Source: a virus
Reading direction: 5' to 3' (one strand)
DNA length: 41,694 nucleotides
IMG/VR virus record: IMGVR_UViG_3300033146_000618
Location: 1-41,694 of that record
The notes below the pieces were generated by a model that worked only from the letters and a program-made list of their open reading frames with translations, had not been told where the DNA came from and did not search any database. Shown piece after piece: positions 1 through 41,694 of this stretch (positions are counted from its first letter, which is position 1; the number at the start of each line of letters is the position of its first letter). The translations under genes were made by a program, and so were the position numbers.

Positions 1-52
1 TCGCCAATTAAGGCAATTCGACTTCTTGGAATTTCAATATTTTTAAGAATTA
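1..52. other. Window edge, coding status unclear
   Basis: These bases precede a bidirectional terminator-like hairpin. Three short open readings are possible: two rightward ones that stop at 46 and 72, and a leftward one that runs off the window edge. None is long enough to identify. A rightward gene ending at 46 would fit best, because the hairpin that follows has a good T tract on the plus strand. Confidence 0.3.
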
Positions 53-120
53 AAAAGAAAGCAACGTGTTGATTCACGATTAAGATGCCCAATTGGACAC
101 ACACTTTCTTTTATTTTTTT
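53..120. terminator. Bidirectional intrinsic terminator
   Basis: A perfect 9-bp inverted repeat (AAAAGAAAG at 53-61 and CTTTCTTTT at 104-112) is extended inward by a GTGT/ACAC pairing. On the plus strand it is followed by a T-rich tract to 120; on the minus strand the arm runs into TTTTTAA. It lies directly beyond the stop of the leftward 74-aa gene, so it can end that transcript and also a rightward one entering from the left. Confidence 0.5.
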
Positions 121-121
121 G

Positions 122-346
122 TTACCAAATGGCGTTTATCACATCGCCAATTTTTGTATTCGGAAGATCTTTAGGCTCTAAATTGGTTTTGGACATATCC
201 AACTTCAATTCTGTGAAGATAACTCTATCTCCACCATAGCCATCGGTCATGTTTGAGTCTGTGGAAACCCAAACTAAATTGGAATTGGAATCATACCAAC
301 CCCAATCCAAAATGGTTAAATCTTTCAGTTCTTTTGCTTTGCTCAT
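122..346 (-). CDS. Small hypothetical protein, 74 aa
   Basis: I do not recognise this protein. It starts with MSKAKELKDL, has a tryptophan- and aspartate-rich middle (DWGWYDSNSNLVWVSTD) and no membrane segment or signal peptide. It looks like a small soluble beta-rich domain. The start has an A-rich leader (AAAAAAGAAAAA before ATG) like the other genes in the window, and the stop is TAA. It is leftward, like the other genes before 3030, and a terminator-like hairpin follows at 53-120. I see none of the repeated ACAAACAC element upstream of it, unlike the two larger leftward genes, so it may be controlled differently. Confidence 0.6.
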   Translation of the reverse strand: MSKAKELKDLTILDWGWYDSNSNLVWVSTDSNMTDGYGGDRVIFTELKLDMSKTNLEPKDLPNTKIGDVINAIW

Positions 347-570
347 TTTTTTCTTTTTTGTGTTATCACCTTATTATATTTATTGGGTTTTCCTTTTCAT
401 TACTTACTAAGGCCAGTTACCAATGTCTGGGATATTTCGTACTGTGGTTTCAGTTCCACGCCTACAACTTATAGGATAGGTTATTCTTCACAATATTTAA
501 AGTGGTTTCCAAGAATCCAAACAACCCCACTAAAGTTTTTTTAATATTTTCAATTAAAATCATTTAATAA

Positions 571-602
571 CTTGACTATGTCAAAAATTATTGATAACTT
601 TG
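571..602 (+). promoter_or_regulatory. Bacteroides-type promoter with overlapping dyad
   Basis: TAACTTTG at 595-602 matches the Bacteroidota -7 consensus TAnnTTTG. CTTG at 571-574, 20 bases upstream, is a three-of-four match to the -33 element TTTG. Overlapping it is a perfect dyad, TTGAC-TAT-GTCAA (572-584), which could be an operator. Transcription would start near 609 and enter the hairpin cluster at 643-829, with no reading frame of note downstream. The match could be chance in such AT-rich DNA. Confidence 0.4.
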
Positions 603-608
603 CGTACA

Positions 609-830
609 ATGTATTTCACACATTAACTTAAAGTACATAAATTATCATTATTAAATGATAGCCCAGCTCTCACTATCATTCCTGAGTGGAAATATAAAGC
701 TGGGATTTCACCCTCCTTGAGTTTTCAAAAATAATAAATTATTGATACTCAATAGAAAGCCAAAAAAAGCAAAATACACATTGCACAACAGTTTATACAA
801 GATAGTATGTTTGTTGTGTAATGTGTATTT
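609..830 (+). ncRNA. Candidate structured small RNA
   Basis: Three helices compete or combine: TATCATT 643-649 with AATGATA 654-660; AATGATAG 654-661 with CTATCATT 673-680; and CCCAGCT 662-668, inside the loop of the second, with AGCTGGG 698-704, which could form a pseudoknot. Next come a hairpin closed by TTGAGT/ACTCAA (717-752) and an 18-bp stem at 773-829. A promoter-like sequence precedes at 571-602. The assignment rests on pairing only. The pairings also exist on the minus strand, where the region would be the leader of the 74-aa gene or read-through from the 221-aa gene. Confidence 0.35.
764..829 (-). terminator. Strong intrinsic terminator
   Basis: The arms at 773-790 and 812-829 pair over 18 positions with one G-T mismatch, around a 21-base loop. 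Read leftward, the stem is followed by a T-rich tract (complement of 764-772, including seven T). It lies beyond the leftward 221-aa gene that stops at 892, and most simply ends that transcript. Confidence 0.65.
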
Positions 831-836
831 CGGTAT

Positions 837-877
837 ATTTACAAATAATTAATTACTTGAATTAATTACTTGTAAAT
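837..877. other. Imperfect 41-bp palindrome
   Basis: The two halves (ATTTACAA-N-TAATTAATT and its complement) pair over 17 of 18 positions around ACTTG. It sits 15 bases beyond the stop of the leftward 221-aa gene, just before the terminator at 764-829. It may protect the 3' end of the mRNA or be a protein-binding site. Confidence 0.45.
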
Positions 878-891
878 ATGTAGGAGGATTT

Positions 892-1557
892 TTACTCACT
901 TGGTGCTTGATTCTCAAAAGCTGCTGCTTTTTCTTCTATTGAAGCATTAGTTTCTGTAAACACTTGTTGAGCATCGCTATCAACACCCATTTCCGCTAAT
1001 AGGTCTGGTGAAGCATAAGCATCACCATTACCTCTAAGGTCAATATCCTCTTTTGGACTTGACCAAAAGAATATCTTCCTGTATTGAGGAATAAAGCCAT
1101 GGGCTTTGTCTAAAATGAGTTTACCTGCGTTTGCACTACCTTCGCCATATCTTGACACCTGTGAGGTGGCAATGGCATCAATAGTAGTTTTACCGCTATT
1201 TATAGCAGCCTGATGGTTGTCAGTAAGTATTGGTTTATTACTCATGACTTTGTACAATACAGAGTTAGCAGGAAGTCCTGCATTAACCTGTTCCACTGTA
1301 TAAGTACGTGGAACATCAAGAAACGCTACTCTTGTTTCTGTATTTTCAATTACTGCCCCGTCATTTGACGAGATTTGCTCTGCAAATGGGTTTTGTTGCA
1401 TATTGTTACTATGTTTTGCACCTGGATAGGTGCTAACAGTAGTAACTTTCTGTTTAAGAATGGCAGTAATAGTGCCATCCTTTTGCCAATTTCCCATTCG
1501 CACTTCTGTACAATGTACAGGTTCCTTGGTGATTTCCTTCGCAATTTCGTTGCTCAT
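892..1557 (-). CDS. Paralogue A: conserved acidic phage protein, 221 aa
   Basis: Function unknown. It is clearly a paralogue of the 194-aa protein at 2438-3022. Shared blocks, in order: the N-terminal VRMGNWQKDGT/FRISNYQKAGT segment; a TTVSTY/TTTYTY stretch; QQNPFA; RVAFL/RVCFL; NKPILT/NRPILS; an ILD segment; and EDIDLRGN/EDVDLRGN. The C-terminal ~30 residues are acidic and look disordered, as in many single-stranded-DNA-binding proteins, though that comparison is only a guess. The sequence pattern looks familiar from gut phage genomes but I cannot name a family. The leader is A/T-rich with ATG 31 bases after the conserved element at 1589-1615. The gene is followed by a palindrome and a strong terminator, so it is probably its own transcript, possibly highly expressed. 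Confidence 0.85.
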   Translation of the reverse strand: MSNEIAKEITKEPVHCTEVRMGNWQKDGTITAILKQKVTTVSTYPGAKHSNNMQQNPFAEQISSNDGAVIENTETRVAFLDVPRTYTVEQVNAGLPANSVLYKVMSNKPILTDNHQAAINSGKTTIDAIATSQVSRYGEGSANAGKLILDKAHGFIPQYRKIFFWSSPKEDIDLRGNGDAYASPDLLAEMGVDSDAQQVFTETNASIEEKAAAFENQAPSE

Positions 1558-1588
1558 GATTGTTTGAATTTAATTGTTTAAATTATTT

Positions 1589-1615
1589 ATCTAAATTAAT
1601 AGGAGGTGTTTGTTT
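1589..1615 (-). promoter_or_regulatory. Leftward 27-nt conserved element, copy 3
   Basis: Read leftward, it begins AAACAAACACCT, then CCTATTAATT, and ends AGAT. It shares 22 invariant positions with the copies at 3071-3097 and 3212-3238. It lies 31 bases before the start of the 221-aa gene. No host-type -7 element is visible between 1558 and 1700 on this strand, so this is the best candidate for the promoter or its control site. Confidence 0.55.
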
Positions 1616-1763
1616 TTTTGTTGAAGATATTATTAAAGAGAAATTAAGAAGGAGATTAAGAAGGGTATTAAAAAAGGGTATATTGGGCAATATAATAATG
1701 TCAGGTTGGTTGTGTAGTATTTAAAATATTTATGTAGAAGTGAGGGACAGGTAGTTACAAGGT

Positions 1764-1798
1764 TTACCTAAAGTATTACTTTAAGTAACCCTAGGTAA
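1764..1798. repeat. Nested palindromes
   Basis: TTACCTA (1764-1770) pairs with TAGGTAA (1792-1798), and inside them TTACTT-T-AAGTAA forms a second near-perfect dyad. The symmetry suggests a protein-binding site or a cruciform; there is no adjacent T tract, so it is not an obvious terminator. Confidence 0.35.
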
Positions 1799-1889
1799 CA
1801 TACTGTGTACCAATTATTTATAACACTCATTGTCCATTAGGTTAAAAATGCATTTAATTGATACACAGGTAATTATATTGCAAAAAAAA

Positions 1890-1907
1890 GTTAGAATGTG
1901 TTTGTAA
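1890..1907 (-). promoter_or_regulatory. Partial element copy 4
   Basis: Read leftward, ACAAACACATTCTAAC matches the first 15 core positions of the full element except one. It lacks the downstream AGAT half and is followed by eight T. Confidence 0.35.
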
Positions 1908-1934
1908 ATTAAGCCCATAATATAGGTGTGTGTG

Positions 1935-1974
1935 AAAAAAAAACCCACTAAAGCCAGGAAAATGACTTTAGTGG
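1935..1974 (-). terminator. Intrinsic terminator
   Basis: Read leftward, CCACTAAAG (complement of 1966-1974) pairs perfectly with CTTTAGTGG (complement of 1945-1953) over 9 bp around a 12-base loop, and is followed by G and nine T. A textbook terminator. No reading frame lies between it and the preceding terminator at 2026-2056, so it either backs that one up or ends a very short transcript. Confidence 0.8.
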
Positions 1975-1975
1975 A

Positions 1976-2017
1976 TGATAGATTGTGTTTGTTTGGTAAA
2001 TGATAGAGTGTGTTTGT
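1976..2017 (-). repeat. Tandem element copies 5 and 6
   Basis: Two copies of a leftward ACAAACACNNTCTATCA motif, at 2001-2017 and 1976-1994, are spaced 25 bases apart. They share the ACAAACAC core with the full elements upstream of the two paralogues but lack the AGAT half. They sit between two terminators. Confidence 0.45.
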
Positions 2018-2025
2018 ACACTGTC

Positions 2026-2056
2026 AGGAAAAAGAATTAAGATTTATGATCTTAAT
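2026..2056 (-). terminator. Terminator overlapping a stop codon
   Basis: Read leftward, ATTAAGAT and ATCTTAAT (complements of 2049-2056 and 2036-2043) form a perfect 8-bp stem with a CATAA loop, followed by a TTCTTTTTCC tract. The first arm includes the TAA stop of the 73-aa membrane protein, so gene end and terminator are fused. Confidence 0.65.
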
Positions 2057-2273
2057 CCTTGTTTCTAGGGATAAATACTGCACTTATCCCCATGAATACC
2101 AGCATATATGCTAAATCAGATAGCAAATATATGCTTGTTTTATTCAGTTCTGTATACTCTGTAAGCAAGTAATTAGAACCTTTAATTAGTATTGCAGTAA
2201 GTATTGTACCTACCATTAAAGATACAATAAACACTACAAATGTTGGGAGTTTATCCCTAAGTTTATTTATCAT
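2052..2273 (-). CDS. Small membrane protein, 73 aa, two helices
   Basis: Two hydrophobic segments, about residues 11-31 and 48-67, are joined by a short polar stretch; the N-terminus (MINKLRDK) and C-terminus (PRNKD) are charged. This layout would place both ends on the same side of the inner membrane. Size and topology fit a class II-type holin or a small superinfection-exclusion protein, but nothing identifies it and the lysin gene lies 37 kb away. The gene lies 165 bases downstream of the 194-aa gene on the same strand, separated by the duplicated 35-bp hairpin, so expression may depend on partial read-through from that gene. A terminator begins in its own stop codon. Confidence 0.65.
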   Translation of the reverse strand: MINKLRDKLPTFVVFIVSLMVGTILTAILIKGSNYLLTEYTELNKTSIYLLSDLAYMLVFMGISAVFIPRNKD

Positions 2274-2287
2274 AACTTATTTATTTG

Positions 2288-2322
2288 AAACAGGACTTAC
2301 ATTGTTTACACAAATGCCTGTT
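2288..2322. repeat. 35-bp direct repeat, copy 1
   Basis: Identical over 35 bp to 2401-2435. Each copy starts AAACAGG and ends CCTGTT, which pair, with a partly paired centre (ACATTGT/ACAAATG), so each is also a stem-loop. This copy lies just upstream of the leftward 73-aa gene. Confidence 0.9.
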
Positions 2323-2400
2323 AATGATTTGCAGTTACCAACTGCTCATTTGCTCCACATTGGTTAAATGTTTCATCGCTATCAAGTTAAAATTTGACTA
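2323..2400 (-). other. Spacer with tiny open frame and hairpin
   Basis: Between the two 35-bp repeats, the minus strand encodes a 13-codon frame starting with ATG (MKHLTNVEQMSSW) whose end overlaps a perfect GCAGTT-ACC-AACTGC hairpin (2331-2345). A short leader peptide controlling the hairpins is possible, but such short frames occur by chance. Confidence 0.25.
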
Positions 2401-2435
2401 AAACAGGACTTACATTGTTTACACAAATGCCTGTT
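2401..2435. repeat. 35-bp direct repeat, copy 2 (likely terminator)
   Basis: Second copy of the repeat, three bases beyond the stop of the leftward 194-aa gene. Here the closing stem is AAACAGG with CCTGTTT (7 bp), and read leftward it runs into TTTTAG, so it can act as a weak terminator or attenuator between the 194-aa and 73-aa genes. Confidence 0.85.
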
Positions 2436-2437
2436 TA

Positions 2438-3022
2438 TTAGGTCAATAAGGTATCAGGAACAATTCCTGTATCAGCTTCCATCTTGAAAGCTGTTGGAAT
2501 ATATTCTTCAGAGTTACCTCGAAGATCAACATCCTCCTCACCATGGAGGTTGAGGTTGTCTCTGAAATACTGGTGTTTACTAAAGCTGTCAAGAATTGGA
2601 GAACCATTATCTGGATCTACAACTAATTGCTTTTCAGCAATGTCGTCATAAGAGAGTTTCCCCTCTTTGATCATGAATTCTTGTTCAGTAGATAGTATGG
2701 GTCTATTAGCCCAAGTTCTTTGGATTCGCCAACTGGGCTTTATAGCTCCAACAACTTCTTCCTCAGTCATGCTATCTCCTACACTTAGGAAACACACTCT
2801 ATTGGATTCCTTGATGTGTTCTTCTATCTCTGTTTCAGGAATAGAGTCAGCAAATGGGTTTTGCTGCAAGGAATTAGACCCATCACTACTGCCACTATAG
2901 GTATATGTAGTGGTCAAACTTTGACGCATCATCAGCGTCTTTGTACCAGCTTTCTGATAGTTACTGATTCTAAATTCAGAAAATCTTACTGGTTGTTCAT
3001 TCACATTAATTGTTCTGCTCAT
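2438..3022 (-). CDS. Paralogue B: conserved acidic phage protein, 194 aa
   Basis: Paralogue of the 221-aa protein at 892-1557, sharing the YQKAGT, QQNPFA, RVCFL, NRPILS and EDVDLRGN blocks in the same order. It lacks the longer acidic tail of its partner and ends in a short acidic segment. Function unknown; no membrane segment or signal peptide. Divergence between the two is high, so the duplication is old and both copies have been kept. The ATG lies 48 bases after the conserved element at 3071-3097, with an A-rich leader (GCTAAAAACAAAAGAC). A second full copy of the element lies another 141 bases upstream. The gene ends at a hairpin repeat (2401-2435). Confidence 0.85.
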   Translation of the reverse strand: MSRTINVNEQPVRFSEFRISNYQKAGTKTLMMRQSLTTTYTYSGSSDGSNSLQQNPFADSIPETEIEEHIKESNRVCFLSVGDSMTEEEVVGAIKPSWRIQRTWANRPILSTEQEFMIKEGKLSYDDIAEKQLVVDPDNGSPILDSFSKHQYFRDNLNLHGEEDVDLRGNSEEYIPTAFKMEADTGIVPDTLLT

Positions 3023-3070
3023 GTCTTTTGTTTTTAGCAGTTAATTGACACTAGAGGTTATGTTACTAGC

Positions 3071-3097
3071 ATCTCAATTGTTAGAAGGTGTTTGTTT
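3071..3097 (-). promoter_or_regulatory. Leftward 27-nt conserved element, copy 2
   Basis: Read leftward, AAACAAACACCT, then TCTAACAATT, ending AGAT. It lies 48 bases before the start of the 194-aa gene. Its first 17 bases are identical to those of the copy at 3212-3238. Confidence 0.55.
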
Positions 3098-3211
3098 GAT
3101 TAATACACCTTACTGATACTAAAGGATAAGACTTCATGTGTGATAGAGGTATACTACTATACTGTTAGGTATACATACTACTCTAAGACAATGTGTTGTC
3201 TATCTTTTTGT

Positions 3212-3238
3212 ATCTGAACTATTAGAAGGTGTTTGTTT
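3212..3238 (-). promoter_or_regulatory. Leftward 27-nt conserved element, copy 1
   Basis: Read leftward, AAACAAACACCT, then TCTAATAGTT, ending AGAT. It is 141 bases upstream of copy 2 with no reading frame between them, so it may be a second, longer-leader start site for the 194-aa gene or a paired binding site. Confidence 0.5.
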
Positions 3239-3328
3239 ATTATTATGGGTGAACTATTTAATGTTGTTTAAAACACAGGGGGGGTAGGAATAAATCCAGG
3301 AAATGAAAGGGGGTTCATTTTATAGGCA

Positions 3329-3399
3329 TTCACACTTTCATAAACTTAGTAAAATTTACTAAATTTCACACTTTAGTAAACTTACTAAAATTTTATAAA
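3329..3399. promoter_or_regulatory. Tandem operator-like dyads
   Basis: A 36-bp unit starting TTCACACTTT is repeated (3329-3363 and 3365-3399). Within the array are two perfect dyads with related half-sites: TTAGTAAA-A-TTTACTAA (3346-3362) and TTTAGTAA-AC-TTACTAAA (3372-3389). This is what cooperative binding sites for a dimeric regulator look like. They lie about 70 bases upstream of the promoter and start of the winged-helix gene at 3496, which may bind them and regulate itself. Confidence 0.6.
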
Positions 3400-3466
3400 A
3401 AATTTTTTTTATAAAGAGTTAAATATTCAATATGTAATTAAATTAAATTCATATTTAAATTTTTTT

Positions 3467-3474
3467 TATATTTG
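3467..3474 (+). promoter_or_regulatory. Bacteroides-type -7 promoter element
   Basis: TATATTTG is a perfect match to the TAnnTTTG consensus. It would start transcription near 3481 and give a ~15-base A-rich leader before the ATG at 3496. No TTTG is visible at the -33 position, so an activator may be needed. Confidence 0.5.
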
Positions 3475-3495
3475 CATTAAATAAAGATTAAAAAA

Positions 3496-3840
3496 ATGAT
3501 TAAAAAACAATTAATATTGGATAAATTTAATTATTATAAAACACATCTTATGATAATTAATCCTTTATTGCCTATCAATCTTACACCAAAAGAAATTGAG
3601 TTATTGACTCATTTTATGGTATTAAATGGGTCAATAGCACATGATAGGTTTGGAACTACTGGTAGAAAATTAGTTAAAGAAAGAATGAAACTTAGTTCTG
3701 CAAGTATGTCTAATTATATGAAAGGATTAAGAGATAAAGGTTTTATTAATGATAATGAGATAATAAGTATATTGTTTCCAGATACACAGAAACAAGAATA
3801 TTATTTCAAATTAACAAAGAAAGGAGAAGAAAATGAGTAG
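3496..3840 (+). CDS. Winged-helix DNA-binding protein, 114 aa
   Basis: Residues ~30-110 look like a winged helix-turn-helix: a LTPKEIELLTHFM helix, then a helix pair ending in the recognition-helix pattern SSASMSNYMKGLRDKGFI, followed by a wing (ISILFP...YYFKLTKKG). The layout resembles MarR/replication-initiator type wHTH domains. As first gene of the rightward block, next to tandem dyads (3329-3399), it is a good candidate for a transcription regulator of the late operon that controls its own expression. It ends with TAG, one of the few non-TAA stops here, in an 8-base overlap with the next gene. Confidence 0.75.
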   Translation: MIKKQLILDKFNYYKTHLMIINPLLPINLTPKEIELLTHFMVLNGSIAHDRFGTTGRKLVKERMKLSSASMSNYMKGLRDKGFINDNEIISILFPDTQKQEYYFKLTKKGEENE

Positions 3841-4234
3841 AGGAATGGCTAATAAACCAGAATTTGTAGAAACTACACTTGATGGTAAACAAATTAAGAA
3901 GAATTTGCTAATTGCAAAGTATTATGAAGAAGTAAATCCAGATATGAGCTTTGCTGATTTTCAAAATATTTGTAAAACTCCTTTTAGGCATATAAGAAGT
4001 AAATTATCTACAAGAGTATTGTATGAAATTAGGTTTAAATATTTTGGTAGATTTTCTCCAAAACCCAATCAATTAGTATGGTTATTACATAATACTAAAG
4101 AAAGGTATGATAATGAGTTAATTGACCAAAAAACCTATAATGCTACTGTAATTATGATTACTGATTATGTATCTCATAATGTAGAATTATTTACTAAATT
4201 TAAAGATAGTTTGAAACCGTGGATAGAAATATAA
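3833..4234 (+). CDS. Conserved hypothetical phage protein, 133 aa
   Basis: A soluble, mostly helical protein with the segment FADFQNICKTPFRHIRSKL followed by EIRFKYFGRFSPKPNQLVWLL. I recall similar TPF...IRFKYFG patterns in gut phage genomes but no function. It overlaps the upstream regulator gene by 8 bases, implying translational coupling. A second start, five codons in (MANKPEF), is possible. The adjacent regulator and the small gene after it suggest a co-translated set of three. Confidence 0.7.
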   Translation: MSRGMANKPEFVETTLDGKQIKKNLLIAKYYEEVNPDMSFADFQNICKTPFRHIRSKLSTRVLYEIRFKYFGRFSPKPNQLVWLLHNTKERYDNELIDQKTYNATVIMITDYVSHNVELFTKFKDSLKPWIEI

Positions 4235-4497
4235 ATTTAAATTCAAATCTACTTGATAAGGTGGAAACTGAATTAAGTGTTGAGCAAATGTATATACTGA
4301 AATTAGATGATGGAAAAATTTTTAGAGAATTAGCATCTAAAATTATTTCAAGTAGAAGTGTATTTTTTCCTTTAATGGAATCTGCATTATCTACCATTGA
4401 TGCAAAAGTATTGAAAAAATATTTTATATTTACAAAAACTAAAATAAATAGAGCATCTATACATTATAGGTATGGTTGTAAATTAAAAGTGGAATAA
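4219..4497 (+). CDS. Hypothetical protein, ~92 aa
   Basis: Unrecognised. The start is uncertain: a GTG at 4219 overlaps the previous gene by 16 bases; the first in-frame ATG is at 4288. Residues encoded before that ATG (NLLDKVETELSVEQ) look like a real amphipathic helix, so the longer form is favoured. The C-terminus is basic (KINRASIHYRYGCKLKVE). No membrane segments. It ends 35 bases before the Tad2-type gene. Confidence 0.55.
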   Translation: MDRNINLNSNLLDKVETELSVEQMYILKLDDGKIFRELASKIISSRSVFFPLMESALSTIDAKVLKKYFIFTKTKINRASIHYRYGCKLKVE

Positions 4498-4532
4498 TAC
4501 CGAAATATATATAAACAAAAAACATAAAAAAA

Positions 4533-5258
4533 ATGAAGAATTACATTGGAAGAAAAAGAATTAAGGCAATGCCTATGAACAGATTGGAATATAATGTGTA
4601 TAGGGGTTGGGAATTACCAGCAGATGAAGATGGATTGGATAATGGTTATTTGGTTGAATATTTAGATGGTGGTAGAGCTAATCATCCTGATCATACAGGA
4701 TATATATCATGGAGCCCAAAAGAAGTATTTGATAATGCTTATAAAATAGCTGAATCTTGGGAAGATAGAGTTAAAATTGAATTGGATGAACTTAATATTA
4801 AGATTAAGGATTTAGATACTGCTATTGTTGATAGTGTAGTACCAGCAGATCAAATTGGAATACTTGTAAATCAATTAACTGTTATGAGAGTATATAAATA
4901 TATACTTGAAAAAAGATTAGATAAAGTTACAGATGATGTACCAAATGAACTTAAATCTATAATTTATATGTCATTTGGTGATGCAATAAAAGCTCTTAAA
5001 CAAGGATTATTAGTAGCAAGAGCAGGATGGAATAAAGATGGTATGTGTGTAATGAAACAAATACCTGCTGAAATAAATCTTGATATTATTCCTGATATGC
5101 AATCATTACAACCATCATTAAAGGTTAAATTAATAGCAGAACAAAATACTATTAAATATAGAAATCAAATGATACTTGTACAATCTGATGGTACTGCTGA
5201 TTCTTGGGTAGCTTCTTCTTCTGATATTTTTGCTGAAGATTGGTATATTGTAATTTAA
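4533..5258 (+). CDS. Tad2-like (DUF2829) fusion, putative anti-Thoeris protein
   Basis: Three parts. Residues 1-72 form a small domain with NVYRGWELPADEDG, GYLVEYLDGG and GYISWSPKEVFDNAY, a pattern I know from many phage proteins of unknown role. Residues ~77-135 are a predicted coiled coil. Residues 146-241 match the DUF2829/Tad2 family: MSFGDAIKALKQG, VARAGWNKDGM, and the C-terminal DSWVASSSDIFAEDWYIVI. Family knowledge: Tad2 binds and sequesters the cyclic-ADP-ribose-type signal made by Thoeris ThsB, so the ThsA effector is not triggered. Inference: this phage gene counters a host signalling defence, perhaps as an oligomer built by the coiled coil. DUF2829 also occurs in untested proteins, so the ligand is not certain. 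A 23-bp copy of its 3' end is found at 5816-5838. Confidence 0.8.
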   Translation: MKNYIGRKRIKAMPMNRLEYNVYRGWELPADEDGLDNGYLVEYLDGGRANHPDHTGYISWSPKEVFDNAYKIAESWEDRVKIELDELNIKIKDLDTAIVDSVVPADQIGILVNQLTVMRVYKYILEKRLDKVTDDVPNELKSIIYMSFGDAIKALKQGLLVARAGWNKDGMCVMKQIPAEINLDIIPDMQSLQPSLKVKLIAEQNTIKYRNQMILVQSDGTADSWVASSSDIFAEDWYIVI

Positions 5259-5275
5259 TTACTAAAACATTTGAT

Positions 5276-5506
5276 ATGAAATTTACAAGACAGCAACTAA
5301 GAAAAATGAATAGAGATAAAGACAAATATGTGAAAAGGTTTTTGTCTGCTATTTATTCTGAGGAAAAGAAAATAGCTCAACTTCGAGATGTCAGAGCAAG
5401 GTTTAATGCTTTAAGTCCTGAAGATCAAAAAAAGGTGTTGGAAATAAGTAAAGAAATGAAATCAAAAGAAGAATCTAAAACTATTGATAAAAATGGAGAA
5501 TGGTAA
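5276..5506 (+). CDS. Small basic helical protein, 76 aa
   Basis: Highly charged and helical: FTRQQLRKMNRDKDKYVKRFLSAIY, then EEKKIAQLRDVRARFNALSPEDQKKVLEISKEM. I chose the ATG at 5276, after the upstream stop at 5258, over a frame opening inside the previous gene. Unrecognised; the content could suit a small nucleic-acid-binding or scaffold role. It ends in an overlap with possible early starts of the next gene. Confidence 0.55.
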   Translation: MKFTRQQLRKMNRDKDKYVKRFLSAIYSEEKKIAQLRDVRARFNALSPEDQKKVLEISKEMKSKEESKTIDKNGEW

Positions 5507-5516
5507 AGAAAACACA

Positions 5517-5804
5517 ATGTCAAAATTAACTACTGATAAAATAGATAAAATATTGGCAGATTTATTTGGTGAAGCCAATGACCCAAGAAAATTGACTAAT
5601 TCATTTCTTTCAAAGTTTAATCCAGATCCAAATGATAAAGATTGGGAAGAGAAGTATCGAGTAAAACTTGAAGGTGTTATTCCTAATGCAATGTATGTTA
5701 TTGGATGGGGAGATGGTCAAAAGATAATGACAGGGAAACAAGGATTTATTAATTTCCAGGTTGAAGCAATGCGTATTGCATTTTTTACTCCAATGGATGA
5801 CTAA
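5517..5804 (+). CDS. Hypothetical protein, 95 aa
   Basis: Starts MSKLTTDKIDKIL with an A-rich leader (GTAAAGAAAACACA). An ATG at 5493 would add eight residues and overlap the previous gene. The second half has VKLEGVIPNAMYVIGWGDGQKIMTG, a beta-rich stretch with a GWGDG turn. No family recognised, no membrane segment. Directly after its stop lies the 23-bp copy of the Tad2 gene end. Confidence 0.6.
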   Translation: MSKLTTDKIDKILADLFGEANDPRKLTNSFLSKFNPDPNDKDWEEKYRVKLEGVIPNAMYVIGWGDGQKIMTGKQGFINFQVEAMRIAFFTPMDD

Positions 5805-5815
5805 ATATGAAAAGT

Positions 5816-5838
5816 ATTGGTATATTGTAATTTAATTA
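5816..5838 (+). repeat. 23-bp duplicate of the Tad2 gene 3' end
   Basis: Identical to 5239-5261, the last codons and stop of the Tad2-like gene. Read in the same frame it gives KYWYIVI and stop, against EDWYIVI and stop in the full gene. It is either the stub of a second, mostly deleted DUF2829 gene or a scar of recombination. Confidence 0.75.
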
Positions 5839-5866
5839 AAAAAACAAAAAAAGAAAAAATCAACCT

Positions 5867-6451
5867 ATGAGTTTATTTATAGTAGAAAAATTAAAAGTAA
5901 TGCCACATCCAAGTACACTTCTTATATATCCATTTAAGGATATATGGGAAAATGATGATACACATAATAAGGATGTAGCATTACTTGAATTTGCTTATAT
6001 TGAATTTATGTGTTCTTATGATAAAAGTAATGATTTTATTGGTTATGAGTTAGAAGAAAGACCAAATAAAATATTGGATGCTATTCTTATTTCTAATGAA
6101 GATATTGATAGGGAGGATATTTTAAATAGTAATTTAATTAAGGATGGTATTAGAACATATAATAAATTACAAAATGATGCTTCTCCTTCTATTAGATTAT
6201 ATGAGGCTTCATTACAAGCATCTGATAAATTAGTATCTTTCTTTGATACACTTGATATGACAGAAAGAACAAAAGGTGGTACACCTGTATATAAACCTGC
6301 TGATATTACAAGAGCATTAAAAGATGTAAATGATGTATTAAAAACATTATCATCATTAAAGGCCACAATACATCAGGAATTAGTAGAAGCTGCTAAAGGT
6401 AAAGGTGGTAGAACTATTAACTTTTTTGAAAAAATCAAAGATGAAAGATAA
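5867..6451 (+). CDS. Conserved phage protein, 194 aa (small terminase candidate)
   Basis: Begins MSLFIVEKLKVMPHPSTLLIYPFKDIWENDD, followed by ALLEFAYIEFMCSYDKSNDFIGYE, then a helical second half with a basic, glycine-rich segment (EAAKGKGGRTINFF). The first part resembles a protein I recall from crAss-like genomes near the packaging genes. Its place a few genes before terL, its size and helical build would suit a small terminase subunit, but I see no clear helix-turn-helix and this remains a positional guess. The leader is strongly A-rich. Its stop overlaps the next start (TAATG). Confidence 0.75.
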   Translation: MSLFIVEKLKVMPHPSTLLIYPFKDIWENDDTHNKDVALLEFAYIEFMCSYDKSNDFIGYELEERPNKILDAILISNEDIDREDILNSNLIKDGIRTYNKLQNDASPSIRLYEASLQASDKLVSFFDTLDMTERTKGGTPVYKPADITRALKDVNDVLKTLSSLKATIHQELVEAAKGKGGRTINFFEKIKDER

Positions 6452-6687
6452 TGAGTTGTAATGAAATTAAAAAATGGATTAAAAAAAATGCTTTAAATTT
6501 TGATAAAGCTATTCAAGGATTAAGAATTAAATTAGATGAACAAGCTATGAAAAAACAATCTGAAGAAATAGAAAGAAAATTCTTTAATCATAAACCTACA
6601 CCACAGAAAAAATATTATATTTTATTAAGTGATAAAAATTTAGAAGCATTTAATGAAGCATTGAAAGAATATTTTAATAAACTTTAA
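6451..6687 (+). CDS. Small hypothetical protein, 78 aa
   Basis: Lysine-rich and helical (NEIKKWIKKNALNFDKAI, then LRIKLDEQAMKKQSEEIERKFF), ending in a KKYYILLSDKNLEAFNEALKEYF strand-helix unit. It starts in a TAATG overlap with the previous gene, indicating coupled translation. Not recognised. Confidence 0.6.
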   Translation: MSCNEIKKWIKKNALNFDKAIQGLRIKLDEQAMKKQSEEIERKFFNHKPTPQKKYYILLSDKNLEAFNEALKEYFNKL

Positions 6688-6689
6688 AG

Positions 6690-6737
6690 ATGAAAGATAA
6701 AGAATTTTATGTAAATTTATGGCTATCACCAATATAA
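6690..6737 (+). CDS. Possible 15-aa micro-ORF or gene remnant
   Basis: ATG at 6690 gives MKDKEFYVNLWLSPI and TAA. The start region (AAAGATGAAAGATAA at 6686-6700) repeats the end of the 194-aa gene (6438-6452). It may be a remnant left by a small duplication, and may not be translated. Confidence 0.2.
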   Translation: MKDKEFYVNLWLSPI

Positions 6738-6771
6738 TTAAAAGTAGCAATTAATAAAGAAATTAAAAAAG

Positions 6772-7104
6772 ATGTTTATGGAAAATATTAGATATATGGT
6801 GGAATTACCAATAACTTATTTAGTACCTAAAGTGGATGATGCTTTTAAAGGTATGTCTGAAGATTTAATAAATGATTTAGGATTAAATAATGAATCAGAA
6901 GAATTAGAAGATGGTACTGTTTTTATAGATTTGAATGAAGTTTCAATTTTTAATGAAGGAACTAAACCAAATACTACAGTATTAAGGATAAGAAATAATG
7001 ATGAAATTTGGGTAATAAACGTATCTTTGGAAAAGTTTATGAAACTTTATATAAAGTATAGTAATGTTACTGTTATAAAATCAAAAAAAAATGGCAAAAA
7101 TTAA
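6772..7104 (+). CDS. Hypothetical protein, 110 aa
   Basis: Acidic N-terminal half (VDDAFKGMSEDLINDL...ESEELEDGTVFIDLNE), then a beta-rich half (TTVLRIRNNDEIWVINVS) and a basic tail. An internal ATG at 6778 is an alternative start. Unrecognised. It overlaps the next gene by 14 bases. Confidence 0.6.
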   Translation: MFMENIRYMVELPITYLVPKVDDAFKGMSEDLINDLGLNNESEELEDGTVFIDLNEVSIFNEGTKPNTTVLRIRNNDEIWVINVSLEKFMKLYIKYSNVTVIKSKKNGKN

Positions 7105-7276
7105 AGATTATAAAGAGGTACTTGAAATTTCTGTTACAAGTGATGATGTTAAAGTAATTACAGTAGTAAATACAGTATTTACAATTAATAATGATAATGA
7201 TACTGATTGTGGTATTACAAACAGAGAATCAAAAAAACCATTTATAAATCAATTAGAGGAAGATATTATAATATAA
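7091..7276 (+). CDS. Small hypothetical protein, 61 aa
   Basis: Beta-rich: EVLEISVTSDDVKVITVVNTVFTI followed by an acidic, polar tail. It overlaps the previous gene by 14 bases and its TAA overlaps the ATG of terL (TAATG), so it is translationally coupled to the terminase. Unrecognised. Confidence 0.5.
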   Translation: MAKIKDYKEVLEISVTSDDVKVITVVNTVFTINNDNDTDCGITNRESKKPFINQLEEDIII

Positions 7277-10200
7277 TGAGTCAAATTTATGCAGAAAGAA
7301 ACAGTGATGGTATTTTTGTAAATACTGAAACTTTAAAAGAAGAAGCTAATCATTTTTTAAAGTATGGATATTATTGTCCTGATCCCTGGGGTTCTCCTGC
7401 ATGGAAAGAATATTGGGAAGAACAATTAAGAAGATGTCAAGATGGATATTCTTCTGGTGGTTTATATATAACTGGCAATCATTATGGTTATTTGAATTTT
7501 GCCCAAATTAAATTAACTAAAGAATTTATTGAAGCAGAAGAAAAAGAAAAACAAGATGTTTCTAATTTGTCTGTGGTTGAAATGAGAAAACAAGCCAGAT
7601 TAAATAGTAAGGGTGCAGCTAAAGATGTTACATTTCCTTCTTTTTGGTCAAGTGATTATAATTATTATCATGTGGTAGACATTGCTAGATGGGGAGCTAC
7701 TTCTGAATATTTAATAGGATTAGGATTAGAAGTAGAAATAATGCCTGATCATTTACAAGGTGGTTATCATGTTATTGTAGGTAAATCAAGAAGAAAGGGC
7801 TACTCATACAAAAATGGATGGGTAGCTGCAAATAATTATAATTGTATTGAAAATAGTGTTACTATTATTGGTGCTTTTGATAAGAAATATTTATATCCTG
7901 AAGGTACTATGCAAATGGCTAATAACTATGTAAACTTCTTTAATGAACATACAGGTTGGGCTAAAGCAAGAGATTTTGTAAATAAGGTGAGTCATAAAAG
8001 AGCTTCTTATGAAGAAAAAGATGAAAACAATATATCAGTTGAGAAAGGATATAAGTCTACTATTATGGCATTATCATTTGGAGATAATCCTGATGCTGCT
8101 ATTGGTAAAGATGGTACTTTGGTTGAATTTGAAGAAGCTGGTAAATTTCCTAATTTAAAGGAAAGCTATATGAAAACTAAACCTGCTATGGAAGATGGTA
8201 TTTATACTACAGGACAAATGTTCATTTTTGGTACAGGTGGAGATATGCAAAATGGTACTACTGACTTTGCAGAAATGTTTTATAATCCATTGCCATTTAA
8301 ATTATTACCATTTAAAAATGTATGGGATAAAAATGTAAGTCTAAATTCCAAGTGTGGTTTCTTTGTTCCTGACTATTGGAATAAACCAGGATTTATTGAT
8401 AGTGATGGTAATAGTGATAATAAAGGTGCAAAAGAATATGAAGAAGAAAAAAGAAAGAAATTAATAGCAGAAACATCAGGTGCAGAAGCATATAATGAAT
8501 ATACGCAACAATATCCATTTTGTTTTCATAAAGATACTATTGTTTCACATAATGATTTTGGTGCTATAAAATTAATAGATTATCCTGATGTAATCAATTC
8601 TGGAAATACAGAATTGTTTGAAATAATAACAGAAGGAAATAGAAAATTAAAATGTACAATTAATCATCCAATATGGGATTTGAAAACAAACACTTATAAA
8701 CATTTAAAAGATTTTAATATTGGTGATGAATTAGAATTACAATCTTTTATATTTAATACAACAAATAAAAAAGTAACTATTAAAACAGAATTAGATATAT
8801 TCAATACTGAAATTGTTATTACTTCTGAGTGGGCTTATTTTATAGGTATATTTATGGGTGATGGTTCTTATTATAAAGATACTGTAGAAATAGTATTTGA
8901 TTATAAACAAAAAGATGTAGGAAAAAGAATATGTGAATTTATGGATAAAAATTTAGGTGGTTATCATATCAAAAAATATGAAAATCATTTTGTAATTATT
9001 AAAAGAAATAAATTATTCAAATATATCTTTAAAGGTTTAGATTTAATAAGACAATCACAAAAAGGACAATCATCATATAAAAGAAAAGTACATGTACCTG
9101 ATTATATAAAATATGGAACTAAAGAAATTGTAAAATCATTTATTCAAGGAATTGTTGATAGTGATGGTTATGTGAGTGGTTTTAATCCTGTAAGAATTAA
9201 TATAACATCTAAACATTTTAATTTTTTATCTGATATACAATTATTATTATCAGGATTTGGAATATATGAAAATATTAAAAGACAAGATAAAACTACAAAT
9301 GGTTATAAATATGAAAGTTATACTATTGATTTATATTCATTTAATTTTTTATTATTTCAAAAAAATATAGGATTAGATTCTGAAAGAAAAGGAAATGAAT
9401 TAAAAAGATATAGATCTAAAAGATTGGGTGCTGTAAAAAAGAAATATCCTATTGATAAAATCAAATCTATTACATCTATTGGATTTCATAATGTATATGA
9501 TTTAACAACATCAGACCATGCTATAAATGCTAATGGTATTCATGTTCATAATAGTCCTGAAGAAGCATTCTTGCAAGTAACTGGAAATGAGTTTCCTGTA
9601 GAAGAATTAAGAAATAGATTAGCAACTGTAATTGAACAACAATTACATATTAAAAAGACACAAGCTGTTACATTATATAGGGATGCAGATACAGGTAAAG
9701 CAGCCATGAAACCTGATTTAAAAGCAAAATTAAGTCCCATTATTCATTACCCAATGAAACAAAAAGATAAAACAGGAGCAGTTGTAATTTTAGAACCACC
9801 TGTTGAAAATCCCCCATTAGGTTTATATAAAGCAGGTTATGACCCTTATAGACAAGACCAAAGTGAGGGTGTTTCATTAGGTGCATTTTATATTTATAAA
9901 TCATCTAATGTATTTAGTTATACCAGAAATATATTAGTAGCTTGGTATATAGGTAGACCACAAACTTCTGATATGTATAATAGGAATGTTGAATTATTGG
10001 GAGAATTATATAATTTGGAAGTAATGCATGAGAATGAAGTAACTGAAGTAGTTAGTTATTTTAGAAAGAGAAAAAAATTACATTTATTGGCTTCTCAACC
10101 TGATGCAGTAATATCAAAGAATATTAAGAATAGTACTGTATCAAGGGTATATGGTATTCACATGAATGAAAAATTAAAAGATGCTGGGGAAAAGTATATT

Positions 10201-10452
10201 AAAATGTGGTTATTAACTGAAAGAGATACTGATGAAAATGGAATTAAAATATTAAATTTAGATACTATTACTGATATAGGGTTATTAGAAGAATTAATAA
10301 AGTATAATAGAAAAGGTAATTTTGATAGGGTAATGGGATTTATGATGATAATGTTTCAATTGGAAGAAGAAGAAGAAGGTAAAACTTATGGTAAAAATGA
10401 TAAAACACAAATAGCACAACAAATATTAGAATTAGAATTATTCAATAGATAA
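7276..10452 (+). CDS. terL: Terminase large subunit with in-frame intein, 1,058 aa
   Basis: The motor and nuclease that packages phage DNA through the portal. ATPase: Walker-A-like GKSRRKGYS at residues 169-177; Walker B TLVEFEEAG with catalytic Glu near 286-287; a GTGGDM motif that fits the coupling motif. Nuclease (RNase H-like fold): acidic residues in AGYDPYRQD (Asp856), HENE (Glu919) and NFDRVMGFM (Asp1017). An intein fills residues 416-759; removing it rejoins QQYPF to SPEEAF, the conserved PEEAF segment of terminases, leaving a 714-aa mature protein of normal crAss-like size. I chose the ATG at 7276, which overlaps the preceding stop, because upstream codons lie inside the previous gene. 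The portal follows after 11 bases. Confidence 0.95.
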   Translation: MSQIYAERNSDGIFVNTETLKEEANHFLKYGYYCPDPWGSPAWKEYWEEQLRRCQDGYSSGGLYITGNHYGYLNFAQIKLTKEFIEAEEKEKQDVSNLSVVEMRKQARLNSKGAAKDVTFPSFWSSDYNYYHVVDIARWGATSEYLIGLGLEVEIMPDHLQGGYHVIVGKSRRKGYSYKNGWVAANNYNCIENSVTIIGAFDKKYLYPEGTMQMANNYVNFFNEHTGWAKARDFVNKVSHKRASYEEKDENNISVEKGYKSTIMALSFGDNPDAAIGKDGTLVEFEEAGKFPNLKESYMKTKPAMEDGIYTTGQMFIFGTGGDMQNGTTDFAEMFYNPLPFKLLPFKNVWDKNVSLNSKCGFFVPDYWNKPGFIDSDGNSDNKGAKEYEEEKRKKLIAETSGAEAYNEYTQQYPFCFHKDTIVSHNDFGAIKLIDYPDVINSGNTELFEIITEGNRKLKCTINHPIWDLKTNTYKHLKDFNIGDELELQSFIFNTTNKKVTIKTELDIFNTEIVITSEWAYFIGIFMGDGSYYKDTVEIVFDYKQKDVGKRICEFMDKNLGGYHIKKYENHFVIIKRNKLFKYIFKGLDLIRQSQKGQSSYKRKVHVPDYIKYGTKEIVKSFIQGIVDSDGYVSGFNPVRINITSKHFNFLSDIQLLLSGFGIYENIKRQDKTTNGYKYESYTIDLYSFNFLLFQKNIGLDSERKGNELKRYRSKRLGAVKKKYPIDKIKSITSIGFHNVYDLTTSDHAINANGIHVHNSPEEAFLQVTGNEFPVEELRNRLATVIEQQLHIKKTQAVTLYRDADTGKAAMKPDLKAKLSPIIHYPMKQKDKTGAVVILEPPVENPPLGLYKAGYDPYRQDQSEGVSLGAFYIYKSSNVFSYTRNILVAWYIGRPQTSDMYNRNVELLGELYNLEVMHENEVTEVVSYFRKRKKLHLLASQPDAVISKNIKNSTVSRVYGIHMNEKLKDAGEKYIKMWLLTERDTDENGIKILNLDTITDIGLLEELIKYNRKGNFDRVMGFMMIMFQLEEEEEGKTYGKNDKTQIAQQILELELFNR
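8521..9552 (+). other. Intein with LAGLIDADG homing endonuclease, 344 aa
   Basis: Splicing parts: Cys first residue (CFHKDTIV), block B TINH (residues 461-464 of the precursor), and the C-terminal block HNVYDLTTSDHAINANGIHVHN ending in His-Asn, followed by extein Ser. The endonuclease has both LAGLIDADG helices: YFIGIFMGDGS (Asp529) and FIQGIVDSDGY (Asp630), with acidic residues intact, so it may still be active. The AT content looks like that of the host gene. Insertion is at a conserved site in the terminase, typical of mobile inteins. Splicing would be required for a working terminase. Confidence 0.93.
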
Positions 10453-10463
10453 AATGATACATC

Positions 10464-12848
10464 ATGAAAACAGAAAAGATATTATCGCAATCAGAAAAAG
10501 ATAGAAATAATAAACAATGGTATAAAGATACTTTGAATAGTTTAGAGTATAATGCTTTTTTTGGTGATACACCAAGTTTAGATAAAACAAGATTAAGAGT
10601 AAATTATAATCTGTTTAATGGTGAAATAGATGAAAGAGATTTTGAATATGTGTATAAACCATTAGGTGAAGATGTAGGTGATTTACCTGCTGATTTTTCT
10701 AATAAAGATATTATAAGTGGTAAGTTGAAAGTTCTACTTGGTATGGAACTTGAAAGACCTTTTGCTTGGAGAATAAATGCTGTTAATCCTGAAGCTACTA
10801 CAAGGAAAGAAGAAGAAAAAATGAATAGGATAAGAGAATATGTTACTCAACAAATTATGTTACCTATTCAACAAAATATAGAAATGAAGTATGCTGAACA
10901 AATGAAAGGTAAAGAATTAACACCTGAAGAACAACAACAAATTCAGCAAACAATTGCTAATGAAATACAAGCACAAACACCACCAGAGATTGAACATTAT
11001 ATGAAAAGAAAACATCAAGATCCTGTTGAAGTAATGATGTCGCAAATATTTAATTATGTAGTTAAACAACAGAATATTGATGATAAATTTAATATAGGGT
11101 GGAAACATAGTACTATAGCAGCAGCTCAAATATATTGGTCTGGAATTATAAATGGTAAACCTGTAATGCAAGTTGTTAATCCAATGGATTTTGAATGTGA
11201 TGATGTTTTAAATCAAGGATTTATAGAAGATGGAGAATGGGCAGGAGTAGAATTATGGCTACCACCATCTGAAGTAATAGCTATGTTTGAAGATTTAACT
11301 GATGAAGAAATAAAACAAATATATGATTTAGGTGATAATGGTTCACCTGATTTAGAATTTAATTTTAATAATTTTCAATCAAGAGCTGGTAAAGTAAGAA
11401 TATTACATAGAGTTTGGAGAGCAATGAGAAAAATTGGTTTCTTAACTTATATTGATATGGAAACAGGACAACCAGAACAAAGACTTGTTGATGAAGGATA
11501 TATATTGAATAAAGAAATGGGGGATATAGATATTCAATGGGAACAAATACCTGAAGTATATGAAGGTTATAAAATAGGTAGAGATATTTATAAAAGATTA
11601 AGACCTGTACCATCACAACCAAAAGATATGGATAATTTATATGATGTTAAATTACCATATACAGGTGGATTTGTTGATAATTTAAATGCACAACCAAGAT
11701 CATTATTAGATAGAATTAAGGTATATCAGTATTATTATAATATTATAATGTACAGAATTGAAATGTTAATGAGTTCTGATAAAGGTAAATTATTATTATT
11801 AAATATGAATTTAATACCTAATAGTCAAGGTATTAATATGAAAAAATGGTTATATTATGCTGATAGTCTAAAGATTGGATTTATGAATCCATCTGAAGAA
11901 GGTAATAGAAAAGCAGGTAATGTAGATGTAGCAACAGCAGCTAAGGAAATTGATATGTCTTTAGTATCTGATATACAAAAATATATTGATTTAGCTGAAT
12001 ATATTGAAAGCAGAGCTGGACATACTATTGGTGTTACTAAAGAAATGGAAGGTAGAATTGGTCAATATCAAGCAGTTAAAAATACTGAGAATGCATTACA
12101 ACAGGGTAGTTATATAGTAGAACCATATTTCAATTGGCATAATATTATTAAAAGGAATACTTTAACTTACTTTTTAGAATTATCAGCATTAGCTTATAGT
12201 ACTAATGATATTGAAGTTATAGACCATATATTAGATGATTTTTCAAGAGAGATAATTAGAATAGATAAAAAGATGTTATCATTATCTAAATTTGGATTAT
12301 TTGTTGCTAATAGTATGGATGCCATTAGAGTTAAAGAAGCTATTAATAATCTTGGTTTAACTGCAATGCAAAATCAAACTATTGATATGAGTGATATTGT
12401 TAAGATAATGAAAACTGATAGTATTACTGATGCAGAAGAACAATTAGAAGTAGCAGAAGAAAGAAAGAGAAAACAAGCTAATCAAATGGAACAGGAAAGA
12501 ATGGCTCATGAAAAAGAAATACAACAAATGATGGAAGCTGAAGCTGAAAAACAACATAAGAGAGAAATTGAAAAAATAGTTATAAAAGAAGAAGAAAGAA
12601 GAAAAACTGAAATTCAAAAACAAACTATATTAGCTATGGGATTCAATGAGGATAAAGATATGAATGCTAATGGAATACCTGATGTATTAGAAGTAGCTAA
12701 ACATGGATTAGATGTTGATTTAAAAACAAGAAAACAAGATTTAGATGAAGCTAAATTTGAACATCAAAAGAAAGTTGATTCAGATAAAAAAGAATTAGAA
12801 AATAAAAAATTAAAACAACAAGCAAGAAAACAAACAACTGCTAAATAA
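10464..12848 (+). CDS. Portal protein, 794 aa
   Basis: Dodecameric ring at the capsid vertex through which DNA passes. The call rests on position after terL, length typical for crAss-like portals, and a mixed alpha/beta body (residues ~1-660) with the look of those portals. Residues ~665-794 are long charged helices, Gln/Glu/Lys-rich, likely a coiled-coil crown or barrel. Within this tail is DKDMNANGIPDVLEV (from Asp730), an EF-hand-like calcium loop pattern. The ATG at 10464 has an ATCATCAC-type leader and follows terL by 11 bases. A possible weak hairpin with a T tract follows the gene (12880-12901). Confidence 0.88.
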   Translation: MKTEKILSQSEKDRNNKQWYKDTLNSLEYNAFFGDTPSLDKTRLRVNYNLFNGEIDERDFEYVYKPLGEDVGDLPADFSNKDIISGKLKVLLGMELERPFAWRINAVNPEATTRKEEEKMNRIREYVTQQIMLPIQQNIEMKYAEQMKGKELTPEEQQQIQQTIANEIQAQTPPEIEHYMKRKHQDPVEVMMSQIFNYVVKQQNIDDKFNIGWKHSTIAAAQIYWSGIINGKPVMQVVNPMDFECDDVLNQGFIEDGEWAGVELWLPPSEVIAMFEDLTDEEIKQIYDLGDNGSPDLEFNFNNFQSRAGKVRILHRVWRAMRKIGFLTYIDMETGQPEQRLVDEGYILNKEMGDIDIQWEQIPEVYEGYKIGRDIYKRLRPVPSQPKDMDNLYDVKLPYTGGFVDNLNAQPRSLLDRIKVYQYYYNIIMYRIEMLMSSDKGKLLLLNMNLIPNSQGINMKKWLYYADSLKIGFMNPSEEGNRKAGNVDVATAAKEIDMSLVSDIQKYIDLAEYIESRAGHTIGVTKEMEGRIGQYQAVKNTENALQQGSYIVEPYFNWHNIIKRNTLTYFLELSALAYSTNDIEVIDHILDDFSREIIRIDKKMLSLSKFGLFVANSMDAIRVKEAINNLGLTAMQNQTIDMSDIVKIMKTDSITDAEEQLEVAEERKRKQANQMEQERMAHEKEIQQMMEAEAEKQHKREIEKIVIKEEERRKTEIQKQTILAMGFNEDKDMNANGIPDVLEVAKHGLDVDLKTRKQDLDEAKFEHQKKVDSDKKELENKKLKQQARKQTTAK

Positions 12849-12879
12849 ATAAACGGCTATTAACTTAAAAACATTAAAT

Positions 12880-12901
12880 TACATATTGAAAATGTATTTT
12901 T
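12880..12901 (+). terminator. Weak terminator-like hairpin after portal
   Basis: TACAT/ATGTA (5 bp) around ATTGAAA is followed by five T. The stem is short and A/T-rich, so at best it lowers read-through into the next gene. Confidence 0.25.
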
Positions 12902-12929
12902 GTAAATATTTAAACTTAAATTTGTGAAG

Positions 12930-14141
12930 ATGAAGAAAAAAGAAGTAGAAAAATTATCAGATTTTAAATGGGATAATGTAGAATTTTTTGGTGATGAAAC
13001 TGAAGTATTAGCACCAAATAAACCTGAAGAAGATGAATTAGAAGATCCACCTTTAGAATTTTTTAAAGATGACCCTGATAAAATTGATGATCCTGAAAAG
13101 GATAAAAAAGATAAAAAGGATGTAAAGGATAAAAAAGTTCCTAAAAAATCTGAAAAATCAAAAGAAGATTTAGAAGATAAAGATAAGGATAAAGATAAAA
13201 AGGAAAAAGAAGAGAAAGATATTACTTTCTTTGGAGAACCTGAAGATCCAAATGCACCATCAGATGATGATACTGATGATGAAAAGTTCTTTAATGTATT
13301 GGCAAAAGGGATGAAAGATAAAGGTGTTTTATCATCTGTTGAAATTCCAAAAGATACAGATTTAACAGAAGATGATTTTGTTAAATTGTATGAAGATGAA
13401 ATTGATAATAGAATTAGTGAAACATTTGAAGGCTTTTTTGAAGAATTAGATAATGATGCAAAAGCATTTTTAAGACATAAAAGAGATGGTGGTAGTACAC
13501 AAAGTTTTTTTAATGTATTAAAAGATTCTTCTAATATGCCAAAAGGTGATTTAGATGATATATCATTTCAAAAATTGGTAGCAAAACATTATCTTAAAAC
13601 AGTTGAAGAACTTGATCCTGAAGATGTAGATGATAAAATTGAATGGTTAGAAGAAACAGGAAAATTGGAAAAATATTCTGAGAAATATGATAAAAAACTT
13701 AAAGCCATTGATGCTAAACAAAAGAAAACATTAGAAGCACAAAGAAAAGCAGATTTAAAAGCACAAGAAGATAGTGCTAAGGCTTTCATTAAAGATATAA
13801 AGACTACTCTTAAAGAAACAGATAATGTAATGAATTTTTCAATTACTAAATCTGATAAAAAAGAATTAGTAAATTATATTACTAAACCAGAAGTAAAAGT
13901 TGGTAAAAACAGATATGTTACTGGACTACAAGATGGTTTGAAAAAAATAATGAAAGATAATAAAAAATTAATTTTATTAGCTAAATTGATTAAAAGTGAT
14001 TTTGATACGTCATCTATTGAAACTAAAGCTGAAACAAAGAAAACTATAGAAATGAAACAAAAGCTCAGTAGAGCAAAACAAAATAATAAACCTTCTACTT
14101 CCAAAAAAGGAACTAGAAGAAATCTATCAGATTTTTTTTAA
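12930..14141 (+). CDS. Acidic scaffold-like protein, 403 aa
   Basis: Residues ~20-110 are a low-complexity run of Asp, Glu and Lys with DKDKD-type repeats; the rest is helical and charged, ending in a basic tail (TSKKGTRRNLSDFF). Its place between portal and major capsid protein, where scaffolds usually lie, and its charge pattern make an assembly scaffold the best guess; basic C-termini bind coat protein in several phage scaffolds. The two FFG motifs near the N-terminus (VEFFGDE, ITFFGEP) may be peptide-binding repeats. I use the ATG at 12930 rather than the GTG six bases upstream. Confidence 0.7.
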   Translation: MKKKEVEKLSDFKWDNVEFFGDETEVLAPNKPEEDELEDPPLEFFKDDPDKIDDPEKDKKDKKDVKDKKVPKKSEKSKEDLEDKDKDKDKKEKEEKDITFFGEPEDPNAPSDDDTDDEKFFNVLAKGMKDKGVLSSVEIPKDTDLTEDDFVKLYEDEIDNRISETFEGFFEELDNDAKAFLRHKRDGGSTQSFFNVLKDSSNMPKGDLDDISFQKLVAKHYLKTVEELDPEDVDDKIEWLEETGKLEKYSEKYDKKLKAIDAKQKKTLEAQRKADLKAQEDSAKAFIKDIKTTLKETDNVMNFSITKSDKKELVNYITKPEVKVGKNRYVTGLQDGLKKIMKDNKKLILLAKLIKSDFDTSSIETKAETKKTIEMKQKLSRAKQNNKPSTSKKGTRRNLSDFF

Positions 14142-14158
14142 ATTAAAAACAAATAATT

Positions 14159-15610
14159 ATGAGTCTATTGCAAAGTAATTTGGTCACAAAACAAATGCCC
14201 TGGCATGCAAATATGACAGAGATGAACCATTTAGGTGCAGCTCTTATTGCAAAACCAGCAGTATTTGAATCCAAGATGAACCAATTGTTTACTGCACATA
14301 GATATTCTGACAACCCATTAACTTCCAACCTTGTTGGATTGGGTAAGGAAGAAACTATTGGTAGTACTCAATGGGAATGGGAATTGAAAGGGGCTAATAC
14401 CAGACCCCTTGTAATTGTTGAAAACCTTGAAGCTGGTAATGCTACACCAGGCAAGGGTAAACAAAATATCAAGGTTAAACTTGATGAAAATTGGTATCAA
14501 CCAGGTGATGTTATTTTTCCTGGAACTTCCAATAAAAAGTATCAATGTAGGATTCAGGAAGAAGTAAGAAAATCAGGTTCAGGAACAATTTATATTATCA
14601 GACAAATGACTGATGATCCAAATGCTTTTGTACCTCCAGCATTATTTACTCCTGGACAACAATGGGGAAAACTATATTCTCAATATGAAGAAGCTGCTGA
14701 ACAATCAGGTTCTACACAGTATAGTTTACCTATTGACTTTACCAATAGAATGGGTAGATACAGAAAAAAATATAAAGTTACTGGTGATGCCAGTGATGAA
14801 GTATTGGCTGTAAAACTTCAAGATTCTAATGGTAATTGGCATGATAGCTGGGTTAAATATGCAGAGGTTGAATATTGGCAACAATGGTACAGAGAACTTG
14901 AAAGAGGTTTCTGGTATTCAAGAAGTACTGATTCAGTATTAGGTGCTAATGGCAGACCTATTTTTAGTGGGCCTGGACTTCAGGAAATGCTTGAAGATTC
15001 ACATATCCATAGATATAGTCATTTAACTGCAAAGTTGATTGAGGAATATTTAATGGATATTTTTTATTCTCGTATTAAACCTGGAACTAAAAGGAAAATC
15101 AAAGGATTTACTGGTGAATATGGAATGTTAATCTTCCATAGAGCTATTCAATCATGGGCTGAAAAAACTGGATTTATTCAGATTGTTCAGGATTTAACCA
15201 TGAGTAAAACATCTTCTCCTTATAACTCTAATGCATTACAAGCTGGTTATCAATTTACCAAATATATCATGGCTAATGGTGCTGAATTAGAATTAGTACA
15301 TAATCCATTATATGATGATAGAGAAATTAATTTTGAGATTGATCCTTTAACTGGTTATCCAGTAGAATCACAAAGAATTACTTTCCTTGACTTTAGTGGT
15401 GAAGGTCAAAATTCTAATGTAAGAATTATAAACAAGAAAAATGGTTACAAACTTGGTTATGTAGCTGGTTTATCTAATCCTTATGGACCTAATGATGGTA
15501 AATTAATGAGCCATTCTGGTAACTACTATGAAATGCATGTTGAAAAACAAGTAGGACTTCATGTAGAAGATATTACAAGATGTGGTGAAATGATTTTAAC
15601 CAGAAACTAA
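14159..15610 (+). CDS. Major capsid protein, 483 aa
   Basis: HK97-fold shell protein. The call rests on position (after portal and scaffold), length near 490 aa as in crAss-like phages, the N-terminal SNLVTKQMPWHANMTEM region and the look of the whole sequence (SYNSNALQ-type loops, HVEDITRCGEMIL near the end). Codon use is richer in C-ending codons than the neighbouring genes, for instance in the first 60 codons, as often seen in the most highly expressed gene. A strong terminator follows directly (15622-15653), consistent with heavy transcription. No cleaved N-terminal delta domain is obvious, which fits a separate scaffold. Confidence 0.88.
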   Translation: MSLLQSNLVTKQMPWHANMTEMNHLGAALIAKPAVFESKMNQLFTAHRYSDNPLTSNLVGLGKEETIGSTQWEWELKGANTRPLVIVENLEAGNATPGKGKQNIKVKLDENWYQPGDVIFPGTSNKKYQCRIQEEVRKSGSGTIYIIRQMTDDPNAFVPPALFTPGQQWGKLYSQYEEAAEQSGSTQYSLPIDFTNRMGRYRKKYKVTGDASDEVLAVKLQDSNGNWHDSWVKYAEVEYWQQWYRELERGFWYSRSTDSVLGANGRPIFSGPGLQEMLEDSHIHRYSHLTAKLIEEYLMDIFYSRIKPGTKRKIKGFTGEYGMLIFHRAIQSWAEKTGFIQIVQDLTMSKTSSPYNSNALQAGYQFTKYIMANGAELELVHNPLYDDREINFEIDPLTGYPVESQRITFLDFSGEGQNSNVRIINKKNGYKLGYVAGLSNPYGPNDGKLMSHSGNYYEMHVEKQVGLHVEDITRCGEMILTRN

Positions 15611-15621
15611 CATTCTACTTT

Positions 15622-15653
15622 ATATGGGTTGTGTAAAAGCAACCCATATTTTT
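15622..15653 (+). terminator. Strong terminator after major capsid gene
   Basis: ATATGGGTTG (15622-15631) and CAACCCATAT (15640-15649) form a perfect 10-bp stem with an 8-base loop, followed by four T and further A/T. It ends or attenuates the transcript right after the capsid gene, so downstream head genes would be made in lower amounts. Confidence 0.85.
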
Positions 15654-15695
15654 AAAATTGAAGATTAAATAAATGTTGAATTAAAAAAATAAAAA

Positions 15696-16490
15696 ATGAG
15701 TTTAATTGAAGTAAGACCTATAGAGGTAAAAAAATGGCATGGTAAAAAAGGAAAAGAAACTTTTGCCAGACCTTTAGTGTTAGAAGCACTTTATGATACT
15801 AAAACAGGTGGATATGCCACAGGTTTAAATGATGATGAAATTAGAAAACAGTTAGAATCTAAATTGGGATTTGATTTATCAAATACTTATGATCCTGATA
15901 AACCACATCCATTTTGGAACTCTAAAGCAGGTGAAGTGAAATTAGAATATAGAACTACAATTTTTGATACTAAAAAAGCATTGGATTATGTTAAAGTATC
16001 TATACTTAAAGCAAGTAAATTTGTAGCTAATTCACAAAGAGAATTGGAACAGGGATTATTTCCTGATGCTTTATTTGTTATCTTTGATGAAAAAGAAGAA
16101 GCAACAATTAAAGCAAGTAAAATACAAAAGAAAAGAAAAGCTAATGCTTTAGCTACTGAAATGACAACAAGTGAAAAAGTAAATATTATTCAAATTTTGG
16201 CAGGAAAATCATTAAGAAAACAGAGTCAGGATTTTTTAGATGTTGAAATTGATAACTTGATTGAAGAAGATATAAACAGTTTCTTGAAATATGCAGAAAT
16301 GGATAAGAAAGAAGTTTATGATAGAGCTTTAGTATTAGAAGCAATATATAAAAACATATTACAAAAAGAAGGTAGTGCTGTATTGTATATGGGTGATAGA
16401 ATAGGATTTAATGTCGAAGAAGCAATTAAATATATTTCTAATCCCACTAATCAACAGTTAAAAGCAATGATACTTGAAAAATTAGGATAA
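15696..16490 (+). CDS. Conserved crAss-like structural/assembly protein, 264 aa
   Basis: Begins SLIEVRPIEVKKWHGKKGKETFARPLVLEALYD, a pattern I associate with genes next to the capsid gene in crAss-like genomes. Residues 1-130 are beta-rich with YATGLNDDEIRKQLE; the second half is helical and charged, with EMTTSEKVNIIQILAGKS. Role unknown; likely virion or assembly. The final codons overlap the start of the next gene (GATAATGG). Expression must pass the capsid terminator or start in the 42-base gap before it, where I see no clear promoter. Confidence 0.75.
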   Translation: MSLIEVRPIEVKKWHGKKGKETFARPLVLEALYDTKTGGYATGLNDDEIRKQLESKLGFDLSNTYDPDKPHPFWNSKAGEVKLEYRTTIFDTKKALDYVKVSILKASKFVANSQRELEQGLFPDALFVIFDEKEEATIKASKIQKKRKANALATEMTTSEKVNIIQILAGKSLRKQSQDFLDVEIDNLIEEDINSFLKYAEMDKKEVYDRALVLEAIYKNILQKEGSAVLYMGDRIGFNVEEAIKYISNPTNQQLKAMILEKLG

Positions 16491-17218
16491 TGGCAACTAT
16501 TAAAAATATGCATTATGATTTTAAACAGAAACTAAACAAATTGGATAGTAATGTTTATGTTGATTTAAAGATACCTGAAATAGATAGAATCTTAAATAGG
16601 GCTTTGAATTTGTATATTTTATTAGTGGCTAAACCAAGAGTGCAAAATTTAATATTGGGATTTGAAAAGATACAAAGAACTATTGATGATATTAGTCCTT
16701 TAATTGCAAATAATATTCCATTATCAGTTACACATTCTGTATCTTATTCCATAGCTCAGTTACCTGTAAAATATGCATATTATTTATCAACAGAAGAATT
16801 AATTGCAAATAAAGGTTCAATGAGTAAAAAATTAAAAGTTAAAGTTATAAAACATAATGATGAACATGCTCGTGATTATTTTTATGATTCTGATTTTGAT
16901 TGGGGAACTTGTAATATAAGATTTTCCAAAGATGGAATAAAATTATTTACAGGTGGAGAATTTAATATAACATTGTTTGCAATAAATTATATAATGACAC
17001 ATCCTTATATTCATAATGCTGAAGATTTTGCATTAGGTAGTTATAAATTACCAGATGGAACTACTTTAACAGGACATGAGGATTGTATATTACCTGAAAT
17101 AACACATGATGAAATTGTAGATTTAGCTGTATTATTAGCAACTAACAATTTACAATTAGTCAATGAATATCAAGCAAATAAAGATGTTTTAGGAATAAAA
17201 CAATTACTAAGTAAATAA
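16490..17218 (+). CDS. Putative head-tail connector (ring) protein, 242 aa
   Basis: N-terminal DSNVYVDLKIPEIDRILNRALNLYILLVAKPR, then NLILGFEKIQRTIDDISPLI. This DS..Y.DL..EID..LN.A pattern with a following FE..Q..IDD occurs in connector-type proteins of gut phages, as far as I recall. The rest is mixed alpha/beta with no catalytic signature. Its position after the capsid genes also suits an adaptor stacked under the portal. It is coupled by overlap to the previous gene. Confidence 0.65.
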   Translation: MATIKNMHYDFKQKLNKLDSNVYVDLKIPEIDRILNRALNLYILLVAKPRVQNLILGFEKIQRTIDDISPLIANNIPLSVTHSVSYSIAQLPVKYAYYLSTEELIANKGSMSKKLKVKVIKHNDEHARDYFYDSDFDWGTCNIRFSKDGIKLFTGGEFNITLFAINYIMTHPYIHNAEDFALGSYKLPDGTTLTGHEDCILPEITHDEIVDLAVLLATNNLQLVNEYQANKDVLGIKQLLSK

Positions 17219-17245
17219 TAATAATAACAATTAAAACTAAAAGTC

Positions 17246-18406
17246 ATGAGTAAAAATAATGATGTATTTAAGGTAGTATTCCTACCTGAGAGAGCAGCTA
17301 TAATTGATCCTGCTAAAAGGGTATCTGATTTAGCTAATGGAGAATGGGGTGTATTTGATTATGATACAGGCTTTGCAACACAAGTTACTGCAACAGCATT
17401 ACCCAATAATTTTAAAATTGTATACAAAGGTGATGGTACTTTGGGAGAAGCAGGTTTCTTATATGAAAGTGCTGGTACACATATTCAAAAGTCAAGAATC
17501 AACTCTTATGTGAGAACCAATGATAAAGCTGCAACAGCAGAAGAATTAACATTGAGTGCTCTAAATGTTGAATCTGGACCTGATGCTATGAATTATGATT
17601 ATGGTATCAAACTTGAATTTAGAGGTAATACAGATGTATATCAGAGATATGGTGCTAATCAGGCAACTAAAGTATTTATGGCAAATACATCATGTGTTGG
17701 TGATACTGTATCTTCAGATGATGCTGGTGCTGAAGTAGTTGCTCAATTTGTAGAGCAAATTGCACAAGATGGTGATAGATTTATTGGTATTGAAGTAGAT
17801 GGCGGTAGTATGCCTAATGCTCCATTTACATTTGACCCTGAAACTCAGACATGGGTAGATGGTGCTTCTGCTGTAGTACCAATAGCTGATGTATTAGCAG
17901 AAATCAGAGCTATTACTGATTCTTCCACTTTGACAATGAAATTGACAATTAATACATTTTCAGAGATGTATTCATTCTGTAATGTAAATCCTAAATATTT
18001 TAAACAACGACAAATTAAAGCATTACCTTCAATTGTAGGTGGTACTTGTGTTTGGAGTAAATTTGAAATAACTGCTGATATGGGTTATCAAGTTGGTGCT
18101 GGTTATGATATTCAAGAAATTGAATATTTAGCACAAGGTTTTGGAGGTAATGGTAGTATATACAGACAATCTGGTTTACATGGATTACCATTCCAAAAGC
18201 AAGCATTTTTAGCTAATAGCTCTACTTTATATACTGTGGTAACATTAGAATATATGCAATTTTCTGTAGCTGGTTGGATGGAACATTTAAATAATGAAAG
18301 TACTTATTTCATTTTAGATGCTGTTCCTGCAACAACAACTGATTTTCCTGGACCAGTATTATTGAATATTGCAAAGAACGCACCTATTACACCTATTAGT
18401 GTGTAA
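17246..18406 (+). CDS. Abundant-type virion structural protein, 386 aa
   Basis: Starts [41 protein letters not shown]; the rest is beta-rich, with few charged helices and a proline-rich end. I do not recognise a named family. It is followed by one of the two strong terminators of the late region, as the major capsid gene is, which suggests a highly made component such as an auxiliary capsid or main tail/decoration protein. Codon use is mixed, not clearly different from neighbours. Confidence 0.7.
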
Positions 18407-18433
18407 TTCGTATTATTTTTTTAATCTTCATTT

Positions 18434-18475
18434 CAAAAGGGGGAAGGAATTTATTTTCCCTACCCCTTTTTTTAT
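18434..18475 (+). terminator. Terminator after 386-aa structural gene
   Basis: AAAAGGGG and CCCCTTTT pair perfectly, extended by further G-C pairs with mismatches (GGGGGAAGG against CCCTACCCC), around an A/T loop, followed by a run of seven T including the arm end. It lies between the structural gene and the fibre module and rules out the longer frame reading that would start the next gene at 18369. Confidence 0.75.
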
Positions 18476-18488
18476 TAACTTAGCAGAC

Positions 18489-19958
18489 ATGGATATAAAG
18501 AACGAATATTATAGATATATAGTAAAAGATAATGTATATACTATTGAAAATATACATGCTACATTGATTCTAAGATTTAGGTTAGTTAATGTAACTAAAA
18601 ATATGGTTATTACACCAACTAAATTTATGCAACCTGATGATATAGAAACATTAGAAATTACTGATGAAGGTGTATATGTAGCAGAATTATTTACAGGAAA
18701 TGGAGAAGAAAATATTAATATATATTATTATCCAATAACAAAAGAATTAGTTATTGATAATATGAAAGATATACTATGTGATTGTGATTCATTAGATTCT
18801 GTATGTGGTAATGGTGAAAGTCCAATTATAAAAAATAATAAAGAATTACAATTTTTATTTACATCTGTAAATTCTTATATAGATACTTTATTATCCCCAG
18901 ATTATGTTAAAAATTATATGTGTTGTTTTGGTGAGTTAATAAAAGGAGATTATAGAATGATGTCATATTTATCTAACTCCTATGATGCTTTAAATAGTAT
19001 AGGTAAATTACCAGATAACATTAATATTGTAAGATTATATACTTTATATAAATATATTCTATTGTATATAATTGAATTAGATTATGCAAGATTTGTTATA
19101 AAAGGTAATTCAATTATTCAACCACCTAATCCAATACCTGATGATCCAGGTAGAGATACAAGAGCATTGATAAATACTGATAGAGAAAGAATAGATAAAT
19201 TATTTGAATTAGGATATATAGAATCTTGTACAAAAGATTTAAATGTGGATATGAAAACATTAATTAATTCATTTGATGAATGTTATCAAACATATTCATA
19301 TAATGTTTGTATGAGTGGTATTAATCCTTGTCCTGGAAATTCAATGATATCTGGTCTTAAAATTAATGGTGTATTTAGAACACAAGGAGTTGGTGTACCA
19401 ATAAATGTATCTATATTCCAATGGGATATAGATTCTGGTGTACCTGAAAATTTAGTAATAAATGATAGTGAAGGACAAATAGTTAATGAAGAAGTTAGTG
19501 GTACATCACATACATTAGATACATCAAAAACTTATGTACTAAATAGTGTAGGAGATATCACTTGGTCATTAAAAGGTGATAATACTAATCAAGCTGAATT
19601 AAATGTTAAATGGGTAGAAGTTATTTATAAAGGTAAATTAACTGATGAAAGATGGCCTACAGAAACAGAAGTATTAGCAGGTGATAAAATTATAAGAGAT
19701 TTAACAGATAACCAATTTATATGGCAACCTGATACATTAATTACTGAAATAGCTTGGGTAGCAATACCTGTTTCAAGTGCTATAATGTTTACAGAATGGT
19801 TAGATTTAGCTACACAAACATCAGGACCAATATATGATGATGATAGTCTTAATTTTATGTTAAGACATGCTAATATTCAAGTAATTGATGGTGTAGATTG
19901 TTATCTTTATAGATTTGGTATGTTTACTCATTTTAATAACACTTTAAGATTATACTAA
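18489..19958 (+). CDS. Virion or fibre-associated protein, 489 aa
   Basis: Residues ~1-85 look like a beta-sandwich (TLILRFRLVNVTKNMVITPTKF). Then a Cys-rich knot, ILCDCDSLDSVCGNG, and a helical section with further Cys (YMCCFGEL, ESCTKD). The C-terminal ~180 residues are beta-rich again, with an Ig-like look (SGLKINGVFRTQGVGVPINVSIFQWD). I recall Cys-bearing proteins of this kind in the tail modules of gut phages but not a function. I set the start at the ATG at 18489, after the terminator. It ends in a TAATG overlap with the next gene. Confidence 0.7.
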   Translation: MDIKNEYYRYIVKDNVYTIENIHATLILRFRLVNVTKNMVITPTKFMQPDDIETLEITDEGVYVAELFTGNGEENINIYYYPITKELVIDNMKDILCDCDSLDSVCGNGESPIIKNNKELQFLFTSVNSYIDTLLSPDYVKNYMCCFGELIKGDYRMMSYLSNSYDALNSIGKLPDNINIVRLYTLYKYILLYIIELDYARFVIKGNSIIQPPNPIPDDPGRDTRALINTDRERIDKLFELGYIESCTKDLNVDMKTLINSFDECYQTYSYNVCMSGINPCPGNSMISGLKINGVFRTQGVGVPINVSIFQWDIDSGVPENLVINDSEGQIVNEEVSGTSHTLDTSKTYVLNSVGDITWSLKGDNTNQAELNVKWVEVIYKGKLTDERWPTETEVLAGDKIIRDLTDNQFIWQPDTLITEIAWVAIPVSSAIMFTEWLDLATQTSGPIYDDDSLNFMLRHANIQVIDGVDCYLYRFGMFTHFNNTLRLY

Positions 19959-20416
19959 TGGCTATAGAACATAATGAAGGCATATTGACTAAAACAAGGA
20001 AACCAACAGATATAAAATCTTATGTTGGTGATTCTCCTGAGTTTATGTATAAAACTAAAGAGGATATTCCAATACAATATAGATACCCTGGTATGATAGT
20101 ACATGAGTATTTAAATAAAACATGGAAAGATTATAAATGGAATGAAATTACTAAAGAATGGAATTTAATATCAAATACTATTATGATATTAAATCATTTT
20201 GCTTATATTCAACCTAAAAATACTATTGAAGATTTTGCAAGAATAGAAATACCAAAACAATACAATATTAATAATGCAATTGTAACTGTTAATGGAATTT
20301 TATTAACACAAGATTCTTCTTCAATTTATAAAATATATAAATCAAAAAACAAAACGATATTAGAATTAGAATTTCCATTAGAAACTAATGATATTGTTGC
20401 TGTTATAAAATATTAA
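19958..20416 (+). CDS. Small tail/fibre-associated protein, 152 aa
   Basis: N-terminal half has a short domain with VGDSPEFMYKTKEDIP, PGMIVHEY and WKDYKWNEITKEWNLI, the kind of tryptophan-bearing motif found in fibre-attachment domains. The C-terminal half (RIEIPKQYNINNAIVTVNGILLTQD...LEFPLETNDIVAVIKY) is beta-rich and resembles a domain common in phage tail proteins. It overlaps the upstream gene and lies two bases before the 825-aa fibre, so it may be its adaptor. Confidence 0.65.
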   Translation: MAIEHNEGILTKTRKPTDIKSYVGDSPEFMYKTKEDIPIQYRYPGMIVHEYLNKTWKDYKWNEITKEWNLISNTIMILNHFAYIQPKNTIEDFARIEIPKQYNINNAIVTVNGILLTQDSSSIYKIYKSKNKTILELEFPLETNDIVAVIKY

Positions 20417-20418
20417 TT

Positions 20419-22896
20419 ATGGCTAAGAATAAGAGTTTTTCAAATTTATTGCGTGAAAATCTGAATTTAGAAGGATTTAAAGTTGAAAATATGACATCAA
20501 ATTTTGGTGTAGCACATTCAGCAGGTAGTACAGTATATGATAAGACTGCAAAAAAAGTGTATACTATATTAAGAAATACAACACCAAAAGATACATTACT
20601 TGATTTATTTAATTCTAATGATTTAGCAACATTAAGTTCAACAGCTGCTGGTGGTATGACTACATGGATAGTAAAAGGTAAAGATTCTACTGGTGCTGAT
20701 ATAACAATTGATATTACTGAAAATGAATTAGTTGAATTTATAAGTGGTAAAAGTATAAATGTAGTTACTGAAATTAATACAAGTGGTGCTAAAATTGAAA
20801 TAGGTATAAAAGATAACAGTATTGATGAAAGTTCATTAAAACTTAGTAATTCTCCAATAACATTTGCAGATGTACCTGTATGTTCTGATGGAGCAGGGGG
20901 ATTTAGATATAATACATTACCTGCTGGATTAATGGATAACTTTGAATTTTGGAGTGATGGAGTAGGTATAACTATAGGTTCACATGATGTTGTAAATCTT
21001 ATTGGTGGAGCTAATATAACATTAACAGGCACAGGTAGGGTAAATGGTGGAGTAGATATTGAAATAGCAGCTACAGGTGGTGGTACTGGTGGTATGACAT
21101 CTTTTGATATTAAAGTTAATGCTGCAATTATCACAATAGATGATGGGGAACAAATAGAATTTGAAGGTTTTAGTCCTGTTGTAGTATTAGGATCAAATAC
21201 AGGAACAGGGATAAAAATAAATGTTGGATTAGAAAATCATTCTATTAAAGAAGAATATTTAAAAGGTCTTGGTACTGGTGTAACTAATCAAGTATTAGCA
21301 AGTGATGGAGCAGAAGGTTTTACATGGATTAATAATAGTGGTGGTGGTGGAATGACTTCTTTTATTGCAAGAGTAAAAAGTATAGGTACAGATTTAGTAA
21401 TTAATGATGGTGAAGTATTACAATTTTCACCTTATGGACCTATAGAATTACTTCCATCAGCTTTAGGTACAGGTGGTAATATAAATGTGGCTATAAAAGT
21501 AGATTCAATAGATGAACAATATTTAAAAGGTTTAGGTGTAGGCACATCAGGACAAATATTATCAAGTGATGGTGTTAGTGGATTCAAATGGATAAATAGT
21601 GGAGGTGGTGGAGGTATGACATCATTTGATTTAGAAGGTGATAATGGTATTATAGAAACTATTACAGATGGCAGAAAAATACATTTAAAAGGTTCAACAG
21701 GAATAGAGATTACTGTAGATACTGGTATATCTAATGAAGCATTAGCAGTAGTTGAAATAGAAGATAATAGCATAACTCAGGAAAAATTAAAATTACTTGG
21801 ACATACATCACAAGTAAATATACCTGTGTGTTCTGATGGTAGTGGTGGATTTGTATATAGTTCTTTACCTGAAGGATTAATGGATCAATTTAAGTTTTGG
21901 ACTAATGGAGCTGGTATGGATATTAATTCACAAGATGTAATTAATCTTATTGCTGGTACAAATATCACTTTAACAGGTACAGGTAGAGTAGGTGGAGGTA
22001 TAGATGTTCAAATTGATGCTTCTGGAGGTAGTGGAGGTATGACTTCTTTTACAATGAAAGGGCCACCAAATGTTAGTGTACCAATGACAGATGGAGATGA
22101 ATTTGAATTTGAAGCTATTGATCCTATATTATTAAATACATCAGTAGATTCTACAAATGGTGGTGGAGGTATGTTCATTAGTTTGAAAACTAATGCAATT
22201 ACAGATTCATATTTAAAAGGTGGAAATGGTGGAGTATTAGACCAAATACTTGCAAGTGATGGGGCTGATGGATTTAAATGGATTAATAATACTTCATCTG
22301 GAATGACATCATTTGATGTAGTTGGAGCAGGATCACCTTTTACAATTATAGATGGTGAAGAACTTAAATTTACAGGATATGCCCCTATTGAAGTAATAAT
22401 AACAAATACTGCATCAGGTGGAGAAGTAAAATATGGATTAAGTGCTAATGGTATTACTGTTACGCATATAAAAGGTGTTGGTTCTGGAACATTAAATGAT
22501 GCATTAGTAAGTGATGGAGGTGATGGTTTTGCATGGAAAAGTAGTATCCATAGTTTAGAATTTGGTAGTGGTGCAGCACAACATCCATTAAGTGATGGAG
22601 ATGTAATAAAAATTGAAGGATTTGGTGCTATTGATGTAATAGATTTTGGAACAGGATATGTTAAAGTAGCAATAAAAGATAATTCAATTGATGATGGTAT
22701 GTTAAAAGGTGCTGGTTCTGGAAATGTAGGTAATTATTTAAAATCTGATGGTGCTGGTGGATTTTCATGGGATACTACAGTACATAATTTTGCTAAACCT
22801 GAACCAATATCACCAGATGAAGGTGATGTATACTTTGATGTAAATATAAAGAAATTAAGATGTTGGGATGGAACTCAATGGAATAATCTCTGGTAA
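20419..22896 (+). CDS. Repetitive tail fibre protein, 825 aa
   Basis: Built of about seven units, each opening with GMTSF or GMTTW after a glycine-rich linker, then a DGE...F strand pair, and a closing unit of the type SIDEQYLKGLGVGTSGQILS. Some units carry an inserted block (PVCSDGAGGF...GLMDNFEFW...NITLTGTGRVNGG). The C-terminus ends EGDVYFDVNIKKLRCWDGTQWNNLW, a motif seen at ends of many phage fibres. A trimeric beta-helical shaft is likely. Low charge and many Gly, Ser and Thr fit an extracellular fibre. Repeated units at DNA level make copy-number change by recombination likely. Confidence 0.8.
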   Translation: MAKNKSFSNLLRENLNLEGFKVENMTSNFGVAHSAGSTVYDKTAKKVYTILRNTTPKDTLLDLFNSNDLATLSSTAAGGMTTWIVKGKDSTGADITIDITENELVEFISGKSINVVTEINTSGAKIEIGIKDNSIDESSLKLSNSPITFADVPVCSDGAGGFRYNTLPAGLMDNFEFWSDGVGITIGSHDVVNLIGGANITLTGTGRVNGGVDIEIAATGGGTGGMTSFDIKVNAAIITIDDGEQIEFEGFSPVVVLGSNTGTGIKINVGLENHSIKEEYLKGLGTGVTNQVLASDGAEGFTWINNSGGGGMTSFIARVKSIGTDLVINDGEVLQFSPYGPIELLPSALGTGGNINVAIKVDSIDEQYLKGLGVGTSGQILSSDGVSGFKWINSGGGGGMTSFDLEGDNGIIETITDGRKIHLKGSTGIEITVDTGISNEALAVVEIEDNSITQEKLKLLGHTSQVNIPVCSDGSGGFVYSSLPEGLMDQFKFWTNGAGMDINSQDVINLIAGTNITLTGTGRVGGGIDVQIDASGGSGGMTSFTMKGPPNVSVPMTDGDEFEFEAIDPILLNTSVDSTNGGGGMFISLKTNAITDSYLKGGNGGVLDQILASDGADGFKWINNTSSGMTSFDVVGAGSPFTIIDGEELKFTGYAPIEVIITNTASGGEVKYGLSANGITVTHIKGVGSGTLNDALVSDGGDGFAWKSSIHSLEFGSGAAQHPLSDGDVIKIEGFGAIDVIDFGTGYVKVAIKDNSIDDGMLKGAGSGNVGNYLKSDGAGGFSWDTTVHNFAKPEPISPDEGDVYFDVNIKKLRCWDGTQWNNLW

Positions 22897-22942
22897 AAAT
22901 ATAAGATAATAAAATAGATACTAAAAATATAAAATAAAAGTC

Positions 22943-25900
22943 ATGGCTAAATTAAAATCTAAATATAGAACTAAAACAGGGAGATGTCATTGTATACCAA
23001 ATAGTACAACACCACCTTTACCCCCAAGATTATTTGAAGTATTAGTAACATCACCTGCAATGTTTAGTGTACAGGATGTATTAGGTGGTACTATTACTAT
23101 AGATGATAATCTAAATGGTACATTTACTATGTGGAGTTATGATCCAATTACTGCATTTAAATTTCATATTGGTAAAACTGATATTACAAGAGTAAGAGTT
23201 ATTAAAGGTTTAACATTAACAACTTTTGATAGAACTTGTATGGGTATGATAAATATGACACATTTTATATGGAATGGGTTATCTAATATCACAGATGCAA
23301 CTGGTGCATGGTATTCTTGTACATCTTTAACATCATTGACAGTAAATACAGGAAAAGTTACTGATTTCACTTTTGCATGGATGCGTTGTCAATCATTGAC
23401 ATCATTTCCAAATATTGATACAAGTAAAGGTACAAATTTTATAAATACTTGGGCAGATTGTAATTCTCTAACTTCTTTTCCTGCATTGGATTTCAGTAGT
23501 GGAACAACATTTGCTAATACATGGAGAGATTGTTCTTCATTAGTTTCATTCCCTGCTGTTGATATGAGTGTTGGTACAAATTTTAATCAAACATGGAGAA
23601 ATTGTACAAGTATGACAACATTTGGTGCAGTAGATATATCTAGTGCAACAATGTTAGTAAGAACTTGGGAAGATTGTAGAGCATTAACAACATTCCCTGT
23701 ACTTGATACAAGTAATGTTACTGATTTTAGTCATACTTGGGATAGTTGTGTATTATTAACTTCTTTCCCTCTATTAGATACAAGTAGTGGTGATGTATTT
23801 ACAGGTACATGGAAAAATTGTGCAAGTTTAACTACTTTCCCATTAATTGATACAACAAGTGCTATTACTCTTATTGAAACATGGAGTAATTGTTCAAGTT
23901 TAACAAGTTTCCCATTAATTGATACAAGTGGTATAAATGATTTAAGTAATGCTTGGATGAATTGTTCAAGTTTAACTGTATTTCCATTAATAGATACAGC
24001 AAGTGTTACAAGTATAATTAATACTTGGTATGGATGTTCAGCATTAGAATCATTACCAGCTTTAGATACAAGTTCTGTATCAAAAATGAGTTTTGCTGTA
24101 GCTAATTGTACATTATTAGAATGTATGTCAGCATTAGATACTACATCATTAAGTGGTGCATTAGGTGATGCAGAAGGAGTATTTGAAAATTGTCCTGCTT
24201 TAATACAACCTTCAGCAACAGGTACATCTGTAAGAAATAATGATGATGCAGTAGCAGGTGGTACTTGGGTTAATTCAGGTCCTTGTCCCATTATAACTTA
24301 TACTTTAGAAATATTAATTACATCTACATTAGCACCTACTGTAAAAAATGTAACAGGTGGTAGTATAGGAATTATAGATAATTTAAATGGTACATATACA
24401 TTATGGAGTGGAGATGTAATTACACATTTTAAATTAGATGCTAATAAAATGGGTATTAGTGAAATAGAAGTAATTAAAGGTGATACATTAACATCATTAG
24501 CAGGTACATTTGAACTGTGTAGAAATATGACAACTTTTACTTGGCATGGAGCATGTAATTCTACTGATTTTAGTACTACTTGGAATTTATGTAATAATTT
24601 AACACCATTTCCAATAATAGATACAAGTAATGGTACTAACTTTCGTGCAATGTGTAATGAATGTACAAGTTTAACTACATTTCCTTTAATTGATACAAGT
24701 AATGCTGTTGATATAAGTAGTGCTTGGCGTGGTTGTACTAGTTTAACTGCATTCCCTGCACTTGATACTTCTAATGTTACTACTATGCATAGTAGTTGGG
24801 TTGAATGTACAAGTTTAACTTCATTTCCTGCAATTAATACAAGTAAAGTTACTGAGTTTATTAATACATGGGCATATTGTAATTCTTTAGAATGTTTAAT
24901 TGAATTAGATACTACAGCAATTACAACAGACCAGACAATGACATTTGATCATTGTACAGCATTAGTAGCTCCTGACCAACCTACAAGAGATGCTTTAATG
25001 ACAGTAGCAGGAAAAGGTACTTGGACTAATGCACATGCTTGTCCTCCATTACCTTATCCTATAATTACAGATTTTGGAGATGAAAGTCATGAAGATAATG
25101 AAACTAATGTTATTCTAACAGGAGTAACATTTGGTACTACTCAGGGTACAGGTCAAGTAATATTTGCTACTGAAGATACATGGGCAGCAGTAACAACTAA
25201 AGCTGTTCAAGTTATTAATTCTTGGAATAATACTTCAATTAATTTGAATATAACACCTTGTTCATTTGTTCCTGGTCCATTATATGTATATGTTACAAAT
25301 GATGCTGGTCATACAAATGATACAGGTTATGCATTTGCAATTACAAGATTACCAAGAGTACTTGAAATTATATTAGAAACTACAGCAGCACCAACATTGA
25401 TTGATGTTGTAGGTGGTACTATAAATATAATTGATAAATGTAATGGTACTTATGCATTGGAAAGTTTTGATCCAATTACTGAATTTAAAACAGATGGTAA
25501 TGAAGATTTAATAACTAAAATTAATGGTATTAAAACTGATACATTAACAACTGGTTTTTCAATGTTCTCCAATTGTACAGGTTTAATAGAAGTAACAGCA
25601 TTTGATACTTCTAATATGACATCAATGCATAATATGTTTATTAATTGTTCATCATTAACAACAATGCCAGCATCACTTGATACAGCTAAAGTTACTGTAA
25701 CACAAAATATGTTTAATGGTTGTACAGTATTAGCTGCTGTACCATCACTTAATACAATTAATGTAATAAGTATGAATGGTATGTTCCATGAATGTAAAGC
25801 ATTAACTACTATACCACCATTAGATATGAGTAATGTAACTATGTCTGATGGTATGTTCTTTGGTTGTTCTAATATTACTACAGTACCAGCTATGAATATG

Positions 25901-28900
25901 ACTAAAGTTGAAATAGCAAGAAATATGTTTAAAGGATGTACATTATTAGAATATATACCTGCAATACAACCTTTAAATGTATATGATATGTATGGTATGT
26001 TTGAAAATTGTACTTCTTTAACTTGTTTAACAGAATTTAATACTACTGCTGTAACTGATGGTAATAATACATTCCTTAATTGTCCATTATTAGCACATCC
26101 AGCACCTACAGGTTCATCAATCAGAAATGGAGATAATGCTGTACAAGCTGGTAATTGGATTAATTCAAGTCCTTGCCCTGTATTACCTTATCTCTTAGAA
26201 ATATTAGTTACATCTCCTACTGAACCTGGAACTACAGATGTAGTAGGTGGTACTATTACTGCAATAGATAATTTGAATGGCACATTTACATTATGGAGTA
26301 CTGATACTATTACTTCATTCAAATTTGGTGCTAATAAAACTGACATAACAACAATTGAAGGTGTTATAACAAATACATTAGAAGGTATAGATAATACATT
26401 TAATGGTTGTACTGGATTAACAAGTATAGTAACATTTGATATATCAAATGTAATAACAGCTATTAGTGCATTTGGTGGTTGTACATCATTAATAACATTA
26501 CCAGCATTAAATACTGTTAATATAACTGATATGACAAGTATGTTTGAAGGATGTATTAAATTACAATGTTTAATGGGATTTGATACAACTAATGCTGTAA
26601 ATGTAACAAATGTATTTTTAAATTGCCCAGCATTAGTAGCACCTTCAACCACAGGTACACCAATTAGAAATGGAAGTGATGCTGTAGCTGGTGGAGGTAA
26701 TTGGGCAAATGTAAATGCTTGTCCATTGTTACCATTAGAATCTTATCCTGATTGGGATTTAATTCTTGGTACAACACCAAGTCCTACAGAATATTGTGTG
26801 GCAACAGATACTATTTATAATAGTGCTATTTTAACATCATTAGATTTATTCTTTTTCTCTAATGGAGGAACTTTAGTAGAAGATGTTGATATACAATCTA
26901 TAATTCTTTATGAAGGTACAGATATGACTTATGGTTCATATTTTATGGCTAAAGGTCTTGATGCTGATAATTTTGTAGGTATTACATCTTATAATAATCA
27001 AGTAATGTTATATGAAGTATCTGGTGGTAGTTGGAATGATTTAGGTATTGGAATACCAGTTGCAGGAACTTTAGGTAAGAGAATAAGATTTAAAACTGTT
27101 GGTGATCAAGCAAGTTTATATGTTGCTAATGATGGTGATCCTATTGATGATGGATTAGTAGGTACAGCTACTTATACTGTTGCAGTACAAAGTTATCCTG
27201 GTATAGTATTAAGAGAACATCCAACAGTAGAAGCATTATTTAAAAATTGGAGTTTAACTGTACTTGCTTCAAGAACATTAGATATATTAGTTACATCACC
27301 TACTCCACCTACTGTGAAAGATACTGTTGGTGGTACTGTAACTGTTACTGATAATGGTGGTGGTACTTATAGTATTTGGAGTTCAGATACAATTACCCAT
27401 TTTAAAATAGATAGTGGTGCTGATATTACTGAAATTGAAGGTATTAAAACTGATACTTTAACTGATATGACAGAAATGTTTGCACATTGTATATTATTAA
27501 CAACGGTAACAGCATTTGATACTTCTAATGTAACTACAATGGAAAAAGCATTTATGAGTTCTAAAATAACTACAATGCCTGTATTTAATACGACTAATGT
27601 ACTTAATATGAATCAAATGTTTGCAGGTTGTACATCATTAAGTACAATACCATTATTTGATACAGTTAATGTAACTGATATGGCTGATATGTTTAATAAT
27701 TGTGGAAATTTTGATACGATGCCTTTATTAGATACAAGTAGTGTAACTACTATGGCTCGCATGTTTAGTAGTACAATAATAACAACAATACCATTATTAA
27801 ATACCAGTAATGTAACTAATATGCAAAGTATGTTTAGATTTTGCAGTTTATTAATAGATATTCCATTATTAGATACATCAAGTGTAGAAGGAATGATTGG
27901 AATGTTTGATGGATGTACAACATTAACAACAATTCCTTTATTAGATATGAGTAATGTTACTCAAATTGAATTTATGTTCAATGATTGTAGCAATTTAGAA
28001 TCATTACCTGCTTTAATTACATCTTCTGTACATAATTTTAATAGTGCTTATAAAAATTGTTCAGTTTTAACATGTTTAACAGTTCTTGATACAACTTCTA
28101 TAGTATCAGATCAAACAGATGTATTTGTTGGATGTACAGCATTAGTAGCTCCAGATGTAGCAACCAGAGATGCATTAATGTTAGTTGCTACTAAAGGAAC
28201 ATGGACTAATCCTAATACTTGTCCTTATAACCCATTACCTATTATTACTGACTTTGGAGATGAGGATCATCTTGTAAATGAAACTAATGTAGTATTGACT
28301 GGTACAGATTTTGAAACAACACAGGGAGTTGGTAAAGTATTATTTGCAGCAGAAGATACTTGGGCTGCTGTAACAACAACTGTAGAACAAACTATTAATA
28401 CTTGGGGTGATACTTCAATTGATTTAAGTATTGTACAAGGAGCATTAACTACTGGACCGTTATATGTATATGTAACCAATAACACAGGTAATACTAATAC
28501 CACAGGTTATGCATTTACATTAACTGCATTACCTATAATACCTGCAATAACAGATTTTGGAGATGAAGATCACAAAACTGATGAAACAGGTGTTATTTTA
28601 ACAGGAACAGATTTTGAAGCAGTACAAGGAACAGGTAAAGTATTATTTGCTATTGAAGATACATGGGGTGCTATCACTACAACTGTAGAACAAACAATAG
28701 TTTCTTGGACTGATACATCTATAGAATTAGATATTGTACCAGGAACATTGCCAACAGGAACTTTATATGTATATGTAACTAATAATGATGGAAATACAAA
28801 TCCAAATGGTTATATGTTTACATTAACACCTGCAATAAAATTATTAGATATATTAATAACTACACCTGCTGCACCAACAGTTAGAGATGTTGTTGGTGGT

Positions 28901-31543
28901 ACTATAGATGTAATTGATAATGGTAGTGGTACATATACTTTAGAAAGTCATGATGCGATTACACATTTTAAATTAGATGCTAATGTAGATGTCATTACTA
29001 AAATTGAAGTAATTGATGGTCATACATTAACAGAACTAAATGAAACATTTGTAAATGGTTATGTACTTACAGAATTTATATGGTCTGGTGCTGTATGTCA
29101 TGTTATTAGTATGGAACTTGCTTTTAGAAATTGTAATGCTTTAACAACATTTACAATGGATACAAGTAGTGTAGAAAATATGGGTGGTATATTTGGTCAT
29201 TGTAGAGGATTAACTACTGTACCTACTCTTAATACTTCAAATACAACCAATTTACAATTTGCTTTCTTTGGATGTACAGGATTAACTTCATTTCCTACAA
29301 TGGATATGTCTAAAGTTATTAATTTTAGTCATACATGGAATGGATGTACAAATTTAAAATGTTTAACAAATTTAGATACTTCTGCAATTGTAACAGACCA
29401 AATAGATGTTTTTGTAGATTGTCCAGCATTAGTTGCACCTGATACAACAACAAGGGATGCCTTAATGACTGTAACAGGTAAAGGTGTATGGACTAACCCA
29501 AATACTTGTCCTTATATTCCATTACCTGTTATTACTGATTTTGGTGATGAAGATCATGAAACTGGTGAAACTAATGTAATATTAACAGGAATAGATTTTG
29601 AAACTATTCAAGGTGCTGGACAAGTATTATTTGCTGCTGAAAGTACTTGGGCTACTACTACTACAACAGTATCACAGACTATTAATAGTTGGAGTGATAC
29701 TTCGATAGATTTAACTATAGTTCAAGGAGCATTAGCTTTAGGAACATTATATGTATATGTAACAAATAATACAGGTAACACTAATGCTACAGGTTATGCA
29801 TTTACATTAAGTACTATAGTATATGCATTTGAAATGTTAGTTACTTCACCAATTACACCAACAATATCAGGAGTAAGTGGTGGTACAATAGATATTGTTG
29901 ATAATACAAATGGTACATTTACTTTAAAAAGTAGTGATCCTATTACTAGACTTAGATTTGATAGTAATGGTGATATTACTAAAGTTGAAGGTATATCTAC
30001 TAATACTTTAACATCATGTAAAGATTTATTTGATGGTTGTGCTGCTTTAACAGAAATAATTGGATTAGATGTATCTAATGCAACAAATATAGGAAGTATG
30101 TGTAGTATATGTAATTCATTAATATCTGCTGAAATATTAAATACATCTAATGCAGAAGATATGCAATATGCTTTTTTTGGTTGTACTGCTTTAACCACTT
30201 TATCACCATTAACTACAGATAAGGTAACTAATATAAATAATATGTTTAACACTTGTTCTAATTTAACTTCTATATCATTTACAGATACACCTGAATTAAC
30301 TGATATGACAAATGCATTTAGAAATTGTACTGGTTTAACAGCATTACCAACATTAAATACTTCAAAAGTACAATTGATGGGTGGAGCATTTTATGAATGT
30401 GAGAATTTAACTAATATACAAACTTTAGATACAAATCTTGTTACTGATTTATCTGAAACATTTTATAAATGTAGGAAATTAACAAATATATCATTAACTA
30501 CTACAAATAATATGAATAATATGTTTAATGCATTTAATGGTTGTACTGCTTTAGAAAATATATCACCATTAAATACAGGTAATGTTACTAATTTTGGAAA
30601 TGTATTTAGAAATTGTACTTCTTTAGAATGTTTAAATCAATTAGATACAAGTGCGATTACAGTAGACCAAATTGATGCATTTTATAATTGTACATCATTA
30701 ATAGAACCAGATGCAATAATGAGAGATGGATTAATGACTGTTACACGCAAAGGAAGTTGGACTAATCCAGGAGCTTGTCCTATTGTTTATAAAAATTCTG
30801 AAACATTAATTACTGCTTCTGCTGCATTTACTGTTAAAGATGTAATTGGTGGTACTTTAACAATTGATGATTTAGGTAATGGTACATTTAAAGTATGGAG
30901 TGATGGTAATATTACATCATTTAAAATTGATACTGGCAAAGAATATATTACTAGAATTCAATTATTATCAGCAGCAACATTAACTAATTTAGATGGAGCA
31001 TTTGCTAATTGTACTGCTTTAGAATATTTCTTATTTGATGGTGAATGTAATGTTACAAGTATGATTTCAACATTTACAGGATGTACATCATTAGTTGATT
31101 TAAATATTTCAAATGCTGGAAGTATAACTAATTTCACAGGTACTTGGAGTGGTTGTACTACATTGACTGAATTTCCTGCATTAGATTTCTCAGGTGCTAC
31201 AACACTTGATTATACTTGGGAAGGATGTACTGCATTAACTGGATTTCCTGCTATTGATACATCATCTGTAACAAGTTTAACTGGTACATGGAAAGATTGT
31301 TCATCAATGCTTTCTCATGGTGGTATAATTGCTGATAATGCAGAATATGTAATAGATACTTGGAAAAATTGTTTTGCTCTTATTTGTATTGGTGGAACAT
31401 TAAATTTCAGTAGTTTAGTTGATGGTACAAGTGCTTTCTTTGATTGTGATGATTTAGTAGAACCTATAATATCAGGAACACCTGTAAGAGTTGGTAATAA
31501 TGCGACAAATGGTACTTGGACTAATGCTGGTACTTGTCCATAA
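22943..31543 (+). CDS. Giant BspA-like (DUF285) LRR adhesin/tail fibre, 2,866 aa
   Basis: Eight blocks start with a short beta domain of the type LEILVTSP...DVVGGTI...DNLNGTFTLWS..DPIT.FK, then carry BspA/DUF285 leucine-rich repeats of ~23 residues (pattern F..TW..C..LT.FP.LDTS..T), each with one conserved Cys, and most end PALVAP...TGT.RN.D.AVAGG.W.N...CP. Blocks begin near 23030, 24300, 25361, 26193, 27277, 28841, 29824 and 30796. Four IPT/TIG-like domains (ITDFGDE...ET.V.LTG..F...QG.G.V.FA) lie near 25057, 28237, 28541 and 29524, and a lectin-like domain at ~26737-27270. No signal peptide or membrane anchor, so it is a virion protein. DUF285 repeats are known in bacterial surface adhesins of gut and oral Bacteroidota. 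Likely role: contact with host cell or gut surface glycans or proteins. Confidence 0.85.
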   Translation: MAKLKSKYRTKTGRCHCIPNSTTPPLPPRLFEVLVTSPAMFSVQDVLGGTITIDDNLNGTFTMWSYDPITAFKFHIGKTDITRVRVIKGLTLTTFDRTCMGMINMTHFIWNGLSNITDATGAWYSCTSLTSLTVNTGKVTDFTFAWMRCQSLTSFPNIDTSKGTNFINTWADCNSLTSFPALDFSSGTTFANTWRDCSSLVSFPAVDMSVGTNFNQTWRNCTSMTTFGAVDISSATMLVRTWEDCRALTTFPVLDTSNVTDFSHTWDSCVLLTSFPLLDTSSGDVFTGTWKNCASLTTFPLIDTTSAITLIETWSNCSSLTSFPLIDTSGINDLSNAWMNCSSLTVFPLIDTASVTSIINTWYGCSALESLPALDTSSVSKMSFAVANCTLLECMSALDTTSLSGALGDAEGVFENCPALIQPSATGTSVRNNDDAVAGGTWVNSGPCPIITYTLEILITSTLAPTVKNVTGGSIGIIDNLNGTYTLWSGDVITHFKLDANKMGISEIEVIKGDTLTSLAGTFELCRNMTTFTWHGACNSTDFSTTWNLCNNLTPFPIIDTSNGTNFRAMCNECTSLTTFPLIDTSNAVDISSAWRGCTSLTAFPALDTSNVTTMHSSWVECTSLTSFPAINTSKVTEFINTWAYCNSLECLIELDTTAITTDQTMTFDHCTALVAPDQPTRDALMTVAGKGTWTNAHACPPLPYPIITDFGDESHEDNETNVILTGVTFGTTQGTGQVIFATEDTWAAVTTKAVQVINSWNNTSINLNITPCSFVPGPLYVYVTNDAGHTNDTGYAFAITRLPRVLEIILETTAAPTLIDVVGGTINIIDKCNGTYALESFDPITEFKTDGNEDLITKINGIKTDTLTTGFSMFSNCTGLIEVTAFDTSNMTSMHNMFINCSSLTTMPASLDTAKVTVTQNMFNGCTVLAAVPSLNTINVISMNGMFHECKALTTIPPLDMSNVTMSDGMFFGCSNITTVPAMNMTKVEIARNMFKGCTLLEYIPAIQPLNVYDMYGMFENCTSLTCLTEFNTTAVTDGNNTFLNCPLLAHPAPTGSSIRNGDNAVQAGNWINSSPCPVLPYLLEILVTSPTEPGTTDVVGGTITAIDNLNGTFTLWSTDTITSFKFGANKTDITTIEGVITNTLEGIDNTFNGCTGLTSIVTFDISNVITAISAFGGCTSLITLPALNTVNITDMTSMFEGCIKLQCLMGFDTTNAVNVTNVFLNCPALVAPSTTGTPIRNGSDAVAGGGNWANVNACPLLPLESYPDWDLILGTTPSPTEYCVATDTIYNSAILTSLDLFFFSNGGTLVEDVDIQSIILYEGTDMTYGSYFMAKGLDADNFVGITSYNNQVMLYEVSGGSWNDLGIGIPVAGTLGKRIRFKTVGDQASLYVANDGDPIDDGLVGTATYTVAVQSYPGIVLREHPTVEALFKNWSLTVLASRTLDILVTSPTPPTVKDTVGGTVTVTDNGGGTYSIWSSDTITHFKIDSGADITEIEGIKTDTLTDMTEMFAHCILLTTVTAFDTSNVTTMEKAFMSSKITTMPVFNTTNVLNMNQMFAGCTSLSTIPLFDTVNVTDMADMFNNCGNFDTMPLLDTSSVTTMARMFSSTIITTIPLLNTSNVTNMQSMFRFCSLLIDIPLLDTSSVEGMIGMFDGCTTLTTIPLLDMSNVTQIEFMFNDCSNLESLPALITSSVHNFNSAYKNCSVLTCLTVLDTTSIVSDQTDVFVGCTALVAPDVATRDALMLVATKGTWTNPNTCPYNPLPIITDFGDEDHLVNETNVVLTGTDFETTQGVGKVLFAAEDTWAAVTTTVEQTINTWGDTSIDLSIVQGALTTGPLYVYVTNNTGNTNTTGYAFTLTALPIIPAITDFGDEDHKTDETGVILTGTDFEAVQGTGKVLFAIEDTWGAITTTVEQTIVSWTDTSIELDIVPGTLPTGTLYVYVTNNDGNTNPNGYMFTLTPAIKLLDILITTPAAPTVRDVVGGTIDVIDNGSGTYTLESHDAITHFKLDANVDVITKIEVIDGHTLTELNETFVNGYVLTEFIWSGAVCHVISMELAFRNCNALTTFTMDTSSVENMGGIFGHCRGLTTVPTLNTSNTTNLQFAFFGCTGLTSFPTMDMSKVINFSHTWNGCTNLKCLTNLDTSAIVTDQIDVFVDCPALVAPDTTTRDALMTVTGKGVWTNPNTCPYIPLPVITDFGDEDHETGETNVILTGIDFETIQGAGQVLFAAESTWATTTTTVSQTINSWSDTSIDLTIVQGALALGTLYVYVTNNTGNTNATGYAFTLSTIVYAFEMLVTSPITPTISGVSGGTIDIVDNTNGTFTLKSSDPITRLRFDSNGDITKVEGISTNTLTSCKDLFDGCAALTEIIGLDVSNATNIGSMCSICNSLISAEILNTSNAEDMQYAFFGCTALTTLSPLTTDKVTNINNMFNTCSNLTSISFTDTPELTDMTNAFRNCTGLTALPTLNTSKVQLMGGAFYECENLTNIQTLDTNLVTDLSETFYKCRKLTNISLTTTNNMNNMFNAFNGCTALENISPLNTGNVTNFGNVFRNCTSLECLNQLDTSAITVDQIDAFYNCTSLIEPDAIMRDGLMTVTRKGSWTNPGACPIVYKNSETLITASAAFTVKDVIGGTLTIDDLGNGTFKVWSDGNITSFKIDTGKEYITRIQLLSAATLTNLDGAFANCTALEYFLFDGECNVTSMISTFTGCTSLVDLNISNAGSITNFTGTWSGCTTLTEFPALDFSGATTLDYTWEGCTALTGFPAIDTSSVTSLTGTWKDCSSMLSHGGIIADNAEYVIDTWKNCFALICIGGTLNFSSLVDGTSAFFDCDDLVEPIISGTPVRVGNNATNGTWTNAGTCP
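23030..31530 (+). repeat. Modular repeat array within the giant fibre gene
   Basis: Eight copies of the DUF285 block, of about 240-520 codons each including inserts, fill nearly the entire gene. Adjacent IPT-like units near 28237 and 28541 form a tandem pair with a ~304-bp period. Copies have diverged at the DNA level but share stretches encoding TSPxxPTVxDVxGGTI and the Cys-bearing repeat turns. Confidence 0.8.
26737..27270 (+). other. Lectin-like domain inside the giant fibre
   Basis: Between the fourth and fifth blocks is a segment unlike the repeats: SYPDWDLILGTTPSPTEYC, SLDLFFFSNGG, FMAKGLDADNFVGIT, then RIRFKTVGDQASLYVANDGD and FKNWSLTVLAS. The order of strands resembles a concanavalin/LamG-like jelly roll, which often binds sugars. 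This is a by-eye fold guess. Confidence 0.4.
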
Positions 31544-31556
31544 AAAATTGGAAATT

Positions 31557-31700
31557 ATGATTTTATTATTGGAAAATGATATAATTAATACTATAGCTGC
31601 TGATAAGATTGGAGCAATTGGATTGTTCATACTCTTATTAGTAGCTATGATATTCATCTTTTGTTATAAAACTTATAACAATATGAAAAGAAAAAAATAA
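31557..31700 (+). CDS. Small membrane protein, 47 aa
   Basis: One hydrophobic helix (IGAIGLFILLLVAMIFIFCYK) follows a short polar N-terminus (LENDIINTIAADK) and is followed by a basic tail (NNMKRKK). I chose the ATG at 31557, 13 bases after the previous stop, over an upstream start inside the giant gene. Positively charged C-terminus predicts an N-out orientation. It could be a holin or a small membrane factor for lysis, since the lysin is in the same late run, but similar peptides have many roles. Confidence 0.55.
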   Translation: MILLLENDIINTIAADKIGAIGLFILLLVAMIFIFCYKTYNNMKRKK

Positions 31701-31725
31701 TATTATATTTGTTAAATAAATTAAG

Positions 31726-32523
31726 ATGATAGACAAAAGATTAAAATTATTACGAATTATTGATAGATTAGGTATTGAACATGCTTTTAAATTAAGAGAA
31801 ATAAAAGGAAGTTATCAATATGAATATGTTACTGCATTAGGTCAAGATAGCATTAATGATGGATTAGCTGGTGATTATTATTGGGATGAAAATTCATTAG
31901 AAGATGATAATAGACTTACTGTATTAAAACCTGATGCTATTAATAATGACAAACCTGGAAGATGGATAAGAGTTAAAATACCAATTACTAATAAAAGATT
32001 GCATATTGAAAGTGAAATTCTTTATAAAAAGAATATTAATATTATTAAAAATGCAATAAAAAAAGAACCATTTGAAATTCCAGATGCATTATTTAAAAAT
32101 TATGATTATAAAAATTCTTATATCTTCAATGGAAATGCAAGAACTTCTATACTCACAAATACTGTTATGTCATCATTATCTACAGGATTTACTTTTAATG
32201 CATCTAAAGGTATTATAACTAATACTACAGGTAAATCAATAGTAGTTAATATAGATATAATTATCAATGGTCATATAAAATCAATGCATTATCATAATGT
32301 TATTAAAAGTATTGATGTTATATTAAAAATTAATAATTCTCATACTATTATAACACCTGTAAATGAATTGATACAAGAGTCTGGAAATTGTGTACACATT
32401 AAAGAAAAAGTAAAATTAGAACCTAATGATAAAATACAAATGTTTATTGAGCCTAAATTAATTAGTGATAATGGTCAAACAATTATGTATTTGTCAAAAT
32501 TGAATATTACTATAAAAGAATAA
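31726..32523 (+). CDS. Head or tail fibre with C-terminal jelly roll, 265 aa
   Basis: Residues ~1-90 contain YYWDENSLEDDNRLTVLKPDAINNDKPGRWIRV, a short phage-fibre domain pattern ending in GRW.RV. The C-terminal ~140 residues alternate strands (FTFNASKGIITN, KSIVVNIDIIING, SIDVILKINN, KVKLEPNDKIQMFIEP, YLSKLNITI) like a C1q/TNF-type trimeric jelly roll, the usual tip of short fibres. Likely a trimeric fibre, perhaps of the head as known in crAss-like virions. It precedes the ring-protein genes by two bases. Confidence 0.65.
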   Translation: MIDKRLKLLRIIDRLGIEHAFKLREIKGSYQYEYVTALGQDSINDGLAGDYYWDENSLEDDNRLTVLKPDAINNDKPGRWIRVKIPITNKRLHIESEILYKKNINIIKNAIKKEPFEIPDALFKNYDYKNSYIFNGNARTSILTNTVMSSLSTGFTFNASKGIITNTTGKSIVVNIDIIINGHIKSMHYHNVIKSIDVILKINNSHTIITPVNELIQESGNCVHIKEKVKLEPNDKIQMFIEPKLISDNGQTIMYLSKLNITIKE

Positions 32524-32525
32524 TT

Positions 32526-33182
32526 ATGAAGATAGGAGAAGTAATAGCAAGAGTACAATCACTATATTCAAAAGGTGTATCATCTGATGATTCAAGATTA
32601 TCAGATAAACATATCTATAATAAATTATTAACAGTTAGAAGTAAACTACTAATTGAAGATGATAGAAAATATAGAACTGCTGATGAATTAGTTACTCAAT
32701 CATTATATGTAGATTTGGTTAAGTCTAAACAATTACCTTGTGGTGGATTAACTAAATGTACATCAATGATTTCTAAAAATGAAATACCTGTATTTATATC
32801 CAATAGCAAAACAAATTTATTAGATGTATATTCTGAAAATATGTTAATTCATTTTAATAGAATAACTCAAATGGATGTTAGAAGATTAGCTGGAAGTAGA
32901 TATGGTAGAAAAGCTGAATATTATTTCTTTGATGAAAGAAAATTAGTAGTATTAAACTCCAAAATCAAAAGATTAATTATTGATACTATTTGGGAAGATC
33001 CTATTAAAATTTATAGACTTACTGAAGAATGTTTAGGATTACCTTATGTTGATAATAAAGAAATTGATTTTTATACTCCAGCTAATTTAATTGACACTAT
33101 TGTAGGATTTACAACTGAAGAATTAATAGCTAACTTTATGAAAATGAAAGAAGATGAAAATAATAACTCAAACGAAGATTAA
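32526..33182 (+). CDS. Putative portal-vertex ring protein, 218 aa
   Basis: Starts MKIGEVIARVQSLYSKGVSSDDSRLSDKHIYNKLLTVRSKLLIED, followed by YVDLVKSKQLPCGG, a YYFFDERKLVVLNSKIKRLI segment and a Pro/Tyr-rich C-terminal half ending in an acidic tail. The pattern is familiar from the gene just before the IHF-like and tail-adaptor genes in crAss-like genomes. It probably helps build the collar stacked below the portal. Its position is the main evidence. No enzyme motif is present. Confidence 0.7.
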   Translation: MKIGEVIARVQSLYSKGVSSDDSRLSDKHIYNKLLTVRSKLLIEDDRKYRTADELVTQSLYVDLVKSKQLPCGGLTKCTSMISKNEIPVFISNSKTNLLDVYSENMLIHFNRITQMDVRRLAGSRYGRKAEYYFFDERKLVVLNSKIKRLIIDTIWEDPIKIYRLTEECLGLPYVDNKEIDFYTPANLIDTIVGFTTEELIANFMKMKEDENNNSNED

Positions 33183-33184
33183 AA

Positions 33185-33697
33185 ATGCCAAAATATAAGA
33201 GAAGAAAAACATTATTAACATTAGTTACAAGTTATGAAGATTGTAAAGTAGATGTTACAAAAAAAGAATACTTAGAAATTGTTGAAGGATTTATGAAATT
33301 CATAATGAAAAAAGTATTTGAAGGAAAAGAAGTTATGCTTCCAATGAGTGTTGGATCATTAATGGTAGTTGGGCATAAAAATAAAATAGTATTTGATGAA
33401 CAACAACAACAATTAAAAGGTGCACCTGTTGATTGGGTATCAACTAAAAAATTATGGGCTATTAATGAAGAAGCAAGAAAGAATAAAATAAGAATTTTAT
33501 TCTTTAATGAACATTCAAATGGTATATCATATAAAATAAAATGGTTAAAAGGATATGGTAATATGACAAATAAAAGTATTTATCTTTACAAACCAACAAG
33601 AGCAAATAAAAGAAAGTTTGGACAATTAATAAAAAATGGTAAAGAATATAAAATATCACAAAGGTCTTTTGAATTTTACAGAACTAATAAAAAATAA
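33185..33697 (+). CDS. crAss-like conserved small virion protein (IHF-like annotated), 170 aa
   Basis: Motifs: EYLEIVEGFMKFIMKKVFEGKEVMLP, GSLMVVG, TKKLWAINEEA, FFNEHSNGISYKIKW, NKSIYLYKPTRANKRKFGQLI. I recognise this set from many crAss-like and related phages. In those genomes some small genes here are labelled IHF subunits; I cannot confirm an HU/IHF fold from sequence. The very basic C-terminus could contact DNA or the negatively charged muzzle. Coupled closely with ring and adaptor genes, it is likely a portal-vertex component. Confidence 0.7.
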   Translation: MPKYKRRKTLLTLVTSYEDCKVDVTKKEYLEIVEGFMKFIMKKVFEGKEVMLPMSVGSLMVVGHKNKIVFDEQQQQLKGAPVDWVSTKKLWAINEEARKNKIRILFFNEHSNGISYKIKWLKGYGNMTNKSIYLYKPTRANKRKFGQLIKNGKEYKISQRSFEFYRTNKK

Positions 33698-33700
33698 ATT

Positions 33701-34648
33701 ATGGAATTTACATCAATAGATAGAATATTCAATATGGTGGCAAGAGATTTACCACACATTAAAATTAATGATATTGATATAGTAGAATGGACAGGTGATG
33801 CTTTGCAATTTATAAATGCAATAAGAGCAAAAGAAGAAGCAGTTGCTTTTATAAAAGTAAGTAATTATCAATGTGATTTACCTGCTAATTTGCATAATAT
33901 TATACAAATAGCAAAGAATACTAAAGTTGATGATGGTGGTGCTAAAGTTATTAAATCTCAGGAAGATGAAACATTTAATACTCCTGATTATCCTGTATGT
34001 ATTGATTGTGAAGGAAAACCTTATGATGAAACAAGAGTTGCATATTATAGACCATACTATGATTTAAAATATGAATATCAAGCATGGATGGCAATGGATT
34101 CTTATGAAAGATGTTATGAACCTGTAAGATTATCTAATCATCATTTTTTTAATACATTAGTTTGTTCTGAAAATGGTACTGATTGTGGTATAGATGGAGA
34201 ATTATATCATACAAAAAAATGGGAATATAATATTATAATGGGTAAAGTATTAAGATTTAATTTTGAAAAAGGATTAATTGCTATAGCTTATGAAAGAAAT
34301 CCTCATGATGAAGATGGTTTACCTTTGATTCCTGATGACATTTCCTATACTACAGCTATTATATCATATATACAAATGAAGTATGCTAAGAGAGAATTTA
34401 TGGCAGCTAAACAAGGTGCAGAAGGAAGATATAGAGTAGCATTAGATGATTGGACATGGTATGTAAAACAAGCAAGTAATAAGTCATTAATACCTAATGG
34501 TGTTGATGAAATGGAAGATTTAGTTAATCAACAGAAAAGACTTATACCAAGAAGAAATCTTTATGATAACTATTTTGGTAATGCTAATAATAGAGAAATT
34601 AAAAATATATTAACAAATAGACAAACAAAAAATGTCAAAATTGGATAG
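33701..34648 (+). CDS. Tail adaptor / tail stabilisation-type protein, 315 aa
   Basis: Begins MEFTSIDRIFNMVARDLPHIKINDIDIVEWTGDALQFI, a helical start typical of connector proteins that are grouped with P22 gp4-like tail stabilisation proteins. A Cys-bearing domain (PVCIDCEGKPYDE, YERCYEPV) is followed by NFEKGLIAIAYERNPHDEDGLPLIPDDISYTTAI, and a helical C-terminus. It ends with TAG within the first codons of the muzzle gene, a 17-base overlap that couples their translation. Confidence 0.75.
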   Translation: MEFTSIDRIFNMVARDLPHIKINDIDIVEWTGDALQFINAIRAKEEAVAFIKVSNYQCDLPANLHNIIQIAKNTKVDDGGAKVIKSQEDETFNTPDYPVCIDCEGKPYDETRVAYYRPYYDLKYEYQAWMAMDSYERCYEPVRLSNHHFFNTLVCSENGTDCGIDGELYHTKKWEYNIIMGKVLRFNFEKGLIAIAYERNPHDEDGLPLIPDDISYTTAIISYIQMKYAKREFMAAKQGAEGRYRVALDDWTWYVKQASNKSLIPNGVDEMEDLVNQQKRLIPRRNLYDNYFGNANNREIKNILTNRQTKNVKIG

Positions 34649-37600
34649 TTCTATACAGAAATTAATAGGTGGCATTAATACTGATGTATCACCAAATGAT
34701 CAACCTGAAGGTACTTATAGGTTTGCATTAAACTGTGTGAATCAATCTGATACAGGTGATATTGGTAATTTAATTACTGAACAAGGTAATATATTATTCA
34801 AAAGTACAAAATTGAATGTAAGACCTTATGGATATACTTCAATTGAAATACCATTTTCTATAATAGGTAGTATATATATTGGTGATGATGAACATGCAAT
34901 ATTTGGTGTAACTGCTAATGGAAGTGATAGTTTTATAGGTATTTTAAACAAAAATATAACAATATCTCTATATGATAGAGGAAATAAAAATTTAAAATTT
35001 AGTATTGAACATCAAATTACAGGTGAATATAGATTAAGAAATGGATGTGAAAAAACTATATATTGGGTAGATGGTGTAAATTCAATAAGAAGTTTAAATT
35101 TTAGTGAAAATTATAATAGTGATGCTTATAATCAATGGCTTGAAGATTATAATGAATGGTTAGAAAATCAAACTTTACCATTACCACCTTATGTTGATAA
35201 TGAAATTAATTATATAAAATTAAAATTAATAAAACATTCAGAAAAAGTACCAACATTTGAGAATATAGAAGTAGTATCTGGTGGTAATTTAAAATCAGGA
35301 ACTTATAATTTTGCAATTAAATATGTAGATGACAATGGAAATGATACAGTATGGTTATCTACTTCTCAATTAGTATCAATTTATAAAAGTAGTACAACAG
35401 GAAGTAATTATGATGGTATTGTTGGTTCTATAAATGATACAGGTGATGGAGAAAATGTTGAAAATGTAGCTTTTGGTGAAACACCAGCTAATAAAAGAAT
35501 TGAATTAACAATTGATAATTTAGATGAAAGTTATCCATTTTATAGAATTGGTGTAATTGAAGCAACATCTGATGTTGGTACACCAACAAGAGTATTAGAA
35601 TCTACAAATCAATTAATTAAGAATAAAATATTTGTACATGATGGTAATGAATCAAAATATACAGTATTACCTGTAGAAGATTTAATATCTGATGTTGCAA
35701 ATATAGATGCAGCACAACATATTGAACAAATAGAAGATAGATTAATTATAGCAAATACAAAAAATAATACTAAAGATTATTGTAGTTTACAAAGATTTGC
35801 ATCATTAATAACTTCTGAATATGTAGTTGATGAAATTGAAACTTATAATGCTTCACAAGTAGGAGATTCAAAAAATCCTAAATCTTATTTTGAAAAAATA
35901 AGTTATATGGGTGGAGAAGTTTATGCTTTTGGTATTGTATATATATTTGAAGATGGTACTCAATCTCCTGCTTATCATATTCCAGGTAGACCTGAAACAC
36001 CTGATGGTATAGATAGAACACTTGTTGGACCTGATAATAGAACTGCTCATATTGATGATATGACACCAATAGAAGCATGGAGAATATATGATACTGCTTC
36101 AGGTTCTTATGTAAGACCAATGGGTAATTTAATGGCATTTTGGGAAATGTCTACTGGAGAATATGATCCAAAAGAAACTTGTGATGATGAAGATTATTGG
36201 GGTATAGATGGATATGATTATAGTGGACAATCTTTAACAGGACAAAAAATAAGACATCATAGATTTCCAAATAGAGTTACAATACCACATCATGAATCTG
36301 TAGGAACAATAACAACACAAAGAAATACTATTATAAAAATAACTTTAGATTGGTTATTTAAAACACCAGGAGGAGAATTATATGACCGAAGTTATGTTGT
36401 TGTTTATGATGTTGAAACAGATCCAATAAATGATCCAGGGGTAATAGAAACAAAAACTATTCAACAATATATAACAAAAGAATATATTAATGATCCAAGT
36501 AATCCAGATCATTTTTATTCAATAGTTGTAGAAGGAACTGTAAAAGGTGCTTATGTTGTACCAAATCATAATGGTCAGCCAAATCCTATATATCCTTTTT
36601 TAAAACATTATAGTATTAACGATTTAGATGATGGTATACCAGCAACAAAAACAGTTTTAGATCCTGTACAACCATATTGGTTAGAAGTTGCTTATGGTAG
36701 ACAAACTGTCCCAAATGAATATGGAACATTAAATTTACTTGGAATAAAATTTGATAATATACAATTACCTGATGGTGTTTCAGGTTATAGAATAGTTAGA
36801 GCTGAAAGAGATAATTTTAATAGAACTGTATTAGCAAAAGGTTATTCAGGTGTTACAAAAAAAGTTGGTGATTATATGGGTTTTGCAAGAATGATAGAAC
36901 CATATTGTCATCCTTCAAATGCTAATCCACCAGATCACATGTTTGATTCATTTAATAAATATATATTAACACCTGAATCATTATTTGAAAATAAAGAACC
37001 AGAACCATCTTATGTAAAAGTTGAAAGAGTTTATGAAATAACAGGAAGTAGAAATGAAGGTGCTTTTACTGATGTTTATCAAAATATAAATGATGAAAGT
37101 ACAGGATTTATAGCTGATAGTGATGGATATGATTGGGTTGGAACTTTTAGTTATATAAAAGTAGCAACTGTAAATAATACATTTCCATTAACAGGTGGTG
37201 ATGATAAAAATACAGCAGTATTAGATGTTAATTATTTATTATATACATCATCAAAGAGTGGATATGATATAAGTATTGATCCATCAAAACCTGATATAAA
37301 AAAATTATATAATGGTTCAATGGATAATAAAGTTGGTATATTTAAAATGCATAATGAATATAAAGCTAAAATAAATAATCCAACTGACCCTTCTTGGGGT
37401 GATATTGTACCAAGTACAAGAACTAAAAAAATATATTATACATCATTATTAAGAGAAATAGATGTACATCCTATATTAGATAATATTGAATATTTTCAAA
37501 CTAAAAATAATATTCAAACAGGGACATCAAATACTAATTTTGGTGGAGATACATTTATTTCACATTTTTATTTAACAAATACAACATATCAAGGTTTTAC

Positions 37601-39680
37601 ACAAGCAGAAAGAATATTAGATTTTGTAGCAAAAGCATTAATTGTAGTAGTTGGTGCTATAATAGCTGTAGCAGGTGTAATATTTACAGGTGGTACTGTA
37701 ACTATTGCTGTTGGTATTGCAATAGGAGCAATAATAGCAGGAGCTTCAGCAAGTATTATACAAGCTGGATATGAAGAATTTTTTGATGACTATGCATTAA
37801 ATGGTTTGGATAAATTAATATTTGATTGCTCTGTAGACCATACTAAAAATGATGTAGATGATACTTTTTATAATTCAATGGAACATATATATGGTATGTT
37901 TGTTGAAAGTGATATAAATGTATCATTAAGACAAGATGCTGATATTGATGCACCTGGAATACTTACAGCTCATACTCATGCAGCAACAAAAGAACACATG
38001 GTAAATAAATGTTTAAGTTGGGATGATGCACAATCAGCATATAAATATTATAGTATAATATCACCAAATATTTATAAAGTAAATAAAGATTATGGCAGAA
38101 TGAATAAAGAAAAAGTGTGGTTTAGTTTACCATATACTTATGATTGTTGTTCTGATTGTAGAGAAGAATTTCCAAATAGAATATATTATTCTGAAAAAAG
38201 TTTTATTGAAGAAAGATTTGATAATTTTTCAAAATTTAAAGCATTAAATTATATAACAATTCCTGGTGAACATGGTGAAATAACAAATATATTTGCTATA
38301 AATAATGCATTTTTTGCACATACTAAAAATAATTTATGGTTTATTCCTGAAAATATTCAAGAAAGAGTAACTGGTGATATTGTATCACTTATTGGAACAG
38401 GGGGATTTTTTGGAGCTACACCAAGAAAAATAATAGATTCTGATATTGGTGCAGCAGGTAGTACACAGAAATTTGCTACAATTAAAACACCAATAGGTGT
38501 ATTCTTTGTAGACCATATTGAAGGAGTTATATATTTATTAGGTTTTAGTTCACAAGCTGGTACTAAATTAGATAGATTATCTGATAAAGGAATTAGTAAA
38601 TGGTTTATTAAAAATTCTAAATTTAAACTTGAAAATCAAATGTATGACAATTTTGGTATTACATATAAACCAAGAAGTAATCCTGCTAATCCTAATGGTA
38701 TAGGTTATCATAGTGTATATGATTATAAAAATCAAAGATTTATCTTAACAAAAAAAGATAAATATTTATCACAATCTACAATATCAACTATGTATATAAT
38801 AGATGATGATGCTATAGAAGTTGATGAATTTATGAAACCATATATACCATGTAATACATCACATATTGAAAAACTTGTATTTAATAAAGCAGATAATAAA
38901 TTTTATCATACTATTTGTAAAAAAATGCCAGGTGTTCCTCAATATTTTTTAGCAATAAGTAATTTTGATAATTATACAACATTAGATTCATTTATGGAAA
39001 AAGATAATTGGACTATTTCATTCTCTAATGGATGGACAAGTTTTCATAATTATTATCCAGATTTATATATACATTCAAATAAAAAATTATTTAGTGTATT
39101 AAATAATGAATATGAAATATGGAAACATAATATACAAGATACATATTTGAATTTTTATGGACATCAATTTCCATTTATTATTGATTATGTAGCATTTAAA
39201 GATCCATTAAGTACTACAATATATGATAATATTATATTACAAACATCTGCATATAGAAATGGAATAGAAAGAAAATATGTTACCTTTAATAAAATGATTG
39301 TATATAATGATAGGCAATCTTCAGGTGAACTTATTTTAGAAGCTGCTGATAGTAGACCAGATGCAGATTATATGATGCAGACAGTAAAAAATGTACCTGG
39401 AACACTAAAAATTAGAAAAGAAGATAGAGATTGGTTTATTAATGGATTTAGAGATTATGTTATAAGATATGATGAACCATTATTTTTACCAAATGATAAT
39501 AATTTAGTATTCATGGATAAGATTGTAAATCAAAATGTTATAGATTTTAATAAATCTTGGGAGAGTCAAGAAAGGTTTAAAGATAAATATTTAAGAATTA
39601 GACTTATCTTTGATAATAAAATTGATACTAAGTTAATTAGTAGATATAATATTGAATCTGAACAAAATACTAATATTTAA
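34632..39680 (+). CDS. Muzzle / tail tubular protein, 1,682 aa
   Basis: Opens with LDSSIQKLIGGINTDVSPNDQPEGTYRFALNCVNQSDTGDIGNLITEQGN, the start pattern of crAss-like muzzle (P22 gp10-like) proteins, and has their unusual length. Beta-rich repeats dominate. Residues ~997-1046 are a long glycine-rich hydrophobic stretch (FVAKALIVVVGAIIAVAGVIF, then GIAIGAIIAGASA), unusual in a soluble tail protein and possibly a membrane-active element freed during DNA delivery. Cys pairs occur near YDCCSDCREE. It closes the portal-vertex assembly and probably gates the tail. Confidence 0.82.
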   Translation: MSKLDSSIQKLIGGINTDVSPNDQPEGTYRFALNCVNQSDTGDIGNLITEQGNILFKSTKLNVRPYGYTSIEIPFSIIGSIYIGDDEHAIFGVTANGSDSFIGILNKNITISLYDRGNKNLKFSIEHQITGEYRLRNGCEKTIYWVDGVNSIRSLNFSENYNSDAYNQWLEDYNEWLENQTLPLPPYVDNEINYIKLKLIKHSEKVPTFENIEVVSGGNLKSGTYNFAIKYVDDNGNDTVWLSTSQLVSIYKSSTTGSNYDGIVGSINDTGDGENVENVAFGETPANKRIELTIDNLDESYPFYRIGVIEATSDVGTPTRVLESTNQLIKNKIFVHDGNESKYTVLPVEDLISDVANIDAAQHIEQIEDRLIIANTKNNTKDYCSLQRFASLITSEYVVDEIETYNASQVGDSKNPKSYFEKISYMGGEVYAFGIVYIFEDGTQSPAYHIPGRPETPDGIDRTLVGPDNRTAHIDDMTPIEAWRIYDTASGSYVRPMGNLMAFWEMSTGEYDPKETCDDEDYWGIDGYDYSGQSLTGQKIRHHRFPNRVTIPHHESVGTITTQRNTIIKITLDWLFKTPGGELYDRSYVVVYDVETDPINDPGVIETKTIQQYITKEYINDPSNPDHFYSIVVEGTVKGAYVVPNHNGQPNPIYPFLKHYSINDLDDGIPATKTVLDPVQPYWLEVAYGRQTVPNEYGTLNLLGIKFDNIQLPDGVSGYRIVRAERDNFNRTVLAKGYSGVTKKVGDYMGFARMIEPYCHPSNANPPDHMFDSFNKYILTPESLFENKEPEPSYVKVERVYEITGSRNEGAFTDVYQNINDESTGFIADSDGYDWVGTFSYIKVATVNNTFPLTGGDDKNTAVLDVNYLLYTSSKSGYDISIDPSKPDIKKLYNGSMDNKVGIFKMHNEYKAKINNPTDPSWGDIVPSTRTKKIYYTSLLREIDVHPILDNIEYFQTKNNIQTGTSNTNFGGDTFISHFYLTNTTYQGFTQAERILDFVAKALIVVVGAIIAVAGVIFTGGTVTIAVGIAIGAIIAGASASIIQAGYEEFFDDYALNGLDKLIFDCSVDHTKNDVDDTFYNSMEHIYGMFVESDINVSLRQDADIDAPGILTAHTHAATKEHMVNKCLSWDDAQSAYKYYSIISPNIYKVNKDYGRMNKEKVWFSLPYTYDCCSDCREEFPNRIYYSEKSFIEERFDNFSKFKALNYITIPGEHGEITNIFAINNAFFAHTKNNLWFIPENIQERVTGDIVSLIGTGGFFGATPRKIIDSDIGAAGSTQKFATIKTPIGVFFVDHIEGVIYLLGFSSQAGTKLDRLSDKGISKWFIKNSKFKLENQMYDNFGITYKPRSNPANPNGIGYHSVYDYKNQRFILTKKDKYLSQSTISTMYIIDDDAIEVDEFMKPYIPCNTSHIEKLVFNKADNKFYHTICKKMPGVPQYFLAISNFDNYTTLDSFMEKDNWTISFSNGWTSFHNYYPDLYIHSNKKLFSVLNNEYEIWKHNIQDTYLNFYGHQFPFIIDYVAFKDPLSTTIYDNIILQTSAYRNGIERKYVTFNKMIVYNDRQSSGELILEAADSRPDADYMMQTVKNVPGTLKIRKEDRDWFINGFRDYVIRYDEPLFLPNDNNLVFMDKIVNQNVIDFNKSWESQERFKDKYLRIRLIFDNKIDTKLISRYNIESEQNTNI

Positions 39681-39691
39681 AATTAGAAATT

Positions 39692-40411
39692 ATGATGACT
39701 AAAGATGATAAACAAGCATTTTATAATAAATATTATCCTATACTTCAAAAAAAATTAGAAGGAACAGGTATATTTCCTGAAGTTGCTATGTCCCAAATGA
39801 TTTTAGAATCAAATTGGGGTAAATCTAAGAGTGCTAAAAATAATAATTTTTTTGGCATAAAAGGTACTAATGAATTATCTAAAGTATATAAAACCAAAGA
39901 ACAAGGAGAAGATGGATTAGAAAGTACTGAAGATTCATTCAATGGGTACGCATCATTTGAAGATGCTGTAGATGGTTATATTAATTTTCTTAGTACTAAG
40001 AGATATAATGATGTTGTATCAGCAGATACACCTGAAGCACAAATACAAGCATTAAAAGATGCTGGTTATGCTACTGATGCTAATTATGTACCATTGGTAA
40101 CTGGTATATTAAATTCTAATGTTAGAAATGAATATATAGAAAATGAAAAATCTGGTTATGCTGGTATGAATAGTGATATAGATGAAGTTGAAACAGATAA
40201 TAATACAGAAGGTACAAATAGTGATTCAGATGAAGTTGAAGTTACAGCAGATAATAATACAACAAATAATAATACAACAAATAATAATACAAAAGATAAT
40301 AATACATCAAATCCTGAAACAACTAGAGATGACGATATATATAAAATTGTAGATTTGGATGAAGTAGAAATAACAGCTGATGATCCTAATAAACATAAAA
40401 AACGTGGATAA
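39692..40411 (+). CDS. GH73-type endo-N-acetylglucosaminidase (lysin), 239 aa
   Basis: Residues ~10-155 match FlgJ-like glucosaminidases: GIFPEVAMSQMILESNWGKS (catalytic Glu39), NNFFGIKG, YASFEDAVDGYINFL and YATDANYVPLVTGIL. It cleaves the glycan strand of peptidoglycan. Residues ~160-239 are a disordered Asn/Thr/Asp-rich tail with a DEVEVTAD-type motif repeated and an Asn-Thr tandem. There is no signal peptide. Its place between the muzzle and internal-protein genes, rather than in a lysis cassette, suggests a virion-borne enzyme that opens the cell wall during entry, or a lysin that depends on a holin. Confidence 0.88.
   Translation: MMTKDDKQAFYNKYYPILQKKLEGTGIFPEVAMSQMILESNWGKSKSAKNNNFFGIKGTNELSKVYKTKEQGEDGLESTEDSFNGYASFEDAVDGYINFLSTKRYNDVVSADTPEAQIQALKDAGYATDANYVPLVTGILNSNVRNEYIENEKSGYAGMNSDIDEVETDNNTEGTNSDSDEVEVTADNNTTNNNTTNNNTKDNNTSNPETTRDDDIYKIVDLDEVEITADDPNKHKKRG
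40250..40309 (+). repeat. Short tandem repeat in the lysin tail
   Basis: About four units of a 15-bp sequence (ACAACAAATAATAAT-type) encode Asn/Thr runs in the linker of the lysin. Such repeats can change length by slippage. Confidence 0.65.
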
Positions 40412-40415
40412 CCAA

Positions 40416-41168
40416 ATGACTGTTGATAATCCTCCTATGAGTTATGATAATCTTGAAAACCAAGAAGAGATTGATGCACTTGATAGAGAACAAGAAGCAG
40501 AACAAATGGGTTATGCAGAAGAATACATGGATAAAATTAATAGAGAATATGACTATGAAACGGAATTTAAGGCATTAGGTGATGAAATGGATGCTGTAGG
40601 TGAAAATCCATTTGTATCAGATGAACTTTATAATAAATGGTATACTGAAAAGATGGCACAAATAAATACTGATAGATCAAAGGCAATAAGTGATGCTAAC
40701 AGTTCAAAAATGGGACAATTAGGTAATACTGTTGGTGCTGTCAGTGGAGCTTTAGGTAATATTGCTAATTTAGCATTAACTTTAAGTAGTGATGAAAAAG
40801 TAACAAAAAATCCTTTTGCTAATTATGCTACTGATGCTATAAATAAAATTGCTGAAATGAAGAATTTTGCATCTGGTTTAAGAGATTTACAAATGCAAGA
40901 TGTAACATTAGCTAAAAATACTGCAAGAGCAAATAATAGAAATTCTGCCAGAGGTGTTAATGATTTAAGAGCTTTAGATATGGGAACTTTTGTTGGTGGT
41001 ATGGGTGAACAAAGAAAAATTAACCAAAATTATCAACAAACAATGATGGGTATTGCAGACAAAGAAGCTAATGCTTTATTAGATAGAGATAGAAATGTAA
41101 TGGCAGGACAAGAAAGAACTAATCTAATAAATCAACAAAATAGAGATGCTTATAGAAGTGAAATGTGA
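40416..41168 (+). CDS. Helical internal (cargo/ejection) protein candidate, 250 aa
   Basis: Acidic N-terminus (DALDREQEAEQMGYAEEYMDKINREYDYE), a weakly hydrophobic stretch (LGNTVGAVSGALGNIANLALTL), and a long helical region rich in Ala, Asn, Gln and Arg (LAKNTARANNRNSARGVNDLRALDMGTFVGGMGEQR). Low-complexity helical proteins at this position in crAss-like genomes are packed in the capsid and ejected. I use the ATG at 40416, four bases after the lysin stop, not the frame opening inside it. It is the only gene here ending in TGA. Confidence 0.6.
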   Translation: MTVDNPPMSYDNLENQEEIDALDREQEAEQMGYAEEYMDKINREYDYETEFKALGDEMDAVGENPFVSDELYNKWYTEKMAQINTDRSKAISDANSSKMGQLGNTVGAVSGALGNIANLALTLSSDEKVTKNPFANYATDAINKIAEMKNFASGLRDLQMQDVTLAKNTARANNRNSARGVNDLRALDMGTFVGGMGEQRKINQNYQQTMMGIADKEANALLDRDRNVMAGQERTNLINQQNRDAYRSEM

Positions 41169-41169
41169 A

Positions 41170-41361
41170 ATGTCTAATTCTCTAATGGATATGACAAACT
41201 TTGGAAAAGAATTAGGTAGAGATATAAATAGAACTGAGAGTGATAATTATGCTGCGTATTTATATGGGAACTCTAAATATGGTGATTTTGGTGATAAATT
41301 TAGAGAAAATTATATGAAATCACAGATGGATTTTAGAAGAAATAGAAATGGACACAGATAA
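41170..41361 (+). CDS. Small hypothetical protein, 63 aa
   Basis: Starts one base after the previous stop (MSNSLMDMTNFGKELGRDINRTESDNYAAYLYGNSKYGDFGDKF) and ends in a basic tail (QMDFRRNRNGHR). An upstream start within the previous gene is less likely. Tyr-, Asn- and Arg-rich, unrecognised; its place between two helical proteins suggests an internal virion or assembly component. Confidence 0.55.
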   Translation: MSNSLMDMTNFGKELGRDINRTESDNYAAYLYGNSKYGDFGDKFRENYMKSQMDFRRNRNGHR

Positions 41362-41373
41362 AAATTTAAAATA

Positions 41374-41694
41374 ATGGGAAGATTTTATAAATCAGCAAGG
41401 CCTAAAGATATTGATTATATTTTTAAACAACCTTTACAAGCAATTAAATATGCTACTGGTAAAAAGGAACAAGAAATAGATCAAGTATTTGATACATTAG
41501 ATGCTGTATCTACATCATTAGCAGAACAAAAAAATAGAACTGCTAATAGTGCTGGAAAAGGTATGTATTTACCACAAGAGGAAGAAGAATATAATGCAGA
41601 AATGCAAAAATATGAAGAACAAATAAATACTATTAGTGATGCTATTAATAGTGATATTTTTAATGCTGGTAAACAATCTCAAAATATTAGAAAA
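41374..41694 (+). CDS. Partial gene: start of a likely internal virion protein
   Basis: The ATG at 41374 follows an A-rich leader and the frame stays open for 107 codons to the window end. It starts MGRFYKSARPKDIDYIFKQPLQAIKYATGKKEQEID, then becomes highly helical with Glu/Gln/Lys (QEEEEYNAEMQKYEEQI). In crAss-like phages very large cargo proteins, including virion RNA polymerase, often start in this part of the genome, so this may be the beginning of one, but the visible part gives no enzyme motif. Confidence 0.65.
   Translation, partial: MGRFYKSARPKDIDYIFKQPLQAIKYATGKKEQEIDQVFDTLDAVSTSLAEQKNRTANSAGKGMYLPQEEEEYNAEMQKYEEQINTISDAINSDIFNAGKQSQNIRK

Follow-up and report, generated by a model that had tools for sequence, protein, structure and literature searches.

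Phage proteins built from BspA-type leucine-rich repeats (LRRs; Pfam DUF285) are already on record, some of them larger than the one described here. The Klebsiella phage ST16-OXA48phi5.4, a P2-like member of the Peduoviridae, encodes gp35, a polypeptide of ~1,000 residues that combines Tail_P2_I, Big_2, and LRR_5/DUF285 domains. The amino terminal Tail_P2_I domain is a physical anchor, and this fusion ties BspA repeats to a phage tail component. Sphingomonas phage PAU gp103 is a giant DUF285 protein of 1,857 residues (E = 1.9e-271) with a PKD-like N terminus; its gene is followed by uncharacterised neighbours and then a DNA polymerase, and PAU is not a member of the Crassvirales. The jumbo myovirus Vibrio phage vB_VhaM_pir03 has two DUF285/BspA proteins of putative role, ORF200 and ORF287, and ORF200 is given as ~19 kb (PMC7765460). 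A further BspA-type case is the 'putative tail protein' of S-CBWM1. Two DUF285 proteins of Aureococcus virus AaV were detected in purified particles by proteomics (PMC7507832). The bacterial BspA/DUF285 surface proteins and those of AaV belong to the repeat family of the protein described here, in different hosts, and the bacterial proteins are secreted or anchored.

In the otherwise well-solved virion of the Crassvirales, the appendages are the part seen in least detail, and little is settled about which domains read the host surface. The crAss001 appendages gp21, gp22, and gp29 have short N-terminal docking segments, and the fibres dock through their first 26-58 residues to capsid hexons or tail hubs (PMC10172136). 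LRRs are not reported in these fibres (PMC10172136), and their genes lie elsewhere in the genome than the gene described here. Our literature search, which was short of most subscription journals, found no paper on LRR/DUF285 tail proteins in the Crassvirales. With a giant DUF285 protein in a Crassvirales genome, this order joins the phage groups that make use of BspA-type LRRs. Because phage proteins of this type were on record before, known biology is not overturned; the novelty lies in the Crassvirales setting and in a layout of eight blocks spaced by IPT-like domains.

Domain organization of the giant protein

The window, meaning the whole stretch of DNA that was analysed, is 41,694 nt long (IMG/VR virus record IMGVR_UViG_3300033146_000618, positions 1 to 41,694) and is a fragment of a Crassvirales phage genome. 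Pfam identified the major capsid protein (14159-15610; Crass_capsid, PF23898), ring protein 2 (32526-33182; CrAss_Ring_2, PF25702), ring protein 1 (33701-34648; CrAss_Ring_1, PF24228), and the muzzle protein (34632-39680; crAss_MUZ and crAss_MUZ_C, PF25731), all on the plus strand of one contig. Other genes encode a terminase with an intein, a portal, and a glucosaminidase-type endolysin. The nearest named phages are Fpv1 and its kin, which infect Flavobacterium psychrophilum and whose capsid proteins are 62% identical; environmental contigs carry capsid proteins with 84-96% identity. Judging from these relatives, the host is presumably a member of the Bacteroidota. The intein in the large terminase (7207-10452) has a LAGLIDADG endonuclease, spans about residues 457-783, and is absent in relatives, which align on either side of it. 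A 241-residue protein at 4533-5258 combines a crAss001_48-related domain with a Tad2-like (Thoeris anti-defence 2) domain.

The giant gene is a single plus-strand open frame that runs from the ATG at 22943 to the stop at 31543 and encodes 2,866 residues. DUF285 (PF03382) matches the protein in 11 separate stretches with E = 6.2e-88 and 291 bits against a curated cut-off of 25. These stretches fall into eight DUF285/BspA-type LRR blocks of 181-422 residues. Every block is closed by an N-terminal beta cap, 'GGTIxIxDNxNGTYTLWSxDxIT', and a C-terminal 'GxWxNxxxCP' cap, and the DNA repeat family that encodes the N-terminal cap (D10) has exactly 8 copies. The repeat unit is 24 residues with one Cys, and 43 C-x23-C pairs were counted compared to a mean of 2.8 and a maximum of 8 in 1,000 shuffles. 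In BspA/TpLRR-type repeats, a Cys at the F..C..L position is commonplace and does not set this protein apart. With block 5 as the reference, the other blocks are 36-52% identical. The sequence shows neither a signal peptide nor a membrane segment or anchor, and no hydrophobic stretch occurs at the N terminus or elsewhere, so the protein lacks the signal peptide and surface anchor of the bacterial BspA proteins. The original prediction of a single 8.6-kb gene with eight DUF285-type blocks, one Cys per repeat, and neither signal peptide nor anchor, which it proposed to check by profile search, is borne out by these data.

The protein starts with 29 residues (MAKLKSKYRTKTGRCHCIPNSTTPPLPPR; 22943-23029) for which no homologue was found and which might be a docking peptide. 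Block 1 (residues 30-451; 23030-24295) is the longest with ~13-14 repeats and is followed by block 2 (residues 453-702; 24299-25048), the first IPT-like domain (residues 704-805; 25052-25357), block 3 (residues 805-1080; 25355-26182), and block 4, the shortest at 181 residues (1082-1262; 26186-26728). A stretch of residues 1263-1443 (26729-27271) separates block 4 from block 5 (residues 1444-1762; 27272-28228). IPT-like domains 2 (residues 1763-1863; 28229-28531) and 3 (residues 1864-1965; 28532-28837) stand in tandem before block 6 (residues 1966-2190; 28838-29512), and IPT-like domain 4 (residues 2192-2293; 29516-29821) precedes block 7 (residues 2294-2614; 29822-30784). Block 8 (residues 2618-2866; 30794-31540) ends the protein with GTWTNAGTCP. 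All of these features are on the plus strand.

Monomer models were computed with AlphaFold2 using the window's own blocks as the alignment. Block 5 is predicted as a confident solenoid (pLDDT mostly 75-94), and block 4 has pLDDT values mostly of 86-96 over its first 130 residues. A profile (A1) matches the BspA-like crystal structures 4gt6 and 4fs7, and numerous fold matches in BFVD are 'BspA family LRR surface proteins' of phages and giant viruses. Foldseek searches of the PDB returned LRR-plus-Ig proteins, plexin IPT3-6, NFAT-type chains, and InlB. These results identify the blocks as LRR solenoids.

The four IPT-like domains of ~100 residues are 65-75% identical to one another. Their best match to Pfam TIG (PF01833) has E = 0.4 and 11.1 bits, below the cut-off of 20.9. 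The model that contains IPT-like domains 2 and 3 matches plexin IPT3-6 and NFAT/TonEBP (Foldseek E ~4e-6 to 4e-5) with low TM-scores, and the domains are predicted as Ig-like but more weakly than the blocks (pLDDT 50-70). The IPT-like assignment in the original prediction has tentative support from the fold match and falls short of the Pfam cut-off. The rest of its anatomy stands except for the one lectin-like domain, placed at residues 1263-1443, which matched nothing in Pfam, the PDB, or phage sequences and was modelled with pLDDT <50. Related IPT-like domains also occur in a Maribacter phage. The viral contig L107 (3-3152) carries tandem IPT-like domains of the window type beside repeat-rich fibre-like genes.

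A hypervariable slot and its contents in relatives

The giant gene sits in a hypervariable slot with the capsid-side genes on its left and ring protein 2 on its right. Genes are conserved through a ~490-residue protein (18489-19958; found in relatives G015, G005, and G008) and a 152-residue protein (19958-20416; found in G015 and G005) at the left border, and from ring protein 2 onward at the right. A 529-residue frame from 18369 was rejected as the start of the former because it is over-extended by ~40 residues; the homologues start at 18489. Relatives with capsid proteins 62-86% identical have unrelated large proteins in the slot with almost nothing in common. In DNA alignments, the relatives compared match the window at 65-87% along the backbone, and within the slot only over the first ~600 bases of the 490-residue gene. 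Between the border and the giant gene lies a gene for an 825-residue fibre-like protein (20419-22896); all of these genes are on the plus strand.

Slot proteins of G008 (L092:5661-17903) and G005 (L094:1-3795, minus strand) have Bacteroidota-type Sec signal peptides at their start. They include proteins of 2,053 and at least 1,265 residues without a Pfam match, and the 2,053-residue protein has almost no phage relatives.

A homologue of the giant protein was detected in the same slot of G015 (IMGVR_UViG_3300033143_005712), whose capsid protein is 86% identical. This 351-residue protein (L090:6756-7811) has one LRR block (tblastn E = 5e-24) with the same GTWTNxGTCP end and lacks an IPT domain. 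Its block sits behind an N-terminal domain, 'FGxxREAGTxxYDKxxKKxYxLL', that is absent from the giant protein. Three more copies of this fibre N-terminal domain are present in the G015 slot. The HMM built from three G015 proteins has a sole match outside G015, the N terminus of the 825-residue protein that adjoins the giant gene (E = 2.8e-6). Thus, a single G015 protein unites the LRR block and the domain, and two neighbouring genes encode them in the window. Among the present data, this is the strongest evidence that the giant protein may belong to the same appendage.

The block profile was searched against 50 records, and G015 alone has a related block among the 47 Crassvirales relatives, Fpv1 included, many of which are fragments that end short of the slot. 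Pfam PF03382 by itself missed the G015 block, which was detected by the block profile and by tblastn. Exact-pattern scans of viral contigs with the giant protein, block 5, the C-terminal cap, and the 825-residue protein gave almost no matches, which is weak evidence of absence because sequences this diverged escape exact-pattern seeding. A tblastn search with the giant protein matched 88 phage records, and among the matches listed none is named crAss-like.

Proposed role of the giant protein

These data suggest that the giant protein is a virion-associated host-recognition adhesin of a Crassvirales phage infecting Bacteroidota that acts with the adjacent 825-residue fibre, and we put the probability of this reading at roughly 0.7. 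We infer its presence in the virion, its attachment to or beside the 825-residue fibre, and its binding to a receptor. The adhesin role is supported by G015, where the single-block homologue in this slot is fused to the fibre N-terminal domain, and by the P2-like phage, in which repeats of this kind are joined to a tail protein I domain. Like the giant protein, gp35 of that phage has BspA-type LRRs, and an Ig-like domain lies on the same chain as the predicted IPT-like domains do in the giant protein, although it is anchored by its own N terminus and comes from an unrelated phage family. Host recognition is consistent with the DUF285 match, the crAss context, the hypervariable slot, the phage matches in BFVD, and the lack of a signal peptide, and with the recurrence of IPT-like domains beside repeat-rich fibre-like genes. 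Against this reading, no docking domain was identified in the giant protein itself, and the block occurs in only 1 of the 47 relatives, many of them fragments.

The eight BspA-type LRR solenoids, linked by IPT-like spacers, would be held out from the particle alongside the 825-residue fibre. By analogy with crAss001, the giant protein may dock through its own 29-residue N terminus or through its 825-residue neighbour. The eight LRR surfaces would then be presented to the host and could bind surface glycans or outer-membrane proteins. The original prediction called the protein a giant fibre. An adhesin-type role in a phage structural context agrees with the data, but the strict sense of fibre is unsupported: LRR solenoids differ from trimeric beta fibres, and the N-terminal docking domain found in the 825-residue neighbour and in the G015 homologue is missing from the giant protein. 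The multi-block adhesin and the one-block fused homologue are concrete, expressible modules for binding tests in crAss-like phages.

An alternative that we regard as unlikely places the protein in the virion as an environmental adhesin for mucus, biofilm, or extracellular polysaccharide and leaves host recognition to the 825-residue fibre. BspA repeats are known from adhesins, the two fibre-like proteins are separate and lie side by side, and BACON, PKD, and other Ig-like proteins of gut phages, including crAss-like phages, mediate epithelial binding (PMC13370021). However, in G015 the block directly follows the fibre N-terminal domain within one protein, and nothing indicates that the phage came from the gut. 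The gut mucus binding considered in the original prediction is not upheld, as Flavobacterium psychrophilum is the host of the nearest named phages and no link to the gut was seen.

A further point against host recognition by the virion is that a phage gene transcribed with structural genes may encode a protein outside the particle, as the slot proteins with Sec signal peptides in G008 and G005 indicate. The operon could be a mere transcription unit and the giant protein could be made for the infected cell, where it would be displayed or released. The relatives show that the slot can hold exported proteins, but the giant protein has neither signal peptide nor anchor and adjoins a protein with the shared fibre N-terminal domain, and we consider this explanation improbable. 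It is very hard to credit that the protein serves chiefly as a structural spacer or whisker for tail reach, with LRR blocks that have no specific ligand: the long, repetitive, multi-domain layout of eight similar blocks would fit, but blocks this diverged and this variable in length are unlike a uniform spacer.

Origin and evolution of the LRR blocks

The block copies of the host-recognition candidate appear to be old: in the DNA repeat families listed for the giant gene, copy pairs share at most ~80% identity, and exact repeats reach no more than 27 nt. These values do not support a recent intragenic duplication. Recent acquisition is also unsupported, as the GC and GC3 (0.078) of the gene match those of its neighbours. 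When genomes were scanned for bacterial donors, neither the C-terminal cap nor the IPT domain gave a match. The proposal that the module layout is made for recombination was only half right: the slot is swapped between relatives, but the old copies and the short exact repeat do not support shuffling of blocks within the gene. Block counts are 8 in the giant protein and 1 in the G015 protein. A doubtful extension of these data is that the LRR solenoids form a swappable recognition repertoire, with blocks that move within the slot between a docking fusion, as in G015, and an eight-block arm, as in the window. If so, one particle would carry several different LRR binding faces at once.

Further features of the slots were recorded. 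The G015 slot has four tandem genes or gene pieces with the common fibre N-terminal domain (L090:6547-8854), which suggests duplication of docking units. In G015, G008, G009, G019, and Fpv1, an exonuclease-like gene immediately precedes the gene for ring protein 2; the window lacks it there (31543-32526). A 47-residue frame with one predicted membrane segment (31557-31700) directly follows the giant gene.
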